A DNA stretch of 64,000 nt. It comes from Deltaproteobacteria bacterium (GTDB lineage Bacteria > Desulfobacterota > Syntrophia > Syntrophales > JACQWR01). This document shows positions 1 to 64,000 of the stretch, one piece after another. The position numbers were made by a program, and so were the translations under genes. Each line of letters begins with the position of its first letter. Position 1 is the stretch's first letter. The notes below the pieces were generated by a model. That model was not told the DNA's origin. It made no database searches and worked only from the letters and a program-made list of their open reading frames with translations. The stretch lies in NCBI GenBank assembly GCA_026388415.1, contig JAPLJV010000023.1, positions 1 through 64,000 on the forward strand, written 5' to 3'.

Positions 1-650
1 CGAAGATGCTCTGCTCTGCAGGAGAGGTGCGCCCATCAATATGGGCTATTTGCGAAAATACGGGTAAATAATAACCAGTCACCCTCTCTGAAGTGAGAAC
101 GGCAGAAAAACAGCAAGGGAATCGTGATAACCCTCGTAACACTGCTCATTTTGCAAGAGGCTCGATTACCATTTCAAATGTTGAGTGCCTGGAAAAATCG
201 CCGGATGCTTGAGTTCAGGAAGATATGCTCGCCCCCGCCCATCCGAAAAACCACCCTCCGAAAACTGCAACTCTCATTCAATTGTACACGAAAGCTACCA
301 AAGAAAACAGGGATATATTTGAAAATTTCTCTGGAATTTTTCGGGAATCGGGTTTTTGTGGCATTAGGGGACAGAAACTTTACTGCATTACCCTCGGACA
401 CGGGGACTTTGGCCAGCGTCTTGATGGCGGCGGCCTTCTCGGTTTCGAGTTTCCGTGCGACCTCGACAGCCTTGGCCTTTACTTCCTCGACTGACTTACG
501 CTTATCTTCCAAAGAAGGCCCATGCTCGTCGCGGGCACAACAAAACATGAAAATCCCCCCTTAACCCCCCTTCGGTAAAGGGGGGGATGGGGGGATTCCC
601 ATATAAAACAATAGACATGACACCATTTTTCATATAAACTTCATGCCATA
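1..650. other. Non-coding, decayed stretch with one hairpin repeat
   Basis: I see no convincing gene here. A short open stretch runs in from the left edge and stops at 65-67; it could be the last 21 codons of a gene outside the window, but I do not recognise it. On the minus strand, 174-548 is open and its first part (about 20 residues rich in Lys, Ala, Glu and Val) looks like a scrap of a sensor or coiled-coil protein. The rest has no protein character, so I treat it as decayed. The stretch ends in a C-rich/G-rich hairpin repeat. Confidence 0.4.
547..599. repeat. C-run/G-run hairpin repeat
   Basis: A C-rich arm (aatccccccttaacccccc) is followed by a short spacer and its G-rich complement, giving a long imperfect hairpin. 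The same design recurs at about 56103-56190 and, weaker, at 57555-57590, so it belongs to a dispersed family in this genome. Just before it, 522-550 resembles 3804-3837 (both contain gtcgcgggcacaac), a second shared repeat piece. Confidence 0.6.
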
Positions 651-1268
651 ATGAAGAACGTATTTGGCAACAAAAATCGCGCAGGCATCCCGAATTTGCA
701 AGACCTGCTGGACGCCGTCCCGGCTGACCAGAAGGTTGCGTGTCTGCCTACCCCCGAAGCTCTCGTCCTTTACGCTGGTGACAAAGAACTCGGTCGCATC
801 CCCCTCGACGGTTTGGCCGATGTTTCGCTGATAGATGATTCCTCGGTTCAGAAACACTACACCTTGAGCCGCATTCTGACCATTGGACCGCTGGTATTAC
901 TGTTTCCCAAGAAGACCTTTCACGAGGCATACCGCCTTTGCATCCAATGGAAAGACTCGGAGGGTGGCTTCAACTTCACCTACATCCGCATCGCAACACG
1001 AACCATGGCCAACCACATGCTCAGCGCGGTACAACGTGTGCTTACCCCGGAAGGCCGCAAGAAACTTGCTCAAACGGCGCCAAAGACAATAGAGTGGGAA
1101 GCTACCACGGAAAAGGAACAACGCCAACTCTCCGCCGAAACTTCGCCGTTTATCACCTGTGGGAACTGTACCGTAGAATTTAGGAAAACCGACCTACCGC
1201 CCGGAGGCAAGTGCCCGGTGTGCGGCAAACGATTCAACAACGCAGGAAAGGATCGCTGGTGGAAGTGA
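651..1268 (+). CDS. Hypothetical protein with C-terminal zinc ribbon
   Basis: 205 residues. The C-terminal 40 residues carry two CxxC knuckles, CGNC and CPVCGKRF, as in a zinc ribbon. The N-terminal 130 residues contain alternating hydrophobic strands (for example LVLLFPKKTF and FNFTYIRIATRTM) that could form a small beta-rich domain, but I cannot name it. No signal peptide or membrane segment is present. It probably is a cytoplasmic protein using the ribbon for zinc, protein or nucleic-acid contacts. It stands alone: the nearest neighbour starts 211 bases downstream and has its own promoter-like sequence. Function unknown. Confidence 0.7.
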   Translation: MKNVFGNKNRAGIPNLQDLLDAVPADQKVACLPTPEALVLYAGDKELGRIPLDGLADVSLIDDSSVQKHYTLSRILTIGPLVLLFPKKTFHEAYRLCIQWKDSEGGFNFTYIRIATRTMANHMLSAVQRVLTPEGRKKLAQTAPKTIEWEATTEKEQRQLSAETSPFITCGNCTVEFRKTDLPPGGKCPVCGKRFNNAGKDRWWK

Positions 1269-1350
1269 GCACTAGTTGCCTGGATTGGGTTTTCGCTTTC
1301 TCCAAGAAACATCGTCATCTATTTTTCAGCATCTATTTCACCTGGAAAAT

Positions 1351-1380
1351 TTGTCTTGACACGCTCTGCCATTGTATAAT
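1351..1380 (+). promoter_or_regulatory. Sigma-70-like promoter for the isochorismatase gene
   Basis: TTGTCT at 1351-1356 and a perfect TATAAT at 1375-1380 are 18 bases apart. An overlapping TTGACA at 1356-1361 is too close (13 bases) to pair with the same -10. It lies about 100 bases upstream of the hydrolase start. Confidence 0.5.
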
Positions 1381-1479
1381 AGCCTCCCGGCTGGAAAATC
1401 CTTGTTATTTGGTCCCACTTTTTGTGCTGAAACAGGATATCGTTTTGGTTGACATCCAAAGGTGTAACAAGAGGGTATC

Positions 1480-2022
1480 ATGCGCGTATTAAGAGAAAAT
1501 ACCTTGGGACTGGTGATTGATTACCAGGAACGCTTGTTGCCCCATATCTACGAAAATCAGCAGTTGCTGGCAAACACGCTGGTCCTGATTGAAGGGCTAA
1601 AGGCATTGGAAATCCCACTTATCGTCACTGAGCAATATCGCAAAGGCTTGGGGATAACGGTGCCCGAGATAAAAAATTTGTTTTCCCCTTTCGATCCCAT
1701 GGAAAAGGTGTCCTTTAGCTGCTATGATGATCAGGGCATTGGCAAGGCACTTGCTGCAACGGGTCAAAAATCGGTGGTAATATGTGGGATTGAAGCCCAT
1801 GTATGTGTACTGCAGACAGCGATAGACTTGATGGAAAATAATTACATGCCTGTTGTCGTCGCAGACTGTATTTCCAGCCGTAAGCCGGACGATAAACAGA
1901 CTGCCATTAAGAGAATGCGACAGGAGGGGATAATCATTACTTCTTGTGAGGCGATTCTGTTCGAGCTGTGCCGTGCGGCCGGAACAGACCAATTCAAGGC
2001 AATATCAAAACTTGTGAAATAG
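1480..2022 (+). CDS. Isochorismatase-family cysteine hydrolase
   Basis: 180 residues, the usual length for this family of amidohydrolases acting on small amides or enol ethers. The catalytic triad is visible: Asp14 in LVIDYQERLLP, Lys76 in MEKVSFSCYDD, and Cys109 in CGIEAHVCVLQTAIDLM, which also holds the family's cis-peptide motif. No signal peptide, so it is cytoplasmic. The substrate (nicotinamide, isochorismate, a ureide or another) cannot be read from the sequence. A promoter lies upstream and the next gene, for HU, is about 100 bases away, so it is probably a single transcription unit. The family call is firm; the specific reaction is open. Confidence 0.88.
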   Translation: MRVLRENTLGLVIDYQERLLPHIYENQQLLANTLVLIEGLKALEIPLIVTEQYRKGLGITVPEIKNLFSPFDPMEKVSFSCYDDQGIGKALAATGQKSVVICGIEAHVCVLQTAIDLMENNYMPVVVADCISSRKPDDKQTAIKRMRQEGIIITSCEAILFELCRAAGTDQFKAISKLVK

Positions 2023-2124
2023 CTAAAGTGAACCATGCATAATTTGTTTGTTAATGAGCAAAAAATTCGGGTGCCACGGGTCGTGGCTGGTAGTTATAAC
2101 AACTTAACTTAAGGAGGAAGAAGA

Positions 2125-2397
2125 ATGAACAAAGGGGATCTGGTAGGTGCGGTTGCCAAGGTGGTCGGCAAAAAGAAAACCGCAGAAGATGCAGTCAGTT
2201 GTGTCCTGGATGCAATTACAGCATCACTGAAAAAGGGGGAAAAGGTTACTCTCATCGGTTTCGGTACGTTCTCGGTAGTAAAAAGAGCTGCCCGGGAAGG
2301 AAGAAACCCCCAGACCGGCAAGGCCATCAAGATCAAGGCCAAGAAAGTCCCGAAGTTTGTAGCCGGCAAGAAACTCAAAGACACGGTGGCAAAATAG
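2125..2397 (+). CDS. hup: HU-family DNA-binding protein
   Basis: 90 residues, the standard HU length. It starts MNKGDLVGAVAKVVGKKKTA and contains the FGTFSVVKRAAREGRNPQTG signature of the DNA-binding beta arm, with the intercalating proline in RNPQTG. It bends and compacts DNA as a dimer and can also help sigma-54 or recombination complexes. A very strong ribosome site (taaggagg) precedes the ATG. A hairpin with a T run follows directly, so it is monocistronic. HU and IHF subunits share this fold; the even spread of Lys residues and the sequence favour HU. Confidence 0.95.
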   Translation: MNKGDLVGAVAKVVGKKKTAEDAVSCVLDAITASLKKGEKVTLIGFGTFSVVKRAAREGRNPQTGKAIKIKAKKVPKFVAGKKLKDTVAK

Positions 2398-2404
2398 TTT
2401 GGAA

Positions 2405-2444
2405 GGGGCTTTTGACAGGCATAACGTTAAAAGCCCTTTTTTTA
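2405..2444 (+). terminator. Rho-independent terminator after HU
   Basis: aaggggcttttgacagg leads into its complement aaaagcccttttttt, giving a stem of about nine pairs followed by a T run, eight bases after the HU stop codon. Confidence 0.75.
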
Positions 2445-2493
2445 TCAATGCGGCAATGAGACGCTATCATCCAGTTAAAGGTAAGGCGGGGGT

Positions 2494-3798
2494 ATGAGAT
2501 TCGACATCGCCAAAAGTGGCAGCGGTCTTATCTATGAGATAAGACATATTGTGGCAGTAGCCAATAAACTCCAGGAATACGGGGTAGAGCTCGACTGGGA
2601 AAATATCGGCGACCCGGTGCAGAAAGGGGAGAAGATCCCCGCCTGGATGAAAGAGGTCCTCTTTGATGTCTTGAGGGACGATCTTTCCTTCGCCTATTCC
2701 CCCACGAAAGGCGTCACTGCGACCCGGGAGTTCCTGGCAGAGCTTGTCAATAAAAGGGGCGGCGCCCAGATAACCGCGGAAGATATTATCTTTTTCAACG
2801 GCCTCGGCGATGCCATTGCCCGCGCCTACAGCTCTATCCATGTGGATGCCCGCATCATCATGCCGGAACCGACCTACTCCACCCATCTGCTGGCCGAGGT
2901 GCTGCACGCCTCTTTTCCGCCCAACACTTACCGGCTCAATCCCTACAGCCATTGGCATCCCGATCTCCGCGAGCTGGAGCAGAAGGTGAAGAGTCACCAG
3001 GCCATTGTCGGGATTCTTTGCATCAATCCCGATAACCCCACCGGCTATGTCTATACCGAGGAGACGCTCCGGCAGATTGTGGGCATTGCCCGCAAATATG
3101 ACCTTTTTGTCGTCTTTGACGAGACCTACCACAACATCGTCTACAACGGGAAAAAAACGGCCATGCTGGCCGATATCATCGGTAACGTTCCGGGTATCAG
3201 CATGAAGGGCATTTCCAAGGAATTCCCCTGGCCGGGCTCGCGCTGCGGCTGGATGGAGGTTTACAATGCCGATAAAGATGAAAAATTTGCCCGCTATATT
3301 GATACGATCCTGAACCAGAAGATGTCGGAGGTTTGTTCCACGACGCTGCCGCAGATGTCCATCCCCAAGATCATGACCCATCCCGAGTATGGCAATTATC
3401 TCAATGAGCGGGTGCGCCATTATGAAAGACTTTCCAATATTGCCTACAACATCTTGAAGGACGTGCCCTATCTGATTGTGAACCGGACCAACGGCGCCTT
3501 TTACATGACGGCCGTGTTCAACGATGCGGTTCTGAACGGGAGGCAGACATTACCTATCCAACAGCCCGAGATCACGCAGTACATAGAAGGGCTCGTAGAA
3601 GACAATGTCGAATTCGACAAGCGTTTCGTTTACTATCTCCTGGGTTGTACCGGGATCTGTGTCGTACCGCTGACATCGTTCTTTACCTCTGTGCCCGGCT
3701 TCCGCATGACCCTGCTGGACAAGGACGAGGCCAAGTTTGAACGCGTCGTAAAGACCATCGCCGAAAAGGTCGTCCAGTACATCGAATCGGCTAAATAA
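2494..3798 (+). CDS. PLP-dependent class I/II aminotransferase
   Basis: 434 residues, typical of fold-type I aminotransferases (aspartate/alanine aminotransferase group). Visible landmarks are the substrate motif NPDNPTG (Asn182), Asp209 in VVFDETYHN that pairs with the pyridine nitrogen, the Schiff-base Lys242 in KGISKEFPWPGSRCGWME, and Arg250 for phosphate or carboxylate binding. It is cytoplasmic and should transfer an amino group between an amino acid and a keto acid; the donor is not evident. The long substrate loop around residue 340-360 is somewhat extended. It sits alone between the HU terminator and a convergent ABC transporter operon. A long antisense frame (2467-3420) is a codon shadow. 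Confidence 0.9.
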   Translation: MRFDIAKSGSGLIYEIRHIVAVANKLQEYGVELDWENIGDPVQKGEKIPAWMKEVLFDVLRDDLSFAYSPTKGVTATREFLAELVNKRGGAQITAEDIIFFNGLGDAIARAYSSIHVDARIIMPEPTYSTHLLAEVLHASFPPNTYRLNPYSHWHPDLRELEQKVKSHQAIVGILCINPDNPTGYVYTEETLRQIVGIARKYDLFVVFDETYHNIVYNGKKTAMLADIIGNVPGISMKGISKEFPWPGSRCGWMEVYNADKDEKFARYIDTILNQKMSEVCSTTLPQMSIPKIMTHPEYGNYLNERVRHYERLSNIAYNILKDVPYLIVNRTNGAFYMTAVFNDAVLNGRQTLPIQQPEITQYIEGLVEDNVEFDKRFVYYLLGCTGICVVPLTSFFTSVPGFRMTLLDKDEAKFERVVKTIAEKVVQYIESAK

Positions 3799-3803
3799 CC
3801 CCT

Positions 3804-3902
3804 ATGCCCGTCGCGGGCACAACGAAGTGTAAAAATACCATTCGTCATTCCGGACCCGATCCGGAATCCAGGCGCACGGATACCGGCCTACGCCGGTATG
3901 AC
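3804..3902. repeat. REP-like double hairpin
   Basis: After a short palindromic piece (gcccgtcgcgggcac) come two stem-loops: cattccggacccgatccggaatccag and, further on, ataccggcctacgccggtat. This is the same family as 15037-15122, 23145-23175 and 57416-57486. It lies between two convergent genes and may double as a transcription barrier. Confidence 0.7.
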
Positions 3903-3905
3903 TAT

Positions 3906-4691
3906 CTATTTCATAAGTCGTTTACGCATCTTGGCTATGGCCAGCGGGAAAAAGATCAGGCCGAAGACGACAAAATAGGCGCCTTCCCAGAGCAATGACA
4001 GGTGGTATTGTCCCCAGGCCAGGGCCCGGCAGATTTTGACAAGATGCGTGAGCGGCAGGATAAAGGCCAGCCACTCCGCCCACCGGGGCAGATTCTCCAC
4101 AGGAAAAAAAGTGCCGCTGAACAGAAACATCGGCGTAATGAAGAGAAAGACCGGCAGGTTGAAGAGCTCAATATTCTTGACAATCCCCGTAAAAAACATG
4201 CCGATGGACCCGAAGGCCAGCCCGCCCAGGAACGCGAGCGGGATGAGCAGCAGGCCGGACGGATAGGCGATCAGACCGAAGAGGCTGACGACGGCCAGCA
4301 TAATGGTGGTGGCAATAGCCGCCTTCGTGGCGCCCCAGATGATTTCCCCTGTAATGATCTCTTCCAGCGTCAGCGGGGTGGCCATCATGGCATCGAATGT
4401 CTTCTGATAGTACATCCGGACAAAGGAGGCATAGGTGTTTTCGAAAAAAGCGTTGTTCATAATGTTGATGGCAATCAGCCCCGGGGCGATGAAGCTGAGA
4501 TAGGACATATTGCTGCCCTGAAACTGGAAACTTCCCAACAGGGCGCTGAAGCCTACGCCAAAGGCCAGCAGGTACAGCAGTGGTTCCAGCAGGGGCGGGA
4601 CAAAGCTCACCTTCCAGTTTTCCCGGTAAACGGTGAAATTCCGCTGCCAGACACGCCAGAAGAGTAGAGAGAGGTTGTAGGGTGTTTTCAT
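3906..4691 (-). CDS. ABC-2 type exporter permease
   Basis: 261 residues from the ATG at 4691, which overlaps the stop codon of the upstream ATPase gene, so the two are translationally coupled. About six hydrophobic segments can be read (for example LLYLLAFGVGFSALLG, IATTIMLAVVSLFGLIAY and LPVFLFITPMFLFSGTFFPV). The pattern FSGTFFPVENLP near the fifth segment is typical of the NodJ/ABC-2 family. It would form the inner-membrane channel of an exporter for a drug, lipid or polysaccharide-like substrate; the substrate is unknown. A longer reading from 4772 would overlap the ATPase gene by 85 bases and is unlikely. Confidence 0.88.
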   Translation of the reverse strand: MKTPYNLSLLFWRVWQRNFTVYRENWKVSFVPPLLEPLLYLLAFGVGFSALLGSFQFQGSNMSYLSFIAPGLIAINIMNNAFFENTYASFVRMYYQKTFDAMMATPLTLEEIITGEIIWGATKAAIATTIMLAVVSLFGLIAYPSGLLLIPLAFLGGLAFGSIGMFFTGIVKNIELFNLPVFLFITPMFLFSGTFFPVENLPRWAEWLAFILPLTHLVKICRALAWGQYHLSLLWEGAYFVVFGLIFFPLAIAKMRKRLMK

Positions 4692-5599
4692 TCCCGCAGG
4701 TCCCTCCCCGTTAATTTCAAAAAAACGTCCTCCAGGGTGGCCATGCGCAGCAGGCAGCCTTCTTTGCTGCATAGCTTACTTATTTCGTGGAACATATCGT
4801 TGCCCTCTTCCACATAAATAATCAGCCGGTGCCCCAGGTCTTCATGTCGCCATTTTCGGTCCCGGATATAGGCCCGGAGCTCAGCCGAGGGAGCATCTGC
4901 CTCGATGATGTCCTGGCCGATATGCTGCTTTACCAATGCCGCCGGCTCGCCCGTTACCAGGATGCGACCGTGATCCATGATCACCACGCGGTCGCAGAGC
5001 CGGGACGCTTCGTCCATATAATGCGTCGTCAGGAGGATTGAAAGTCCGCCCGCCCGCAGCTCTTCCAACCGCTCCCAGACCTGATGCCGCGACTGGGGAT
5101 CAAGACCGGTCGTCGGTTCATCGAGGATCAGCAAATCCGGTTCATTGATGAGGGCGCGGGCGATTATCAGCCGGCGCATCATGCCCCCCGAAAGATCAAT
5201 CGCGCGGGCATCCTGGCGGTGGTCTAAGGCCATGAATTTGAGCAGTTTTTGCGTTCTTTCCTGAGCAATCGGGCGCGGAATATTGAAATAGCGGGCAAAT
5301 ACCTCCAGATTCTGCCGCACCGTCAGGTCGGGGTCCAGGCTGTTATCCTGCTGGCAGACGCCGAGACGCGCCTTGATGGCGCGCAGATGTTCCCGGGCAT
5401 CCAGCCCAAAGATCTGCAAGGCGCCCCCGGTCATCAAAGAAAAGCCATAGATCATATGGATAATGGACGTTTTCCCTGCCCCGTTAGGACCGAGAATCCC
5501 GAAACATTCTCCCGGCAGCACCGAGAAAGAGACATCATCCACGGCCACGAGATCGCCGTAGGTCTTGCGCATGTTATGGGCGTTTATACTGGTTTTCAA
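4688..5599 (-). CDS. ABC exporter ATPase, NodI/CcmA-type
   Basis: 303 residues. Walker A GPNGAGKT at about 38-45, signature LSGGMMRR, and Walker B LLILDEPTTGLDP are all intact. The C-terminal 70 residues form the extra domain seen in DrrA/NodI-type ATPases. With the downstream permease it makes a two-gene exporter, each protein presumably working as a dimer at the inner membrane. It is the first gene of the pair, starting 51 bases after the end of the liv operon on the same strand. The signature reads LSGGMMRR rather than the common LSGGMKRR, a small change that is not expected to abolish function. Confidence 0.9.
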   Translation of the reverse strand: MKTSINAHNMRKTYGDLVAVDDVSFSVLPGECFGILGPNGAGKTSIIHMIYGFSLMTGGALQIFGLDAREHLRAIKARLGVCQQDNSLDPDLTVRQNLEVFARYFNIPRPIAQERTQKLLKFMALDHRQDARAIDLSGGMMRRLIIARALINEPDLLILDEPTTGLDPQSRHQVWERLEELRAGGLSILLTTHYMDEASRLCDRVVIMDHGRILVTGEPAALVKQHIGQDIIEADAPSAELRAYIRDRKWRHEDLGHRLIIYVEEGNDMFHEISKLCSKEGCLLRMATLEDVFLKLTGRDLRE

Positions 5600-5650
5600 G
5601 CGAAATTACACTCCTTGTGATGCCATCATTATGGGGACACCATACCCCCC

Positions 5651-6379
5651 TCACCCTCCAAGATAGGCCTCGATTACCTTTTGGTTTATAAGCAGGTTGT
5701 GGCCAGTATCGGTGAGGACGACCCTCCCGGTCTCCAACACGTACCCCCGGTGGGCAACCCGCAGGGCTTGCCGGGCGTTTTGCTCCACAAGAAGGACCGA
5801 TGTTCCCTCTTGATTGATCTCCTGCAGGATCGCGAAGATCTCCTGGACAATCAGGGGAGCAAGGCCCATGGAAGGCTCGTCCAGAAGCAGGAGGCGCGGT
5901 CTTGCCATGAGCGCCCTGCCGATCGCCAGCATCTGCTGTTCCCCGCCGCTCAAGTTCCCAGCCGGGAGGTTCTCCCTGGTACGCAGGATCGGGAAGCGGT
6001 CCATCACTTTTCCCAGGTCGAGTGTCGCCTCGTGCCGATTCCGTCTGCTGTATGCACCGAGTTCCAGGTTTTCCCGGACGGTAAGGGTCGTCAGGATGGC
6101 CCTCCCTTCGGGAACTTGAACCAGTCCACGCTGCACGATCTCCTGCGGGCGAAGCCGTCCGACATCCTGACCCGCGAAGAAGATGGCCCCGGCAGACGGT
6201 TTGAGAAGCCCGGAAACGGCCAGCAGGGTTGTCGTCTTCCCGGCTCCATTGGCGCCGATCAGGGCAACAATCTCCCCTGGCTGAAGCGTCAAATCCACCT
6301 GGTGGACGGCCCGAATGTGGCCATAGTTGACCGCGAGTCCGGTGATCTCGAGGAGGGGTTCGTTCATGGCCTCACACAT
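5651..6379 (-). CDS. livF: Branched-chain amino-acid ABC transporter ATPase LivF
   Basis: Up to 242 residues. Walker A GANGAGKTTTL, signature LSGGEQQMLAIGRALM and Walker B LLLLDEPSMGLAP match LivF, including the SMGLAP variant typical of this subunit. Two starts are possible: ATG at 6379, with a G-rich site abutting it, and ATG at 6367 (MNEPLLEI), which removes the overlap with livG. Either way it is tightly coupled to livG. It energises import together with LivG. It is the last gene of the minus-strand livKHMGF operon. The true substrate may be leucine-like amino acids or other amides and urea, since the families overlap. Confidence 0.92.
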   Translation of the reverse strand: MCEAMNEPLLEITGLAVNYGHIRAVHQVDLTLQPGEIVALIGANGAGKTTTLLAVSGLLKPSAGAIFFAGQDVGRLRPQEIVQRGLVQVPEGRAILTTLTVRENLELGAYSRRNRHEATLDLGKVMDRFPILRTRENLPAGNLSGGEQQMLAIGRALMARPRLLLLDEPSMGLAPLIVQEIFAILQEINQEGTSVLLVEQNARQALRVAHRGYVLETGRVVLTDTGHNLLINQKVIEAYLGG

Positions 6380-7127
6380 CCCTCCCCAGGTAGGCTTCGA
6401 TCACCTCGGGATGCTGCCGGATCTCCCCCGGAGGCCCCTCGGCGATGAGCTTCCCGAAGTTCAAGACGGCTATCCTCTGGCAGAGTCCCATCACCAGCCG
6501 CATGTCATGCTCGATCAAGAGGATGGTGTATCCGCGCCGGCTGATACAAGTGATCTCAGCCATGAGCTCTTCGGTTTCGGCCGGATTCATGCCGGCCGCC
6601 GGCTCATCAATCAGGAGCACCTTAGGTTCGGTAGCCAGCGCACGGGCGAGTTCAAGCTTCCGCTGCTCGCCGTAGGAGAGGCTTCCCGCCTCGAGCGTGG
6701 CCTTTGTATCCAGACTTACCCAGGAAAGAAGTTCCCGGGCCCTTTCCCTCCCGCGTTTTTCCTCGCTACGTTGGGAAGGCAGCCTGAGGAGGGTGCCGGC
6801 GAGGCCGTAACGCAAGTGGCCGTGCATTCCCACCATCACGTTCTCCAAAAGGGTCATCTCCCGGAAGATCCGGATGTTCTGGAAAGTGCGGCCGATGCCC
6901 GCCCGTGTAACCATGTGAGGCAGGCGGCCGGTAAGCAGCTCGTTGCCCAAGTGTACGGTACCGGCGGTGGACGTGAGGATGCCGGTGATCAGATTGAACA
7001 ACGTGGTTTTGCCGGATCCGTTGGGACCGATGAGACCGTAAATGACCCCCTCGGGCATCTGGAACGAAACATCGTCCAGAACCAGCAGGCCCCCAAACTG
7101 CTTGGTGAGACCATGGATCCGCAGCAT
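6372..7127 (-). CDS. livG: Branched-chain amino-acid ABC transporter ATPase LivG
   Basis: 251 residues. Walker A GPNGSGKTTLFNLITG, LSYGEQRKLELARAL as the signature, and Walker B VLLIDEPAAGMNPAE, the PAAGMNP variant that marks LivG. Its start codon shares one base with the livM stop (TGATG), and it runs directly into livF. It is a cytoplasmic ATPase paired with LivF on the LivH/LivM channel. Confidence 0.94.
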   Translation of the reverse strand: MLRIHGLTKQFGGLLVLDDVSFQMPEGVIYGLIGPNGSGKTTLFNLITGILTSTAGTVHLGNELLTGRLPHMVTRAGIGRTFQNIRIFREMTLLENVMVGMHGHLRYGLAGTLLRLPSQRSEEKRGRERARELLSWVSLDTKATLEAGSLSYGEQRKLELARALATEPKVLLIDEPAAGMNPAETEELMAEITCISRRGYTILLIEHDMRLVMGLCQRIAVLNFGKLIAEGPPGEIRQHPEVIEAYLGRDV

Positions 7128-7984
7128 CAGGTGGCCCCCTTTCTCCGGAACCTGGCGAAGAGTTTCCGATCCCAGATCCCGTTGGGCAGATAGATGACCA
7201 CGAGGATGAGAATAAGCCCGTTTACCGACAAGCGAAAAGCTTTGAGGAACCGCAGGAGTTCCGGCAAGACGGCCAGGATTGAACTGCCGACCATGGGGCC
7301 CACAAAGCTGCCGGTGCCGCCGAAAATGGCGCCGGTCAGGATGTCTACCGCCGGGTCGAATCCGTACTCGCGGGGAGAAACGAAGAAGGTAAAATGGGCG
7401 TTCAAGCCTCCCGCAACCCCGGCGATGCAGGCGCCCAAAACGAAGGCCAGCAGCTTGTATAAGGTGGTATTGATGCCCATCGCCTTAGCGGCAGTCTCAT
7501 CCTCCTTGATGGCTTCGAAGGAGCGGCCGATCTTGGAGTGCCGCAGCCGCACGAATCCGTAAACGAGGACGGCGAGAATTGCCACAATGTGCCAGAGCTG
7601 GGTTTTCATGGGGATGCCGTTCAAGCCCATGGAGCCGCCGGTGATCTCCAGATTCAAAAAGATCACCCGTACCACCTCTCCGAAGCCCAGGGTAGCCATG
7701 GCTAAGTACACCCCCGAAAGCCGCAGCGTCGGTATCCCGATCACCAGGGCCACCAGACCGGGCAGGAGCCCGCCGAGCGCCAAGGCCGCTCCGAAAGGAA
7801 GTCCGAGACGCAGCGTTCCCAGAGCCGCCGTGTAGGCCCCGATGCCCATGAAGGCCGCGTTGCCAAGTGAAAGCAGCCCGCAGGAGAGCGTGAGGTAGAT
7901 CGAGAGGGCGAGCATCGAATGCACGCCCACGGTGTAGACAAGCGTGTTGTATGTGGCCCAAAAGACCTGCAAATCGTCAGTCAC
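7127..7984 (-). CDS. livM: Branched-chain amino-acid ABC transporter permease LivM
   Basis: 285 residues with about eight hydrophobic segments. The LivM motif region is visible as GLPFGAALALGG and the conserved coupling loop ALRHSKIGRSFEAIKEDETAAKAMGI. It forms half of the inner-membrane pore, with LivH. It starts 25 bases after the livH stop and overlaps livG by one base. The C-terminal tail is basic (RKLFARFRRKG), as expected for a cytoplasmic end. Confidence 0.93.
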   Translation of the reverse strand: MTDDLQVFWATYNTLVYTVGVHSMLALSIYLTLSCGLLSLGNAAFMGIGAYTAALGTLRLGLPFGAALALGGLLPGLVALVIGIPTLRLSGVYLAMATLGFGEVVRVIFLNLEITGGSMGLNGIPMKTQLWHIVAILAVLVYGFVRLRHSKIGRSFEAIKEDETAAKAMGINTTLYKLLAFVLGACIAGVAGGLNAHFTFFVSPREYGFDPAVDILTGAIFGGTGSFVGPMVGSSILAVLPELLRFLKAFRLSVNGLILILVVIYLPNGIWDRKLFARFRRKGAT

Positions 7985-8009
7985 GCGCTTTCCTCCGTCT
8001 CACGCCGCC

Positions 8010-8891
8010 TCACGCCTTCCTTTCCACGACCCGGCCGAAGAGGCCCGAGGGGCGCACCAGGAGAATCAGAAAGAGGAGCCCGAAAGCGACTGCGTCCCGA
8101 TAGTCGCTGGAAAGATAAGCCACGCTCATCACCTCGGCCACCCCCAGGAAGAGTCCTCCCACCATGGCGCCCCGCACATCGCCCATGCCTCCCAGGATGA
8201 TCACGGCCACCCCCTTGGGCAGCAGTGTTTGGCCCATAAAGGGGTAAATGGCGTTAAAAGAGAGCCCGATGAGAACCCCCGCTCCACCCCCAAGCGCCGC
8301 AGCCGTAAAGGATACGAGCCGAAAAATCCCTTCCACGTTTATTCCCAGCAGGTAGGAGGTCTGGGGGTTCTCGGCTACGGCGCGCACGGCCTTCCCGAGC
8401 CGGGTGCGCTGCAGGATTGCCACCAGCAGAACCATAAGCAGGAACGAGATGATCACTATGGCCATCTGGAGCTCGGTAACCAGGATCGCGCCCACCTGGA
8501 AGCTCTCTTCGGGAATGGTTCCAAAAGGGAAGCGGGAGGTCTCCGCGCCAAAGATCCCCTGGACCGCGTTGGTCGTCAGGGTGGCCGCGCCGATGGTTGC
8601 GATCATGGGCATGAGGTGGTGGGCCCGCCGGGCCCGCAGGGGTTTCAGGACGACCTGGTCTATGAGCAGCCCCAGGACGCCGGAGAGGAGCATAGCTAAG
8701 GGCAACGCCACCCAAATGCCGAGATTCGCCTTGGTCACCAGCAGCAGCGCCACGTAAGCCCCCACCATGAACACGGCGCCGTGGGAGAGGTTGATCACCT
8801 CCAGCACCCCGAACACAAGGGTAAAGCCAAGGGCGAACAGGGCATAGACGCTTCCGAGCGTCAAGGCGTTGACGAGCTGTTGAGCGATCAT
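8010..8891 (-). CDS. livH: Branched-chain amino-acid ABC transporter permease LivH
   Basis: 293 residues, standard for LivH. It starts MIAQQLVNALTLGSVYALFALGF, and carries the family motifs INLSHGAVFM near the start and RTRLGKAVRAVAENPQTSYLLGI in the coupling loop. About eight membrane segments. It is the first permease gene of the operon and is separated from livK by 72 bases that contain a hairpin, which may lower expression of the permease and ATPase genes relative to the abundant binding protein. Confidence 0.94.
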   Translation of the reverse strand: MIAQQLVNALTLGSVYALFALGFTLVFGVLEVINLSHGAVFMVGAYVALLLVTKANLGIWVALPLAMLLSGVLGLLIDQVVLKPLRARRAHHLMPMIATIGAATLTTNAVQGIFGAETSRFPFGTIPEESFQVGAILVTELQMAIVIISFLLMVLLVAILQRTRLGKAVRAVAENPQTSYLLGINVEGIFRLVSFTAAALGGGAGVLIGLSFNAIYPFMGQTLLPKGVAVIILGGMGDVRGAMVGGLFLGVAEVMSVAYLSSDYRDAVAFGLLFLILLVRPSGLFGRVVERKA

Positions 8892-8918
8892 CAGGAAACT
8901 CTTGCAAAAGACCCAGGC

Positions 8919-8940
8919 AGAACAATCCTGGCCTGGGTCC
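8919..8940 (-). promoter_or_regulatory. Hairpin between livK and livH
   Basis: gacccagg pairs perfectly with cctgggtc across a loop in the 72-base gap between the binding-protein gene and the permease genes. There is no T run, so it is more likely an mRNA processing or stability structure that sets the high ratio of binding protein to membrane parts than a full terminator. Confidence 0.5.
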
Positions 8941-8963
8941 TGGATTCAACGGAAGTCGGTACG

Positions 8964-10118
8964 TTACTTCATTAAAACGAACTTGCCACCCTTGGCGATA
9001 AAGATATGTGCGTCCTGCCGGGCATCATAGCCCGTCTCAACGCCTGCCTTGGCGGGCGCCTTCCGGAAGGTGAAGGAGCCGGTGGCCCCTTCAAGCTTAA
9101 CCAAGGGGAGTGCGTCTCTCAGGGACTGGCGATCCTTCTCCAGGCTGCCCGTCAGTTTAACTGTCTTGAGGGCCTGGGCCACGATGTACAAGGCGTCGTA
9201 AGCCTGAGCGGCAAACTGATCCGGTTCGGCGCCGTACTTCCTGGTGTAGGCGGCGACGAAGCCCTTGTTTCTGGCACTGTTGCTCTCGGCTGCCCAGGGG
9301 CCGCCCATAATGGTATTATCGGCCGCCGCCTTGGCGATCTCGAAGAGTTTGGCCGAGTTAAAGCCGTTGCCGCCGACAAAGGGAACGGTAATCCCGAGGT
9401 TGCGCGCCTGGAGGATAATGTTGGCCGCCTCCTCCGCCAGGGCCGAGCAGACGATGGCATCGGGGTTTTGGGCCTTTATCTTCGTGAGTTGGGCGCGAAA
9501 ATCCACGTCGCCTCTGGCAAACGTCTCGGTGTTGGTGACCGGGATATTTTGGGCCTCCAGGACGACCTTGAAGACATCGTAGCCTCCCTTGGTGAAGGCG
9601 TCGTCATTACCGTAGAGGACCGCGACCTTCTTGATTTTGAACTTCTTTACCGCCTCGCGCACCGTAACGGGAAGAACGTCGGCCTCCATAATGGAATTCC
9701 GGAAGGTCCAGGGTCCCATGTCGGTAATGCCATTGGCAGTGTTGCTCGTGCCAAAGACCACGACCTTCGCCTGGTTGGCGATCGGATCCGCCGCAAAAGC
9801 CGAGTTTGAGAGGGTGGGGCCGAAGATGGCCAACACCTTGTCCTGGAAGATGAGCTTCTTGAAAACGTTGATGGCCTCTTCCTTCTTCGCCTGCTCGTCT
9901 TCAACGACGAGAACAAGCAGATGGCCGTTTACCCCTCCCTTGGCGTTGACCTCTTCGGCAGCGAGGGTGAAGCCATTCCTGATCGGCACGCCATACTTCG
10001 CAACGGGCCCTGTAAGCGCCGCCGCTACGCCGAGCCTAACCTCAGCCGCTTGAGCCGTCGCCCCTACCACCAGCGCTACCACGAGACTGCATAACGCACC
10101 GACAATCTTTCTTGACAT
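8964..10118 (-). CDS. livK: Branched-chain amino-acid ABC transporter substrate-binding protein
   Basis: 384 residues from the ATG at 10118, chosen because GGAGG lies six bases upstream; an earlier ATG at 10133 would put that site inside the gene. A clear signal peptide (MSRKIVGALCSLVVALVVGATAQAAE, cleaved near TAQAA) sends it to the periplasm. The mature part is a type I periplasmic binding protein: VRLGVAAALTGPVAKYG at the start and later VVFGTSNTANGIT. It captures the ligand and delivers it to LivHMGF. The ligand is probably a branched-chain or aliphatic amino acid, or an amide, but this fold also binds aromatic acids. Confidence 0.92.
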   Translation of the reverse strand: MSRKIVGALCSLVVALVVGATAQAAEVRLGVAAALTGPVAKYGVPIRNGFTLAAEEVNAKGGVNGHLLVLVVEDEQAKKEEAINVFKKLIFQDKVLAIFGPTLSNSAFAADPIANQAKVVVFGTSNTANGITDMGPWTFRNSIMEADVLPVTVREAVKKFKIKKVAVLYGNDDAFTKGGYDVFKVVLEAQNIPVTNTETFARGDVDFRAQLTKIKAQNPDAIVCSALAEEAANIILQARNLGITVPFVGGNGFNSAKLFEIAKAAADNTIMGGPWAAESNSARNKGFVAAYTRKYGAEPDQFAAQAYDALYIVAQALKTVKLTGSLEKDRQSLRDALPLVKLEGATGSFTFRKAPAKAGVETGYDARQDAHIFIAKGGKFVLMK

Positions 10119-10233
10119 GCAAACCTCCATCATATTAAGCCCGAGTCCAAGTCTCCGATGCAGAGAAACGGGCCGGGCTGCCGTGCCCCTCTGCAGGCGT
10201 GATGTTTAATAAGGCTTTGTTTTTGACGGGATA

Positions 10234-10263
10234 ATTATAAGCAGCAACGGACTTGTATGTCAA
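10234..10263 (-). promoter_or_regulatory. Sigma-70 promoter of the liv operon
   Basis: On the minus strand a perfect TTGACA (10258-10263) and a perfect TATAAT (10234-10239) are separated by 18 bases. Transcription would begin near 10227, giving a leader of about 110 bases before livK. Confidence 0.75.
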
Positions 10264-10294
10264 TGAGATATTGAATTATCCTTTTCCTTCTTCC

Positions 10295-10321
10295 TTGACA
10301 GTCTGTGTATCTGATTATAAG
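10295..10321 (+). promoter_or_regulatory. Possible plus-strand promoter
   Basis: TTGACA at 10295-10300 with TATAAG at 10316-10321, spacing 15. The spacing is short, so this is weak. It would read towards the transglutaminase operon with a long structured leader of about 345 bases. Confidence 0.35.
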
Positions 10322-10672
10322 AAGGAACGCCGCTGCAAAGCGACGGCGATCACCTATGTGAAAAATGGTTGATAATACTGTAAAATCGTATAGAGAAAAC
10401 GCTCTTTGCCCCGATTGCCGGGAGGAGACAGGAATCTTTAACCTGCCCGGCTTCGGTCAATAACTGATTTGCCCATTTCTGTTGACACCCGTAGTTTCAC
10501 CACCGATAACTTTGTGCAAGTTATTCCATTACAGACCCCGCAAGCAAAAAAATATTGCCCACTATGCATCACCGGTATTTACAAAAACAATACTTTAGGC
10601 TATCTTGCTAATCAGTTGAGGAAAACTGCCATATTTAATGCGCTGAACCATGAAACTTGAAGCGAGGGAACT

Positions 10673-12382
10673 ATGAAGAAAATCACAATTTTTATCCTCT
10701 GCATCCTTTGCCTGCTCAGTAATTTCTTGCTTGCCAGGCACGGCTGGGCGGAAAACTATACCGTCAAGGGCGAGATGGCATCAACCATCCGGTATGAACT
10801 TCAGCACCAAGTTACGCCGGGCGACGGCATGAGACAAATGTCGCTTAGCTTTGTGGTGCCCCAAACCTTTCAATCTCCAACGTATAGTCAGGAAATCAGC
10901 GACTTCAAGCTCGTTCTGAAGCCGGAGCCGCAGGAGAAAAAAACCACGACTGATGGTCGCGGCAACAGCATCGTGCTTGCCACCTGGACAAAAGTACCCT
11001 CTCTGATAGACGTCAGCCTCTCCTGTAATGCCGTCAACAAGACCGGCCTGAAAACATTGGAGACGCAGGCCCCCTTTCCTCTGGCCAAGCCGGAGCCGGC
11101 CATGCTGGATTATCTGAAAGCCACGGAGCAGGTGCAGTCCCAGGACCCTCGCATTCGAGAACTGGCGGTCCAACTGACCGCGGAAGTCAAAACAGAATTC
11201 GATGCCGTGCAGCGGGTAATTTCCTGGGTGGTGGACCACGTGCATTACGTTAATCCCCCTGTCCAGTATGACGCGCTTTATGCCTTCACCTCGGGCAAGG
11301 GAAACTGTCAGAACTTCTCGCATTTGAGCGCCGCCCTGCTGCGCTCCGTGGGTATTCCGGTGCGCATCGTGAATGGCGTCACCCTGAACCAACCCTTCGA
11401 CGTTTCCTGGCAGAAGGGCACTTTAACCTTTAAAATGGGACAAGGTCGCCATTCCTGGATTGAAGTCTGGTTCCCCGACCAGGGCTGGGTTCCCTGCGAC
11501 CCCCAGAACACGCAGCTTTTTGTTTCGAATCGTTTTGTCCGGATAGAGGTAGGAATTGACAACAACGAAACCAAAAACGACGGTATGCTGCGCTGGGCGC
11601 AAAATCGCGATGCTCAATCCAAGCCGAAACTCCAGGAAACGATCAGCGCCGATTTCAACAGTGACGTGGTGAAGGTAACAGGCGATCGTGAGGCCTATGG
11701 TCCCAAAAATATTCTGCTTTCTCCCAACGTCAAGGCCCAGTTCAAACAGCTCGCCCTGAAAACGCCGCCGCCGCCCGTCACCATCACGGCTACGGACCAA
11801 AGTAAGCTTGTCTATCAGGTGCCCTTTACCTTCGGCAACCTCGAGTTTCCCGAAGATTTGGACTTTGCCTTTCCACGGACGGCTAAGGCCACCACGGCCG
11901 GACAATTTGAGATGTCCCGCAATTTTCTCGTGGAAACTGCCGAATATGTCACGACCAAGCTGACCCAGTACGCTCAGGTGGTTGTGTTGTCCAAACCGGT
12001 ATCTCTGAAAAAAGTTGCCCTGGCCCTGCATAACTTCGGAGGCGAGGGCTTGTTGTGGGTAGAGCTGTATAAGGACAATGAGGGCAAGCCCGGCACGCCC
12101 ATCGCCACCAGCGATTTCATCAGCCTGGAGCAACTGTCCCTCAAACCGGGATACCGCTGGACAGATTTCGCCTTCACCCAGGAAAAAATTACCCTCATGC
12201 CCGGCAATTACTGGATCGCGCTGGGCTTCAGCGGCAGCCCGATAGTCAACTGGTTTTACACTTACGGCAAACCGGTTGGCCCGGCCGATGGCACCCGCTA
12301 CAAGAACATCTTCACCGAGGACTGGAGTGGCGCCCTGAATTACGAATTCAATTACCGGCTCACAGGTTTGACGACAAAATGA
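10673..12382 (+). CDS. Secreted transglutaminase-like protein
   Basis: 569 residues with a signal peptide ending near RHGWAEN. The transglutaminase-like core lies at about 170-285, with the papain-type triad Cys212 (GKGNCQNFSHLSAALLRSVG), His260 (RHSWIEVWFP) and Asp276 (WVPCDPQ). The last 150 residues form a beta-rich, jelly-roll-like region of unknown role. It probably acts in the periplasm as a protease or cross-linking enzyme, like the bacterial transglutaminase-like cysteine proteinases; the substrate is unknown. Its stop overlaps the start of the next gene (ATGA at 12379), so its job is probably linked to the membrane GGDEF-like protein that follows. Confidence 0.85.
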   Translation: MKKITIFILCILCLLSNFLLARHGWAENYTVKGEMASTIRYELQHQVTPGDGMRQMSLSFVVPQTFQSPTYSQEISDFKLVLKPEPQEKKTTTDGRGNSIVLATWTKVPSLIDVSLSCNAVNKTGLKTLETQAPFPLAKPEPAMLDYLKATEQVQSQDPRIRELAVQLTAEVKTEFDAVQRVISWVVDHVHYVNPPVQYDALYAFTSGKGNCQNFSHLSAALLRSVGIPVRIVNGVTLNQPFDVSWQKGTLTFKMGQGRHSWIEVWFPDQGWVPCDPQNTQLFVSNRFVRIEVGIDNNETKNDGMLRWAQNRDAQSKPKLQETISADFNSDVVKVTGDREAYGPKNILLSPNVKAQFKQLALKTPPPPVTITATDQSKLVYQVPFTFGNLEFPEDLDFAFPRTAKATTAGQFEMSRNFLVETAEYVTTKLTQYAQVVVLSKPVSLKKVALALHNFGGEGLLWVELYKDNEGKPGTPIATSDFISLEQLSLKPGYRWTDFAFTQEKITLMPGNYWIALGFSGSPIVNWFYTYGKPVGPADGTRYKNIFTEDWSGALNYEFNYRLTGLTTK

Positions 12383-13743
12383 AACTGCCCAAATTAACGA
12401 TCAACAGGAAACTGCTTTTAAGTTATCTGAGCATGGCCTTGCTGACAGTGTTATCCAGCGCCTACGCGGTCGTTAGTTTGCAGAATCTCAACAAATTGGC
12501 CCATGACATCACTAACCAGGACTATGTCATACTGGATAACTGCAAGCAGATGGTGGACGCCCTGCTGACCCAGGAAAGCACAGAAAAAAAAGCCCTGATA
12601 TTTAAAGATCCTTCTTTTGCAACAATATTCCGGACCAGAAGCCAGGAATTCAAAAAAGGCGTCGAGAATATCAATAAATATCATCTCGCCGATTTCAACG
12701 CCAAGCTGGCCCGGTTATCTTCCCTGCAGGAGCAGTACGATACGCTTTTTCAAAGGGAACTGGCCCTGATGCAGGAAAACCGCCTGGACGAGGCCCTGCT
12801 TCTCTCGGAAAAGGAAGGAAAGCAATTTATTGATGAGATGGCAAGCAGCGTGCGTTATATCGGGAAAAAGGCGGAGCAGGGTATAGACAGCAATGTCCGG
12901 TTGTTCAAGGATGAAAGCCTGCAGGCATCACGAATAACCATCGCCTTGAGTATTATCAGTCTGATTGTCGGCTTTACCCTGGCCATGCTCGTTACTTACA
13001 ACATCGCCCGACCTCTCAAAAAATTGGAAAAGGCCACCGCACTAATTGCCGAAGGCAGGTTCGACAACGATCTCAACATGAACCGCGGAGACGCGATCGG
13101 CAGCCTGGCCAGCGCCTTCATCGTCATGGCCGAACGGCTCAAGGTACTGGAAGCATCCCACCGTGACGCGAGCCCTTTGACGGGGCTTCCCGGCAATCTG
13201 GCCATCGAAAAGCATATTGAAATGCGCCTGGCGGCAAAACGGCCCTTTTCTCTCTGCCATCTGGATCTGGACAACTTCAAGCCTTTCGCCGACAATTACG
13301 GCTACGCTTGGGGTAGTGAAGTCATTAAAGAGGTAGGGCAGATCATCATGCAACAAGCAAAAAACACTGATGGTCCAGATGTTTTTATCGGTCATATCGG
13401 CGGGGATGATTTTGTGCTCATCACGGAACCACATCCGGCCGAGGCAATGTGCCAGGCCATTCTGGAGGAGTTCGACCAACGCAGCTTAAAATTCTATACC
13501 GAGGAAGACCGGGAAAAGGGCTTTTTAACAGGCAATGACCGCAGCGGGATCAGGCGTAATTTCCCCCTCATCACAATGACCATCGCTATTGCCACCGACA
13601 ATGGCAGCCGCTTCCAGAATCCCCTGGAAATGTCCGCCATGGCAGCAAATTTGAAAGAATATGCCAAAACCCTGCCGGGCAGCAACTACGTAAAACAGGA
13701 AGACGTGGAACACCTTTTCAACCGTGGGGAAAAAAATGGATAA
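12379..13743 (+). CDS. Membrane HAMP protein with degenerate GGDEF domain
   Basis: 454 residues. Two membrane segments (about 11-33 and 186-208) flank a helical periplasmic sensor region; a HAMP linker follows at about 209-260. The C-terminal domain is GGDEF-like: SPLTGLPGN, LDLDNFKPFADNYGYAWGSEV and HIGGDDFVLIT. The signature reads GGDDF at 341-345 instead of GGDEF, and the domain contains an extra loop with many charged residues near 375-395, so diguanylate cyclase activity is doubtful though not excluded. It may sense a periplasmic signal or bind c-di-GMP or GTP. It is translationally coupled to the secreted transglutaminase upstream and overlaps the lipoprotein gene downstream. Confidence 0.85.
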   Translation: MKLPKLTINRKLLLSYLSMALLTVLSSAYAVVSLQNLNKLAHDITNQDYVILDNCKQMVDALLTQESTEKKALIFKDPSFATIFRTRSQEFKKGVENINKYHLADFNAKLARLSSLQEQYDTLFQRELALMQENRLDEALLLSEKEGKQFIDEMASSVRYIGKKAEQGIDSNVRLFKDESLQASRITIALSIISLIVGFTLAMLVTYNIARPLKKLEKATALIAEGRFDNDLNMNRGDAIGSLASAFIVMAERLKVLEASHRDASPLTGLPGNLAIEKHIEMRLAAKRPFSLCHLDLDNFKPFADNYGYAWGSEVIKEVGQIIMQQAKNTDGPDVFIGHIGGDDFVLITEPHPAEAMCQAILEEFDQRSLKFYTEEDREKGFLTGNDRSGIRRNFPLITMTIAIATDNGSRFQNPLEMSAMAANLKEYAKTLPGSNYVKQEDVEHLFNRGEKNG

Positions 13744-14338
13744 GAAACTCTGGATCGTTCTTTACTGCCTGGTCGCCCTGATAAGCGCCTGTACAGCTTC
13801 TCTGCCGCCGGTTGCCGACCAGGCCAGGCCGCCACAAACGGTGACGTCGGCAATCGTACCGGGTGACGAGGCCCAATCAGGCCCAGCGGGCTCTCTTTAC
13901 AGCACCGGCAAAAAAAGTGACGAGGAGCTTTTTTCCCAGGCGTTGAATCAAATTGCCGGTCCGTTCAATCAAGATGCATTCGCCACGGCTAAGCAAACAC
14001 TGGAAGCGCTGCTGAGCGGCTACCCGCAGAGCAAATGGAGCGCCGCCGCCCGTGCGATTCTCCGCCTGATAGGGGAACTGGATACTTACCGTGTAGGGGC
14101 GGCGCATGCGGCGCCCCTACTTCCCGCCGAACAAAATATGGTACAGAAGCTGGCGACCGACAGGAGCAAAACTCTACGGGAAAATGAGCAATTAAAAAAA
14201 GAAGTGCGCCTTTTGAGTGAAAAATACCAGGCGGAACTGGCCGAGCTGCAGCAGGAGAACGAACAGTTGAAAAATGATCTGCAACTGCTTAAAAATCTGG
14301 AGATACAATTGGACAAACGGGAAAAGATGCTGCGCTGA
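13736..14338 (+). CDS. Lipoprotein with coiled-coil C-terminus
   Basis: 200 residues from the ATG at 13736 (site gtgggga just upstream; a GTG at 13724 is an alternative). A lipoprotein signal is clear: MDKKLWIVLYCLVALISAC with lipobox ISAC. A TPR-like segment (FSQALNQIAGPFNQDAFATA onward) is followed by a heptad coiled coil at 130-200, rich in Glu, Lys and Leu. It starts inside the previous gene, so it belongs to the same operon. It resembles lipoproteins that accompany envelope signalling systems. Unusual: a 28-base near-palindrome repeat (14093-14120) sits in frame within the gene and encodes a short Ala/Gly stretch. Confidence 0.8.
   Translation: MDKKLWIVLYCLVALISACTASLPPVADQARPPQTVTSAIVPGDEAQSGPAGSLYSTGKKSDEELFSQALNQIAGPFNQDAFATAKQTLEALLSGYPQSKWSAAARAILRLIGELDTYRVGAAHAAPLLPAEQNMVQKLATDRSKTLRENEQLKKEVRLLSEKYQAELAELQQENEQLKNDLQLLKNLEIQLDKREKMLR
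14093..14120. repeat. Palindromic repeat inside the lipoprotein gene
   Basis: gtaggggcggcgcatgcg continues into its near-complement gcgcccctac. A second copy lies at 14949-14974 between genes. The coding copy keeps the reading frame and adds residues VGAAHAAPLL between the TPR-like part and the coiled coil. Confidence 0.7.
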
Positions 14339-14356
14339 GGGTCTGTTACGGATACC

Positions 14357-14920
14357 TTAACCTTGGCCATCAATCATGGCGTGCAGGTACCTCGCTATCT
14401 CTTCTTTGGGTTTTAATCCTACCAGCCTGTTGATCAGGCGGCCATCCTTGAAAAACAACATAGTGGGAATATTGCGGATTTCGTATTTTGACGCCGTTAA
14501 AGGATTGTCATCCACATTTAGCTTGGCGATCTTGACGGCACCTGCATATTGGGATGCCAACTCGTCGAAAATAGGGGCCGCCTGCTTGCAGGGACCACAC
14601 CAGGGCGCCCAGCAATCAACCAGGACAGGGCCACGATGGGCCAGCACCTCCCGGTGGAAAATGCCGTCGCTGATCTCTACGGGCGTAAACTGCGCCCCCA
14701 TGTTGACCAGCGGTAAACCGCAATGGCCGCATAAGGGACGATCGGAAAGCCTGTTCTCCGGCATGCGGTTTTTCTTGCCGCAGCTCAGGCACCGGATAAT
14801 CATCTCATCCAGGTTAGCGCCACAGCGCCCGCACACTGGACGTTCCTGCATCCGCGCCTGAGGAATGCGATTCCTGGCGTCACAGTTGAGGCACCTGATG
14901 ATGATGTCTTCCTGCTCCAT
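14357..14920 (-). CDS. Thioredoxin with two N-terminal zinc ribbons
   Basis: 187 residues. The thioredoxin domain occupies about 76-185, with the redox motif WCGPC at 107-111 and the cis-proline in RNIPTMLFF. Before it lie two homologous zinc ribbons: CysxxCys pairs at 10/13 with 30/33, and 44/47 with 64/67. Thioredoxin 2 (TrxC) normally has a single such zinc finger; here it is duplicated, with matching sequences (RCLNCDARNRIP and RCLSCGKKNRMP). It would reduce protein disulfides in the cytoplasm, and the zinc part may sense oxidation. It stands alone and convergent with the lipoprotein operon. Confidence 0.92.
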   Translation of the reverse strand: MEQEDIIIRCLNCDARNRIPQARMQERPVCGRCGANLDEMIIRCLSCGKKNRMPENRLSDRPLCGHCGLPLVNMGAQFTPVEISDGIFHREVLAHRGPVLVDCWAPWCGPCKQAAPIFDELASQYAGAVKIAKLNVDDNPLTASKYEIRNIPTMLFFKDGRLINRLVGLKPKEEIARYLHAMIDGQG

Positions 14921-14948
14921 GCCTGCCCCTCAACCCTCAACCGCGCTG

Positions 14949-14974
14949 TTGGGGCGACGCATGCGTCGCCCGTA
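14949..14974. repeat. Palindromic repeat
   Basis: ggggcgacgcatgcgtcgcc is a perfect palindrome at its core and matches the copy embedded in the lipoprotein gene at 14093-14120. Confidence 0.7.
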
Positions 14975-15036
14975 CCTTTCCTCGTCAAAAGTTGGTACAT
15001 AATTAAATATGAACCCGTCCAAAGTCGAAAATGCCC

Positions 15037-15122
15037 AAGAATCGTCATACCGGTGAAAACCGGTATCCAGAGATTTCAACACGCTACAAAAACACTGGAT
15101 ACCGGCTTTCGCCGGTATGACG
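15037..15122. repeat. REP-like double hairpin
   Basis: Two stem-loops face each other: cgtcataccggtgaaaaccg with its partner gtatccag, and later ggataccggctttcgccggt. Same family as 3804-3902 and 57416-57486. It lies just upstream of the thioredoxin gene on its own strand and downstream of the helix-hairpin-helix gene. Confidence 0.7.
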
Positions 15123-15159
15123 GCTTTTGACGAGGTCGTCATTTAAGCGTCTGTGCTAT

Positions 15160-15546
15160 TTATTTTACAGTAATATTGTCCTTGATGCCTTCAAACGTCT
15201 TGCCTTTGATGCCGCTGACCCTCATCACGTCTTCAATGGTCTTGTAGGGCCTGCCATCAATAATCGCCTGGGCTTTGACCGGTCCGATTCCGGAAAGCTT
15301 TTCCAGCGTTGCCTTGTCCGCAGTATTAATATTTATTTTCGTTGCCGGCGCTGGTTTTGCGGCAACTGAAGGAGTAGATTTGGCAGCGGGCTTTATATCC
15401 GGCGTTGCTTTAGTCATATCGGTGGCAGCAGCCGGAGCTTTTGTCGGAGCTGCACCAGACTCGGGAATAAATGCGACGCTGATAAGTCCCATCAAAAGAA
15501 ATAAACAAACTTGTTTCACCAAGATACTACTTGCTTTTTTCAACAT
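15160..15546 (-). CDS. Exported ComEA-like helix-hairpin-helix protein
   Basis: 128 residues. An N-terminal hydrophobic segment (about 9-28) acts as a signal peptide or anchor. A Lys/Ala/Pro/Thr-rich linker covers about 33-70. The rest is a helix-hairpin-helix DNA-binding domain of the ComEA type: ININTADKATLEKLSGIGPV, followed by a second hairpin VSGIKGKTFEGI. ComEA binds incoming DNA at the cell surface during transformation; short versions like this are common in bacteria with no proven competence. A ribosome site (aggaggc) precedes the ATG. No other competence genes sit beside it, although the window ends in a ComM-type gene. Confidence 0.85.
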   Translation of the reverse strand: MLKKASSILVKQVCLFLLMGLISVAFIPESGAAPTKAPAAATDMTKATPDIKPAAKSTPSVAAKPAPATKININTADKATLEKLSGIGPVKAQAIIDGRPYKTIEDVMRVSGIKGKTFEGIKDNITVK

Positions 15547-15615
15547 AGCGCCTCCTTATTTTTAGCAGAGTAAAGTTTTGTCTGCATCGGACAATGCAGC
15601 TTACATGACTGATTT

Positions 15616-16293
15616 TTACCAGAGTCTATAAACCTTGTCAAAGGTATTTCCCAGCATGAGCCAAAGGTTATGATACGCATCCGGCGGTAGAAGCTGACCC
15701 AGGGCTTCGTACAATCCTGCCAGACCAAAGGCGGCGAAACAAGCGGCGGCAAACCACTTGACCAATTTTTCCGGGATATGTTTATTAAGGACAATGCCCA
15801 CACAGATGCCGAAGGCGTCGGCAATCATCATGCCGCAGGTGGTGCCCATCCAGACCGGCACAATCTGCCTGGCCTTGGCTATCCATCCGGTCCCCCCGAC
15901 CTTGACTGCCTCCTCAGCGGCCAGGGCAATCGTCATCAGTTGGGTCTTGTCGCCCATCTCCGCGATGAAAAAGGCGATCGCTATTGTCCAGAATGGACTG
16001 CGTCCCTGGCCTTGGTCTTCTCCATCCAGGGTGTCGCCGCGGATGGTCCATAAGGCAAAAACAATGAATGACGTTGCCGCGGCAAGTTTTATCCAGACCA
16101 TGGGCAGAAACTGCGTGATGACATTGCCCACCGCCACCGCCAGCAGATGATTGACGAGCGTCGCCGCCAACACCGCCCAGAGCACAGTTTGCCAACGGAA
16201 GCGGCTGGCAAAGGCCATCGCCAGCAATTGAGTCTTGTCGCCCATTTCCGCCAGCACCACCGCTACGGTAGCCAAAAAAAATGCCGTGATCAT
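15616..16293 (-). CDS. TMEM165/GDT1-family cation transporter
   Basis: 225 residues with about six membrane segments and an internal duplication. Each half carries the family signature: AEMGDKTQLLAMAFASRF near residue 15 and AEMGDKTQLMTIALA near residue 110. Proteins of this family export manganese or calcium across the membrane in exchange for protons, with the acidic residue of each EMGDKT motif in the ion path. Manganese export is the most likely role in a bacterium. A charged loop of about 20 residues separates the halves. I looked in the 200 bases upstream for a manganese riboswitch and saw none. Confidence 0.9.
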   Translation of the reverse strand: MITAFFLATVAVVLAEMGDKTQLLAMAFASRFRWQTVLWAVLAATLVNHLLAVAVGNVITQFLPMVWIKLAAATSFIVFALWTIRGDTLDGEDQGQGRSPFWTIAIAFFIAEMGDKTQLMTIALAAEEAVKVGGTGWIAKARQIVPVWMGTTCGMMIADAFGICVGIVLNKHIPEKLVKWFAAACFAAFGLAGLYEALGQLLPPDAYHNLWLMLGNTFDKVYRLW

Positions 16294-16491
16294 ACTTCAT
16301 GCCTTTATTACTGAATTCACTCAACTTATGGCGTATGGTATCATATATATTCAATAATTTTCAATTACTTTCATCGTCAGCTATACCAACGCTGCCTGCA
16401 TTTCTTCTGGTGCCCTGGTCCGATTATTGACATCTTCGTCTGATGCTCCTATATTGTTTGAGGGTAGCTACTTTGACGAAAAGGGATAGCC

Positions 16492-16815
16492 GTGAGCAAT
16501 CATCCTGATCAAGAAAGCAAATATGAACCTGGTTTTGTCCTGGACGGTGATCCGCAGCTTGACGAGCCGAAAATGTACCGGGTGATCCTGCACAACGACC
16601 ATTATACGACGATGGAGTTTGTCGTGGCCGTGCTCATGAAAATCTTTCATAAATCGGCGGCCGAGGCGACGAAGATCATGCTGGACGTCCATAAAAAAGG
16701 GAAGGGATTGTGTGGCATCTACACCTGCGATATCGCCATGACCAAGGTGGCGCAAGTTGCCAAGCTCGCGAAAGAACATGAATATCCGCTCAAGTGCAGT
16801 TGTGAAGAGGCGTAA
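16492..16815 (+). CDS. clpS: ATP-dependent Clp protease adaptor ClpS
   Basis: 107 residues, GTG start. The core contains YRVILHNDHYTTMEFVV, the HND motif that grips the N-terminus of substrate proteins, and MLDVHKKGKGLCGIYTCDIA, the second half of the pocket. It delivers N-end-rule substrates to ClpAP. It is the first gene of clpS-clpA-aat: clpA starts 24 bases downstream, and aat follows directly. That grouping puts the adaptor, the unfoldase and the transferase that makes the degron in one unit. A strong ribosome site was not obvious before the GTG. Confidence 0.95.
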   Translation: MSNHPDQESKYEPGFVLDGDPQLDEPKMYRVILHNDHYTTMEFVVAVLMKIFHKSAAEATKIMLDVHKKGKGLCGIYTCDIAMTKVAQVAKLAKEHEYPLKCSCEEA

Positions 16816-16839
16816 CTTATCAAGTATTGAGGATTCATT

Positions 16840-19092
16840 ATGAGAGTGACTGAAGAGCTGAACAATATATTGCTGGCCGCCTATGCGGAGGCCCAGTCCC
16901 GGGAGCATGAGTATCTGACGCCGGAGCACATCCTCTTTGCCTCGCTGTTTTTCGAGGAAGCCAAAGAGATTCTCCGTCGGTGCGGCGGCAACATAGATGA
17001 TCTGAAAAAGAAAATTGAGGCTTTTTTCCAGAGCAAGATACCGCCCAGAGTCGCCAAGCAGGAACCCGTCCATAGCCTGAGTTTTCAGAATGTGATGAAC
17101 CGGGCAGTTTATCATACGATGTCGGCGCAAAAGGCGGAGCTGGATATTGGGGATGTGTTGATTGCCATTTTTGACGAAAAGGATTCCCACGCCTCGTTTA
17201 TTTTGCAGGGTGAAGGCTTAACGAGGCTGAATCTGCTGAATTATATTTCTCATGGCACTTCGGTCATTCCCGAGGAAAGGCCACCGGACCAGAACGTCGA
17301 GGAAGGCGAAAAAAAAGCTGTTGCCAAAGAAAGCAAGGCATTGGCCTTGTTTACCACCGAATTGGTGGCCAAGGCCCTGGCCGGGGAATTGGAACCGCTG
17401 ATCGGGCGCGAGGATATTCTGGAACGGACGGTGCAGGTGCTCTGTCGCCGTTTCAAGAATAATCCCGTTCATGTCGGCGCGGCCGGGGTGGGCAAAACCG
17501 CCATTACCGAGGGTCTGGCTCAGCTTATCGCCCGGGACAAAGTACCCAAACCCTTGAAAGGCGCCTCGATTTATTCTCTCGACATGGGGGCCATAGTCTC
17601 GGGAACCCGTTACCGCGGAGATTTTGAAGAACGGATGACGCAGGTCGTCACCGAGCTGGAAAAGAAGAAAAATGTGATCCTTTTCATTGACGAGATCCAT
17701 ACGCTTGTCGGGGCCGGCGCCGTTTCGGGCGGTTCGCTGGATGCAAGCAACATTCTCAAGCCGGCGTTGACGTCCGGCCATATCCGCTGTATTGGTTCGA
17801 CCACCCATGACGAATACAGAAAGGCCTTCGAAAAAGACCGGGCCCTCTCCCGCCGCTTCCAGCCGATTGAGATCCCCGAACCAACCGTTGCCGAGACCGT
17901 GCAAATCCTGCAAGGCTTGCGGGAGAAATACGAGAGCTTTCATAGCGTAGTATATAGTGATGATGCCCTGCGCGCGGCCGCAGAACTGGCGGCGAAGCAC
18001 ATCAACGACCGCTACTTGCCCGATAAGGCCATTGATGTGATGGATGAGGCCGGGGCAAGGATGGCAATTGCCCGGGACGAAAATCCGGAGACGCCGACCA
18101 TTACGCCGGGCGAGATAGAATATGTGGTCGCCAAAATGGCCAGAATTCCCGAGAAATCCGTATCTTCATCCGAGGCCATCCGCTTGCAGGATCTGGAAAT
18201 CACGCTGCAAGGATGGATTTTCGGTCAAAACGAAGCCATCCAGGCCGTCGTGCAGGCCATCCGCCGGGCACGGGCCGGATTCCGTGACGCCAACAAACCC
18301 GTGGCCTCACTGCTCTTTGCCGGACCGACGGGTGTCGGCAAGACGGAGCTCGCGCGGCAGTTGTCCCAGACGATGGGTATTCCGCTGCACCGCTATGACA
18401 TGTCCGAATATCAGGAGAAGCATACCGTATCGAGGCTCGTGGGCGCCCCGCCGGGCTATGTTGGCTACGAGGAAGGCGGCCTGCTGACCGAGACCATCCG
18501 CAAGACGCCGCACTGCGTGCTCCTGCTCGACGAGATTGAGAAGGCCCATCCCGATATCTTTAATACGCTGCTGCAGGTGATGGATTACGCGACGTTGACG
18601 GATAATACGGGCCGCCAGGCCGATTTCCGGAACGTCATCATCATTATGACCTCCAATGCCGGGGCCCGCGACGTGGGCAAGTCGAAAATTGGCTTCGGGG
18701 AAAGACGGGTAACCTTCGGGGCCATTGACGAAGCGTTGAAAAAAATCTTTACTCCCGAATTCCGCAATCGCCTGGATGGCATGGTTATCTTCAATGATTT
18801 GGACCAGCAGGTCATCGTTGACATCGTGAAAAAGCAGATTCGGGAATTTCATCTGCAATTAGAAGAAAAAAATATCCTCCTTACCGTTCAGGACGAGGTG
18901 TATGGCTGGGTTGCGGAACATGGTTATTCCCGTGAATTCGGCGCCCGGGAGATCAGCCGCCTGATCCAGGACAAGATTAAAAACTTTTTTGTGGATGAAG
19001 TCCTGTTCGGCCGTCTCGTGAAAGGCGGACGGGTCAGCGTAGCCGTGGAAAATGACGCCTTGATTCTGGCCGTGCTGGAGAGCGCTGAGTAA
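16840..19092 (+). CDS. clpA: ATP-dependent Clp protease ATP-binding subunit ClpA
   Basis: 750 residues, the normal ClpA length. The N-terminal domain (1-145) has the double Clp-N repeat that binds ClpS. Two AAA+ modules follow: the first with Walker A GAAGVGKTAI and Walker B VILFIDEIHTLVGAGA, the second with Walker A GPTGVGKTELARQL and Walker B VLLLDEIEKAHPD. The first Walker A reads GAAGVGKT where GEPGVGKT or GEAGVGKT is usual; the essential residues remain. There is no ClpB-type middle coiled coil. It unfolds substrates and feeds them into ClpP, which is not in the window. Confidence 0.96.
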   Translation: MRVTEELNNILLAAYAEAQSREHEYLTPEHILFASLFFEEAKEILRRCGGNIDDLKKKIEAFFQSKIPPRVAKQEPVHSLSFQNVMNRAVYHTMSAQKAELDIGDVLIAIFDEKDSHASFILQGEGLTRLNLLNYISHGTSVIPEERPPDQNVEEGEKKAVAKESKALALFTTELVAKALAGELEPLIGREDILERTVQVLCRRFKNNPVHVGAAGVGKTAITEGLAQLIARDKVPKPLKGASIYSLDMGAIVSGTRYRGDFEERMTQVVTELEKKKNVILFIDEIHTLVGAGAVSGGSLDASNILKPALTSGHIRCIGSTTHDEYRKAFEKDRALSRRFQPIEIPEPTVAETVQILQGLREKYESFHSVVYSDDALRAAAELAAKHINDRYLPDKAIDVMDEAGARMAIARDENPETPTITPGEIEYVVAKMARIPEKSVSSSEAIRLQDLEITLQGWIFGQNEAIQAVVQAIRRARAGFRDANKPVASLLFAGPTGVGKTELARQLSQTMGIPLHRYDMSEYQEKHTVSRLVGAPPGYVGYEEGGLLTETIRKTPHCVLLLDEIEKAHPDIFNTLLQVMDYATLTDNTGRQADFRNVIIIMTSNAGARDVGKSKIGFGERRVTFGAIDEALKKIFTPEFRNRLDGMVIFNDLDQQVIVDIVKKQIREFHLQLEEKNILLTVQDEVYGWVAEHGYSREFGAREISRLIQDKIKNFFVDEVLFGRLVKGGRVSVAVENDALILAVLESAE

Positions 19093-19776
19093 ATGCCCGT
19101 CTTTCAGTTGAATGAGGCACTGATCTTTCCGCCCGTGGAACTGAGCGAAGCCAATGGATTATTAGCCATAGGCGGCGATCTGGCGCCGGAGCGGCTGATC
19201 ATGGCCTACACCAACGGCATTTTCCCCTGGTTCGGGGAAGATGAGCCCATCCTCTGGTGGTCTCCCGATCCCCGCCTGGTCCTTTTTCCCGCCAAACTGC
19301 ATGTTTCCCGCAGTATGAGGCAGACGTTACATCAGGGAAGATTTTCGATTACCTACGACCGCTGCTTCCGGGAAATAATCACGGCCTGCCGAGTCTCGCG
19401 GCGTGAAGAGGGAGAGACATGGATTACCGAGGCCATGGTGGACGCCTACTGCCGCCTGTACGATCAGGGCATCGCCCATTCCGTCGAGGCCTGGTATAAT
19501 GGCGAGCTGGCCGGCGGTCTCTATGGTGTAGCGCTGGGGGCCTGCTTTTTCGGCGAATCAATGTTCACGAAGATCAGTAACGCCTCCAAAGCTGCTTTGA
19601 TTACGCTGACCCGTGCTTTACAGGCACGGGGCTTCCGGCTCATTGACTGCCAGGTTGATTCTCCCCATCTGCAAAGCCTGGGTGCCGAACTGCTGCCGAG
19701 AAAAATCTTTTTAAACCTCATGACCGCGGCCCTGCAACAGCCAGCGAACCCCGGCCGATGGATAGACTGGTCATAA
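19093..19776 (+). CDS. aat: Leucyl/phenylalanyl-tRNA--protein transferase
   Basis: 227 residues. Diagnostic segments are GLLAIGGDLAPERLIMAYTNGIFPWF, PILWWSPDPRLVLFP and FFGESMFTKISNASKAALI. The enzyme adds Leu or Phe from aminoacyl-tRNA to proteins beginning with Lys or Arg, making the degron that ClpS recognises. Its start follows the clpA stop with no gap, completing an N-end-rule operon. The last 76 codons are repeated, about 94% identical, at 35569-35808 on the same strand, which makes the end of this gene the left border of the accessory region. Confidence 0.95.
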   Translation: MPVFQLNEALIFPPVELSEANGLLAIGGDLAPERLIMAYTNGIFPWFGEDEPILWWSPDPRLVLFPAKLHVSRSMRQTLHQGRFSITYDRCFREIITACRVSRREEGETWITEAMVDAYCRLYDQGIAHSVEAWYNGELAGGLYGVALGACFFGESMFTKISNASKAALITLTRALQARGFRLIDCQVDSPHLQSLGAELLPRKIFLNLMTAALQQPANPGRWIDWS

Positions 19777-19866
19777 ATCCGGAAACGAACCTGTTGACTT
19801 ATGCTTCCGCTTAATCGTATAATTCATAATAAAATCAAGTTAATAAAATATTTAACGGAGATAACC

Positions 19867-20217
19867 ATGAAGATCACAAGAATTGAGGACACTGAAAAAA
19901 CAAGGATGGTGATGGAGGGAGCAAAAGATGTGTTGAAGCAGGTGCCTATATCGAAAGCCGACGGCACGCCGAATGTTTCTCTGCGTGTCTTTACGATCAT
20001 GCCGGGAGGATATACCCCGTATCATATCCATCCATTTGAACATTTGAACTATATCATGGACGGTGAGGGGGCTGTTATAGTTGAAAGCGGTGAAGAGCGG
20101 CCTGTCAAGAAGGGGGACTTTGTATTGGTACTGCCGGATGAAAAACATCAGTATAAAAACACATCGGCGCAGGAGCCGATGGTTATGATCTGTGGAGTGC
20201 CCAAGGGCTATGAATGA
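19867..20217 (+). CDS. Small cupin-domain protein
   Basis: 116 residues from the ATG at 19867, where acggagataacc gives a ribosome site; an ATG at 19801 would add an unlikely 22-residue leader. It is a single cupin barrel: PGGYTPYHIHPFEHLNYIMDG gives the two histidines and the glutamate of motif 1, and KKGDFVLVLPDEKHQYKNTS gives the histidine of motif 2. Such proteins bind a metal and act as small oxygenases, isomerases or sensors. No neighbour indicates a pathway. It may be the first gene of the accessory island or part of the backbone. Confidence 0.8.
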   Translation: MKITRIEDTEKTRMVMEGAKDVLKQVPISKADGTPNVSLRVFTIMPGGYTPYHIHPFEHLNYIMDGEGAVIVESGEERPVKKGDFVLVLPDEKHQYKNTSAQEPMVMICGVPKGYE

Positions 20218-20386
20218 CAGACCCTCGTGATGGATAGGTCTGCTCGGAATCGCCACCGTCTTCTCCGACATGGACGCCAGATTGCCGCGACCGATATTCT
20301 TTCTCCTTGATATCCCCTCAATATTTCTGTATCTTCTTCCACAAGCACCATTCAGGAATCGTTAGTGTTTAACCCCAGGTGGTCAT

Positions 20387-23134
20387 GTGAAACCGGAAGA
20401 GAAGGCGCGGCAAAAGATCGATCATCTGCTTGGAGAGGCAGGATGGGAGGTTCAGGATCGGAACGAACTCAACCTTGATGCCGGTGCTGGCGTCGCCGTG
20501 CGGGAGTATCAGACGGAGGTCGGACCGGCCGATTACATCCTCTTTGTGGACCGGAAACCGATCGGCGTCATCGAAGCCAAGAAAGAGGAAGAGGGCGTCC
20601 GCCTGACCGTAGTGGAAGAACAATCCGCCGAATATGCCGCGAGCCGGCTGAAATACCTGAACAATTCTCCTCTTCCCTTCGTGTATGAAAGCACGGGCGC
20701 CCTGACCCGCTTTACGGATTATCGCGATCCGAAACCAAGATCGCGCCCGGTCTTCCGATTTCATCGGCCCGAGACGTTCCGGGAAGGCCTGAAAAAGCCT
20801 AAGTCCCTGCGAGAGCGGCTTCTTTCCCTGCCCGCCCTGCCCACGCAAGGTCTGCGCGACTGCCAGATCAAGGCCACGACCAATCTCGAAGCCTCCTTCA
20901 AGGCCAACCAGCCCCGCGCCCTCATCCAGATGGCCACGGGTTCGGGCAAGACCTTTGCCGCCATCACCGCCATCTACCGCCTCCTGAAATTTGCCGACGC
21001 CAAGCGGATTCTGTTTCTCGTGGACACCCGCAACCTGGGCGAGCAGGCGGAACAGGGATTCATGGCCTACCTGCCCAATGACGACAACCGCAAATTCACG
21101 GAACTCTACAACGTCCAGCGCCTGAAATCGAGTTATGTCGCCACGGACAGCCAGGTCTGCATCAGCACGATCCAGCGCCTCTATTCCATCCTGAAAGGCG
21201 AAGAGCTGGACGATACGGCCGAAGAAACCAATCCCGGCGAGGTGAACTGGGGCAAGCGCGAACCCCTGCCTGTGGTGTACAACGCCAAACTCCCAATCGA
21301 GTTTTTCGATTTCATCGTGATCGATGAATGCCACCGCAGCATTTACAACCTCTGGAAGCAGGTTTTGGAATATTTCGATGCCTTTCTCATCGGGCTCACG
21401 GCCACGCCGGATCAGCGGACCTTCGGCTTTTTCAACCAGAATATCGTGAGCGAATATACCCATGAAGAGGCCGTGGCCGATGGGGTCAATGTGGGCTACA
21501 ATGTCTATCTGATCGAAACCACAATTTCGAAAAAGGGCTCTGTCGTCTGGAAGGGCGAATACGTCGATGTCCGGGAAAAACTCTCCCGCAAGAAGCGCTG
21601 GCAGCAGTTGGATGAAGACGTGGCCTATTCCGCCAAAAGTCTGGACGATGACGTGGTGAACCCCAATCAGATCCGCGCCATTATCCGCACGTTTAAAGAG
21701 CATTGGCCGCAGATCTTCCCGCAGAGAAAAGAAGTGCCGAAAACGCTCATTTTTGCCAAGACCGACAGCCATGCCGACGACATCATCCAGATCGTCCGGG
21801 AGGAATTCGCGGAAGGCAACGCCTTCTGTAAAAAGGTGACCTATCTGGCCGAGGAAGACCCGAAGTCGGTCCTGGCCCAGTTCCGCAATGACTACCATCC
21901 GCGCATTGCCGTTACCGTCGATATGATCGCCACGGGCACGGACGTAAAGCCCCTGGAATGCCTCATCTTTATGCGCGATGTGAAAAGCCGCAACTATTTC
22001 GAGCAGATGAAGGGTCGGGGCACCCGGACGATCAACCTGGACGACCTGCGCAAGGTCACGCCCTCGGCCCAATATACAAAAGATCATTTCATCATCATCG
22101 ATGCCGTGGGCGTCACGAAATCCCTGAAGACGGACAGCCGCCCCCTGGAACGCAAACCCACCGTCTCCCTCAAAGATCTGCTGGCCGCCGTGGCCGTGGG
22201 CGCCCACGATGAAGACCTCTTCACCACCCTGGCCGGCCGCCTGGGCCGCCTGGCAAAGATCATCACGGCGAAGGAAGCGGGACAGTTCCAGGCCAAAGCG
22301 CAAGGAAGCTCGATTGGCGAAGTCGTCAAAAAACTCCTCCATGCCTACGATCCCGACCAGATTGAAGCGACCGCCCGGAAGCAATTCAACCTGACGGCCG
22401 ATGATACGCCCACCCCGGCGCAACTGGGCGATGCCCAGGAAAAACTGATCACCCAGGCAGCACGCCCCTTTACGGGCGAACTGAATACGTTCATCGAAAA
22501 TGTCCGCAAGCTTCACGAACAGATTATCGACATCATCAATCCCGATACCGTCGAGTTTGCCGGGTGGGATGGGCAGGCCAAGGACCAGGCGGCGGAACTC
22601 GTGCAGAATTTCAAGACCTACCTGGAGACCAACAAGGATGAAATCACGGCCCTCCAGATCTTTTACAACCAGCCCTACCGGCGCAAGGAACTGACCTACG
22701 CCATGATCAAGGAACTCCTGGAACGCCTGAAACTTGATAAACCGGCCCTGGCGCCTCTGCGCATCTGGAAGGCCTATGAGCGATTGGAGGCGGTCACGGG
22801 CACGAACCCGGTCAACGAACTGGTGGCTCTGGTCTCCCTCATCCGCCGGATCACGGGTATTGACGCGGCCCTGACGCCTTACGACAAGACCGTGGACAGG
22901 AATTTTCAGGCCTGGGTCTTCCAGAAACAGGCCGGGCCGCTCAAGTTCACCAATGAACAGATGGCCTGGCTGCGCATGATGAAAGAGCATATCGCCACGT
23001 CGATCCATATCGGCAAAGACGATCTGGACTTCGCGCCCTTTGACGCCCAGGGTGGCCTAGGGAAAATGTGGCAGCTATTCGGTGATAAGACCGAAGAAAT
23101 GATTGACGAGATCAACGAGGCATTGGCGGCGTAG
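20387..23134 (+). CDS. hsdR: Type I restriction endonuclease subunit R
   Basis: 915 residues, GTG start. The nuclease domain shows the PD-(D/E)xK residues in GPADYILFVDRKPIGVIEAKKE (Asp49, Glu63, Lys65). The translocase has Walker A TGSGKT at 184-189 and a DECH box in IVIDECHRSIYNLW. A C-terminal helical domain follows, as in EcoEI-type enzymes. The complex cuts foreign DNA at random after translocating from an unmethylated site; HsdS and HsdM downstream supply recognition and modification. An antisense frame of 879 codons (20369-23008) mirrors this gene and is a shadow. The GC-rich codon usage resembles the chromosome more than the methyltransferase pair further along. Confidence 0.95.
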   Translation: MKPEEKARQKIDHLLGEAGWEVQDRNELNLDAGAGVAVREYQTEVGPADYILFVDRKPIGVIEAKKEEEGVRLTVVEEQSAEYAASRLKYLNNSPLPFVYESTGALTRFTDYRDPKPRSRPVFRFHRPETFREGLKKPKSLRERLLSLPALPTQGLRDCQIKATTNLEASFKANQPRALIQMATGSGKTFAAITAIYRLLKFADAKRILFLVDTRNLGEQAEQGFMAYLPNDDNRKFTELYNVQRLKSSYVATDSQVCISTIQRLYSILKGEELDDTAEETNPGEVNWGKREPLPVVYNAKLPIEFFDFIVIDECHRSIYNLWKQVLEYFDAFLIGLTATPDQRTFGFFNQNIVSEYTHEEAVADGVNVGYNVYLIETTISKKGSVVWKGEYVDVREKLSRKKRWQQLDEDVAYSAKSLDDDVVNPNQIRAIIRTFKEHWPQIFPQRKEVPKTLIFAKTDSHADDIIQIVREEFAEGNAFCKKVTYLAEEDPKSVLAQFRNDYHPRIAVTVDMIATGTDVKPLECLIFMRDVKSRNYFEQMKGRGTRTINLDDLRKVTPSAQYTKDHFIIIDAVGVTKSLKTDSRPLERKPTVSLKDLLAAVAVGAHDEDLFTTLAGRLGRLAKIITAKEAGQFQAKAQGSSIGEVVKKLLHAYDPDQIEATARKQFNLTADDTPTPAQLGDAQEKLITQAARPFTGELNTFIENVRKLHEQIIDIINPDTVEFAGWDGQAKDQAAELVQNFKTYLETNKDEITALQIFYNQPYRRKELTYAMIKELLERLKLDKPALAPLRIWKAYERLEAVTGTNPVNELVALVSLIRRITGIDAALTPYDKTVDRNFQAWVFQKQAGPLKFTNEQMAWLRMMKEHIATSIHIGKDDLDFAPFDAQGGLGKMWQLFGDKTEEMIDEINEALAA

Positions 23135-23144
23135 GACCGCCCTC

Positions 23145-23175
23145 GTCGTCATTCCCGCGCAGGCGGGAATCCAGG
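23145..23175. repeat. REP-like hairpin between hsdR and hsdS
   Basis: attcccgcgcaggcgggaat is a perfect stem-loop preceded by cgtc and followed by ccagg, the short form of the dispersed family. It lies in the 58-base gap of a gene pair that is probably cotranscribed. Confidence 0.75.
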
Positions 23176-23192
23176 AATTTTAAAGGGGTAAG

Positions 23193-24470
23193 ATGGAAGA
23201 ACGCTGCATAAGCATTGATGATCTTCCCGTAGGCTGGGAACAAATTCATCTTAAAGATGTTTGTGAAATCATTTTAGGACAATCGCCTCCCTCTGAAACC
23301 TATAATACTGTTGGAAATGGGTTACCTTTTTTTCAGGGTAAAGCGGAGTTTACAGAGCTTCATCCTGTAGCCGAAAAATGGTGCAGCGTCCCCGGTAAAA
23401 TTGCGGAACAAAATGATATTTTGCTTTCAGTGCGTGCGCCTGTTGGCAATACAAATATTGCCGACAGAAAATGCTGTATCGGAAGAGGTTTGGCGGCACT
23501 GCGTTTTCATAATTACAAGTTTTTGTTTTATTATTTGCAGAGCATTGAAAAAGAACTGGACAAAAAAGGAACGGGTACTACTTTCAAAGCAATATCAGGT
23601 GACATTGTAAGAAATGTTGATTTGCCCCTCCCTCCCCTCCTTGAACAAAACCGCATCGTCGCCAAGGTAGAAGAACTCTTCAGCGAGCTGGACAAAGGCG
23701 TGGAAGCCCTCAAGGCCGTCCAGCAGCAACTCAAGGTTTACCGTCAGGCCGTCCTCAAATGGGCATTCGAAGGTAGTTTTACTGGAGGCCTTGAAAATTG
23801 GGAACATACGACACTTGGTAGTATTTTAAAAATTAGTTCAGGTAATGGATTGACCAAGTCTACAAGAAATGATGATGGTCAATATTTAGTTTATGGTGGT
23901 AATGGGGTGACAGGGAATCATTCCGAATTTATGTTTGCAGAACCTCAATTGATTATTGGACGGGTTGGCGTTCATTGTGGGAATACTCATATAACAAAGC
24001 TCAAAAGCTGGATTACTGATAACGCTTTTGTCGTTTATTTTAATAGCAACAAGATAAATATTCATTTTCTCTTCTATCTCGTTAAGAACTTAAATCTTAA
24101 TCAACTTTCTAGTTCAACAGCTCAACCCGTAATTTCTGGAAGTAAGGTTTATCCAATTAAGTGTAAAATCCCGAGCATAGATATTCAACAAAAGGTAAAT
24201 CAATCCATCGAAACCCGCCTCTCCGTGGCCGACAAGCTCGAAGAAACCATCTCCCAAAGCCTCCAGCAGGCCGAAGCCCTGCGCCATAGCATTTTGAAGA
24301 AGGCCTTTGCAGGCCAGCTGGTCCCGCAAGACCCCAGCGACGAACCGGCGTCAAAGCTCCTGGAGCGCATCAAGACAGAGAAGGCTAGGCAAGCAACGAT
24401 AAAGGGAAGCGTTAGAGGAAGAGGCAAAAAGATGCTGTCATCCCCGAGTGCTTCTGTCGGGGATCCATGA
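23193..24470 (+). CDS. hsdS: Type I restriction specificity subunit S
   Basis: 425 residues: two target-recognition domains (about 10-150 and 205-345) each followed by a long helical spacer. The spacers are LEQNRIVAKVEELFSELDKG onward and DIQQKVNQSIETRLSVADKL onward. The target domains are AT-rich and lysine/asparagine-rich, the spacers GC-rich like hsdR, a mosaic typical of specificity genes that exchange target domains by recombination. It decides which split DNA site the complex reads. The last residues (KKMLSSPSASVGDP) are encoded by a REP-like element that runs past the stop. hsdM is not next but 1.9 kb downstream, behind an abortive-infection pair. Confidence 0.93.
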   Translation: MEERCISIDDLPVGWEQIHLKDVCEIILGQSPPSETYNTVGNGLPFFQGKAEFTELHPVAEKWCSVPGKIAEQNDILLSVRAPVGNTNIADRKCCIGRGLAALRFHNYKFLFYYLQSIEKELDKKGTGTTFKAISGDIVRNVDLPLPPLLEQNRIVAKVEELFSELDKGVEALKAVQQQLKVYRQAVLKWAFEGSFTGGLENWEHTTLGSILKISSGNGLTKSTRNDDGQYLVYGGNGVTGNHSEFMFAEPQLIIGRVGVHCGNTHITKLKSWITDNAFVVYFNSNKINIHFLFYLVKNLNLNQLSSSTAQPVISGSKVYPIKCKIPSIDIQQKVNQSIETRLSVADKLEETISQSLQQAEALRHSILKKAFAGQLVPQDPSDEPASKLLERIKTEKARQATIKGSVRGRGKKMLSSPSASVGDP

Positions 24471-24535
24471 TTTTTTTAGATTCAGATGGATTCCCGCCGC
24501 AGTTTACCCTCGCGCAGGCAGGGGCGGGACATGAC
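24437..24535. repeat. Degenerate REP-like element forming the hsdS 3' end
   Basis: tcatccccgagtgcttctgt and cggggatccatg form one hairpin; a related second part (gatggattcccgcc and gggcgggacatgacag) follows after about 40 bases. The left hairpin is inside the hsdS coding sequence, so the insertion gave the protein its present C-terminus. Confidence 0.5.
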
Positions 24536-24566
24536 AGATTTTGTTCAATAGGATGCGCCAAGGCAT

Positions 24567-24625
24567 GGTGCATTCTATTTCCCATAAATAGCTTGACAAG
24601 GTATAAATAAAAAATACAATGCACC
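24567..24625 (+). promoter_or_regulatory. abiE promoter with flanking inverted-repeat operator
   Basis: TTGACA (24593-24598) and TACAAT (24615-24620) are 16 bases apart. The ATG of abiEi begins seven bases after the -10, where transcription would start, so the message is probably leaderless; no ribosome site is visible. GGTGCATT at 24567-24574 and its exact complement AATGCACC at 24618-24625 bracket the promoter. AbiEi proteins are known to bind inverted repeats in their own promoter, so this is a candidate operator. Confidence 0.7.
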
Positions 24626-24626
24626 C

Positions 24627-25427
24627 ATGAAAACCACTCTCGGAAAACAGGAGACGCAACTGCTCGCGTACCTGCAGATGCGCAAGCGACAGACCGTCAG
24701 GTCGGGAGAGCTGACCGAGCCCCTTCAACTGAGCCGCGATCAGGAACGTAAGCTCTTTAGCCGGCTGGCCCGGGGCGGCCTGATCGCCCGGGTCCGCAAT
24801 GGCTTCTACCTCGTGCCTGCCCAGCTTCCCCTCGGCGGCGCCTGGAGCCCCGACGAGACCCTGGCGCTCAATGCCCTGATGGAGGACCGGCAGGGGCGCT
24901 ACCAGATCTGCGGGCCCAACGCCTTCAACCGGTACGGCTTCGACGAACAGATCCCGACCCGTGTCTACGCTTACAACAACCGGATCTCGGGGGAGCGGAC
25001 CATCGGTGCGGTTAGCCTGACCCTGATCAAGGTGGCTGACGAACGACTGGGCGATACAGAGGAGGTGCGGACTCCTGAAGGCCGTTCCGCCGTCTACAGC
25101 TCCCGCGTCCGGACCCTCGTGGACGCCGTCTACGACTGGGCGCGTTTCAACAGCCTACCCCGTGCCTACGACTGGATTCGCGGGGATCTGGCCGCTTCCC
25201 GTATTTCCGACTCCGTACTGGTCGATGCCACCTTGCGTTACGGAGACAAGGGGACGATCCGGCGGATCGGGCTGCTGCTGGAGCGGCAAGGGGCGGCTAC
25301 GGATCTGCTGCAGAAGCTCGAAGGGGTACTGACACCGTCCACCGGTCTGATCCCGTGGATTCCCGGAAGACCGAAGCGGGGGACGATCAGTCGCCGCTGG
25401 GGCGTCGTTGTAAACGAGGAGGCGTGA
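24627..25427 (+). CDS. abiEi: AbiEi-type antitoxin / autoregulator
   Basis: 266 residues. The N-terminal 75 residues form a winged helix-turn-helix (ETQLLAYLQMRKRQTVRSGE, then LFSRLARGGLIARVRNGFYLV), as in the AbiEi antitoxins of type IV systems. The C-terminal domain binds DNA cooperatively in characterised members. It neutralises the AbiEii nucleotidyltransferase and represses its own operon. The stop (TGA) is one base before the next ATG, so the pair is coupled. The promoter is bracketed by an inverted repeat and the message appears leaderless. The pair interrupts the hsd operon between hsdS and hsdM. Confidence 0.85.
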   Translation: MKTTLGKQETQLLAYLQMRKRQTVRSGELTEPLQLSRDQERKLFSRLARGGLIARVRNGFYLVPAQLPLGGAWSPDETLALNALMEDRQGRYQICGPNAFNRYGFDEQIPTRVYAYNNRISGERTIGAVSLTLIKVADERLGDTEEVRTPEGRSAVYSSRVRTLVDAVYDWARFNSLPRAYDWIRGDLAASRISDSVLVDATLRYGDKGTIRRIGLLLERQGAATDLLQKLEGVLTPSTGLIPWIPGRPKRGTISRRWGVVVNEEA

Positions 25428-25428
25428 G

Positions 25429-26313
25429 ATGAATGCACCCATCCAGATGCATGAAGACCCCTTACTGTTCCGGGAGGACATGAACTTCACGGCGACCCAG
25501 ACCAGGTTTCTGCCCCGCCTGATCGAAAAGGATTATTTTTGCACGCTCCTGCTCAACTATCTGGCCGCGGCGGATGCTACGCTGATTTTCAAGGGCGGGA
25601 CATGCCTGGCCAAGGTGCATGCCGAATTCTACCGCCTCAGCGAAGACCTGGACTTCGTCATTCCCGCGCCCTGCGACGCCCCCCGGTCCCAACGGCGTGC
25701 CCTGGCGACCCGCCTGAAAGAGGCGGCCGGAAGGATCGAAGCGGACCTGAAGCCCTTCCGGATCGTCGAGCCGCTGAGAGGTGCGAACAACTCGACCCAA
25801 TACGTCGCCTGCATCGGTTATCAATCGCTACTCAGCGGGCAGGAGGAGACCATCAAGATCGAGGTAGGGCTCCGCGAGCCTTTGCTGATGCCTGTCTCCA
25901 ACAGCATGGCGAGGACGCTCTTGCTTAACCCCATCTCGGGCCAGCCGATGGTGCCGGCCTTTCCCGTTTCCTGCATCTCCAGGGAAGAGGCGATGGCTGA
26001 AAAGTTGCGGGCGGCCCTGTCACGGCGCGACGTGGCGATCCGCGATTTCTACGATATCGACCATGCTGTCCGAAAGATGGATCTGGATCCCCGGGAACGG
26101 TCCTTCATCGCGATGGTCCACCGGAAGCTCTCCGTTCCTGGCAACGATCCGGTCGATGTATCCGACAGTCGTCTGGCGGAGCTTCGGCTGCAACTCGTTT
26201 CTCAGTTGAAGCCCGTCCTGCGCGAGCAGGACTTCCAGGCATTCGATCTCGAATCCGTTTTCCAGGAAGTGGGGGCGGTGGCCTCCCTGCTGGCAAAAAA
26301 CAACTCTGCATGA
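25429..26313 (+). CDS. abiEii: AbiEii-type nucleotidyltransferase toxin
   Basis: 294 residues. The nucleotidyltransferase core is LIFKGGTCLAKVHAEFYRLSEDLDFVIP: the GG motif followed by the two catalytic aspartates in EDLDF. KIEVGLREPLL and later SREEAMAEKLRAALSRRDVAIRDFYDI complete the family pattern. Enzymes of this group transfer nucleotides to tRNA or other targets and stop growth during phage infection. It begins one base after the abiEi stop. Catalytic residues are all present, so it appears functional. Confidence 0.88.
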   Translation: MNAPIQMHEDPLLFREDMNFTATQTRFLPRLIEKDYFCTLLLNYLAAADATLIFKGGTCLAKVHAEFYRLSEDLDFVIPAPCDAPRSQRRALATRLKEAAGRIEADLKPFRIVEPLRGANNSTQYVACIGYQSLLSGQEETIKIEVGLREPLLMPVSNSMARTLLLNPISGQPMVPAFPVSCISREEAMAEKLRAALSRRDVAIRDFYDIDHAVRKMDLDPRERSFIAMVHRKLSVPGNDPVDVSDSRLAELRLQLVSQLKPVLREQDFQAFDLESVFQEVGAVASLLAKNNSA

Positions 26314-26349
26314 TGTCATAATGACACTGTATGGTGTTGCATAATGACA
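26314..26349. promoter_or_regulatory. Palindrome and repeat upstream of hsdM
   Basis: tgtcataatgaca at 26314-26326 is a perfect 13-base palindrome directly after the abiEii stop. Its right part recurs as cataatgaca at 26340-26349. It could be an operator controlling hsdM, which must now be transcribed separately or by read-through from abiE. No clear -35/-10 pair accompanies it. Confidence 0.4.
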
Positions 26350-26403
26350 AACCACCTTCCATCGGAAGATTAATGGAATAAGTTTTAACGAGGCATCACT
26401 CCT

Positions 26404-27882
26404 ATGAACGACAACGCATCAAGCATCATCTCCAAGGTCTGGAGCTTCTGCAACACCCTGCGCGATGATGGCGTGGGCTACGGCGATTATCTGGAACAGC
26501 TCACGTACCTCCTCTTTCTGAAACTGGCCGATGAGTTTTCCCGGCCGCCCTACAACCGCCCGTTACTGATGCCGAAGACCTATGATTGGGAAAGTCTCAC
26601 TTCAAGAAAGGGCGCGGAGCTGGAGCTGCATTACAGCAAGTTGCTGCGGGAGTTGGGGCAGCAAAAGGGCATCCTCGGGCAGATCTTCACGAAATCCCAG
26701 AACAAGATCCAGGACCCGGCCAAGCTCTCCCGGCTCATCGACATGATCGACAAGGAGCAGTGGAGCACGATGGGGACGGACGTCAAAGGCAAGATTTACG
26801 AAGGCCTCCTGGAGAAAAACGCCGAAGACACCAAGAGCGGCGCCGGGCAGTACTTCACGCCACGGCCGCTGATCAAGGCGATGGTGGAATGCCTCCGGCC
26901 CGAACCCCTGAAGACCATTGCCGATCCGGCCTGCGGCACGGGCGGGTTTTTCCTGGCCGCCTACGACTATATCGCGGCTCATAAAGGAATCGACAAAGAA
27001 GATAAAGGATTTCTGAAATACCAGACCTTCTACGGCAACGAGATCGTGGCGGGCGCCCGCCGGCTGGCCCTCATGAATATGTTTCTCCACAATATCGGCG
27101 ATATCGACTCGGAAACCTTCATTTCGCCCACCGATTCCCTCGTGGCCGACTCGGGCCTGCGCGTGGATTACGTTCTGACCAATCCGCCTTTCGGGAAGAA
27201 GAGCAGCATGACCTTCACGAACGAGGAAGGCGAGCAGGAGAAGGAAGACCTCACCTATAACCGCCAGGACTTCTGGGCGACGACGAGCAACAAGCAACTC
27301 AACTTTGTCCAGCACATCCGCACAATGCTTAAAACAACGGGCAAGGCCGCCGTGGTCGTCCCCGACAATGTCCTCTTCGAAGGCGGGGCCGGGGAAACGG
27401 TCCGGAAACGGCTGCTCGAAACCATGGATCTCCATACCATCCTGCGCCTGCCGACAGGTATTTTCTATGCTCAGGGCGTCAAGGCGAATGTCCTGTTCTT
27501 CGATGCCCAACCCGCCGCCAAGGAACCCTGGACAAAGGAGATCTGGTATTACGATTACCGCACAAACATCCATCACACCCTGAAAAAGAATCCCCTGAAA
27601 TTGGAGGATTTGCGGGATTTTATTGAATGCTACCAGCCCGAAAACCGCCATACCCGCAAGGAAACATGGCACCCGGAAGCCAATCCCGAAGGCCAGTGGC
27701 GCAAGTTCACCTATGACGAAATCGTCAACCGCGACAAAACCAGCCTGGACATCTTCTGGCTGAGAGACAAAAGCCTGGCCGACTTGGACAATCTGCCGGA
27801 CCCCGACGTACTGGCCAACGACATTATCGAAAACCTCGAAGCAGCAGTTGCCAGTTTTAAAGAAATTGCGCAGAGAATTTAG
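26404..27882 (+). CDS. hsdM: Type I restriction-modification methyltransferase subunit M
   Basis: 492 residues. The N-terminal helical domain is followed by the adenine-N6 methyltransferase fold: the S-adenosylmethionine site DPACGTGGFFLAAYDYI (about 174-190) and the catalytic motif NPPF at 260-263. GQYFTPRPLIKAMVE is the conserved HsdM segment before it. It methylates adenine in the site chosen by HsdS and is needed for both modification and cutting. It follows the abiE pair by 90 bases rather than sitting beside hsdS. Length and motifs are complete. Confidence 0.95.
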   Translation: MNDNASSIISKVWSFCNTLRDDGVGYGDYLEQLTYLLFLKLADEFSRPPYNRPLLMPKTYDWESLTSRKGAELELHYSKLLRELGQQKGILGQIFTKSQNKIQDPAKLSRLIDMIDKEQWSTMGTDVKGKIYEGLLEKNAEDTKSGAGQYFTPRPLIKAMVECLRPEPLKTIADPACGTGGFFLAAYDYIAAHKGIDKEDKGFLKYQTFYGNEIVAGARRLALMNMFLHNIGDIDSETFISPTDSLVADSGLRVDYVLTNPPFGKKSSMTFTNEEGEQEKEDLTYNRQDFWATTSNKQLNFVQHIRTMLKTTGKAAVVVPDNVLFEGGAGETVRKRLLETMDLHTILRLPTGIFYAQGVKANVLFFDAQPAAKEPWTKEIWYYDYRTNIHHTLKKNPLKLEDLRDFIECYQPENRHTRKETWHPEANPEGQWRKFTYDEIVNRDKTSLDIFWLRDKSLADLDNLPDPDVLANDIIENLEAAVASFKEIAQRI

Positions 27883-28338
27883 AGGCAGGCGAGTGAAAGG
27901 AGGTCCGCGCCGGGGCGTCAAATGAGAGGAATAATTTGCATGAAAATGATCGGCAATGTCGGAGTATTATTAATTATATCATGTTGATAAGTTAGTTCAG
28001 CGCGCTGAACTGGCCTCCCGATGGGGGCCGGTCTAAGGGCTATCATTTTGGTGTATAGGATTGATTGAAGCGCACTGCCATTGCCGATATTCATGGTTGC
28101 TGTAGGAGCCATTTTGGCTTGATAAATCCTTTCCCGGAATAGATATATTGCGCATGATCTGATATTACAGATGTAGCATTAAGTGAAATTGGAAATTGTC
28201 CAATGATAATACTTGTAATATTTTTGACTGAATAGCACTGTAATCGGGCAAGTTGCGCGAACCGCTCAACTCGCCGTTATCTGGCACAGGATAGGTGATA
28301 AAATTTAATGAGTGGTCTCAAGAATACAACGGAATACA
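27883..28338. other. AT-rich intergenic region with a palindrome
   Basis: About 450 bases with no gene I can support. It contains an 18-base perfect palindrome followed at once by a second stem-loop (see the next entry), and marks the point where GC-rich restriction genes give way to AT-rich sequence. A 64-codon minus-strand frame (27918-28112) has no recognisable domain. This may be a junction left by an earlier insertion. Confidence 0.4.
27994..28029. repeat. Perfect palindrome plus adjoining hairpin
   Basis: agttcagcgcgctgaact (18 bases) is its own reverse complement. It is followed without a gap by ggcctcccgatgggggcc, a second hairpin with one G-T pair. The tandem arrangement suggests the end of a mobile element or a binding site, but I could not name one. 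Confidence 0.6.
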
Positions 28339-29613
28339 ATGAAAAACACTTTATTTGATATTCACAACGCTGATGCTCGAAACGTGGCTGACTACATTTA
28401 CGGAGAATTGATTACAACATCGATCACTTCCCCCCCGTATTTTGATATGAAAGATTACGGAGCAGACGATCAAATAGGTTTTGGTCAAAGCTATCATCAG
28501 TACTTGGAAGACTTAAAGATAGTCTTTTCAAGTATCTACAAGGTTACAAAGAATGATGGAACATTATGGATTATTATCGATACATTCAAGGACAAAAATG
28601 GGGTGGTCCTCCTACCTTTCGATTTGGCCTCAAAGTTAAAAGAAATTGGCTGGATGCTTCAGGACATTATCATCTGGAAAAAGGACAAAACTGTACCTTG
28701 GTCATCAGCAGGATTTGTTCAGCGAAAATTTGAGTACATTTTGTTTTTCTCGAAATCGAAAAACTTCAAGTACCATCGCGATAGAGTACGAATCTATGAC
28801 ACGAAACACCTTAAAAAATGGTGGGTTAGGTATCCTGAGCGGTATAACCCAAAGGGTAAAGCATTGGATGAAGTCTGGGAATTTTCCATTCCAACACAGG
28901 GATCTTGGGGTGATAAGTACATCAGACATTTTTGTCCTCTGCCTACTGACATGATTGGAAATATAATACAACTTACAACGGATGAAGGTGATATTGTTTT
29001 GGACCCGTTTTCTGGAAGTGGTTCGGTTTTAGTACAAGCAGCCTACATGAAAAGGAAATATGTGGGTTTTGAGATAAATACGAAATATATTCAAATGTTT
29101 AAGACTTATCGGCAGAAAACCTTAGCAAGTGGCACCAAAAAATACGAACAATTACAAGCTGATACTTCTAAGCAAGACGACTTCGAAAATATAATCCTGA
29201 AACTTCGTTGTTTGAAATACGCACGAGTCTTATACAACAAGACAGGAAAGCTTTTTGACACAAATCCAATCAAATATATTGTCGTTGACGATCTCGGTTA
29301 TAGTCAGGAAACGAATAAACTGAAGAAAGTGCGATATTCCATCATTTATAACCATAACCTTATATGTAGTAATGAATTCATCTCAATATTGCATGGGATG
29401 AGCACTGTTACCCCTCTTTCCAAATTTGGAATTGAGCCCGTAATAGAGCTAAAAAGCCATGTGGAGGACATTCATGGTGGTAAATCGTTGTATGGATATA
29501 CAAGCAGTAATACAAATAACACAATTGGAGAGGTGAACATAGGCGCTATCCCTCCAAAAGCACATATTCTTAGTCATATAAAAGTTGCAGTAGTCGAAAG
29601 TGATTTTGAATGA
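28339..29613 (+). CDS. DNA methyltransferase (N4-cytosine / N6-adenine type)
   Basis: 424 residues from the ATG at 28339 (a GTG at 28312 would add nine). The order of motifs marks the beta class: catalytic SPPY early (about 31-34 by this start), then the S-adenosylmethionine site LDPFSGSGSVLVQAA near 220. It should modify an exocyclic amino group in a short DNA site. The C-terminal 160 residues lie beyond the catalytic domain, have no motif I know, and may be a recognition domain. The gene is AT-rich and Lys/Ile/Asn-rich, unlike the hsd genes beside it, suggesting separate transfer. The DGQHR gene begins nine bases after its stop. Confidence 0.85.
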   Translation: MKNTLFDIHNADARNVADYIYGELITTSITSPPYFDMKDYGADDQIGFGQSYHQYLEDLKIVFSSIYKVTKNDGTLWIIIDTFKDKNGVVLLPFDLASKLKEIGWMLQDIIIWKKDKTVPWSSAGFVQRKFEYILFFSKSKNFKYHRDRVRIYDTKHLKKWWVRYPERYNPKGKALDEVWEFSIPTQGSWGDKYIRHFCPLPTDMIGNIIQLTTDEGDIVLDPFSGSGSVLVQAAYMKRKYVGFEINTKYIQMFKTYRQKTLASGTKKYEQLQADTSKQDDFENIILKLRCLKYARVLYNKTGKLFDTNPIKYIVVDDLGYSQETNKLKKVRYSIIYNHNLICSNEFISILHGMSTVTPLSKFGIEPVIELKSHVEDIHGGKSLYGYTSSNTNNTIGEVNIGAIPPKAHILSHIKVAVVESDFE

Positions 29614-29622
29614 AGGAATCTT

Positions 29623-31383
29623 ATGGCAAAAGCTAAGAAGAGATCCAAGAAAAAACTGACGGAACAAGAGAAAGAACAAAGACTACAAAAACAGGAAATT
29701 CGAAGGCTACTACACAATATAGGTTTTAGTAGGGTCACCGGAATCTCCGGTAAAGAATTTGTGTACGACGAAAGGACATCAGAAATTGATGATGCCTTTC
29801 ATTATGAAAATATCTTGTTGCTAATTGAATATACGACGCAGGCTAAGCCTGGAAATCATTTGATTGGTAAAAAGATTATATATGACAAGATCAATCTTTC
29901 TCATGTCAATTTCATTGAGTTCTTACTTAAAGATAATAAGTTTAAAAACTTTGCCGAGTATTTCAATAACTCCGTTCTAAAGAATTACACCACAAAGCAG
30001 ATTCAAGTCAGGACAGTGTATTGTTCAAGACACCCTATTTCCAAAGAGCATCGGGATCAGATTAATGGTGTATGCTTGTTGAATTACCCGATCGTGAAGT
30101 ATTTTGAGAGAATTGCCAAGGCAATTAAGAGGTCAGCGAGATATGAGTTCTTTCAATTCTTGAAAACTGATTATAATAAATTCAGTGAGAATATTACAAG
30201 GGGACACCTTGGCAGTAATACAAAGTTTTCCGGTCACATACTGCCAGAAGAACACAGTAAATACAAAGAGGGATACAAGATCATTTCTTTCTATATCGAT
30301 GCCGCTTCACTGATGCAGCGCGCATACGTGCTCAGGAGAGATGGTTGGAATAATGTTGGTACAATTGGGTTTTACCAGCGTATGTTTTCAGCAGATAAGA
30401 TCTCCAAAATGAGAAGCTATCTGTATGAAAAAGATAGAGTATTTGTTAATAATATCATCGCTGTTTTGCCAAGAGAAAAAATAAAATTGTACGGTGAAAA
30501 CAAAAAAGAAATCTCAGTGGGGAAGGATGGTAACTTCATAAACACCGACACAACAAGTGTGCAACCGACCCTGGTAGAGATTGACAATGATACGAATATA
30601 ATTGGAATTGTTGACGGCCAGCATAGACTCTATTCTTATCATGAAGGTACCGATAAATTTGAAGAGAAAATAGCGCGGCTGCGAAAGGTTCAGAACCTTC
30701 TAGTCACTGGAATTCTATACCCTGAGACTGAAAATAAGGAAGAAAAACTGAAATTTGAAGCGGAATTGTTTCTGGAAATCAATTCTAATCAGACAAATGC
30801 GGGCTCAGAACTTAAACAGGAGATAGAATTGATGATAGCTCCTTTCTCTTCAATTTCGGTCGCAAAGTCAATTCTAAATGCATTGAACGAGTCTGGTCCA
30901 TTAGAGAACTTGTTTGAGCAGCATTTCTATGAAAAAGGTAGGTTGAAGACCGCTTCTATAATCAGCTATGGCTTGAAGCCTCTTGTCAAATTTGATGGTG
31001 ACGATAGCCTATATAAGATTTGGACCCATCCCGACAAAAGCAGCCTTATAAATCATAATAATTATGTTCTATTAAATGCATATAAAGAATTTTGCGTCGA
31101 CGAAATTAGGAAGATTTTCATTGGCTTCAAAAACAACGTTGATGGTGACTCATGGACATCAGAACGATTGAATCCCAATGGCATTCTTAGAGTCACTGCT
31201 ATTAATGGCATCATCAATTGCCTCCGCCTACTAATTGAGAATGACAAAACCGAAGATATGGATTATTACAAGAAAAAACTCAAAGGTATTGCGGAGTTTC
31301 CTTTCAAGGATTACAAATCCAGTCAATACAGAAAAATGGGCGAAGAAATATATCGGCAATTCTTCAATGATGGGAAAATATAG
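29623..31383 (+). CDS. DGQHR-domain protein with possible nuclease-like N-terminus
   Basis: 586 residues. The motif IVDGQHRLYSYHEG at about 329-342 identifies the DGQHR domain, seen in DndB and DpdB, the regulators or partners of DNA phosphorothioate and deazaguanine systems. The N-terminus starts with a very basic segment (AKKRSKKKLTEQEKEQR). Residues 48-75 read YDERTSEIDDAFHYENILLL and then IEYTTQAK, a spacing of acidic residues (Glu54, Asp56, Glu69) and Lys75 like a PD-(D/E)xK nuclease core; this is my inference. It is cotranscribed with the methyltransferase. Together they look like a modification enzyme plus a target-sensing or cutting partner. Confidence 0.75.
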   Translation: MAKAKKRSKKKLTEQEKEQRLQKQEIRRLLHNIGFSRVTGISGKEFVYDERTSEIDDAFHYENILLLIEYTTQAKPGNHLIGKKIIYDKINLSHVNFIEFLLKDNKFKNFAEYFNNSVLKNYTTKQIQVRTVYCSRHPISKEHRDQINGVCLLNYPIVKYFERIAKAIKRSARYEFFQFLKTDYNKFSENITRGHLGSNTKFSGHILPEEHSKYKEGYKIISFYIDAASLMQRAYVLRRDGWNNVGTIGFYQRMFSADKISKMRSYLYEKDRVFVNNIIAVLPREKIKLYGENKKEISVGKDGNFINTDTTSVQPTLVEIDNDTNIIGIVDGQHRLYSYHEGTDKFEEKIARLRKVQNLLVTGILYPETENKEEKLKFEAELFLEINSNQTNAGSELKQEIELMIAPFSSISVAKSILNALNESGPLENLFEQHFYEKGRLKTASIISYGLKPLVKFDGDDSLYKIWTHPDKSSLINHNNYVLLNAYKEFCVDEIRKIFIGFKNNVDGDSWTSERLNPNGILRVTAINGIINCLRLLIENDKTEDMDYYKKKLKGIAEFPFKDYKSSQYRKMGEEIYRQFFNDGKI

Positions 31384-31432
31384 GGACACTTCCTCCATTT
31401 TATAAAGATTACTTGGTATAGGAAGTATCCCT
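31382..31432. repeat. Long-range inverted repeat after the DGQHR gene
   Basis: agggacacttcct (31382-31394) pairs with aggaagtatccct (31420-31432) with one mismatch across a 25-base AT-rich loop. It overlaps the last base pair of the DGQHR stop and may end the methyltransferase transcript. Confidence 0.5.
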
Positions 31433-31452
31433 GACTTTCATAGGAAGGTATC

Positions 31453-31722
31453 ATGAAATTTGAGTGGGACAAAGATAAAGAGAGAAGGAACATAAGAAAA
31501 CACGCAATTTCTTTTGACGAAGCCGTCACCGTGTTCTATGACCCCTTATCGGCAACGATTGCTGACCCGGACCACTCCATCGAAGAGGTCCGATTAATCA
31601 CTATTGGTTATTCATCCCAAGGACGCCTGTTCGTTATATCGCACACGGAACGAGGCGAGGCGATACGGATTATCAGTGCACGTCCTGCAACTATTTTAGA
31701 GAGGAAAAGACATGAAAACTAA
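31453..31722 (+). CDS. brnT: BrnT-family toxin
   Basis: 89 residues, normal for BrnT. It opens MKFEWDKDKERRNIRKHAIS and contains FDEAVTVFYDP, and ends IRIISARPATILERKRHEN, all family signatures. BrnT is a RelE-fold ribonuclease that blocks translation. It lies upstream of its antitoxin, as is usual for this family, and overlaps it by 11 bases. The ribosome site is aggaagg. Confidence 0.9.
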   Translation: MKFEWDKDKERRNIRKHAISFDEAVTVFYDPLSATIADPDHSIEEVRLITIGYSSQGRLFVISHTERGEAIRIISARPATILERKRHEN

Positions 31723-31966
31723 AACTATAGAGGAACTGCGTCCCGAATATGAATTCGATTATTCGAAGGCCGTTCGTGGTAAGTATTTCAAGCGACTGCT
31801 GGAGGAAGGCGCGAATGTAGCCGTCCTCGAACCTGAAATAGCCAAGGTGTTTACCAGCTCGACTGCTGTGAATGATGCCTTAAGGTCTCTCCTTGAAATT
31901 ACAAGATCAACACAGCGCCTAACGAAGCACTCAACCGGACGCGCTAAAAAAATGCGCGCCCTTTAG
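31712..31966 (+). CDS. Antitoxin of the BrnT pair
   Basis: 84 residues. The first 63 (MKTKTIEELRPEYEFDYSKA, then VRGKYFKRLLEEGANVAVLE, up to VNDALRSLLEI) match the antitoxins that accompany BrnT toxins and probably form a dimeric DNA-binding fold. The last 20 residues (TRSTQRLTKHSTGRAKKMRA) look like read-through of non-coding sequence: they lie in an attC-like inverted repeat. The original gene probably stopped earlier, and insertion into a cassette junction changed its end. It should neutralise BrnT and repress the operon. Confidence 0.8.
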   Translation: MKTKTIEELRPEYEFDYSKAVRGKYFKRLLEEGANVAVLEPEIAKVFTSSTAVNDALRSLLEITRSTQRLTKHSTGRAKKMRAL

Positions 31967-31980
31967 CTTTGTCGTTGTGT
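31909..31980 (+). repeat. attC-like inverted repeat (possible integron cassette end)
   Basis: gcgcctaacgaagcactcaa at the left, an inner stem (ggacgcgc with gcgcgcc around a taaaaaaat loop), and tttgtcgttgtgt at the right give the layout of an integron attC site. The left core CCTAAC fits; the right core GTTGTGT departs from the consensus at one or two bases. No integron integrase is in the window. Support is suggestive only. Confidence 0.35.
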
Positions 31981-32082
31981 ACTGAAAAAGAACTAGCCTC
32001 ACTCGGTTTGCATCATTGTTTGCTTCATAAATCAATCTTAGGATGCAAACCAAGCCCGCGGGAAAAACCGGGAGGCACCCAC

Positions 32083-32250
32083 ATGGTTTATGAAGCTCAA
32101 AAAACAGAGCACACCGGCCCAAAGAAAGGGCGCGGCGCTTACTGGGGCCGGAAGCAAGCGGCCAAGAAGGAATCCAACCGGGTGCGGCGGGAGGCCGACA
32201 AGAATGAATCAAAACCGGTAACTGATTCTGATGGAAAATCAAAGGAGTGA
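32083..32250 (+). CDS. Small basic hypothetical protein
   Basis: 55 residues from the ATG at 32083, with gggagg nine bases upstream; the longer frame from 31969 has no such site. It begins MVYEAQKTEHTGPKKGRGAY and is strongly charged (WGRKQAAKKESNRVRREADK). I recall similar small basic proteins in other bacterial genomes but know no function. It overlaps the Fic gene's first ATG by 20 bases. Confidence 0.6.
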   Translation: MVYEAQKTEHTGPKKGRGAYWGRKQAAKKESNRVRREADKNESKPVTDSDGKSKE

Positions 32251-33307
32251 TATTGTTGGTATGATGACACTAAAACAGTTCATTTCGGGTCTTGATACTA
32301 TACCCGCGACGACCTCATGGTATCTGGCCGACATCGGTGAAGCGAAAGGCAGGCAGGGGCTTTATACAAAGCAGTCGCCGCAGCGGTTGAAATCACTTAA
32401 AGAGCATGCCCTTATTGAAAGTGCGGTTTCATCCAACCGCATCGAAGGTGTTGAGGTCGAGAAAAAACGTATCGGTACCGTCATCTTTGGCAAGTCACTT
32501 CTTCACGATCGATCAGAGGAGGAGATTCGGGGTTATCGTGAAGCTCTCAATCTCATCCATGATAGCGGGGCAAAATTGTCCATTACGGAAGATACCTGCC
32601 GGAAGCTACACCGTCTGATGCGCGGCGAAATATGGGATGCCGGCAAATACAAGGAAAAAGACAGCGACATCATCGAAAAACGTCAGGATGGGACGTCCAG
32701 CATAAGATTTCGGACTGTTCCTGCCGGTAAAACTTCTTTCTATATGAAACAACTGATTGATTCATGGCAGGAATGCATTAGCGAAGCAAAGGTTCATCCT
32801 CTCATTACGCTGGCGGCATTCAACCTGGATTTTCTGTGCATCCATCCGTTCCGTGACGGAAACGGCAGAGTCTCCAGGCTGCTGATGCTTCTACAGTGCT
32901 ACCATCTGGACATCGGGGTCGGAAGATATATCAGCCTTGAACGTCTCATCGAGCAGAACAAAGAAAGATACTACGAAACATTAAGGCTGAGCTCAGAAGG
33001 CTGGCACGAAGGCAGACACGACCCGTGGCATTATATCAACTTTGTCTGTTTCATCCTTAAGAGCGCTTACACAGAATTTGAAGAAAGGCTGGCCCGTTTG
33101 CCACAACCAAGGGGTGAGAAGACAGCAATGATACAGGACGCAGTGAGAAGTTTTCCCGGTAATTTCAGTGTTGCCGATATCCAGGGGAAATGTCCCGGTA
33201 TCGGCATTGATATGATCCGCAGGGTGCTCAAAGACCTTCAGGTTCAAGAGGTTGTCGAATGTCTGGACCGCGGCAGAAATGCAAAATGGCATAAAACCGG
33301 GAATTAG
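32231..33307 (+). CDS. Fic-family AMP-transferase
   Basis: 358 residues from the first ATG; a second ATG at 32261 (MMTLKQFISG) is also possible, and aaaggag at 32241-32247 sits between them. The catalytic motif is HPFRDGNGRVSR at 205-216. The self-inhibitory helix with SSNRIEG at 67-73 precedes it, which makes it a class II Fic protein held in an off state. The C-terminal 70 residues look like a winged helix. It would transfer AMP to a target protein hydroxyl, and the built-in inhibitor replaces a separate antitoxin. Confidence 0.9.
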   Translation: MENQRSDIVGMMTLKQFISGLDTIPATTSWYLADIGEAKGRQGLYTKQSPQRLKSLKEHALIESAVSSNRIEGVEVEKKRIGTVIFGKSLLHDRSEEEIRGYREALNLIHDSGAKLSITEDTCRKLHRLMRGEIWDAGKYKEKDSDIIEKRQDGTSSIRFRTVPAGKTSFYMKQLIDSWQECISEAKVHPLITLAAFNLDFLCIHPFRDGNGRVSRLLMLLQCYHLDIGVGRYISLERLIEQNKERYYETLRLSSEGWHEGRHDPWHYINFVCFILKSAYTEFEERLARLPQPRGEKTAMIQDAVRSFPGNFSVADIQGKCPGIGIDMIRRVLKDLQVQEVVECLDRGRNAKWHKTGN

Positions 33308-33408
33308 GTAATAACAGATAATATAGGTAATAAATTAGGTAACAAGTTGAATCCAGCCAATCGCCGGGGAACCCGGATCTGGCTGATCTTTCCGTTCGGT
33401 GACAAGAT

Positions 33409-34476
33409 ATGATGAAATTGATTGATCTAGGTTTTGATCCCTGGTTTGAAGCACATGCCGATGACATGCGCCAAGAGGATCAAGGCATTGCCCGTGTGTC
33501 AGCAGTTGACCGCAACTCGTACATTATCAGGGATGAACTCAGAGATATTTCCGCTGAACTTGCGGGGAAGTTCTATTTCCGTGTTGAATCCTCGGATAAA
33601 CTGCCCTGTGTCGGTGATTGGGTCACCGTGCAGTATCACAATGATGGCGCCTCGGCAATCATCCATGGAGTCTTTCCCCGCAGGACGTTTTTACGCCGCA
33701 AACGTGCTGGCGTAGAAGTGGACTACCAGATGATTGCCGCCAACATTGACATCGCTTTCATTGTCCAGTCATGTCACTTTGACTTTAATCTACCGAGAAT
33801 GAATCGGTATTTAGTAATGGCGGCTGACGGTCATGTTGAACCGATTGTCATTCTTGCCAAGACGGACTTGATCTCCCCCGATGAGCTGCAACAGAAGCTT
33901 GCTGCTATTAGACAGGCCGGCATCACGACCAGGGTTATTGCCCTGAGCAACATAACTGGCTCCGGATTTGACGAATTCCAGCAGGTATTAATGCCGGGGC
34001 GAACCTATTGTCTGCTTGGGTCATCCGGAGTCGGCAAGTCTACACTGATCAACCATTTGATTGGACGGGATGCTCTTGATACAAAAGCTGTCAGTGGAAC
34101 AGGAGAAGGTACCCACACAACATCGCGTCGGCAACTCATTGTTCTTGATAAAGGCATGATGTTTATTGATACACCCGGGATGAGAGAACTGGGCCTTCTG
34201 GGCGCCAGTGACGGAGTAAACCAAGGATTTGAAGATATTATTGAGCTTTCCCTGGCCTGTCGCTATGCCGATTGCAGCCATACTCGGGAATCAGACTGTG
34301 CAGTTCTTACTGCAATTGCAAACGGCGAGTTGAGTGAAGAGCGCTATTCTGGCTATTTAAAACTCAGGAAAGAGTCAGAGCACTACGAGATGTCGTACTT
34401 GGACAAACGTAAAAAGGACAGGGCATTCGGACGCTTCGTTAAGACAGCAAAGAAGAATTTGAAAGCGGCGTTATAG
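33409..34476 (+). CDS. rsgA: Ribosome small subunit-dependent GTPase A
   Basis: 355 residues, slightly longer than usual. An OB-fold N-terminal part (about 30-115) is followed by a circularly permuted GTPase: the G4 segment ILAKTDLI comes before the P-loop GSSGVGKSTLIN and the G3 segment DTPGMRELG. A zinc knuckle CRYADCSHTRESDC closes the domain. It helps mature the 30S subunit. Its place inside an accessory island is unusual for a housekeeping protein; it may be a second copy brought in with the island. Confidence 0.93.
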   Translation: MMKLIDLGFDPWFEAHADDMRQEDQGIARVSAVDRNSYIIRDELRDISAELAGKFYFRVESSDKLPCVGDWVTVQYHNDGASAIIHGVFPRRTFLRRKRAGVEVDYQMIAANIDIAFIVQSCHFDFNLPRMNRYLVMAADGHVEPIVILAKTDLISPDELQQKLAAIRQAGITTRVIALSNITGSGFDEFQQVLMPGRTYCLLGSSGVGKSTLINHLIGRDALDTKAVSGTGEGTHTTSRRQLIVLDKGMMFIDTPGMRELGLLGASDGVNQGFEDIIELSLACRYADCSHTRESDCAVLTAIANGELSEERYSGYLKLRKESEHYEMSYLDKRKKDRAFGRFVKTAKKNLKAAL

Positions 34477-34483
34477 TGCAGCA

Positions 34484-35074
34484 ATGATCCACAGCTTCGA
34501 TCCCATAGCGGCGCCTGATGCCAGGGTGCTGGTCCTCGGCACTATACCGGGACGGCGGTCCCTGGAAGCCGGCGAGTACTACGCTCATCCGCAAAACGCC
34601 TTCTGGTTCATCATGGAGAGTCTGTTTGCGGCGCGGACCGGAATGGACTATGCGGCAAGGACCGCGCTGCTCCTCGGTGCGCAGGTGGCCCTTTGGGATG
34701 TCCTCCAGGCGGCGGACCGCATCGGCAGTCTCGACTCCGCCATCTCTCCCGGGTCGGAGACGCCGAATGACTTGGCCGGCTTCTTCGTCAGGCATCCCTC
34801 GATCCACACTATTTTATTCAACGGCGCGAAGGCTCAATCCCTGTTTGCCAGGCACGTGCCGGGCACGCTGTCACCGGCGGCTGCTTTGCGACTCATCCGT
34901 CTGCCGTCCACGAGCCCGGCCAACGCCCGGCTCTCGCGGGAGGGCAAGCTCGCGGCCTGGCGCGCCATTCCGGAAGCGCTGGCGGCAGGAATTCCGGGGA
35001 CACATTACTACTTATCATTGAGATCCCCTTCCAATGTCCAGAAGCGCCTCAGGGTGACGGGAGGCCACGCGTAA
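34484..35074 (+). CDS. DNA glycosylase of UDG family 6 (hypoxanthine type)
   Basis: 196 residues. Family motifs are VLGTIPGRRSLEAGEYYAHP followed by QNAFW, where Asn38 is the likely catalytic residue, and LPSTSPANARLS near the C-terminus. This family removes hypoxanthine, the deaminated form of adenine, from DNA. It starts eight bases after rsgA, so the two are probably cotranscribed. The last 60 bases overlap the 3' end of the convergent antitoxin gene. Confidence 0.85.
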   Translation: MIHSFDPIAAPDARVLVLGTIPGRRSLEAGEYYAHPQNAFWFIMESLFAARTGMDYAARTALLLGAQVALWDVLQAADRIGSLDSAISPGSETPNDLAGFFVRHPSIHTILFNGAKAQSLFARHVPGTLSPAAALRLIRLPSTSPANARLSREGKLAAWRAIPEALAAGIPGTHYYLSLRSPSNVQKRLRVTGGHA

Positions 35075-35311
35075 AAGCACACGTGCCGGGCCTTCTGGTT
35101 TACGGCGGCCTTGTTCCCAGTTCCTCAATGTTCCTACGCTTATTCCTACAAGGTCAGCAAACTTATCTTGAGAAAGGCCGAACTGCTCACGTAGAGCGCG
35201 AACCTCTGTTTCCGGGAATTCAAACGACCGAGAGGGCTGCATAGTGCCCTTCATGATCGCCGCGCCTTGTTTTACGCTTTCCAGTAGTTCCTGAAAAAGT
35301 TCATCTTTCAT
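35015..35311 (-). CDS. NadS/HigA-type antitoxin (orphan)
   Basis: 98 residues. A helix-turn-helix of the Xre type is clear: TEVRALREQFGLSQDKFADL and GISVGTLRNWEQGRRKPEGP. The N-terminal part binds the toxin in related pairs. It overlaps the start of the truncated toxin reading frame by 11 bases, as the complete pair would. Because the toxin has lost its middle, this antitoxin now probably acts only as a DNA-binding repressor of its own promoter. Confidence 0.85.
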   Translation of the reverse strand: MKDELFQELLESVKQGAAIMKGTMQPSRSFEFPETEVRALREQFGLSQDKFADLVGISVGTLRNWEQGRRKPEGPARVLLRVASRHPEALLDIGRGSQ

Positions 35312-35402
35312 GGTATTCCTCCTCCTGAAACAGGCGATATTCCTCGTCGGAGAGAGTGGATAAAAGCTGCCTGGTAAATATTGGAGTTTCGATGATGACC
35401 AT
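35301..35402 (-). pseudogene. RelE/HigB-type toxin with internal deletion
   Basis: 33 codons: MVIIETPIFTRQLLSTLSDE and then EYRLFQEEEYHER. The first 26 residues are the normal start of the toxin that pairs with NadS antitoxins; the last seven look like a normal end. About 75 codons between them appear to be missing, judging from the usual length near 105-110. The frame is kept and it still overlaps the antitoxin, so the loss was a clean in-frame deletion. The product should be inactive. Confidence 0.7.
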
Positions 35403-35408
35403 GGGACA

Positions 35409-35437
35409 ACTATACGTCATTGACGCAGTTAGCGCAA
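35409..35437 (-). promoter_or_regulatory. Promoter and operator of the toxin-antitoxin remnant
   Basis: On the minus strand TTGCGC (35432-35437) and TATAGT (35409-35414) are 17 bases apart. The toxin ATG starts seven bases after the -10, so the message is probably leaderless, like that of abiE. A near-perfect inverted repeat, tacgtcattgacgca (35413-35427), lies over the spacer and is the likely antitoxin operator. Confidence 0.6.
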
Positions 35438-35445
35438 GGGAGAAT

Positions 35446-35481
35446 TTTAAAAAATAACGGGGAGCGAGATGAAGCTCCCCG
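35446..35481 (-). terminator. Rho-independent terminator (minus strand)
   Basis: ggggagc pairs with gctcccc at 35459-35480, followed on the minus strand by gttatttttt. It ends the gene remnant at 35494-35565 and would also block transcription arriving from the downstream side. Confidence 0.65.
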
Positions 35482-35493
35482 AGGTGAGCGGAA

Positions 35494-35565
35494 TCAGAAG
35501 ACCTGCTTGATGTCTCTCGCTATCTCGATCCGCCGGTTGGCGTCGCCTGCCCCGATAGCCAGGCC
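35494..35565 (-). pseudogene. 3' tail of an unidentified gene, possibly OmpA-like
   Basis: The minus strand reads GLAIGAGDANRRIEIARDIK then QVF and a stop at 35494. NRRIEI resembles the end of OmpA-family peptidoglycan-binding domains. The reading frame is lost at the junction with the aat fragment near 35565-35570, so only this tail of the gene is left, with its own terminator behind it. Confidence 0.35.
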
Positions 35566-35568
35566 GGG

Positions 35569-35808
35569 GGGGCCGTATATTTCGGCGAATCAATGTTCAC
35601 GAAGATCAGTAACGCCTCCAAGGCTGCGTTGATCACGCTGACCCGTGCTTTACAGGCACGGGGTTTCCGGCTCATTGACTGCCAGGTTGATTCCCCCCAT
35701 CTGCAAAGCCTGGGCGCCGAACTGCTGCCGAGAAAAATCTTTTTAAACCTCCTGACCACGGCCCGGCAACCGCCAGCGAACCCGGGCCGCTGGATAAACT
35801 GGTCATAA
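35569..35808 (+). pseudogene. aat: Duplicate 3' fragment of aat
   Basis: About 80 codons, from GAVYFGESMFTKISNASKAA to GRWINWS and a stop, match the end of the intact aat at 19093-19776. By my count there are about 13 differences in 232 bases, roughly 94% identity. Half the changes are silent, and the six amino-acid changes cluster near the C-terminus, so the fragment comes from a divergent aat gene rather than a recent exact copy. It has no start and is fused to an unrelated minus-strand gene remnant. It lies in direct orientation to the intact gene, 16 kb away. Confidence 0.9.
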
Positions 35809-35829
35809 ATTAACCCCCTGCTAAATCAT

Positions 35830-38463
35830 TCAAAGTTCATCCAAACCGTCGTCGTTTTTTGCAGGGGCTCCGGTCTTTTGGGGGACGATTTTTCTGTAGA
35901 CTTCTTGCGGTGATCTTGTTTCAGCGGTAACGGTTAAAAGTCTGGCGATAGAAATATCGAAAAGTTTTTCATTCTCTTCAAGATAGGGCAGGATCAATTT
36001 CCAGTCTGCATCGGTCATGGCTACAAACTCCCCGCCGTTGAGCTGTTCAGCGACCAGTTTTCTGTGGGGATCTCGCACGTAAATCGCACCGCCGGAAGCC
36101 AGGGAAAAAATATTGGATCCTGGGTAGGGTGATTCATATTCGCGGATCGCCCCGTCGTTATCATCGAATCCGATACCGTTTAGAACAACAAAGCCGCCGC
36201 CGTTGAGCGGATCACCGGCCATGAACGATTCCGCAAGATAGTCCAGAGCTGTTCCGTTGATGACCACCCGCGGCTTGCCGACGGCGTTAATCAAGGGCCG
36301 TCCCGCTGCGTTGCCCATGATGTAGGCAGCGCCTCCTTTGGCGCCGTACATGAAGGTCTGGCCGACATCGCCGAATACTACCAGCTTCCCATCTTTCATG
36401 ATCTGGCAAAGCTGATCCTGGGCATTACCATGAACATATATCTCCATACCGTCAATACCCGATGCCAGGTAATCGCCCGAAGCGCCATAGACGTCAATCC
36501 GCACATCGTTTGTTGCGGGGCCAAACCCGCAGCCGGTAAAACGCTGGCCGCGGTATTTGTAAACAATGAACCTCTTCCAGCCGAGTTTGTGGGCGGCCAC
36601 GATCATCACCGCATCGCAGTTGTCGCCTTCCGGATCAAAACGTTCCGCATCAATGATGAGGGTCCTTTCGTTCTTTTGGGGCGCACGCAGTTGAGCACGG
36701 GTGGCAAAGTTGATCCGGCTGAAACCGGCATCAGACTTTGCCGTGATCAGGGGGGTAGCGGAAAAAATCTCATCCAGGTTGATCTTCAGGACATGCTGAA
36801 CGGAGCTTCTTTTTATTCTGCCGGTGTTGTACCGCCGGTCGTTTAACATTGTCAGGGCATCGGTAGCCGTTTGCTGGAAGTCATCCTTTTCCACGGCATA
36901 CCCCTTGATGGTTTCAATCGCGAACCTGAGCCTGTCGGTATCAAATCCCGCGATATTGTCCCGGATATAGGCAAATATTTTTTGCGCGGTCGCCGCGGTA
37001 TCATTTTCTGCAAACAATCCGGCCAGTTTTTTTTCTATCGTCTTACATTCATCCGTCACGGTGATCTGTTTTGAGATGTCGCAGACGAGCTTATCTTTGG
37101 GAGTTTCAATTACTTTCCCGAATTTGTCGGTGCAGATGAGTTTCTTGTTTCCCGAACCGTCGCCGGCATCCCTGAGGCTGAAGATGAAAGCGCCGCCATC
37201 CGTATAGCTGCCGCCGCGGGCATTCCAGTATTTATCGGCAATGGGTCCGAACCGCGGATCTTCCCTTTCCAGAGATATGAGCGTGGCATCAATGGCCTGC
37301 TTTTCCGAGCAGATCAGGCCGATCTGCACCTCGCCCTCCTGCAGGGCAAACACCTGGGGGCGGAGCATGGCCGTATCCGTAATGCCGATCAGTTGGAACT
37401 GATCATTCTTCCAGTCATTTCGGGCGATAATGAAGAACCACGGTCCGTCGGGCGACGCATTGACGTGATGGGTCTGAATGGCCTTATACAGCTTCTGTTT
37501 TTCCGCAGGAAGCATGTCAAAATCCATTTCCGAGGTCGGCGCCATCGCCTCAATCAGGTACTCCAGGGGATATTTGTAAACACGGCTCCACAGATCGAGA
37601 AGGCATGCCGCCTCCTCCGTATCGGTCAGAAACAGGGGGTAGTAGTTCCGCTGTTTGAGATATTCGTAAACGGCTTGATAGTTTGCGAAATCACCGTTGT
37701 GTACCAGCGCCTCATGGAGCGCGCTGAACGGGTGGCAACCACCGGGATGCCAGACGCGACCGCGGGTCGGATATCGCTGGTGGGCAAGCCAGGCATGCGC
37801 CTTGAAGTCGTCCAGCTTGTAGTAACGGACCACATTCTCCGCATAACCGACAATTTTCAGAATCATCATGTTCCGGCCATGGGACATGACAAAGGCCTTT
37901 TTTTCACCGAGGGAAGCATAATACTTGGAGTTGATGCGGAAGCTGTTCTGATAGACAAACTCGTCCTCGGCATCCCGCCGGTCCAGGGAGGAGAAATTGT
38001 TAGCGAGAATGTATTTGTCCAGGACGTCGTTCTTGACGCGAACGAAATAACGCATGATGTCCGGGGGCCTGACGTCAAGACCGATACTGCGGTAGTCATC
38101 AATCGTGTCCAGCTTCTCGGACTTGTCAATTTGAAAGTAAGGTTTGATGAAAGTGTCTTCAATCTCATCGGCAACACCGGCATCCAGGAGGGCGATGTGG
38201 AACATGTAATCCTCGTCCAGGACCTGCCGGGAGACGCCCAGGGCTTCGGGAACAAATCCGACGGCGCCAATGCCGCCGCCTTTCCCGTTGCCTCTGTTGT
38301 GCATCTGTACGGACGGCTCAAAGATATTCTTCCCGGTGACGGGAATGGAACTGATAAATCCGGTGACGCCGCAGCCCCCTTCCTCTTCGGTATTCGGGGC
38401 GAGGATCGGCACTTGGCTGCACAGCTCAGTGCGTGAAAGTAATATTTTTTCAGCGTTATCCAT
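35830..38463 (-). CDS. Glutamine amidotransferase / GXGXG glutamate-synthase-like protein
   Basis: 877 residues from the ATG at 38463, which has ggag ten bases upstream; a TTG at 38484 would overlap the previous gene. Domain 1 is a class II glutamine amidotransferase: nucleophile Cys31 in GGCGVTGFISS, preceded by a 30-residue leader that must be removed, as in glutamate synthases. VWHPGGCHPFSALHEALVHN belongs to the same domain. Domain 3, in the last 300 residues, is the GXGXG beta-helix (VFGDVGQTFMYGAKGGAAYI). The FMN domain found between these in GltB is encoded separately upstream. It should release ammonia from glutamine for the partner proteins. Confidence 0.88.
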   Translation of the reverse strand: MDNAEKILLSRTELCSQVPILAPNTEEEGGCGVTGFISSIPVTGKNIFEPSVQMHNRGNGKGGGIGAVGFVPEALGVSRQVLDEDYMFHIALLDAGVADEIEDTFIKPYFQIDKSEKLDTIDDYRSIGLDVRPPDIMRYFVRVKNDVLDKYILANNFSSLDRRDAEDEFVYQNSFRINSKYYASLGEKKAFVMSHGRNMMILKIVGYAENVVRYYKLDDFKAHAWLAHQRYPTRGRVWHPGGCHPFSALHEALVHNGDFANYQAVYEYLKQRNYYPLFLTDTEEAACLLDLWSRVYKYPLEYLIEAMAPTSEMDFDMLPAEKQKLYKAIQTHHVNASPDGPWFFIIARNDWKNDQFQLIGITDTAMLRPQVFALQEGEVQIGLICSEKQAIDATLISLEREDPRFGPIADKYWNARGGSYTDGGAFIFSLRDAGDGSGNKKLICTDKFGKVIETPKDKLVCDISKQITVTDECKTIEKKLAGLFAENDTAATAQKIFAYIRDNIAGFDTDRLRFAIETIKGYAVEKDDFQQTATDALTMLNDRRYNTGRIKRSSVQHVLKINLDEIFSATPLITAKSDAGFSRINFATRAQLRAPQKNERTLIIDAERFDPEGDNCDAVMIVAAHKLGWKRFIVYKYRGQRFTGCGFGPATNDVRIDVYGASGDYLASGIDGMEIYVHGNAQDQLCQIMKDGKLVVFGDVGQTFMYGAKGGAAYIMGNAAGRPLINAVGKPRVVINGTALDYLAESFMAGDPLNGGGFVVLNGIGFDDNDGAIREYESPYPGSNIFSLASGGAIYVRDPHRKLVAEQLNGGEFVAMTDADWKLILPYLEENEKLFDISIARLLTVTAETRSPQEVYRKIVPQKTGAPAKNDDGLDEL

Positions 38464-38480
38464 TATTAGCAAGCTCCGCT

Positions 38481-39962
38481 TCAATTGCTGTAATCTATAT
38501 GCTCAAGCAGATCCGTCCGTCCGACAAGCTCTTTGACACTTTTCATGCCGAACTTCTGGAGGATCTCGACCAGCTGGACATTCCATGCATGGTACATATT
38601 GGTCAGACGCTGTGTCGCCCATTCCTCGCCGAACAGGTCTGCCAGTTCGGAGTCCGTCGAGGCGATACCCCGGGCGCAGCCTCGTCCCGATTCACAATTG
38701 CCGCAGCGGACACATTCCAGGGAGACCAACTCCGCCGTACCGATGACAGCCCCGTCGGCGCCAAGGCAGATCGCTTTGGCCAGGTCATGGGCGGTCCGGA
38801 TGCCGCCGGAGGCGATGAGCGTCACGGCATCCCGGACGCCCTCATCCTTCAGGAAACCATGAACCTTGACGATGGCGTACTCGATGGGCATGGCAATGTT
38901 CTTCTTGGCAATATCCGGGGCGGCGCCGGTGCCGCCGTAACCGCCGTCAATGTGGATAATATGCGCGCCGGCATAGTATGAACCGACGGCAACCATGTCC
39001 ACGTCATTGGGTGTGGAAACCTTAACGGAAACCAGGGCCTGCGGATTCATCTCCTTTATCCAGTCAATGTGCTTCTTATGATCTTCGATGGAATAGACAG
39101 AGTGAAACGGGAAGGGCGAAAACAGGGATGTGCCTTCGACGGCCTCGCGCATTCGGGCAACACTTTCCGTATTTTTCTCTCCGAGAAGGTGTCCGCCGAG
39201 GCCTGGTTTTGCGCCCTGGGCGTATTTAAACTCGATGATTTTTACCCGCTGGACGCTTTCCTCGCTCACACCGAACAGACCGGTGGCGATCTGGGTGATC
39301 ACGTGGTCATCATAAGGTTTGAGCATCTCCGGGTAGCCGCCTTCACCGGTGCAGGTAAAGGTATTCCATATCGCCGCATTCCGCGCCTTGGAAACCATGG
39401 TGGTGAGGCTGACGGATCCGAAGGACATGCCGCCGCCATAGACCGGGGTTGAGATGAATACAGCGGCCCGTCCGTCATTTCTCCGGTTCAGTTCAATGGC
39501 CGTGGAGATTTCAGACTTGTCAACCTGCGGCGGATGGGTGGGAAATTTGAACCGTAGCTTGTCAAAGCCGCCGCCGGAATTGCCCACATTATATTCGAGG
39601 TCCGTTCGCTTTGGCGGATAACCCGTCTCGGCCATGATCCATGTCCCGGTGATAATGTCCGCTGTCCAGCGAAAATCTCCCAGCGTGTCATACATGGGAT
39701 TGAGAGACAGACTCAACGCCTGGCGCGGGCATTTGGCAAGGCAGCAGAAATCCTCACTCTGACACTCAAAGCCGATGCATTTGTAGTCTATGGGCGGGTT
39801 TACCTTGTTGTGCCCCTCAACCCTTTCATGGACGCCGTATGGGCATGTCTTGGCACACGTACCGCAGTTGATGCAGGCATCCGACCGGGTGATCTTGTAC
39901 TTCGGCACCTGGTGCTTGAATCGCGAAGGCATCTTTCTGATTATTACCGTTGATGGTTTCAT
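38481..39962 (-). CDS. Glutamate synthase FMN domain with ferredoxin N-terminus
   Basis: 493 residues. A ferredoxin-type segment at about 25-80 has CINCGTCAKTCPYG and further cysteines. The rest is the glutamate synthase FMN barrel: GGGMSFGSVSLTT, CTGEGGYPEM, KYAQGAKPGLGGHLLGEKN, IIHIDGGYGGTGAAP and SGGIRTAHDLAKAICLGADG, plus the 3Fe-4S cysteines in CVRCGNCESGRGCARGIAS. All the catalytic motifs are present, so it can take ammonia and 2-oxoglutarate to glutamate. It overlaps its upstream paralog by four bases. With the amidotransferase downstream it makes a split glutamate synthase of the kind seen in archaea and some anaerobes. Confidence 0.9.
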   Translation of the reverse strand: MKPSTVIIRKMPSRFKHQVPKYKITRSDACINCGTCAKTCPYGVHERVEGHNKVNPPIDYKCIGFECQSEDFCCLAKCPRQALSLSLNPMYDTLGDFRWTADIITGTWIMAETGYPPKRTDLEYNVGNSGGGFDKLRFKFPTHPPQVDKSEISTAIELNRRNDGRAAVFISTPVYGGGMSFGSVSLTTMVSKARNAAIWNTFTCTGEGGYPEMLKPYDDHVITQIATGLFGVSEESVQRVKIIEFKYAQGAKPGLGGHLLGEKNTESVARMREAVEGTSLFSPFPFHSVYSIEDHKKHIDWIKEMNPQALVSVKVSTPNDVDMVAVGSYYAGAHIIHIDGGYGGTGAAPDIAKKNIAMPIEYAIVKVHGFLKDEGVRDAVTLIASGGIRTAHDLAKAICLGADGAVIGTAELVSLECVRCGNCESGRGCARGIASTDSELADLFGEEWATQRLTNMYHAWNVQLVEILQKFGMKSVKELVGRTDLLEHIDYSN

Positions 39963-41368
39963 ACGCTCGCTGCTTCTCTTTTTTTAAATAGTTTTCCAAA
40001 GGTGTCTTTGTCAATTTCATCAAAGAAGATTGCCCGGCCCGTTTCACCCCGCAGACGACGGGCTTCACGGATACCCATGGCGCCCATCACCTCAAGGAGC
40101 TGCGAATGCCACGCGCCCATGAGGTTTATGATTCTCTGGGTGACGATTTCCACCGGGATTTTTTCCAATCCTGCCGGGAGAACCAGCAGCTTTTCCGGCT
40201 CTTCGTATAACCGGGCGCCGATGGCAATGAGCAGTGGCAAGTCTATGGCCGTTAAGTCGGCACCACAGAGCATGGCCTTGGGGACATGTTCCGCCATGGC
40301 GATACCGCCGGAGAAGATAAGGGTGACCTCGTCGCGAATCCGTTCATCAATAAGCCGCAGGTGGACGGCCCGGATTATGTCAGTTATCAGTCTCGGACTT
40401 GGGGAGGGAGGGCCGTTGACTTCCAGGCCGCGGTAGTCGGCAACGACGTGGATAATCTCCGCGCCGCTGTGCGCAAGCTTGGCAACTATGGTCTCCACGT
40501 CTTTCACTGCCGGAATTCTAATGATTGTCAGGGCGCTGCTGATGCTCTTAATTTTGTCTTTCACGACCGGGAAATTGTTCAGAAGTTCACCGTCATACTC
40601 GACGGCCACAAACCGCGCTTTTTTGAGTAAGGCCTGGTGTTGGGCGATTTCTTTATGATTTATGCAGGGGATGATGTTGGGGGTGTATTTTTCAACATCC
40701 GGTGTTATACTGGCAGTCGGCATGATGATGCACGTGTTGATCGCCGCCGCCGCCTTGATTAGGGCAAGCTTGACATTCCCGCTCAGGCTATCCGCCGGGA
40801 TATCAAAGAGAATGGGAATGGGAAGATCAACCGTGTCGTGAATCGGCGATAATAACTGCCCGTTGGCATCAAAGGCCAGATGATTGAGTTTTCTGCCCAG
40901 TTCAACAGAGGTACTGATATACTCCCGTCCGTGGATTCCGTCCCGGGTCGGGCGGACGATTTCAGACATGTCCGTCCACATGCTATCGAACCCCGTTCCG
41001 GTAAACGGTCCCCTGTATCCGGCGCCGGTAACCGGCACCTTTCCGTCCTCTGCCTGCTTCCAGAGGGTGATGAACATATCAGGCTTCCAGTAAGAACCGC
41101 CGATATCCATAAAGTTGCGTTCCAGCGATTTCTCCAGGGCTCCCCGGGGGCACTCCTGGATGCACCGGAAGCAGTTTCTGCATAACACCGTGTTCGGGTC
41201 CGCCATCTTGCGCGGATCGCCTTTCTGCCGTTCATGTGCTTCATAAATGCATACTTTGGCGCACTTACCGCAGTTAATGCAGTTTTCACCCCGCACAATC
41301 TTGAACTTGAATATGTACTCCAGATCAAGGGGCGTCGTTTTCGCGTGAATGTGATATTTCTTCGGCAT
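39959..41368 (-). CDS. Diverged glutamate-synthase-like FMN-domain paralog
   Basis: 469 residues with the same layout as the next gene: a ferredoxin-type N-terminus (CINCGKCAKVCIYEAHERQK, then CRNCFRCIQECPRGALE) and a barrel of the glutamate synthase type (SGGIAMAEHVPKAMLCGADL). The motifs that bind FMN and substrate are missing: there is no TGEGG, no KPGxGG and no 3Fe-4S cysteine trio. It ends with a GAWHSQLLEVMGAMG segment like its paralog. It is probably a structural or electron-carrying subunit, or has a different substrate. The four-base overlap with the true FMN gene shows they are made together. Confidence 0.8.
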   Translation of the reverse strand: MPKKYHIHAKTTPLDLEYIFKFKIVRGENCINCGKCAKVCIYEAHERQKGDPRKMADPNTVLCRNCFRCIQECPRGALEKSLERNFMDIGGSYWKPDMFITLWKQAEDGKVPVTGAGYRGPFTGTGFDSMWTDMSEIVRPTRDGIHGREYISTSVELGRKLNHLAFDANGQLLSPIHDTVDLPIPILFDIPADSLSGNVKLALIKAAAAINTCIIMPTASITPDVEKYTPNIIPCINHKEIAQHQALLKKARFVAVEYDGELLNNFPVVKDKIKSISSALTIIRIPAVKDVETIVAKLAHSGAEIIHVVADYRGLEVNGPPSPSPRLITDIIRAVHLRLIDERIRDEVTLIFSGGIAMAEHVPKAMLCGADLTAIDLPLLIAIGARLYEEPEKLLVLPAGLEKIPVEIVTQRIINLMGAWHSQLLEVMGAMGIREARRLRGETGRAIFFDEIDKDTFGKLFKKREAASV

Positions 41369-41393
41369 AGTCGCTATTCATCTTTATTAGTAG

Positions 41394-41412
41394 GCCGCGT
41401 GCCCCCACGCGG
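41394..41412. repeat. Hairpin between operon genes
   Basis: ccgcgtg pairs with cacgcgg around a C-rich loop in the 63-base gap between the FAD oxidase gene and the diverged paralog. It may adjust expression within the operon. Confidence 0.5.
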
Positions 41413-41431
41413 CGTAGCCAAGGGTGCTGTT

Positions 41432-43276
41432 TTAGTTATTCCGTTCCACCATGTCCCAGTATTCCCTGCTGTCGTCAACCTGCTGCAGGAATTCCGTAAT
41501 CTGAGCTTCCGGACGGCCGAACTTGTCTTCAATCCTTTTTTCCAGCGCATCCCAGAACATCATGAGTTCGAGATTGGTCTGGCATATCTCCTCACAGGCC
41601 TTGCAGTGCATGCACATAAAAGCGTTTGCTGCTTCTTCCCGTGTCACTTCTTTGCCGGTAATGAGTTTCTTGGCCAGCGCTATCTTCCCTTTTGCAGTTA
41701 CCCCTTCATCTTTCGTGATAAGATAGGCGGGGCATACGGCCATGCAGTTTCCGCACTTGGCGCAGGCATGGATGCTTAGCTCGAAATCGAGGCTGGCGAT
41801 TTTTTCATCCTTTCCAAGGAGCGATGTGGCCACCTTACCGATGATCGGTGACAGCAGCGTCATGATATTCATAGAAAAGCCAAAAACAGCCGGATGGAAG
41901 ACAAGGGCGGAGAATCCCGTTGAATTAACACCGAAGAATTTCCCCGGATTCAGGATATTGTTCGGATCTACCTTGGCCTTGTATGCCTTAAGCTCACGCT
42001 GTTTTTCACCGCTGTATAGGGCATTGATAAAAGCGGCATTCCAGAGGCCAAGTCCATAGGGCTCGGCGCCCAATGTAACAGCCGTCTTGGTAAGCATGGA
42101 AACCAGGGGCATATTGATATAATATTTTATATTCCTGGAGTCGCAAAGGAAGGTGGCCATGATGAGTGCCTGTTTCTCGTCGAGGATATAAGAGTCTATG
42201 CATATTTCAACGCCGAAACGGATGCCCAGTATCTTTGCTTTTTCAATAAAGGCGGGGGCGGCTGTAATCGGGATAATAATTTCGCTTGCCAGGATGGTCG
42301 GTCCCAGTCGCTTTGTCTTCATCCCGAACAGGCGCTCGTTCCACAGGTAACTTGCGGCATAACGCGGCGCTTCTTCAATGTTGCCAGTCTGTGACATGAA
42401 TTTCACAAAACACTCTTCATCTTTGGCGCTGCCGAACTCCATGAAAACGCCGGCGCTCTTCCTGAATATGCCGGCCCGCATGACTGCGTTTGTGTCCTGC
42501 AGATGATTTGCATCCAAAAACCGGATGACGTTGGGGTTGAGGTTCTCTGAGATTCTGCTTTTTACGAACCGGGCGATGAACGCGAAAGCCTCACTGTCGC
42601 CATGGAAATACAGAAGATGGGCGTATGACGCCTCGGGCATATCACGAAGTTTGAGGGTGGCCTCAACCACGATGCCAAACTCCTCCTCGGTGGATACAAA
42701 AAAGGCGAAATCAGGGTCGGAAGGGGATAACATTTTAAGTTCGCCGACGCCTGTGATAACCTTCAGGGACACGATCTGCTTTGATAAGTGGCCGTATTTG
42801 AAGCTGTTAATCCCGTAGCCGCCCGTCGAAATCCAACCGGCAACCGTGGAAAACTTGCTTGAGGGGTAGGTCATCAGACACAGGCCCTCTTTCTTGGCCA
42901 TGATATCAATATCGCTCCACCGGGCGCCCGCTTCAACGGTGACGGTCTTGGCTGCGGTGTTGAGCTCCAGGATTTTCCGGAAAGGAGACAGGTCAATGAC
43001 GATCCCGGCATTGGTCGGGATGACGCCGCCGAAGCCCCACGATGCGGCGCCTCTCGGTATCACGGGGATTTTCCAGTCATTGGCAAACGCCAGGACCTTT
43101 TTTATCTCGTCCGCGTTTTTAGGCTGAATGATAAAATCGGGTTGTGTTTTAAAAAATGCTTTGGTCATGATATCGGGAACATCACCAATATCATGGCTGT
43201 ACATCTCTCTTTCAGCCATTTTGCCGAGTATTTTTATATCGCCCGCGATCTTTCTGAATTCATCTACTGACTGCAT
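41432..43276 (-). CDS. FAD-linked oxidase with C-terminal iron-sulfur clusters
   Basis: 614 residues. The N-terminal part is an FAD-binding oxidase of the GlcD/lactate dehydrogenase type: IPVIPRGAASWGFGGVIPTN and PSSKFSTVAGWISTGGYGIN. A cap domain follows. The C-terminal 150 residues carry two ferredoxin-type sites, CAKCGNCMAVCPAYLI and CMHCKACEEICQTNLE. Enzymes of this form oxidise hydroxy acids and pass electrons to a carrier. As the first gene of the operon it may feed electrons into the glutamate-synthase-like proteins in place of NADPH; this is inferred from context. The substrate is unknown. Confidence 0.88.
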   Translation of the reverse strand: MQSVDEFRKIAGDIKILGKMAEREMYSHDIGDVPDIMTKAFFKTQPDFIIQPKNADEIKKVLAFANDWKIPVIPRGAASWGFGGVIPTNAGIVIDLSPFRKILELNTAAKTVTVEAGARWSDIDIMAKKEGLCLMTYPSSKFSTVAGWISTGGYGINSFKYGHLSKQIVSLKVITGVGELKMLSPSDPDFAFFVSTEEEFGIVVEATLKLRDMPEASYAHLLYFHGDSEAFAFIARFVKSRISENLNPNVIRFLDANHLQDTNAVMRAGIFRKSAGVFMEFGSAKDEECFVKFMSQTGNIEEAPRYAASYLWNERLFGMKTKRLGPTILASEIIIPITAAPAFIEKAKILGIRFGVEICIDSYILDEKQALIMATFLCDSRNIKYYINMPLVSMLTKTAVTLGAEPYGLGLWNAAFINALYSGEKQRELKAYKAKVDPNNILNPGKFFGVNSTGFSALVFHPAVFGFSMNIMTLLSPIIGKVATSLLGKDEKIASLDFELSIHACAKCGNCMAVCPAYLITKDEGVTAKGKIALAKKLITGKEVTREEAANAFMCMHCKACEEICQTNLELMMFWDALEKRIEDKFGRPEAQITEFLQQVDDSREYWDMVERNN

Positions 43277-43837
43277 GTGTTATACTTCTCTTCAGTTCTT
43301 TATAAGTAATTGCTTTTGACGGGCCGGAGTATAGGGGGACTGTTTTTATTTGTCAATCCATATTTGGATCCATATTTGGATGAAATTCAAATTCGACGAA
43401 AACTTCGGCAGACGAACGCAGCATATTTTTCAAATTGCCGGTCATGATGTTAAAAAATCCACCACCACGCCTCCATAAATCTCTGCCATTTAATCAGCGA
43501 TTTGTCGCTGGTTGAATAGCAGAAGCTGCCCAGAGCGGCCGAGCATGATAAGGCTTGACACATGGAAAAATTTTCGCTATCGTCGCGAAAACTCGTGGAA
43601 GCTAAAATTTGCCCAAGCCGTTTTGTAACCTGTTGCAATAATTAGGCGATAATTGTGGAAAAGGCCCATTTTCGACTTTAACGAGGCTATCATATTTGAT
43701 AAATGAAAGGGGGGATGGCAAGAAAATAAACGTATTGTTGTAAAAAATCATAACTAGATTGTTTAATTAAGGCGGCGTAGGTAAGGTTTCATGTAACCCG
43801 GACTGAGGTAGTTCCAGATGTTAGAAACACTAGGTTT
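43277..43837. other. Divergent intergenic region, no gene
   Basis: About 560 bases between the glutamate-synthase-like operon and the PEP-mobile gene. A plus-strand TTGACA near 43553 followed 17 bases later by tatcgt is a weak promoter candidate for the rightward gene. I looked for a sigma-54 site and found none. Short frames in both strands have no protein features. Confidence 0.4.
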
Positions 43838-45475
43838 GTGGACTTTTCTCATTCCTATCCGGCATGGACGCCGCTATTTGAATGGTCGTGGGTCTTCAAT
43901 CTGGTCAATGGTCACATCTACGGTTGCAATGAGGCGTGGATTCCCGATACGAGGTCTTCCGACTGGAGGGAGATTGATGGTATGGCTGTGTGTGTAGCTA
44001 CACCGGTTCCCACCAAGGAAGAGCGTGATTTCAGGTATGCGAAATTTTACGATCGCACCAAGAACGATTTCGAACCGAATTACGACAAATACTGGGAGAA
44101 GAGTAAAAGCGAGATGCTCGGCCGTTATGACACGCTGAAGGATTTTGATTATGATAAAGCGACGTTCTACGAGCTGTACAAACAGTTTAATTTTGCTATC
44201 GAGACGCATAAGAGGATGTGGGAAGACCATTTCTTATTTATGTATGCGCTATATGGGGCATACTGGTATTTTGAGGACCTCTGCAAGCAGTACGTTGGGA
44301 TTAAGGAAACGTCAACGGATTGGCACCGGCTGATCCGAGGGTTTGATAATATGCTTTTCCGGCAGGACAAGGTCATGTGGGAACTCCGGAATAAGGCGAT
44401 CGAGTATGGGATTGACAACATCATCTTCAACAACCCGTCGGCAAAGGTGGTTGAGGAGCTGAACAAGACACCCCAGGGTAAAAAGTGGGTTGATGTAGAT
44501 CTCTACCATTTTATGCATGAGCTGGGCTACGGCTGGCGTATGATCCGTATGATGGAGTTTGTAGAACCGACGTGGTGGGAAGCGCCGGAAAACGCTATCC
44601 TGCATGTGAAGCAGTACCTGTTGGAAGACAGGGTTATTAAGCCGTTCCCGCTGGATGCTATACGAGAGCGTCTTGCTAAAGACAGAGCGGTAGTGGAGAA
44701 GGAGATTGTGGCGAAGGCTGAGGCCGCTGGATGCAAGGATATGGAATGGTTCAAGTCCCTCATGAGACTTTCTCAGAGGACGAGCTCCTTCAGCGAGGGC
44801 CATGACTTCCTGTATGAACACAGATGCTTCTCGGCATTCAGATTTGCCATGCTGAAGATTGGCGAGCGTCTTGCCAAGGTTGGGACAATTGATAATGCAG
44901 ATGACATCTTCTTCTTCATCCCGGAAGAGCTTCAGACCATGATTGCTATGCCCGAGAACTACCAGAGCGGATTCATCGCCAGGGATAGGAGGGCAGAGTG
45001 GACTGCCAATAAGGAATACCTGACGCGCCCACCGATAATGCCGAGAGATCCCAACATGACGCCCCCCGAGGCAGGCGCCTTTATGGTAGCAGCTAAAGAT
45101 CCGATCATCGCGAAGATCACGATTGGTGAATTCATACAGCCGGATACGTCGTTGGGTGCGCTCTGCTATGGTAACCCTGGAAGCCCCGGCGTGGCCGAGG
45201 GACCTGCGTGTATCGTTATTACCTCTGCCGACCTGAAGAAGCTGAGAGTTGGGGACATCATGGTTTGTCCATCGTCCCAGTCATCATACACACCGGTATT
45301 CCCGTTGCTTAAGGGTGTCGTATGCAATGGCGGAGGCAGTCTGTCCCATGGTCCGATTGTCGGAAGGGAATGGGACATCCCTGTGGTAGCGAACTGTATC
45401 ACTGGAACGCAGTTGATCAAGGACGGAGACATGATCAGGATCGACGGAACCAGGGGATTAGTATTTAAGTTGTAA
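43838..45475 (+). CDS. PEP-utilizing enzyme mobile-domain protein
   Basis: 545 residues, GTG start with no clear ribosome site; the frame stays open back to 43781 but offers no better start, so the N-terminus is uncertain. The C-terminal 100 residues are the swivelling phosphohistidine domain of PEP synthase and pyruvate phosphate dikinase: GGGSLSHGPIVGREWDIPVV holds the phosphorylated histidine. The first 430 residues are aromatic-rich and helical and are not a PEP- or ATP-binding domain I know. Subunit 1 of phenylphosphate synthase is comparable in size and design. The ATP-binding partner is not in the window. It may phosphorylate an organic substrate. Confidence 0.8.
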   Translation: MDFSHSYPAWTPLFEWSWVFNLVNGHIYGCNEAWIPDTRSSDWREIDGMAVCVATPVPTKEERDFRYAKFYDRTKNDFEPNYDKYWEKSKSEMLGRYDTLKDFDYDKATFYELYKQFNFAIETHKRMWEDHFLFMYALYGAYWYFEDLCKQYVGIKETSTDWHRLIRGFDNMLFRQDKVMWELRNKAIEYGIDNIIFNNPSAKVVEELNKTPQGKKWVDVDLYHFMHELGYGWRMIRMMEFVEPTWWEAPENAILHVKQYLLEDRVIKPFPLDAIRERLAKDRAVVEKEIVAKAEAAGCKDMEWFKSLMRLSQRTSSFSEGHDFLYEHRCFSAFRFAMLKIGERLAKVGTIDNADDIFFFIPEELQTMIAMPENYQSGFIARDRRAEWTANKEYLTRPPIMPRDPNMTPPEAGAFMVAAKDPIIAKITIGEFIQPDTSLGALCYGNPGSPGVAEGPACIVITSADLKKLRVGDIMVCPSSQSSYTPVFPLLKGVVCNGGGSLSHGPIVGREWDIPVVANCITGTQLIKDGDMIRIDGTRGLVFKL

Positions 45476-45492
45476 AAGGTTTTCCGAGAGGC

Positions 45493-45527
45493 ACGAATGC
45501 CCGGACTTATCGCGTCCGGGCATTCGT
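45493..45527 (+). terminator. Strong hairpin after the PEP-mobile gene
   Basis: acgaatgcccggac pairs perfectly with gtccgggcattcgt (14 pairs, 7-base loop) 18 bases after the stop. There is no T run, so it may be a transcript-stabilising hairpin as much as a terminator. Confidence 0.6.
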
Positions 45528-45647
45528 ACTCCGAGGTAGCATAACTAACGTTAATAACCCCTAAGCCTGGCGCGATTACCGCGTGTCTCCTGCAGATGAG
45601 AGTAACAGGGCGAAATATCTCTGCAACGGTGAAAGAAGATATCAAAT

Positions 45648-46664
45648 ATGTTCAACAAGCTGTTAATTGATGTGACGGAAAAAATTCTGGCCGATGATAG
45701 TTTCCGGATTTCCTATGAAGATGCCTGCCGTCTGGCCGCCCTGCCGGAAGATGAAACAACCGACCTCATCATGTGCGCCAACAAGGTTCGTCATAAATTC
45801 AAACAAAACCACATTGTAAACTGTTCCATCACCAACGCCAAGTCGGGCTGCTGTACGGAGGACTGCGCCTTCTGCGCGCAATCAGCCTATCATGAAACGG
45901 ATATCGCCTCCCATGACCTGCTCAGTGCAGAGCGGCTGGTGGAAGATGCTGTCAGTCTCTACGAAAGCGGCGCCACGGAATTTTCCATGGTCACCAGCGG
46001 TTATATGCTGACGGATGCAGAGATGGCCACGATCGGGCGGGCAGCGAACCAGATCAGGAAGCAAACCGACCTGGCGATCTGTTCCTCCCTGGGAGTTCTG
46101 ACGGAGTCGCGGGCCGCGCAGCTCAAGGAAAGCGGCGTCTCCGCCTACCATCACAATTTGGAAACCGCCCGGAGTTTTTTTGACCAGGTCTGCACGACCC
46201 ACCCCTACGAAGACGATGTGGAGACGGTAAAAATAGCCAAGGCGGCGGGGCTCAAGACGTGCTGCGGCGGTATTCTGGGGCTGGGCGAGAGCTGGGAACA
46301 GCGGGTGGAACTGGCCATTACCTTGCGGGATCTGGACGTGGATTCGATTCCCATCAACTTTCTCAATCCCATTGCCGGCACCCGGATGGCCGGTCGGCCG
46401 CTCTTGTCACCCATGGAAGCGCTCAAATGTATTGCCCTTTTCCGCCTGATCAATCCCCGGAAGGATATTACGATCTGTGGCGGCCGCGAGATCACCCTGC
46501 GCGACCTGCAGTCCTGGATATTTGCGGCGGGCGCCAACGGCATGCTCGTCGGCAATTATCTGACTACTCAGGGCAGAGATATCAAGGCCGACATGGCAAT
46601 GATTAAGGACTTGGGGTTTACTGCCGTGGAGGGAGTTTCAGTACGGACACCACGGCAACACTAA
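45648..46664 (+). CDS. bioB: Biotin synthase
   Basis: 338 residues. The radical SAM cysteines are Cys69, Cys73 and Cys76 in CCTEDCAFCAQSAYH; downstream come the conserved segments YHHNLETARSFFDQVCTTHP and SIPINFLNPIAGTRM. It inserts sulfur into dethiobiotin, the last step of the pathway. It is the first gene of an operon that also contains bioA, bioF and bioD. I searched the upstream 170 bases for a BirA-type operator (TTGTAAACC or its partner) and saw none, so regulation is open. The ORF overlaps the upstream part of bioA. Confidence 0.95.
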   Translation: MFNKLLIDVTEKILADDSFRISYEDACRLAALPEDETTDLIMCANKVRHKFKQNHIVNCSITNAKSGCCTEDCAFCAQSAYHETDIASHDLLSAERLVEDAVSLYESGATEFSMVTSGYMLTDAEMATIGRAANQIRKQTDLAICSSLGVLTESRAAQLKESGVSAYHHNLETARSFFDQVCTTHPYEDDVETVKIAKAAGLKTCCGGILGLGESWEQRVELAITLRDLDVDSIPINFLNPIAGTRMAGRPLLSPMEALKCIALFRLINPRKDITICGGREITLRDLQSWIFAAGANGMLVGNYLTTQGRDIKADMAMIKDLGFTAVEGVSVRTPRQH

Positions 46665-46717
46665 ACCGGGCGCTGGCCAACGACGATCATCGTTACCTCT
46701 GGCATCCCTTTACCCAG

Positions 46718-48022
46718 ATGCAGGATTATGCTCAGGAAGAGCCGCTTATCATCGAATCCGGCCGCGGTTGTACGCTCAAGGACATTGGGGGGAAAGAATA
46801 TCTCGACGGCGTCTCTTCCCTCTGGACCAACGTCCACGGTCACCGCAAGGCAGAAATAGACGCGGCGATTACGGAACAACTCGGGAAAATTGCCCATTCG
46901 ACCCTGCTGGGCCTCTCCAATGTGCCGGCTATCAGGTGTGCCAAAAAGCTGGTGGCCATCGCCCCGGAGGGTTTAACCAGGGTTTTTTATTCCGACAGCG
47001 GCTCCACCGCCGTGGAAGTTGCCCTCAAGATGGCCTTCCAGTACCAGCGACAGGCGCGGGAGGGGAGCCCGCAGCGCACGCAATTCATCTCCCTGACCAA
47101 TGCCTATCACGGCGATACGATCGGTTCTGTAAGTCTGGGCGGCATTGATCTTTTTCATGCCACTTACCGGCAGCTTCTTTTTACCTCCCTCAAGGCTGCA
47201 TCGCCTTACTGTTATCGCTGCAGCTTCGGTCAGACCTACCCGGACTGCGGACTGGCCTGTCTGCGTCAGGTGGAAGCGCTTATGGAGGAGCATGCACCCG
47301 AGGTGGCGGCTCTCGTGATCGAACCCCTGGTGCAGGGGGCGGCCGGCATGATCGTCCAGCCACCGGGTTATTTAAAGAGAGTGCGGGAACTCTGCACGCA
47401 GCACAACATCATCATGATTGCCGATGAGGTGGCGGTTGGTTTCGGTCGAACAGGCCGGATGTTCGCCTGCGAGCATGAGGATGTGCGACCCGATATCATG
47501 GCTGTGGCCAAGGGCATCACGGGCGGTTATCTACCGCTGGCGGCCACGCTGACCACGGAAAAGATATATGAGGGTTTTCTGGGTCGCTATGAGGAATTCA
47601 AGACACTCTTTCATGGACATACCTATACGGGCAATCCGCTGGCCTGTGCGGCGGCCATCGCCAATATGGAAATTTTTGCCGCTGAAGGCACGCTTGATAA
47701 ATTGGCGGGTAAGATTGTCCATTTGCAGAAACGATTGGGAGCAATAAGTTTACTGAGGCATGTAGGCGAGATACGGCAGCGGGGATTCATGGTCGGCATC
47801 GAGCTCGTGCCTGATAGAGATAGCAGGGCAGAGTTCCCGCCGGAGGCAAAAATCGGCCACAGAGTCATATTGGCGGCCAGAAGGCGCGGTCTGATCATCC
47901 GGCCGCTCGGAAACGTGATTGTCCTCATGCCGCCGCTAAGCATAACCAAGGAAGAGCTGGACCGGCTTTGCGATATCACGAGCGCCTCGATCCGGGAAGT
48001 TACTGATGGAGTGCGGGGCTAA
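46718..48022 (+). CDS. bioA: Adenosylmethionine-8-amino-7-oxononanoate aminotransferase
   Basis: 434 residues from the only visible ATG. Landmarks: DSGSTAVEVALKMAFQYQRQ, DEVAVGFGRTGRMFACEHED and the PLP lysine in AKGITGGYLPLAATL. It transfers an amino group from S-adenosylmethionine to 8-amino-7-oxononanoate. The start is odd: the conserved WHPFTQM that belongs to the substrate site lies just before this ATG, and the frame is open back to 46607, but it holds no ATG, GTG or TTG. A ribosome-like ggagggag at 46628-46635 is seven bases before an ACG at 46643. The gene probably starts there or has a sequence error. Confidence 0.92.
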   Translation: MQDYAQEEPLIIESGRGCTLKDIGGKEYLDGVSSLWTNVHGHRKAEIDAAITEQLGKIAHSTLLGLSNVPAIRCAKKLVAIAPEGLTRVFYSDSGSTAVEVALKMAFQYQRQAREGSPQRTQFISLTNAYHGDTIGSVSLGGIDLFHATYRQLLFTSLKAASPYCYRCSFGQTYPDCGLACLRQVEALMEEHAPEVAALVIEPLVQGAAGMIVQPPGYLKRVRELCTQHNIIMIADEVAVGFGRTGRMFACEHEDVRPDIMAVAKGITGGYLPLAATLTTEKIYEGFLGRYEEFKTLFHGHTYTGNPLACAAAIANMEIFAAEGTLDKLAGKIVHLQKRLGAISLLRHVGEIRQRGFMVGIELVPDRDSRAEFPPEAKIGHRVILAARRRGLIIRPLGNVIVLMPPLSITKEELDRLCDITSASIREVTDGVRG

Positions 48023-48027
48023 ATCCT

Positions 48028-48318
48028 ATGTCCATCAAGGGCACTTTTTTCTTTGATCCTCAAGACCGGATTTATGAGGATCATTTTCCGGGCCGGGCCG
48101 TAGTGCCGGGAAGCCTGATTGTCCAGGCCTTCCTGGAGGCGGGGAAGGCGATTGGATTCAGCAGTGCCGGGGGGGGGATGGAAAATTTCCGTTTTAAGGA
48201 ATTTGTCGCCCCCGGAACGTATGCCTTCTCGATAGAGGATATTGAAAAGGGTTGGCAATGTCGCCTTTACCATGAAGGAATAACGGTGGTGTCCGGTCTT
48301 TTGCTGCCGGCAGTGTGA
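48028..48318 (+). CDS. Short FabZ-like hot-dog protein
   Basis: 96 residues. The segment DHFPGRAVVPGSLIVQAFLE matches the FabZ active-site helix, with the catalytic histidine in HFPG. The rest is a minimal hot-dog fold; it lacks about 40 residues of normal FabZ. It may dehydrate 3-hydroxyacyl chains on the acyl carrier protein encoded next to it, or act as a partial subunit with the second hot-dog-like protein at 50555-51055. It is tightly spaced (five bases) after bioA, so it belongs to the biotin operon. Confidence 0.75.
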   Translation: MSIKGTFFFDPQDRIYEDHFPGRAVVPGSLIVQAFLEAGKAIGFSSAGGGMENFRFKEFVAPGTYAFSIEDIEKGWQCRLYHEGITVVSGLLLPAV

Positions 48319-48322
48319 ATAA

Positions 48323-48670
48323 ATGGATATCTTTACGGAAATTAAAAAAATCCTCATGGAAATTCTCGATCTGGAAGGCCAGACGGTAACGCCGGAGAGT
48401 CTCTTGATGCAGGAACTCGGTGTCGAGTCAATTGACCTTCTGGAACTGGCTGCGGCCTTGAACGCCAGATTCAAGATCGAGGTCCGCGAAGAGGATATCT
48501 TTCTTCAAGACATCGGGACCCGGTTAGGAGAATCCTATCCCTTCCTGACGGGACAGCGTTTAAGGGAAATTGCGGCCGATCATAACGACGGTCCGGCGGT
48601 CAAGGTAAAAGACCTGGTGAGTTACGTGGCCTGGCAGCAAAAGGAGGCAGAGAATCATGTCCATCCTTGA
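48323..48670 (+). CDS. Acyl carrier protein dedicated to the biotin cluster
   Basis: 115 residues, longer than FabD-pathway carriers (about 78). The attachment site is Ser36 in LGVESIDLLELAAALNARF, to which the phosphopantetheine arm is joined. The extra C-terminal 35 residues are charged. It would hold the growing acyl chain in the cytoplasm. Its genes on both sides encode dehydratase-like, nitroreductase and ketosynthase proteins, so it probably serves them and not bulk fatty acid synthesis. Confidence 0.85.
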   Translation: MDIFTEIKKILMEILDLEGQTVTPESLLMQELGVESIDLLELAAALNARFKIEVREEDIFLQDIGTRLGESYPFLTGQRLREIAADHNDGPAVKVKDLVSYVAWQQKEAENHVHP

Positions 48671-49289
48671 TCAACTTTTGATCGAACGCCGGAGTATCAG
48701 AAAATATCAAACCGAAACGCCACCGGAAGCATGGCTGGAACAGATGCTCCGCCTGGCCGCGATGACGCCGTCTTCGAGTAATCGTCAGCCCGTTCGGCTC
48801 ATGAGGATCGCTTCCCCGAACATCAAGGCATCCCTGCAGAAGGCCATGGAGGCGGGACACGAGCGATTTTTGCAACTGGCCGCCAAGGCCGAAAACCCTA
48901 AAAATCTGCGCAACTGGATCAACACCTACTACCGCTATTCCGCTTTCATGTTCGGCGCCCCCTGGCTTTTGGCCATAGGCACTATCGCCGCCCCGGCGGG
49001 TTTTACCCGCATTCTGGCCGAGGCGGGTGTAGCTGCTACCGATAATCGCTGGGAAACAGACGCCGATATCGCCCTCGGTATGGTCCTGCAGGCCGTCATC
49101 CTGAAAGGGCAGGAGCTGGGCATCGCTTCCTGTGTTCTGACGGCGCCGCTGGCCTTCATCGCCGGAGTGGAAAATATTCTCGGTGTCGAGGATGTGAAAA
49201 TTAAATGCTTCCTTACCTTGGGTTTTGCCGATGAAAAGCCCCCCACGCCGCCTAAAAAAGATCTTCCGCAGCTTTACCGTGTCCTATGA
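48657..49289 (+). CDS. Nitroreductase-family flavoprotein
   Basis: 210 residues. The N-terminal RRSIRKYQTETPPEAWLEQM and LAAMTPSSSNRQPVRLMRIA are the FMN-binding signature. It overlaps the carrier-protein gene by 14 bases. Members of this family reduce many substrates with NAD(P)H and FMN; here a role as an enoyl reductase for the carrier-bound chain is plausible but not shown. No signal peptide. FMN residues Arg, Ser and Asn are present. Confidence 0.85.
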   Translation: MSILDQLLIERRSIRKYQTETPPEAWLEQMLRLAAMTPSSSNRQPVRLMRIASPNIKASLQKAMEAGHERFLQLAAKAENPKNLRNWINTYYRYSAFMFGAPWLLAIGTIAAPAGFTRILAEAGVAATDNRWETDADIALGMVLQAVILKGQELGIASCVLTAPLAFIAGVENILGVEDVKIKCFLTLGFADEKPPTPPKKDLPQLYRVL

Positions 49290-50542
49290 AAAAAGACGAG
49301 ATCAGGCCGAGAGAAGCATGTCCTGAGCAACATCGAAGGGTGGTTATTACTGCAATGGGTCTGATCTGCGCCTTGGGTTCCACGCCCGAGGAGATCATGG
49401 CCGGGTTTAAATCAGGGCGTACCACCTTCTGCCGACCGGACTTTGATGAAAACGTCGTCACGGCCCCGGTAAGAGGATTCGACCTGCGGGATTTTACGGG
49501 TTCCTGCAAAGAAAGGCGCTACCTGAATCGTGGCGCCCAGTTCTCTGGTGCCGCTGCCGTTGCTGCCCGGCAAGCAGGCGGCCTCGATACGGAGACGGCC
49601 GCCCGCGCCGGTCTCTTTGTCGGCGCCGGACCGAATCTGGATGTGGGCGGTGAATTTAGCCGCATTGACAACGGAGTCATTGACGAGGAAGACCTCATGG
49701 CCCTCTGGATATTGAGGTTTCTGCCCAATACGGCCGCTTCCACGATTTCCCTGTTGATCGGTGCGCATGGTGAAAACCTGACCGTCGCCACGGCCTGTAC
49801 GGCCACGCTCCAGGCCATAGGGGAGGCCTTCCGGAAGATCAGGGATGGGCATCTGGATCTGGCCTTTGCCGGCGGCGGCGATTCGCGGATGAACAAGGGA
49901 AGCATCCTGGCGTACAAGAAGGCCAAGGCCATTTTTGTGGGTGAGGGCGATCCAACTCGGGCCAGCCGTCCTTTTGACCAGGATAGAAAAGGCTTTGTTC
50001 CGGGTGAGGGCGGCGCTTTTTTTCTGCTTGAGGAACGGGAGCATGCTAAGCGCCGCGGCGCCAAAATCTACGGCGAGGTTCGCGGGTTTGGAACTTCTTT
50101 GGATGGACACAGCCTGACGGCCCCCGATCCGTCCGGCCGGTGGCAGGAAGCAGCCGTACGGGCGGCCTTGAAAGAAGCAGGACTGACGCCGGCGGAGATC
50201 GGCCTCGTGGCTGCGCACGGCACGGGTACGATTCTTAACGATGCCATGGAAGCGAAGCTCCTGGCCCGCATTTACGGTGGCCAGACACCGACCGTGATTG
50301 CCTTGAAGTCATGGATCGGCCATCTTTCCGTAGCTTGCGGCGCCGTAGAACTGGCCCTCTGCCTCATCTTGATGCAAAACGGCTATCTGCCGGAGATCCG
50401 GAACCTGACTAATCCCTGCCAGACCGGTATAAACTTCGTCACCGAAAGTAAGACCGCCTCGCCGGGGACGGTCCTGCTGGAAAATTTCGGCTTCGGCGGC
50501 CAGAATTGTGCGCTGATTGTGCAGGCACAGCGCGCAACTTAA
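49286..50542 (+). CDS. Beta-ketoacyl-ACP synthase (FabF/FabB type)
   Basis: 418 residues. The catalytic triad is Cys171 (TVATACTATLQAI), His311 (VAAHGTGTILND) and His346 (KSWIGHLSVACGAVEL), as in elongating ketosynthases. It overlaps the nitroreductase gene by four bases. It would condense malonyl-carrier units with an acyl chain. In the biotin context it probably elongates a short dicarboxylate-type precursor towards pimeloyl. The N-terminal 17 residues before VVITAMGL are unlike typical FabF and may be a longer leader. Confidence 0.9.
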   Translation: MKKDEIRPREACPEQHRRVVITAMGLICALGSTPEEIMAGFKSGRTTFCRPDFDENVVTAPVRGFDLRDFTGSCKERRYLNRGAQFSGAAAVAARQAGGLDTETAARAGLFVGAGPNLDVGGEFSRIDNGVIDEEDLMALWILRFLPNTAASTISLLIGAHGENLTVATACTATLQAIGEAFRKIRDGHLDLAFAGGGDSRMNKGSILAYKKAKAIFVGEGDPTRASRPFDQDRKGFVPGEGGAFFLLEEREHAKRRGAKIYGEVRGFGTSLDGHSLTAPDPSGRWQEAAVRAALKEAGLTPAEIGLVAAHGTGTILNDAMEAKLLARIYGGQTPTVIALKSWIGHLSVACGAVELALCLILMQNGYLPEIRNLTNPCQTGINFVTESKTASPGTVLLENFGFGGQNCALIVQAQRAT

Positions 50543-50554
50543 AAAAGGTTAAGC

Positions 50555-51055
50555 GTGGGAGAAAAGCAGGTTATTAAAATAAATTCGGGACTTCCGGATT
50601 TTTTGCTTCTTGATGCCATTACGAGCGTGGAGGAAAACACCATTGTCGGCGCCCGGGAATTCTACCAGGATTTCCCCTGGTTGGGGATCGAATCCCTGGC
50701 CCAGTTGGGCGCCTTCCATGTGCGTGAGCGCACGAATTTTCAAAAACATGCCTTCTTATTAAAAATAAACCGCTTTCTTCTGCCACCATCAGTGACCCTG
50801 CAGGGGGGCTATATTCTTCAGGGTACACTCGTCAGCCGCAGCAGGGCGGCCTTTGTTTACGAGTTGCAGGCGATAAAGGGGAAGATGCTTGAGTTTAGCG
50901 GCAATTTCCTATATGCAGCGGTGGACTATGATGATACATTTACCGAGTCAAGGCTGCGTAATCATTACCTGAGGATATTCAGATGTTTGCAGAACGCTAC
51001 GGGGAACGGCTCCGGCGCCGGCAAGAGGGCGGGCTCCTCCGCACCCCTCCTTTAA
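50555..51055 (+). CDS. Hot-dog-like protein in the biotin operon
   Basis: 166 residues, GTG start. Beta strands and a central helix (WLGIESLAQLGAFHVRERTN) resemble FabZ-type dehydratases, and the pattern SRAAFVYELQAIKGKMLEFS fits the last strands of a hot-dog fold. I cannot see the usual catalytic His in the HFPG position. It may pair with the short hot-dog protein at 48028. It overlaps bioF by 73 bases. Confidence 0.65.
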   Translation: MGEKQVIKINSGLPDFLLLDAITSVEENTIVGAREFYQDFPWLGIESLAQLGAFHVRERTNFQKHAFLLKINRFLLPPSVTLQGGYILQGTLVSRSRAAFVYELQAIKGKMLEFSGNFLYAAVDYDDTFTESRLRNHYLRIFRCLQNATGNGSGAGKRAGSSAPLL

Positions 51056-52176
51056 TTGCCGGCAGAGAGGGGAAATACCTCCTGATCGGTGGCCGCCGGG
51101 TGCTGAATTTTTCCTCCAATGACTATTTGGGGCTCGGTGTTTCCGCGCCGCTGCGCCAACAGGTAGCCAGGAATTTTCAGAAATACGGGACATCGTCATC
51201 CTCCTCGCGGCTGGTTGCCGGCAACCTCGCGACCATCGTCCGTGCCGAAGAGGCCTATGCGCGCTACTTTGGTTATGAGGCCGCGCTTTTTTTCCCGAGC
51301 GGTTACCAGGCCAATGTCGGCCTCATCTCGACGCTTTTTGCCAAGGGCGACGTAGTGCTTTTCGACAAACACCTGCACGCCAGCAGCGTCAAGGGGATGG
51401 CCTTAAGCGGCGCGGACTGTCATGGTTACAACCACAACTCCATGTCCCACCTACGCAAGCGGCTGGCAGGCGCCAGGCAGGAACAGGCGGCCGTTCTGAC
51501 GGAGTCGCTCTTCAGCATGGACGGTGATTTCCTCGCTATCCAGGGATTCGACAGTCTCAAAAAAGAGTTCGGCTTTTTCAGCGTTGTTGACGAGGCCCAT
51601 GCCTTCGGTGTCTTGGGCGAACAGGGCCGCGGCCTGGCCCGGTCGGTGGCGGATATCGCCGTGGGAACATTCGGCAAGGCCCTGGGGCTCTTCGGCGCCT
51701 TTGTCCTCTTGCCGGCGCTCTTGAAGGAATATCTGGGTAATTATTCTTCGCCCCTCATCTACAGCACCGCCCTGCCGGAAGCCCACGCCGCCTCGGCCTT
51801 AGACATCCTGGCGACCTTAGCGGCTGCCGATAAAGAGCGAGATCACCTGCGGGAAATAAGCGGCCTCATGAAGTCTGCCCTGCTGGCCGATGGTCTCCAT
51901 GCGACAGGCGACGCCCATATTATTGCCTGGGAAATCGGGGATGAAAAGCGTGCCGTCGCCATGTCACAGCAACTGCTGGCCCGGGATATCTTCGCCTTTG
52001 CCGCCCGTTATCCTACGGTGCCGCTGGGCCGGGCGGTGCTGCGCCTCGGGATGACTGCTCTGCATACGGAGGAGGACGTCACAATTTTTATCAATGCAGT
52101 AAGGGACATAAGCAGACATGAGGTCGGACCAAAGGTTGGAGAAAATGCCGGAAACAAAATCGGAGAAAATCGCTGA
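50983..52176 (+). CDS. bioF: 8-amino-7-oxononanoate synthase
   Basis: 397 residues. PLP-fold landmarks are FSSNDYLGLGVSAPLRQQVA, GTSSSSSRLVAGNLATIVRA, VVDEAHAFGVLGEQGRG and the lysine in DIAVGTFGKALGLFGAFV. It joins a pimeloyl thioester to L-alanine. Because bioC and bioH are absent here, the acyl carrier module just upstream is the likely source of the pimeloyl group. It overlaps the hot-dog-like gene by 73 bases and bioD by 32. Confidence 0.94.
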   Translation: MFAERYGERLRRRQEGGLLRTPPLIAGREGKYLLIGGRRVLNFSSNDYLGLGVSAPLRQQVARNFQKYGTSSSSSRLVAGNLATIVRAEEAYARYFGYEAALFFPSGYQANVGLISTLFAKGDVVLFDKHLHASSVKGMALSGADCHGYNHNSMSHLRKRLAGARQEQAAVLTESLFSMDGDFLAIQGFDSLKKEFGFFSVVDEAHAFGVLGEQGRGLARSVADIAVGTFGKALGLFGAFVLLPALLKEYLGNYSSPLIYSTALPEAHAASALDILATLAAADKERDHLREISGLMKSALLADGLHATGDAHIIAWEIGDEKRAVAMSQQLLARDIFAFAARYPTVPLGRAVLRLGMTALHTEEDVTIFINAVRDISRHEVGPKVGENAGNKIGENR

Positions 52177-52870
52177 CATCTACATAGTCGGCACGGATAC
52201 GGGCGTGGGGAAAACGGTGCTTTCTTTGCTTTTGATGCAGTTTTTTGAGGCCCGCAGCTATCGGCCCTTTTACCTGAAACCCCTGCAAACGGGCTGTCAG
52301 GATGCCTATGACCAGGACAGCGATGCGGCCTTCGTTTACCGGCATGTGACTTCTTTGATAAATCAGGACCCGGCGGACTCGGTCATTTACTGTTTCCGGA
52401 ATCCCAAGGCACCGTTCTTTGCCGCCCGTGACGAAGGCCAGGAAATTGACCTGCGGCGCATTGATGAGATCGTGGCCGGGAAGCGACATCGCCATAATCC
52501 ATTGATTCTGGAAGCAGCAGGAGGTCTCCTGGTGCCGGTCACAGAAGAAACACTGATGGTGGATATCATCAAGACAAGCGGCGCCCGGGTGTTGCTTGCC
52601 GCCCGGGCCGGCCTCGGAACGATCAACCATACCTTGCTTTCCGTGGAGGCCCTGCGCGCCAGGGACGTGGAGCCGGCGGGGATTGTGTTCCTCGATGCTG
52701 TCGGTACGCGTGAGGACATGATTGCCGAAAATATGGAAGCGGTGCAGCGATACTCCGGGATTGCCGTGGCCGGTGTGATTGGGAAAGTGCATGATTTCAA
52801 CCATCCGTCCGAGGAATGTTTTAGTATCCTGAAATTTCTTCTCCAGACGAAAGGAATATCATTTACGTGA
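52145..52870 (+). CDS. bioD: Dethiobiotin synthetase
   Basis: 241 residues from the ATG at 52145, preceded by ggttggag; an ATG at 52118 would enlarge the overlap with bioF. The P-loop is VGTDTGVGKTVLSLLLMQF, and PLQTGCQDAYDQDSDAAFVY is the diaminononanoate segment. It closes the ureido ring using ATP and carbon dioxide. It overlaps bioF by 32 bases and the radical SAM gene by four. Confidence 0.93.
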   Translation: MPETKSEKIADIYIVGTDTGVGKTVLSLLLMQFFEARSYRPFYLKPLQTGCQDAYDQDSDAAFVYRHVTSLINQDPADSVIYCFRNPKAPFFAARDEGQEIDLRRIDEIVAGKRHRHNPLILEAAGGLLVPVTEETLMVDIIKTSGARVLLAARAGLGTINHTLLSVEALRARDVEPAGIVFLDAVGTREDMIAENMEAVQRYSGIAVAGVIGKVHDFNHPSEECFSILKFLLQTKGISFT

Positions 52871-53778
52871 CGGGAAGAAGAATTATCAGGGGCCTCGATC
52901 TCTGCAATTTTTTCTGGCAAAGAAAAGTCTTCAGGCGAAAAATTCCGCTTTTGGCCAGTTTCAAGTTGACCTACCGGTGCAACATAAACTGCCAAGCCTG
53001 CCCTTTCCACCTGCGAGCCCAGGATGCCGATTCCCACATTACATGGGAACAGGCGCTGGCTGCCCTCGCTATTCTCAAGGAGAGAGGCACGCGCATCGTC
53101 GTTTTCGAAGGAGGCGAACCCCTGCTCTGGAGCGATGGCGGGCATACCCTGAATGAGCTCGTCCTTTACGCGAAACAGCGTTTCTCCACCGTGGCCGTCA
53201 CGACCAACGGCACCCTGCCCCTTGATGTCCCGGCCGACATTCTGTGGATCAGTCTGGACGGTCCACCGGCAATCCAGAACCGTCTGCGCAGCGATTCCTT
53301 TGCCCGGGTCTGGCAAAATCTGAAAACGGCGCACCATCCCGGGATTTTTATCCATTTCACGCTGAACAGTGAAAACTGGCGGGACCTGGAGGAACTGCTG
53401 GTTATGCTGGCTGAGTTGCCGATTGTCCGGGGCGTAACCGTGCAGCTCTTCTATCCTTACGGGCAGGGGGAGGCGCCTCTCAGTCTCCCGCCGGCAGACC
53501 GTCGTGCCGCCCTGCAAAACGTCCTGCGGCTTAAAAGCAAGTACCCGATCCTGAATTCCCGTCGCAGTCTGCAGGCGATGATCGCCAACGACTGGCGCTG
53601 CCATGACGATATCCTCATCAATGTGGACCCGGACGGCAAGATTACCAGGGGCTGCTATGCCAAGAGTCGCGGCCCCGTCAGTTGCCCCGACTGCGGCTTC
53701 ACCGCCGTGGCAGAAGCCTCCGGCGCCCTTGACCTGTACCCCGGCTCCCTGCTGGCCGGCTGCCTGGTTTTTCTGTAA
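52867..53778 (+). CDS. Radical SAM protein at the end of the biotin operon
   Basis: 303 residues. The cluster motif is Cys38-x3-Cys42-x2-Cys45 in LTYRCNINCQACPFHLR. The next conserved segment, IVVFEGGEPLLW, is the GGEP-type SAM-binding motif. The C-terminal region has CPDC and other cysteines that could hold a second cluster. It starts four bases inside bioD, so it is translated with the pathway. It could replace a missing step in making the precursor, or modify a partner protein. No closer match is apparent. Confidence 0.8.
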   Translation: MTGRRIIRGLDLCNFFWQRKVFRRKIPLLASFKLTYRCNINCQACPFHLRAQDADSHITWEQALAALAILKERGTRIVVFEGGEPLLWSDGGHTLNELVLYAKQRFSTVAVTTNGTLPLDVPADILWISLDGPPAIQNRLRSDSFARVWQNLKTAHHPGIFIHFTLNSENWRDLEELLVMLAELPIVRGVTVQLFYPYGQGEAPLSLPPADRRAALQNVLRLKSKYPILNSRRSLQAMIANDWRCHDDILINVDPDGKITRGCYAKSRGPVSCPDCGFTAVAEASGALDLYPGSLLAGCLVFL

Positions 53779-53837
53779 CGGGATGTACTAGAATCTACTG
53801 GTTTCTGAAATAATTAGTATGGTGTCCCCGTATTTCG

Positions 53838-54533
53838 CTAGTCTTGTCCCTTTGCTTTACCATTTTTCAGACTTTCCATCCACTTATCGCGATATATGTA
53901 ACTTAAGACCACGAATGCAACGCAGACAATACTTATGACCAACACCGTCTTGTAGTGGTCGTTGCGTGCCAATCCACCGCCGACGGAAAGCATAACCGTG
54001 CCCAGTAATCTCCCGATCGTTGAAATTGCGAGAAATTTCCACGTCTTCATGTGGCTCAGGCCCAGAATATAACAGAGGCAGTCTTTGGGAAAACCGGGGA
54101 TGAGAAAAAGGACAAAGGAAATCATTACCCCCTGATGCTCCAGGATGTAGTCATACTTCCGGATGGTTTCCTGTTTTACAACACGTTCCACCAGTGGCAG
54201 GCCAAAGATTCTGGCGATAACAAAGGCCAGCCAGGAACCGATTGTGAGTCCGATAGTGGAGTAGATGGTACCCAGCAGAGGACCGAACAGATAGCCGCCA
54301 ATAATGCCCGTGAATTCCCCCGGTATGGGAGCCAGGACAACTTGCAGGATTTGCAGGGTAATGAATACAACCTCATCATAGGGATGATAAGAGCGGATTA
54401 ACGCAATGGCCCGTTCCTTCTGGAGAAAATAGGCGGAGAGATCATAATGGATAAATGCGTAGGTTCCCGTCGCCAGCAAGAGGAGGATCAAGATGAAGTT
54501 GATAACAATCTGGCGATCTATCCGGTTTAGCAC
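53838..54533 (-). CDS. TVP38/TMEM64-type (VTT domain) membrane protein
   Basis: 231 residues from the GTG at 54533, chosen because gaggag lies six bases upstream; longer readings overlap guaA. It has about five membrane segments, and the VTT-domain core is APIPGEFTGIIGGYLFGPLL with the re-entrant GTIYSTIGLTIGSWLAF. DedA-like proteins of this group help move lipid carriers or protons across the membrane. It follows guaA on the same strand with 11 bases between, so it may be cotranscribed. Confidence 0.82.
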   Translation of the reverse strand: MLNRIDRQIVINFILILLLLATGTYAFIHYDLSAYFLQKERAIALIRSYHPYDEVVFITLQILQVVLAPIPGEFTGIIGGYLFGPLLGTIYSTIGLTIGSWLAFVIARIFGLPLVERVVKQETIRKYDYILEHQGVMISFVLFLIPGFPKDCLCYILGLSHMKTWKFLAISTIGRLLGTVMLSVGGGLARNDHYKTVLVISIVCVAFVVLSYIYRDKWMESLKNGKAKGQD

Positions 54534-54544
54534 GGCAATTCTCC

Positions 54545-56074
54545 TCACTCCCACTCTATCGTGCTCGGCGGTTTGGAGCTGATATCATAGACCACCCGGT
54601 TGACGCCGCGCACCTCGTTGATGATACGGTTGGAAATGATGCCGAGCAGCTCCTGCGGCAGCCTCGCCCAGTCGGCCGTCATGGCGTCGTCGCTTGTCAC
54701 CGCCCGGATGGCAATTATGTACTCATAAGTCCGCTGGTCGCCCATGATGCCCACGCTCTTGAGCGGCAGGAGCACGGCAAAGGCCTGCCAGAGCTTTCGG
54801 TATAAATTATGGGCCCGGATTTCTTCCTGGAGAATGGCATCAGCCCGGCGCAGGATAGTCAGGCGGCCGGCAGTTACCTCGCCGATGATGCGGATCGCGA
54901 GTCCCGGGCCGGGGAACGGCTGCCGCCAGACGACATCGTCGGGCAGGCCCATCTCTTTGCCCAGCAGCCGCACCTCGTCCTTGAAAAGGTGCTTCAGCGG
55001 CTCCAGGAGCTTCAGATTCATTTTCTTCGGCAGTCCGCCTACATTATGATGGGATTTAATCACGGCGCTGGGCCCCCCGAAAGCGGAACGCGATTCAATC
55101 AGATCCGGGTAAAGCGTCCCCTGGGCCAGATATTCCATACCTTTGATCCGGCGGGCTTCTTTCTCAAAAACCTGAATGAAGGTATGGCCGATGATCTTTC
55201 TTTTTTTCTCCGGATCGGTGGCCCCTTTTAATTTATCCAAAAATATTTTCCGGGCCCGGATAAAACGCAGGTTGATCTGAAAATTTTTCTTGAACACTTC
55301 CCGGACCCGTTCCGCCTCGCCCTGGCGCAAGACGCCGTTATCCACGAACACGCAAGTCAGTTGGTCGCCCAGGGCCCGATGGATGAGGAGGGCCGCTACG
55401 GACGAATCCACGCCGCCGCTCAAGCCCAAAAGGACGGACTTTTTACCCACTATTGCCCTGATTTCTTTGGTAGTTTCCTTCTCAAACGACTTCATCGTCC
55501 ATGCTTTGCGACAGTTGCAGACGTCAAAAAGGAAATTTTTCAACATCCGGCTGCCCTCCGCCGTATGGGCGACTTCCGGGTGAAATTGCAGACCATAGAG
55601 GCGCTGGGCCTTGTTCTCGGCGGCCGCTACTTTAGTATTGGCAGTGGACGCCGTACTATGAAAGCCAACGGGAAGTTTGCCGATCGAGTCCCCATGGCTC
55701 ATCCAGCAGCGGGTAGGACTCGCGATATCGCTAAAGATTGCCCCGCCTTCCCGAATCGTCAGCTCGGCAAAACCGTACTCTCTCTTTTCCGAGCGGACGA
55801 CCTGCCCGCCCAAGGCATCCACCATGAACTGCAGACCGTAGCATATGCCGAGAATCGGGATGCCGAGGGTCAAAATTCCTTTATCCGCCCGGGGACTCCC
55901 CTTCTCATAGATGCTGGCCGGTCCTCCCGAAAGGATGATGCCTTCGGGATGCAGTGCTTTTATCCGGTCGGCAGTAATTTCCGGGGGCTCAATCTGGCAG
56001 TAAACATGGTGCTCCCGCACCCGCCGGGCAATGAGCTGGTTGTACTGGGAACCGAAATCAACGATCAGGATCAC
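54545..56074 (-). CDS. guaA: GMP synthase (glutamine-hydrolysing)
   Basis: 509 residues. The glutaminase half has nucleophile Cys in ILGICYGLQFMVDALGGQV. The synthetase half has the PP-loop VLLGLSGGVDSSVAALLIH and the C-terminal dimer segment FPGPGLAIRIIGEVTAGRL. It converts XMP to GMP. It is part of a minus-strand series glnA, carA, guaA, all of which make or use glutamine. A repeat-rich gap of 142 bases separates it from carA. Confidence 0.96.
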   Translation of the reverse strand: MILIVDFGSQYNQLIARRVREHHVYCQIEPPEITADRIKALHPEGIILSGGPASIYEKGSPRADKGILTLGIPILGICYGLQFMVDALGGQVVRSEKREYGFAELTIREGGAIFSDIASPTRCWMSHGDSIGKLPVGFHSTASTANTKVAAAENKAQRLYGLQFHPEVAHTAEGSRMLKNFLFDVCNCRKAWTMKSFEKETTKEIRAIVGKKSVLLGLSGGVDSSVAALLIHRALGDQLTCVFVDNGVLRQGEAERVREVFKKNFQINLRFIRARKIFLDKLKGATDPEKKRKIIGHTFIQVFEKEARRIKGMEYLAQGTLYPDLIESRSAFGGPSAVIKSHHNVGGLPKKMNLKLLEPLKHLFKDEVRLLGKEMGLPDDVVWRQPFPGPGLAIRIIGEVTAGRLTILRRADAILQEEIRAHNLYRKLWQAFAVLLPLKSVGIMGDQRTYEYIIAIRAVTSDDAMTADWARLPQELLGIISNRIINEVRGVNRVVYDISSKPPSTIEWE

Positions 56075-56102
56075 CGGGTTGCTCCTTTCACTCGAAAATA
56101 CT

Positions 56103-56190
56103 CCTCAAATCCCCCTTCATCCCCCTTTTCTAAAGGGGGAATTTGTTGTTCCCCTCTTTGGCAAAGAGGGGTTAGGGGAGATTTTCGTTA
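56103..56190. repeat. C-run/G-run hairpin repeat between guaA and carA
   Basis: aatcccccttcatccccctt pairs with aaagggggaattt, and a second arm (cccctctttggcaaagagggg) is a strong stem-loop. Same family as 547-599. It lies where the guaA promoter would be expected. Confidence 0.65.
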
Positions 56191-56216
56191 TCGTTTGTGC
56201 CGGCGTACCGTCACCG

Positions 56217-57359
56217 TCATACGCTTTTCACCTGTGTCATCATGGTTATGAATTCATCAAAAAGGTATGTGGCGTCGTGAGGACCAGGCGCCGCCTCCGG
56301 ATGGTATTGGACGCTGAAGGCCAGCTTTGCCGACGTGCGTAGCCCTTCGGATGTGCTATCGTTCAGATTCTGGTATGTCTGTTCCTGTCCACCGGGCAGC
56401 GACTCCGGCAGCACCACAAAACCATGATTTTGTGACGTAATTTCGACGCGTTGGGTGGTTATATTCTTGACGGGTTGATTTATGCCGTGATGACCGAATT
56501 TCAGTTTGGCGGTTCTGCCTCCCAAGGCCTGCCCCAGGATCTGATGACCCAGGCAGATCCCGAATACAGGCAGCTTGCCCAAAAGCTGCCGCACCGTCTC
56601 GACTATATAAGGCAAGGCCGCCGGATCTCCCGGACCATTGGAAAGGAGAACCCCGTCGGGGTGGTAGGCAGAAACTTCACCCTCCGTCGCGGCGGCCGGC
56701 ACCACTATAACTTCACAACCCCGGTTATCCAGATGGCGCAGGATATTGTATTTGACTCCACAATCAAGAACAACGACCCGCAGGCGCTCGTCTTTGCTCT
56801 GATTTTCAGTGGTTATCGGCTGCGGCGCATCATCCCGCCAGGCATAGGGCGCACGGCAGGTGACGGACTGCACCAGATCTCTGCCCACCAGGCCCGGATA
56901 TGCTCGCACGCGTTCCAGGAGTTTTCCCACATCGTTGGTTTCCGTGGAGAGGATGCCGCGCATGGCGCCGGCAATGCGGAGGCGGCGGGTCAAGGACCTG
57001 GTATCTATACCCTCTATCCCCAGTTTTCCGCGCTCCTCCAGAAAGGCCTTAAGGCTTTTCCGGCTGCGCCAATTACTTGGGAAGTCCTGATATTCCTTAA
57101 CTATCAGCCCTGATAGATGGACGCCTTCCGACTCCATGTCTTCCTCATTGATCCCGTAATTGCCGATCAGGGGATAAGTCATGGTTACGATCTGTTCCTT
57201 GTACGAAGGATCGGTAATGATTTCCTGATAGCCCGTCATGCCCGTATTGAAAACGACTTCGCCGAGAAACTCCCCCTGGCTGGCAAACGCAAACCCGCGG
57301 TAAATGCTTCCGTCTTCCAGGACCAGCAGGGCCGGATTTTGTCGTCGCAAGAGCGACAT
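56217..57359 (-). CDS. carA: Carbamoyl phosphate synthase small subunit
   Basis: 380 residues. The N-terminal domain contains VVFNTGMTGYQEIITDPSYK and the C-terminal glutaminase domain has the nucleophile in FGICLGHQILGQALGGRTAK. It supplies ammonia to CarB for arginine and pyrimidine synthesis. carB is not adjacent in the window: downstream is guaA. The C-terminal part SVQYHPEAAPGPHDATYLFD is typical. Start chosen at the ATG with MSLLRRQNPALLVLEDGSIY. Confidence 0.95.
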   Translation of the reverse strand: MSLLRRQNPALLVLEDGSIYRGFAFASQGEFLGEVVFNTGMTGYQEIITDPSYKEQIVTMTYPLIGNYGINEEDMESEGVHLSGLIVKEYQDFPSNWRSRKSLKAFLEERGKLGIEGIDTRSLTRRLRIAGAMRGILSTETNDVGKLLERVRAYPGLVGRDLVQSVTCRAPYAWRDDAPQPITTENQSKDERLRVVVLDCGVKYNILRHLDNRGCEVIVVPAAATEGEVSAYHPDGVLLSNGPGDPAALPYIVETVRQLLGKLPVFGICLGHQILGQALGGRTAKLKFGHHGINQPVKNITTQRVEITSQNHGFVVLPESLPGGQEQTYQNLNDSTSEGLRTSAKLAFSVQYHPEAAPGPHDATYLFDEFITMMTQVKSV

Positions 57360-57415
57360 GCTGCCTCCCCAAGAGTGATGTAAGTAGCGAGATATTTGGA
57401 ACTGTTTTCATTTTG

Positions 57416-57486
57416 TCATTCCGGACTTGATCCGGAATCCAGAAGGTATTGAAAATACTGGATTCCGGTTTTCACCGGAATGACGA
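57416..57486. repeat. REP-like double hairpin
   Basis: cattccggacttgatccgga and actggattccggttttcacc form facing stem-loops; the outer ends read cattccgg and ccggaatgacg. Same family as 3804-3902 and 15037-15122. Confidence 0.75.
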
Positions 57487-57594
57487 TTTATCAGGCTTAA
57501 GACAAATTCAAAGTTCTCGTAGCTTGGATAATAGTAATGGCAGGGAAGTTCTATCCCCAAATCTCCTTTTTGTAAAGGGAGATTTAGTAAGTTA

Positions 57595-57620
57595 GTCCCG
57601 GCTCGCAAGCGAGCCGGGAC
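57595..57620 (-). terminator. Perfect stem-loop downstream of glnA
   Basis: gtcccggctcgc and gcgagccgggac form 12 pairs around a two-base loop. It follows glnA after about 115 bases. The T content behind it is low. Confidence 0.45.
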
Positions 57621-57735
57621 GTAAACTTATTAGTGAGTTAGAATTTGCTGTCCGGTGGAAAGCAAATTCGTTAACACACTTATCCCGCATAGCGGGACTT
57701 ATCCCGTTTTATCGGGGCTGGGGATAGTGAAGCAA

Positions 57736-59067
57736 TTACAGCATGGGCAGATACCGGTCAATTTCGAACTGGCTGACATGGGTCCGGAAAAGATCCCACT
57801 CCACCTTTTTATTTTCAATAAATTTGTTAAAGATGTGATCTCCGAGCGTTTCTTTGACCAATTTGCTCTTGGATACAGCCACCATGGCCTCGTAGAGGCT
57901 GCCTGGCAGCGTCGTGATGCCGGCCTTTGCACGGGCCTTCTCGTCCATTTCAAAGATGTCTTCCTCAACCGGTTCGGGCAGGCGATACTTGTTCTTGACG
58001 CCTTCCATACCGGCGGCCAGCATGACCGCAAAAGCCAGGTAGGGATTGCAGGCGGGATCCGGGGAACGATACTCGATGCGCGTTGCCTTCTCTTTGCCCG
58101 GTTTGTACATGGGAACGCGCACCATGGCCGACCGGTTGCGGCGCGCCCAAGAGACATAAACCGGGGCCTCGTAACCCGGCACCAGCCGTTTGTAGGAGTT
58201 GATCCACTGATTACAGATGGCGGTGATTTCCGGGGCATGGGTCATGAGACCCGCAATGTATTGTTTGGCCATATCGGAGAGATGATATTTGTCGGTGCCC
58301 TTAAAAAAGGCGTTCTTATTACCCTTGAACAGAGACTGATGGACGTGCATGCCGCTGCCGTTCTGCCCAAAGATGGGTTTGGGCATGAAGGTAGCGTAGA
58401 CGCCGTTCTGCCGGGCAATTTCCTTGACGACAGTACGATAGGTCATGACCTTGTCGGCCATTTTCAGGGCCTCGTCATAGCGTAAATCAATTTCATGCTG
58501 GCTGGGCGCTACCTCATGGTGTGAATACTCGACGCGGATACCCATGTCCTGAAGAGCAAATATGGTCTGGCGGCGCAGGTCGGTGGCGCGATCCACGGGC
58601 AGGCCGTCGAAATACCCGCCCCGATCCAGAAATTCAGTGCTTTTGTCATTGGCAAAATAGAAAAATTCCAGTTCCGGCCCCACTAAAAAGGCATAGCCCA
58701 TATCGCCCACTTTTTTCAGCATGCGCTTCAGGACGTAACGGGGATCGCCCTCGTAGGGAGTGCCGTCGGGATTTTGAATATCGCAGATCATGCGGGCCAC
58801 CGGACGGTCGGAGGGCCGGTAGGGTATCATTTGAAAGGTCGTGGGGTCGGCCATAGCGATCATGTCGCTCTCTTCAATCCGGCAGAAACCCTGGATGGAC
58901 GAGCCATCGAAGCCCATGCCCTCCGTCATGCCCTCTTCCAGTTCCGAAGGCGTAATGCTGAATATCTTCTGCACCCCCAGGACATCGGTAAACCAGAACT
59001 GCACAAAACTGACATTTTTTTCCTTGACGATTTTCAGAACATCTTCCTTCGTTTTACAATCGAACAT
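57736..59067 (-). CDS. glnA: Glutamine synthetase type I (GSI-alpha-like)
   Basis: 443 residues, the length of the GSI-alpha group (about 444) rather than the 470 of GSI-beta. Visible motifs: MGFDGSSIQGF, the ATP/metal segments GPELEFFYFA and FMPKPIFGQNGSGMHVHQSL, and RNRSAMVRVPMY. The adenylylation site found in GSI-beta (NLYDLPPEE) is not present: the corresponding stretch reads NKYRLPEPVEEDIFEMDEKA. Activity is therefore not expected to be set by adenylylation, so control probably is by feedback or by transcription. It makes glutamine from glutamate and ammonia. The gene has a good ribosome site (aaaggag). Confidence 0.95.
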   Translation of the reverse strand: MFDCKTKEDVLKIVKEKNVSFVQFWFTDVLGVQKIFSITPSELEEGMTEGMGFDGSSIQGFCRIEESDMIAMADPTTFQMIPYRPSDRPVARMICDIQNPDGTPYEGDPRYVLKRMLKKVGDMGYAFLVGPELEFFYFANDKSTEFLDRGGYFDGLPVDRATDLRRQTIFALQDMGIRVEYSHHEVAPSQHEIDLRYDEALKMADKVMTYRTVVKEIARQNGVYATFMPKPIFGQNGSGMHVHQSLFKGNKNAFFKGTDKYHLSDMAKQYIAGLMTHAPEITAICNQWINSYKRLVPGYEAPVYVSWARRNRSAMVRVPMYKPGKEKATRIEYRSPDPACNPYLAFAVMLAAGMEGVKNKYRLPEPVEEDIFEMDEKARAKAGITTLPGSLYEAMVAVSKSKLVKETLGDHIFNKFIENKKVEWDLFRTHVSQFEIDRYLPML

Positions 59068-59111
59068 ATAATACTCCTTTCGTTACACTAAAATATAGGT
59101 CATGGAAAAGC

Positions 59112-59370
59112 TCAAAGGGAGAAGCTCAAAGTTGACGCAACGGGAATCATGCGCGGCTTCTTAGCGCCCGTGGCAATGACGACGGAATCATGCCGCTCTT
59201 TTATCTACTGAAATTCCTCCTTTGTCAACCGTTCGTTGGGATGCACGCGCTCGATCTTTTCGCCTACTCCCAGCAATTCATGTGCCAATTCGTCATCCGG
59301 AATGCGGCTGCGGGGGAATCAGGGACGCAATCTTGCCGCCGGGGCCCGGCCCATATCACCGATGACCGGG
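59112..59370 (-). pseudogene. Decayed GltD-like NAD(P)-linked oxidoreductase fragment
   Basis: The minus strand encodes SRIPDDELAHELLGVGEKIE and continues ERVHPNERLTKEEFQ, then a TAG at 59205-59207, then in the same frame HDSVVIATGAKKPRMIPVAS. These are neighbouring segments of the FAD/NAD-binding oxidoreductases that include the glutamate synthase small subunit. Upstream, PGGKIASLIP is found one frame off. So there is a frameshift and a stop, and the rest of the gene is gone. It lies between glnA and the activator gene. Confidence 0.6.
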
Positions 59371-59634
59371 GCAGAGCCGCATCAGTCCAGGGCCTTGATC
59401 CCCGTATTGGAGCAGATTCCCGAGAGGAGCGGTATAGAAAAAATCAATATGCAAACGAGCCCGAAAAACAACTGCCAAGATCGTGCCAGTCCCGGAAATT
59501 TGGGTAAAGAGCCTGGTGGAACTAAATTGATGCCTGCTCTCTTTAAAAAACCTTCCGGATCGTAGAACAAATTTGTAATGCTGTTCTGCAAAAAGTACAA
59601 ATTTGTCCAAATCCACGAGAAAATAATTGCTGAC
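59371..59634. other. Non-coding stretch upstream of the decayed oxidoreductase
   Basis: About 260 bases between the pseudogene and the activator gene. Short minus-strand frames carry hydrophobic stretches but no recognisable domain, and may be part of the same decayed locus. Confidence 0.35.
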
Positions 59635-61161
59635 TTACTCCGTCCGTTTTTGTTTGAAGCGTCCGGGGTCAATTCCCAATTTTTGTATTTTATACTGGAC
59701 GATGCGTTTCGTCGTCCCCAAAATCCGGGCGGCCTGGCTCTGGTTGCCCCACGTTTCCTTCAGGGTGTCAACAATGAGCGCCCGCTCCTGGGCTTCTATC
59801 AGGGCGGCCAGTTTGTCACTTTCCTTCCGTTGTCCTTCCGCATGAATATTGAGCAGCAGTGAGGGGGGCAGGTTGCTGCCTTCAATGGCATCGCCGCCCG
59901 CCAGCAGCACCGCCCGCTCGATACAATTTTCCAGCTCCCGCACATTGCCCGGCCAGTGGTACGCCAGGAGGGCATCCAAGGCGGAGGTGGATATCCGCTT
60001 GACCGTCTTGCCCTGTTCCTGAGTGTACTTCAGGATAAAATGATCGGCCAGCAGAATAATATCATTCCCCCTTTCCCTCAGCGGCGGCAGGTAGACGGGA
60101 AAGACATTCAGGCGGTAGTACAGGTCGGCGCGAAATCTTCCCGAGGCCAAGTCCTCCTCCAGATTCCGGTTTGTGGCCGCGATAATCCTCACGTTCACAT
60201 GGACGGTCCTCGAGGAGCCGAGCGGCTGAAACTGCAACTCCTGCAAGACACGCAGCAATTTAACCTGGGCCGCGGCGGAAAGTTCGCCTACCTCGTCGAG
60301 AAAAATAGTGCCGCCGTCTGCTTCTTCAAACCGGCCGCGCCGCTTTTGCAGGGCGCCCGTGAAGGCCCCTTTTTCATGGCCAAAGAGCTCGCTCTCCAGC
60401 AGGGTGTCCGGCATGGCGGCGCAATTCACCTGCACCAGGGGCCCGGCGGAGCGTGGACTGTGCATATGAATGGCGCGGGCCACCAACTCTTTGCCTGTAC
60501 CCGTTTCCCCATGAATCAGCACTGTTGTATTGGAATCGGCTACCTGGTGAATCATGCCAAAGACCTCTTGCATGACCTTGGAAGTGCCGATAATATCCGA
60601 CGACGGCGGCGTGGTACGACCAATGATCATCCGCAGGCGGCGATTTTCTTCTTCGACGGCCCTCATATGAACGGCCTTGGCAATCAGCTCGGCTACGGCC
60701 ATCAGCATAGCCAACTCACGTTCCAGACTGGCCACCTGGCCCGCCACCTTGTCGGCCGATAAGACGCCCACGACCTTGGCGTCATAAATGATGGGGACGC
60801 ACAAAAATGACAATTCCGACCGGTCGAGAAACTTGCGGGCGCCCGTGCGGTCCAGAAAGTGCGCCTCCTGGCCAAGGTTAGCCACCGCCATGGGACGGCC
60901 CGTCTGGGCCACTTGGCCCGTAATGCCTTCTCCCGGCAGGTACATGACGTCCAGCCCCATGATGTTGACGTCATGCGCCACGTCAAGCCAGGCCTCGCCG
61001 GTGCCGCGGTCCAGAAGCGAGATCATACCGCGTTGCATTCCGAGTCGCAGGCTCATTTCCTTTAGCACCTGTTCCAGTTGATCGCGCAATTCCTGCGGCT
61101 GCGCCAGGATCTTGGCAATGGCGTGCAAGGCGGCCAGTTCTTCATATTCGTGGATGCTCAA
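59635..61161 (-). CDS. NifA-type sigma-54-dependent activator
   Basis: 508 residues. A GAF sensor domain covers about 1-175; the sigma-54 AAA+ domain follows with Walker A IHGETGTGKELVARAIHMHS, ELFGHEKGAFTGALQKRRGR (the loop that touches sigma-54) and FLDEVGELSAAAQVKLLRVL. The C-terminus has a Fis-type helix-turn-helix (NQSQAARILGTTKRIVQYKI). The order GAF-AAA-HTH and the sequence suit NifA or a close relative. It is divergent from amtB-glnK, whose promoter is a sigma-54 type, so it probably controls them. No nif structural genes are in the window. Confidence 0.88.
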   Translation of the reverse strand: MSIHEYEELAALHAIAKILAQPQELRDQLEQVLKEMSLRLGMQRGMISLLDRGTGEAWLDVAHDVNIMGLDVMYLPGEGITGQVAQTGRPMAVANLGQEAHFLDRTGARKFLDRSELSFLCVPIIYDAKVVGVLSADKVAGQVASLERELAMLMAVAELIAKAVHMRAVEEENRRLRMIIGRTTPPSSDIIGTSKVMQEVFGMIHQVADSNTTVLIHGETGTGKELVARAIHMHSPRSAGPLVQVNCAAMPDTLLESELFGHEKGAFTGALQKRRGRFEEADGGTIFLDEVGELSAAAQVKLLRVLQELQFQPLGSSRTVHVNVRIIAATNRNLEEDLASGRFRADLYYRLNVFPVYLPPLRERGNDIILLADHFILKYTQEQGKTVKRISTSALDALLAYHWPGNVRELENCIERAVLLAGGDAIEGSNLPPSLLLNIHAEGQRKESDKLAALIEAQERALIVDTLKETWGNQSQAARILGTTKRIVQYKIQKLGIDPGRFKQKRTE

Positions 61162-61200
61162 TGGACTATCTCCAATTACCGTATGGTGGGAGCATAAGGT

Positions 61201-61251
61201 CTTTTTGCCAAGTCGTCAAGGGCAACATTGACTTTTTGCGAGATCATCAAG
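61201..61251. promoter_or_regulatory. Direct repeats upstream of the sigma-54 promoter
   Basis: ctttttgccaagtcgtcaag (61201-61220) and ctttttgcgagatcatcaag (61232-61251) match at 16 of 20 positions. Their starts are 31 bases apart, close to three helical turns, so they face the same side. They are candidate activator sites for the divergent regulator. Confidence 0.5.
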
Positions 61252-61253
61252 TT

Positions 61254-61269
61254 TGGCAAGATAATTGCT
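61254..61269 (+). promoter_or_regulatory. Sigma-54 promoter of amtB-glnK
   Basis: TGGCAAGATAATTGCT matches the -24/-12 consensus TGGCAC-N5-TTGCT with one change. The amtB start is 53 bases further on. Confidence 0.85.
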
Positions 61270-61321
61270 GACAACGATAAACTAATTGAAAATCTAATTG
61301 TAAAGGAAGAATGGAGCTATC

Positions 61322-62545
61322 ATGGCAAATCAAATTAATGCGGGCGACACTGCCTGGGTACTGGTCTGTTGTTCTTTAGTACTGTTGATGACACCAGCCT
61401 TGGCGCTTTTCTACGGGGGCATGGTGCGACGGAAAAACGTTCTTTCCACGCTGACGCTAAGCTACACCTTCATGGCCCTGATCGGGGTGCAATGGGTCTT
61501 CTACGGCTATTCTCTGGCTTTCGGCCCGGACATTAACGGCCTCATCGGAGGACTGAATTTTGTGGGTTTCAACGGCGTCGGGGCTCTGCCCGACGGAGCT
61601 TACAGCAAGACCATACCCCATGAACTTTTTGCCGCTTTTCAGATGATGTTCGCGGTCATCACGCCGGCGCTGATTACCGGTGCTTTTGTGGAGCGGGTGA
61701 AATTCAAGAGCTTTCTTTTGTTCAGTCTGCTTTGGGCCACTTTCGTCTATGATCCCTTGTGTCACTGGGTATGGGGACAGGGGGGGTGGCTGAAGCAGAT
61801 GGGTGTACTGGATTTTGCCGGGGGAACGGTGGTACATATTGCGGCCGGTTTTTCAGCTTTGGCTTTTGCGCTCGTTATCGGACCGCGGAAAGGGTACGGC
61901 AAGTCTCCTATGGAACCGAATAATATCCCGCTGACGGTCCTGGGGGCCGGCCTGTTGTGGGTGGGCTGGTTCGGTTTCAATGCCGGCAGCGCCCTGGCTG
62001 CCAACGGGGTGGCGGTGAATGCCCTGGTGACCACCAACACCTCGGCGGCGACAGCCGGTCTGGTCTGGATGATGCTCTCCTGGCTGGATGGCCGGCCCAG
62101 CACGCTGGGAATTGCCACCGGGATGGTGGTGGGTCTGGCGGCAGTAACCCCTGCGTGCGGCTACGTAACACCTCTGGTAGCCATGGTTATCGGAGCAGTC
62201 GCAGCGCCCCTGTCTTATTATGCCATGCGCTTGCGGGACAAACGGCAATTGGACGAATCTCTGGACGTGTGTGCCTGTCACGGGGTAGCCAGCACGTGGG
62301 GCATGATCGCCACCGGTCTTTTTGCCACAATAGTCGTCAACAGTGACGGCGCCAACGGCCTGTTTTTCGGCAATCCCGATCAGATAGGAGTTCAGCTGCT
62401 GGCCGTGGTGGTTACCATCGTTTTTAGTTTCGGGGTTACCTATATTTTGGCCAAGTTGCTGCACTGGAGCATCGGGCTGCGGGTTACGCCCATGGAAGAA
62501 GAAGTTGGCCTGGATATCAGCTCTCATGGAGAGAGATCCTATTAA
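61322..62545 (+). CDS. amtB: Ammonium transporter AmtB
   Basis: 407 residues with eleven predicted membrane segments. GDTAWVLVCCSLVLLMTPAL opens it, and FAGGTVVHIAAGFSALAFAL holds the first conserved pore histidine. CACHGVASTWGMIATGLFAT holds the second. It conducts ammonium or ammonia into the cell and is normally blocked by GlnK when nitrogen is plentiful. It lies behind a sigma-54 promoter, and glnK begins 32 bases after its stop. Confidence 0.95.
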   Translation: MANQINAGDTAWVLVCCSLVLLMTPALALFYGGMVRRKNVLSTLTLSYTFMALIGVQWVFYGYSLAFGPDINGLIGGLNFVGFNGVGALPDGAYSKTIPHELFAAFQMMFAVITPALITGAFVERVKFKSFLLFSLLWATFVYDPLCHWVWGQGGWLKQMGVLDFAGGTVVHIAAGFSALAFALVIGPRKGYGKSPMEPNNIPLTVLGAGLLWVGWFGFNAGSALAANGVAVNALVTTNTSAATAGLVWMMLSWLDGRPSTLGIATGMVVGLAAVTPACGYVTPLVAMVIGAVAAPLSYYAMRLRDKRQLDESLDVCACHGVASTWGMIATGLFATIVVNSDGANGLFFGNPDQIGVQLLAVVVTIVFSFGVTYILAKLLHWSIGLRVTPMEEEVGLDISSHGERSY

Positions 62546-62577
62546 GCAGTTTTATTGTATCACGGGGAGATTTTGCC

Positions 62578-62970
62578 ATGCTGAAAAAGATTGAAGCCAT
62601 TATTCGTGAAGATAAGATCAATGATGTCAAGGACGCCTTGATTGAAATTGGCATCGTTGGTATGAATATGTTTGAAATACGTGGACATGGCCGACAGGGC
62701 GGCATTAAACTGGCGGGTCGTTCCGGCACCTACCAGGTAGATATGCTGCCAAAGATCCAAGTCAACATCGTCCTGAGTGAACGCAATCTGGAAACAACGA
62801 TTGCAACTATCCTCAAGGCCGCCTATACGGGGGAACCAGGCGACGGGCTTATCTTTATCTATCCCGTGGAGGAGATCATTCGCATCCGCACGGGGGAGCG
62901 CAGCCAGGACGCTGTGATGTATCCTGGTGATATAGATGAAAGAAAAGGTATCAGCAAGGGTAAAACCTGA
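62578..62970 (+). CDS. glnK: Nitrogen regulatory protein P-II
   Basis: 130 residues, longer than the standard 112 because of a C-terminal tail of about 18. The T-loop reads GRSGTYQVDMLPK; Tyr52 aligns with the uridylylated Tyr51 of GlnB/GlnK, though the loop is otherwise diverged. YTGEPGDGLIFIYPVEEIIR is the P-II C-loop signature. It senses ATP, ADP and 2-oxoglutarate and plugs AmtB. It is coupled to amtB and has a good ribosome site (ggggag). Confidence 0.93.
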   Translation: MLKKIEAIIREDKINDVKDALIEIGIVGMNMFEIRGHGRQGGIKLAGRSGTYQVDMLPKIQVNIVLSERNLETTIATILKAAYTGEPGDGLIFIYPVEEIIRIRTGERSQDAVMYPGDIDERKGISKGKT

Positions 62971-63018
62971 AGGTAGTGCCGTGCCAGGCGTCTAACATCC
63001 TTGCACAGAGGACCAATA

Positions 63019-63225
63019 ATGCAATGCCGAAACCATTCCGATCGCGATGCCCTGGCGGTATGCCAGAAGCATGAAGACGGCTTCTGCAGGGAATGTTGCG
63101 AATGTCTGAATATTGATCATTGCTGTGAATGCATGGACCCCAAATTATACTGCAAATTCAGAAGCCAGTGCATCATCTGGGAGCTATCCCGCGACCGGCG
63201 CAAAAGGGACGTCAATTACCTTTGA
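63019..63225 (+). CDS. Small Cys/His-rich protein
   Basis: 68 residues from the ATG at 63019 (agagg upstream). It has ten cysteines and three histidines: MQCRNHSDRDALAVCQKHED, GFCRECCECLNIDHCCECMD and KLYCKFRSQC. The spacing resembles a B-box-type zinc site followed by a second metal site. No function is known to me. It follows glnK by 48 bases and may be transcribed with it. Confidence 0.7.
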   Translation: MQCRNHSDRDALAVCQKHEDGFCRECCECLNIDHCCECMDPKLYCKFRSQCIIWELSRDRRKRDVNYL

Positions 63226-63395
63226 CCCGTCGTACTGATGACATCACCAATAAAAAAACTTTGCCGGCAGGCTTCATAGACAACCTAAAAGAACCGGCTT
63301 CGCGTTGACCGCCGAGTTGAAGCCGCCGTTGACTATACAAACAAGAATCGTGTTCACTCGCATCTAATTTGCCGTAAAATCCTGATAATAAAAGA

Positions 63396-63431
63396 AATGG
63401 GCAGAACCCCACCCAGGGAAGTTCTGCCCAT
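63396..63431 (-). terminator. Terminator of the tRNA gene
   Basis: gggcagaac and gttctgccc form a stem, and on the minus strand it is followed by tttcttttatt. It lies ten bases after the tRNA-Asn 3' end. Confidence 0.75.
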
Positions 63432-63440
63432 GTTATAATC

Positions 63441-63516
63441 TGGCTCCCCAGCGCGGACTCGAACCACGGACATGGTGGTTAACAGCCACCCGCTCTACCG
63501 ACTGAGCTACTGGGGA
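63441..63516 (-). tRNA. tRNA-Asn (anticodon GTT)
   Basis: The minus strand folds as a cloverleaf starting tccccagtagctcagtcggt, with D-loop, anticodon loop ctgttaacc (GTT at its centre) and T-arm ggttcgagtcc, and ending in ctgggga. The discriminator is G and CCA is encoded (63441-63443). The body without CCA is 73 bases long. Confidence 0.95.
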
Positions 63517-63703
63517 AAAGTCGTTTCGTGCGTTCTATTAATACAAGATTATTGCTTTGTCAATGCTGATGTGCTTAACATGCAAAAGAATTGTATTGTC
63601 CGGGGCCATCTGGAAGGAAAGATATTGCAGATCAATTATTTAAGCAATATTTGGATAATCCGGGTGACAGAAACATCAAAACACATTTGGTCGGAGCGGG
63701 TCG

Positions 63704-64000
63704 GTGATTGTAAGAGTTACCAGCGGCACAGTAATTGGCATAGATGCTTATCCCGTGGAAGTGGAAGTTGACCTTTCGCTCGGGCTGCCCCAGTTTTCCA
63801 TGGTGGGCCTCCCTGACGTAGCGGTCAGGGAAAGCAAGGATCGCATTCGGGCCGCCATTAAAAATTCCGGCTATAAATTCCCGCGCCACCGCGTGACGGT
63901 CAACCTGGCCCCGGCCGACATCAAAAAAGAGGGGACGGCCTTTGATCTGCCCATTGCCGTCGCCATCCTGGCGGCGGAGGGCAACATAGATCCGTTGTCT
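63704..64000 (+). CDS. ComM/YifB-family AAA+ ATPase (partial, runs off the right edge)
   Basis: The first 99 codons are present from the GTG at 63704, with gga upstream, and the frame continues beyond the window. It begins [20 protein letters not shown] and contains [20 protein letters not shown] and [20 protein letters not shown], the N-terminal segments of YifB/ComM. These proteins are hexameric helicases that help integrate incoming DNA during natural transformation. It faces away from the tRNA-Asn gene. Confidence 0.9.

Follow-up and report, generated by a model that had tools for sequence, protein, structure and literature searches.

The window, i.e., the whole 64,000-nucleotide stretch of DNA analysed here, carries two adjacent genes on the forward strand. 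The first (28339..29613, + strand) encodes a beta-class DNA methyltransferase (MTase) of 424 aa from its ATG start, or 433 aa if an upstream GTG at 28312 is used; it belongs to the MTw subfamily and would be the modification subunit of the pair. The second (29623..31383, + strand) is an intact ORF encoding a 586-aa PD-(D/E)xK-DGQHR fusion, which we predict to be a restriction endonuclease (REase). The intergenic gap is exactly 9 bases, as described in the original prediction, and the AT-richness reported there is also found: the GC content is 0.373 for the MTase gene and 0.369 for the DGQHR gene (~37%), versus ~0.54 in the rest of the window. This composition would be consistent with a recent arrival of both genes.

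The surroundings correspond to the defence island that had been proposed, with HsdR, HsdS, AbiEi, AbiEii, and HsdM encoded upstream and BrnT downstream. More specifically, a type I restriction-modification (R-M) operon occupies positions 20387-27882 and consists of hsdR, hsdS, and hsdM, the last two being separated by an inserted AbiEi/AbiEii toxin-antitoxin pair. Just 3' of the pair, at 31453-33307, there are a BrnT-family toxin gene (PF04365, 94 bits), a small ORF in the antitoxin position, and a gene for a Fic/DOC protein.

The MTase matches PF01555 (N6_N4_Mtase) with an E value of 1e-45, and its best solved relative is M1.MboIIA (1g60). The catalytic motif IV, SPPY (residues 31-34; 28429..28440, + strand), is invariant in the alignment of the MTw and MTa subfamilies and precedes the AdoMet-binding motif I, DPFSGSG (residues 222-228; 29002..29022, + strand), located by sequence and by the same alignment. 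This is the beta-class order, in agreement with the class originally assigned. The MTases of the MTw subfamily have a C-terminal extension of ~160 aa, and the window enzyme shares 51-52% identity with the MTase of Akkermansia phage Chantilly. The SPPY form of motif IV is typical of N4-cytosine MTases and, judging from this motif, the mark is probably N4-methylcytosine.

In the second protein, residues 222-402 (30286..30828, + strand) match the DGQHR (ParB/sulfiredoxin-like) domain model TIGR03187 with 61.0 bits, above the curated cut-off of 58.85, and include the YQR (251-253) and FxxxN (383-387) motifs. The DGQHR motif lies at residues 331-335 (30613..30627, + strand) of a 586-residue protein, exactly as predicted, and it is invariant in 41/41 family members, all of which match TIGR03187. 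Human sulfiredoxin in complex with ADP (1xw4) is among the weak Foldseek matches to the full-length model. Conversely, the window protein reached neither the cut-off of the Pfam DndB family PF14072 (19 bits) nor those of the DGQHR_dnd_1 equivalog (28.8 bits versus 450) and the DpdB equivalog (22.5 bits versus 300; 22-24 bits across the family). At the genome level, searches for dndC, dndD, and dpdA found no dndC and no dpdA, and dndD scored 22.8 bits versus a cut-off of 245.85; the reported absence of dnd and dpd genes stands for these three. Membership in a Dnd system was thus rejected on the dndC and dndD results, and membership in a Dpd system on the lack of DpdA and the DpdB score.

An AlphaFold model of the DGQHR protein, built with 41 family members, had a mean pLDDT of 88.2 over the whole protein and of 94.9 over residues 1-190. 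The N-terminal domain (residues ~14-180; 29662..30162, + strand) is modelled as a helix (14-33), four strands (45-48, 51-55, 57-61, and 64-71), a helix (76-92), a strand (128-135), a helix (141-146), and a strand (150-154), and contains the alpha-beta-beta-beta-alpha-beta core fold of PD-(D/E)xK enzymes. The top Foldseek match of this domain was Cdn1 (E=2.6e-3, probability 0.99), and further matches were VC1899, Can2, the R2 endonuclease, the R.BspD6I small subunit, Bax1, MspJI, McrC, Cap4, and cap-snatching endonucleases; these are mainly PD-(D/E)xK nucleases. As no match fell below 1e-3, the fold class rests on the consistency of the matches and not on a single strong one: the support that Foldseek gives to the modelled nuclease fold is consistent in kind and remote in detail. 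The nuclease fold suspected at the N-terminus is therefore recovered in a confident model whose matches are dominated by such nucleases. A Pfam scan of the 41 members found no consistent family over this domain, and phmmer and hmmsearch of the PDB sequences gave no match to the DGQHR protein.

From invariance in the alignment and from the model, we predict an active site formed by E54, D56, E69-x-T71, H79, and K83 (29782..29871, + strand). D56, E69, T71, H79, and K83 are invariant in 41/41 proteins, with identities down to ~30%, and residue 54 is always acidic. Thus, the acidic residues proposed earlier (54, 56, and 69) keep their acidic character throughout the 41 aligned relatives, whereas the proposed catalytic Lys75 is a lysine in 3/41 only and gives way to Lys83 (41/41) as the candidate catalytic lysine. 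In the model, D56 sits at the first hairpin, E69 and T71 on the strand 64-71, and K83 on the helix 76-92. The position of the canonical ExK lysine is occupied by Thr71, so that the predicted catalysis must use the Lys83 of the next helix or be altered.

Then, we evaluated the distribution of the DGQHR protein. Single-sequence scans of genome and viral contigs found no relative, nor did a phylum-wide tblastn on 394 other sampled genomes. Searching plasmids and phages by tblastn gave an N-terminal fragment in a Spirosoma plasmid and relatives covering the full length in Phyllobacterium, Rhizobium, and Akkermansia phage Chantilly. A profile built on the window protein and these three full-length relatives, searched with the DGQHR protein alone, retrieved 39 bacterial and 5 viral loci; together with 4 plasmid or phage records, they form a set of 48 loci. 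The hosts are Bacteroidota, alpha-, beta-, and gammaproteobacteria, Desulfurivibrio, Nitratidesulfovibrio, and phages or prophages, and the predicted DGQHR nucleases of the family are 570-610 aa long.

A beta-class MTase gene abuts the DGQHR gene in 43 of the 48 loci, at -80 to +25 nt, mostly upstream and on the same strand (41/46 after removal of the near-duplicates in the pairs L025/L048 and L004/L049). Since the MTase played no part in the locus search, this pairing was not built in. No third widely recurring family emerged from the all-against-all comparison of the neighbours of the 48 loci. As a control, we examined the ~1.5-kb flanks of 30 other DGQHR-domain proteins and found such an MTase in none of them, on the basis of a profile that could miss a very different MTase type. 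The reciprocal search, carried out on 393 genomes of the order to which locus L016 belongs, identified five genomes with a close relative of the L016 MTase and six with a DGQHR protein. All five MTase carriers, two of which were already in the locus set, have the DGQHR gene directly adjacent, and in the sixth genome the DGQHR gene is abutted by a different MTase, of the DPPY type. Furthermore, within each of the two main MTase subfamilies, the MTase and DGQHR trees covary (Mantel r=0.72, 2/2000 permutations; r=0.62, 0/2000), a measure that lumps together shared species history and coevolution. The pairing sought in other genomes is thus found from both sides, and the two genes are a conserved, horizontally spread pair. 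One phage copy is flanked by repressor and integrase, a usual place of cargo genes, and this copy and those on plasmids are in line with a mobile cassette for defence or addiction.

Some loci depart from the simple pair. In L029, from Aliiglaciecola, the MTase is a Type II enzyme (454 bits with PADLOC MTase_II) whose gene is divergent from an 83-aa Xre gene, and the DGQHR gene follows the latter. Judged by gene order, the locus is arranged like a controller-regulated R-M system, the DGQHR gene being in the putative place of the REase. The L029 MTase is 57% identical to that of L040, which has as neighbours a REase of the BamHI family and a further DGQHR gene of this family. L005 contains an MTase, a BglII/BstYI-type REase, and the N-terminus of a DGQHR protein. 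In L007 (2405-7710), an MTase, a GHKL ATPase (549 aa), a 300-aa unknown gene, and the DGQHR protein are arranged in one row, possibly an expanded version of the system, and in L022, the MTase is 4.5 kb away, with helicase-like and NOV_C proteins in between. The DGQHR protein might be accessory in L005, L040, and L007. Overall, the MTase partners are of at least four types and are also found with other restriction modules, so a restriction subunit fits better than a dedicated regulator, with an accessory role possible in some loci.

BamHI or BglII/BstYI-type REases occur near DGQHR-domain genes three times (L100:1084-5051, L005:8353-10451, and L040:3649-7605), and in L100 the REase is of the BglII/BstYI type and the DGQHR gene has an unrelated architecture. 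This repeated proximity may point to a connection with GATC-core sites, in function or in specificity; a count of palindromic-hexamer depletion around the loci was uninformative on the recognition site.

Other DGQHR loci were set apart. The weak DGQHR matches in the phylum of the window (L082-L089) are not members of this family; three of these loci (L082:4137-9340, L083:1265-6538, and L084:4135-9331) share a conserved three-gene block encoding a ~750-aa protein with weak MTase motifs, a ~460-aa protein, and a ~520-545-aa DGQHR-like protein whose motif is DGNHR. A recurrent two-gene cassette consists of a standalone DGQHR protein of ~350 aa and an immediate partner of ~295-325 aa, and was observed in an Acinetobacter prophage (L090:4995-7790), a Leptospira plasmid (L097:3989-5918), a Providencia plasmid (L098:3959-5829), Pf phage PfAC19 (L099:3998-5977), and a Burkholderia plasmid (L101:3857-5908). 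The partners scanned (L097 and L099) had no Pfam match, and in L090, an MTase gene precedes the cassette. Lacking the nuclease domain, it was rejected as the same system and is possibly a separate uncharacterised one. An archaeal-plasmid MTase lead was discarded, having no annotated DGQHR gene nearby, and the literature on TaqII/TaqIII and on the Prevotella methylome had no bearing on the pair.

Among known systems, type II R-M systems such as BamHI and BglII/BstYI resemble the pair, which likewise is a small mobile cassette of one beta-class MTase and one separate predicted PD-(D/E)xK nuclease; in L029, moreover, the MTase is of the BamHI type and the genes follow the controller layout. They differ in the nuclease, which here is 570-610 aa long and carries a DGQHR domain. 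The predicted DGQHR nuclease matched none of the PADLOC REase_II models, its single PADLOC match being a weak one to DpdB. The role resembles that of type II R-M with a nuclease architecture outside those models and outside the papers found here, and members may be entered in REBASE as putative R genes.

DndI of Dnd systems and SspE of Ssp systems, both DUF262-HNH nickases, also join a DGQ(H/Q)R ParB/sulfiredoxin-like domain to a nuclease. In these two enzymes, however, the nuclease is a C-terminal HNH domain and the partners are phosphorothioation genes, whereas in the pair the predicted nuclease is an N-terminal PD-(D/E)xK domain and the partner is a methyltransferase. The DGQQR domain of DndI hydrolyses ATP on phosphorothioate-marked self DNA, which the protein then leaves (PMC11662687), and the same motif in SspE hydrolyses GTP, stimulated by the mark (PMC13251355). 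ParB-fold proteins, one DndB-like protein among them, bind ATP or GTP (PMC12704722). The type IV GmrSD system shares with the pair the DUF262 domain of GmrS, homologous to DGQHR (PMC4619093), but it targets modified phage DNA with an HNH nuclease and has no cognate MTase. DndB and DpdB have the DGQHR domain (TIGR03187) but no N-terminal nuclease, and are located in dnd or dpd clusters.

The pairing, the tree covariation, the predicted nuclease fold, the invariant active-site residues, the DGQHR membership, and the absence of dnd and dpd partners form the computed basis of our main reading, to which we assign a probability of roughly 0.74: the pair is a mobile, type II-like R-M cassette, in which the PD-(D/E)xK-DGQHR fusion serves as restriction enzyme. 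The MTase would methylate a specific site, at the putative base indicated above, in the host's own DNA. We infer that the DGQHR protein would act as the restriction subunit, with the N-terminal PD-(D/E)xK domain as the candidate nuclease cutting DNA that lacks the mark. By analogy with DndI and SspE, the DGQHR domain would most likely bind an NTP and, on recognising the site and whether it is methylated, direct the enzyme towards release or cleavage. A more specific version of this step, in which the domain reads base methylation and NTP binding or hydrolysis triggered by the mark of the partner MTase lifts the nuclease off self DNA, is tentative, and we give it somewhat less than an even chance.

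The replacement of the canonical ExK lysine by Thr71 could also be read as the sign of a nuclease fold that survives as a DNA-binding relic. The MTase would then be the real actor, methylating for anti-restriction or for epigenetic purposes in the host, and the DGQHR protein would regulate the operon as an ATP-binding factor resembling DndB. This is unlikely: the invariance of D56, E69, T71, H79, and K83 in 41 proteins as divergent as ~30% identity is unexpected for a relic, and the association of the homologues with at least four MTase types suits a restriction partner better. The REases found in L005 and L040, and the one near the L100 DGQHR gene, suggest instead that the DGQHR protein could be an accessory of an ordinary type II R-M system, i.e., a back-up or modification-dependent nuclease, whose main REase was lost or never present in most loci. 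Against this rather improbable scenario, the MTase and DGQHR genes abut in 43/48 loci with no recurrent third gene, and the commoner remnant to be expected would be an MTase without nuclease.

It is very improbable that the two proteins work together to add a base modification or to extend one, in the manner of DpdB and DpdA, with the nuclease opening the DNA. The DGQHR proteins of Dpd systems do act in modification and members of the family score weakly against the DpdB model (22-24 bits), but the pair comes without dpdA or any other modification enzyme, DpdB has no N-terminal nuclease, and the score is far under the cut-off of 300.

Among the titles, abstracts, and passages mentioning "DGQHR" that were available to us, none describes an MTase-DGQHR pair. 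If the R-M reading is right, the family would represent a widespread R-M cassette with a PD-(D/E)xK and DGQHR architecture absent from the defence and family models searched, and some members of the DGQHR family, which is poorly annotated, would acquire a function. A DGQHR domain that indeed reads methylation would make the fusion a restriction enzyme gated by NTP and responding to ordinary methylation, the counterpart of DndI and SspE. On the R-M reading, the cassette would also link classical methylation-based restriction to these phosphorothioate-sensing enzymes, and the idea that ParB/sulfiredoxin-like domains are general readers of DNA self-marks would become testable.

Follow-up and report, generated by a model that had tools for sequence, protein, structure and literature searches.

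The operon at positions 35830-43276 of the window (the whole stretch of DNA analysed here, 64,000 nucleotides) probably encodes an unusually built glutamate synthase, in which the electron-input module is exchangeable and FMNd, a degenerate twin of the synthase subunit, serves as a relay or scaffold without FMN. The chemistry of the operon is most likely that of glutamate synthase, a main entry of nitrogen into biomass, for which NADPH, NADH and ferredoxin are the known electron donors and F420H2 a proposed one. The core of the operon (FMNd-FMNc-GATG) is widespread in anaerobic bacteria and is seemingly the only glutamate route in at least one complete genome, so that its electron donor is a missing piece in the picture of how syntrophs and related anaerobes metabolise nitrogen. 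No description of the subunit plan, the flavin-free twin or the alternative inputs was found in the open-access literature searched.

Organisation of the operon

The source genome is a 2.79-Mb assembly whose nearest named relatives, judged by FMNd, are Syntrophaceae/Smithella-type Desulfobacterota. OX, FMNd, FMNc and GATG are four minus-strand genes, in that order, downstream of one strong predicted promoter:

43328..43356 (-), sigma-70-like promoter TTGACA-17-TATACT, 52 nt upstream of the OX start (consensus match only)
41432..43276 (-), OX, 614 aa, Pfam FAD_binding_4 with weak FAD-oxidase_C and Fer4_8; proposed electron-input subunit
39959..41368 (-), FMNd, 469 aa, N-terminal 2x[4Fe-4S] domain and degenerate synthase barrel; proposed relay/scaffold subunit
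38481..39962 (-), FMNc, 493 aa, N-terminal 2x[4Fe-4S] domain and complete FMN/2-oxoglutarate synthase domain; proposed catalytic synthase subunit
35830..38484 (-), GATG, 884 aa, class-II amidotransferase fused to a GXGXG beta-helix with no FMN domain between
35458..35481 (-), terminator-like hairpin of 8 pairs, 7 of them G-C, ~350 nt 3' of GATG (consensus match only)

This layout agrees with an earlier note on this DNA, which had placed four genes here, the first an FAD oxidase with two ferredoxin sites, and had described a fused amidotransferase and GXGXG domain and a separate FMN domain present twice: all four open reading frames were found on the minus strand, with GATase_6 and GXGXG both in GATG, Glu_synthase in both FMNc and FMNd, and the expected Pfam domains and eight cysteines in OX. 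The gap between OX and FMNd is 63 nt, and the FMNd/FMNc and FMNc/GATG pairs each overlap by 4 nt. GATG starts at a TTG codon, and an ATG at 38463 is the start common to many relatives. The promoter matches the consensus at 11 of 12 positions and had the top score in the scanned region; scanning upstream of OX gave no good sigma-54 site for the operon, and no Rfam elements were found near it.

Divergent from the operon, at 43838-45475 (+), lies a gene for a 545-aa protein whose sole domain is a PEP-utiliser mobile domain (PF00391), in place of which many relatives have a ~860-aa PPDK_N protein 3' of the operon. Elsewhere in the window, 20387-31380 (+) holds a defence-like island comprising type I restriction HsdR, HsdS, an AbiEi/AbiEii-like pair and HsdM, followed by an N6/N4 methyltransferase and a 586-aa DndB/DpdB-like protein (weak match), with GC down to 39% at 28-32 kb.

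FMNc and GATG retain the catalytic motifs tested

FMNc matches Glu_synthase (PF01645) at full strength (293 bits) and solved glutamate synthases at E 4e-50. Its universal synthase positions are retained, and with them the segments binding FMN and 2-oxoglutarate in the solved enzymes. The 3Fe-4S cysteines C417, C423 and C429 are invariant in 91/91 sequences, as are K252, R272 and E293, which align with Synechocystis GltS K972, R992 and E1013, residues that we take to matter for 2-oxoglutarate binding and regulation. The eight cysteines of the N-terminal 2x4Fe-4S domain are likewise present in all 91, and the earlier statement that one FMN copy retains every catalytic motif holds for all the motifs tested. 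In GATG the amidotransferase residues C38 (after a propeptide), R237, H262-N263 and D288 are invariant in 81-82 of 82 sequences, and the GXGXG beta-helix (PF01493) scores 49.4 bits against a cut-off of 32.5. The sequence features of a glutamate synthase (GOGAT) in the broad sense, namely class-II GATase residues, a synthase barrel, the 3Fe-4S triad and GXGXG, are all present.

FMNd is an old, degenerate barrel

The Pfam match of FMNd to Glu_synthase is weak and partial (29 bits). Across the 62 positions that are universal to the synthase domains of FMNc, archaeal-type and ordinary GltB, FMNd retains 8 at ≥80% and has lost 45; the segments GMSFG, GEGG, the whole AKPGxGG to YSIED stretch and GGTG are gone. 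Since the same FMN-site losses are common to 101 FMNd sequences, they are no accident of sequencing or assembly. Other parts are strictly kept: all eight ferredoxin-domain cysteines (C30, 33, 36, 40, 63, 66, 69 and 73) are present in 101/101 sequences, and FMNd has an invariant stretch of its own, AGYxGPF...WTDMSEIVRPTRDGIHGREYI. In the tree FMNd and FMNc form two clades with full support (100/100), in a phylogeny such as the earlier note had proposed, and this makes FMNd old and of single origin rather than a recent decayed copy.

The predicted model of FMNd (pLDDT 74, pTM 0.76; the ferredoxin part weak, with pLDDT <50 at 29-76 and 113-146) finds its best fold match in the FMN domain of solved glutamate synthases (Z ~23, residues ~790-1175). 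FMNd is thus predicted to have kept the FMN-barrel fold whilst losing the FMN/2-oxoglutarate site, and we infer that it holds no FMN. Retained FMN contacts in a structural model would have counted against the earlier note's reading; the model keeps the barrel fold, and the alignment lacks the FMN/2-oxoglutarate residues. The loss of TGEGG, the KPG segment and the 3Fe-4S cysteines that the note had reported is real for the window's FMNd on all three counts; as a family trait it holds for the FMN site in all 101 sequences and fails for the 3Fe-4S triad, which 59 of 101 retain and the clade of the window's FMNd has lost. The triad is missing from 40 of 42 OX-type FMNd and from 2 of 58 MvhD/Met-type, counts that reflect mostly one clade; a mechanistic tie between the OX type and triad loss was dropped on this ground and because two OX-type lineages (L056 and L095) retain the triad. 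Apparent N-terminal extensions of FMNd at three loci (L060-L062) proved to be out-of-frame metF sequence rather than domains.

FMNd and the central domain of GltB

In GltB the central domain is a truncated barrel which, together with the FMN domain, forms the lining of the ammonia tunnel. It may have arisen by duplication of the FMN domain or independently, an open question (Vanoni, PMC8097209) on which the conserved, presumably flavin-free barrel of FMNd bears. In profile comparisons with 24 central domains, archaeal GltB2 reached 98.7% (E 3e-16) and FMNd 94.8% (5e-8), followed by FMNc at 78% and ordinary FMN domains at 62%, whilst IMPDH, IPP isomerase and two other groups all stayed below 3%; with depth-matched sets FMNd still scored above FMNc. 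These profiles favour a relationship of the central domain with GltS-type barrels over the other FMN barrels tried. Descent of FMNd from the central domain was rejected, the best profile match of FMNd being FMNc (E 6e-73) and that to the central domain far weaker (5e-8), and FMNd would instead be an analogue of, or a parallel case to, the central domain. For the duplication hypothesis it is relevant that the central domains of ordinary GltB (L172-L197) are specifically related in profile to archaeal-type GltB2 barrels, and show no such relation to IMPDH or IPP isomerase.

Distribution, linkage and fusions

Of 395 genomes sampled from the phylum, 109 encode an FMNd relative at E 1e-25 or better; relatives also occur in contigs assigned to Chloroflexota, Firmicutes and Fibrobacterota, though misbinning may account for some of these. 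The genes for FMNd, FMNc and GATG are grouped together in the ~100 loci examined, save where a contig ends. Some families have FMNd-FMNc fusions (e.g. L103), a fusion of OX with FMNd only is seen at one locus (L095), and one bacterial family has all four, from OX to GATG, in a single protein of ~2530 aa. Such a natural four-domain fusion is strong evidence for a single complex, and we infer that the four proteins work as one; the fusions also support the earlier proposal of a four-protein complex with a non-catalytic FMN paralog and an FAD/Fe-S input.

The electron input

Two 4Fe-4S sites are present in OX (C505/508/511/515 and C555/558/561/565), and all eight of their cysteines are conserved in 40-41 of 41 sequences. 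In 52 of 62 OX-less loci MvhD, MetV and MetF stand in its place, compared with 0 of 41 OX loci, an exclusivity that partly reflects shared ancestry, which inflates its significance. These are the protein families that make up the MetVF-MvhD complex of Moorella (PMC5736913).

Ferredoxin is a possible electron donor. An ordinary ferredoxin-dependent split synthase, in which free ferredoxin feeds the Fe-S domains of FMNc and FMNd and OX acts as a dehydrogenase of its own, placed in the operon by chance, would fit the bacterial-ferredoxin-type domains of both proteins and the 62 loci where the FMNd-FMNc-GATG core occurs without OX. We nevertheless consider it unlikely, as all close OX relatives found in the phylum accompany FMNd, OX can be fused either to FMNd alone or to the entire core, and the OX-less loci mostly have another redox module. 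Outside the operon the nearest relatives of OX are ~1040-aa FAD/Fe-S proteins, one of them in its own genome, and ~490-aa FAD proteins. The nearest in its own genome (contig C30, L218:7419-10496) is a ~1030-aa FAD, 4Fe-4S and cysteine-rich (CCG-like) protein with 27-28% identity.

A synthase driven by 2-hydroxyacids, with OX oxidising lactate, glycolate or 2-hydroxyglutarate and passing the electrons on to make glutamate, is suggested by the fold of OX, which is nearest to D-lactate dehydrogenases (Z 29) and to LctD of the Ldh-Etf complex (Z 27.7), and by the LWxxR arginine kept in 41/41 sequences. However, the metal-binding motif GHxGDGNxH and the EHG histidine motif are not present in the aligned OX sequences, PYGxGxWN occupying the EHGIG position in 41/41 full-length proteins, whereas two GlcD paralogs of the same genome (L149 and L150) retain both. 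The absence of the two motifs makes hydroxy-acid oxidation by the usual mechanism unlikely, and we regard this reading as improbable; the hydroxy-acid-driven enzyme put forward in the earlier note is weakened accordingly. As OX has lost the residues on which catalysis depends in the closest characterised relatives, it may oxidise no small substrate at all, or its electrons may come from another substrate or from a protein partner.

It is very improbable that the enzyme is an electron-bifurcating synthase, in which downhill glutamate formation would be used to reduce a low-potential carrier by way of the additional Fe-S subunit and a partner of the HdrA/MvhD type. MvhD does adjoin the core in most loci that lack OX, as does HdrA in 8, and MetVF-MvhD-Hdr complexes are proposed to bifurcate (PMC5736913, PMC9012536), but HdrA, MvhD, Etf and an NAD(P)H site are all absent from the OX-type operon of the window and no bifurcating flavin was identified.

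Product and place in nitrogen metabolism

The motifs discussed above point to glutamate as the most likely product of the operon. FMNc is the only full PF01645 match in its own genome and in seven relatives with an OX-type operon, and genes of nitrogen assimilation lie at 56-63 kb of the same window (carA, glnA, a sigma-54 activator, amtB and glnK):

57736..59067 (-), glnA (glutamine synthetase)
59272-59287 (-), sigma-54 -24/-12 site before glnA, perfect match
61254-61269 (+), sigma-54-like site before amtB, one mismatch
61322..62970 (+), amtB and glnK (PII)

The number of sigma-54 matches across the window is below chance, the perfect site ahead of glnA notwithstanding. The nitrogen cluster (57736-62970) also contains a gene for a GAF/sigma-54 activator (-). 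Across loci the neighbours include glutamine synthetases I and III, PII, AmtB, CarAB and PurF, and 50 of 103 loci have a glutamine synthetase, PII or AmtB gene at a distance of no more than about 8-10 kb.

In the complete genome of one relative (G039) no glutamate dehydrogenase of PF00208 or PF05088 was found and GltD-like matches were weak, none being strong, so the operon is seemingly its sole route to glutamate; both dehydrogenase families are also absent from G315. The window's own genome and most OX-type relatives have a glutamate dehydrogenase, and the operon therefore need not be the main glutamate route there. The earlier note had named, as a finding that would overturn it, that the operon is the genome's only and ordinary glutamate synthase; it is the only one, and its subunit plan is not the ordinary one. 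Most genomes of the same order without the operon encode a different glutamate-synthase-related protein of 540-640 aa with Fe-S motifs and ~30% identity to FMNc (L159-L163, L166 and L167, from same-order genomes mostly lacking the operon).

A new kind of amidotransferase-oxidoreductase that makes something other than glutamate, FMNd forming a second and different substrate site, could call on the invariant segment peculiar to FMNd and on the ordinary GltB found alongside in some genomes (G332, G289 and G018). The universal synthase positions of FMNc, the nitrogen-assimilation neighbours and the sole glutamate entry found in G039 oppose it, and we give it very little weight. The new product suggested earlier is unlikely for the same reasons, the operon being the genome's only glutamate synthase with glnA, amtB and glnK in the same window. 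Methylamine-glutamate N-methyltransferase (Mgs) was also considered.

Proposed mechanism

In the glutamate synthase proposed here, GATG would hydrolyse glutamine to glutamate and ammonia, and the ammonia would pass to FMNc and combine with 2-oxoglutarate to give 2-iminoglutarate, which reduced FMN would convert to a second glutamate. Electrons would run from the FAD of OX through its 2x4Fe-4S to the 2x4Fe-4S of FMNd, then to the FMNc clusters and FMN, an order proposed by analogy and paralleling the path of the NADPH enzyme (FAD > 4Fe-4S > 4Fe-4S > 3Fe-4S > FMN; PMC8097209). FMNd itself would neither bind FMN nor catalyse, docking the input module and relaying electrons, and it may fill the structural place of the GltB central domain, whose truncated barrel helps to line the ammonia tunnel.

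More tentatively, these operons might form a separate class of anaerobe glutamate synthases that draw on dedicated organic donors of moderate potential, not NAD(P)H, through exchangeable modules, with FMNd in the place of the central domain. One such module would be the altered FAD oxidase; another, MetF-MetV-MvhD, would take its electrons from the methyl-/methylene-THF couple. The methylene-/methyl-THF couple lies near -0.2 V and that of 2-oxoglutarate plus ammonia/glutamate near -0.12 V, so donors of this type should be thermodynamically possible. If such a class exists, FMNd would show how a central domain could arise by duplication and decay of a synthase barrel.

Comparison with known systems

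The operon shares with the NADPH-dependent GltBD of A. brasilense (PDB 6S6X, 2VDC; PMC8097209) the class-II GATase, the FMN/2-oxoglutarate barrel with 3Fe-4S cysteines and the GXGXG helix, as well as electron entry through an FAD subunit with two 4Fe-4S clusters. It differs in that the input FAD protein has the GlcD/VAO fold and there is no adjacent GltD (adrenodoxin-reductase-like) subunit, a PF14691 match lying on another contig. The single ~1500-aa GltB with PF04898 is replaced by separate proteins, the synthase domain being one of them and a degenerate FMN-barrel protein another, and the PF04898 central domain is lacking; no match to PF04898 at E 1e-20 was found in genome G000.

The archaeal-type split GltS, represented by Monoglobus (L154, L157 and L158), likewise has a separate FMN-domain protein with an N-terminal 2x4Fe-4S domain, 33-35% identical to FMNc. 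The Monoglobus system has an FAD-dependent oxidoreductase with an Fe-S partner, and its type has a single GltB2, separate GATase and GXGXG genes and no degenerate twin, in contrast to the fused GATG and two FMN-domain proteins of the operon. The putative F420-dependent FGltS (PMC3448663; PMC9012536) is an earlier case of an archaeal-type synthase with a swapped electron-input subunit, there an FrhB/FdhB-like protein in methanogens; FMNd and OX are not described there, and the window's operon has no FrhB/FdhB-like gene.

OX has its FAD fold (FAD_binding_4) in common with LctBCD/D-lactate dehydrogenase and GlcD-GlcF (PDB 7QH2, 8JDx), and its ferredoxin-like segment resembles the N-terminus of GlcF, but it lacks both the histidine motifs of GlcD-type D-2-hydroxyacid dehydrogenases and the CCG domains. 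Finally, the MetV, MetF and MvhD of the Moorella system are of the same families as the neighbours in OX-less operons; in Moorella they are coupled to HdrABC, whereas here they adjoin the FMNd-FMNc-GATG core, with HdrA in few loci.
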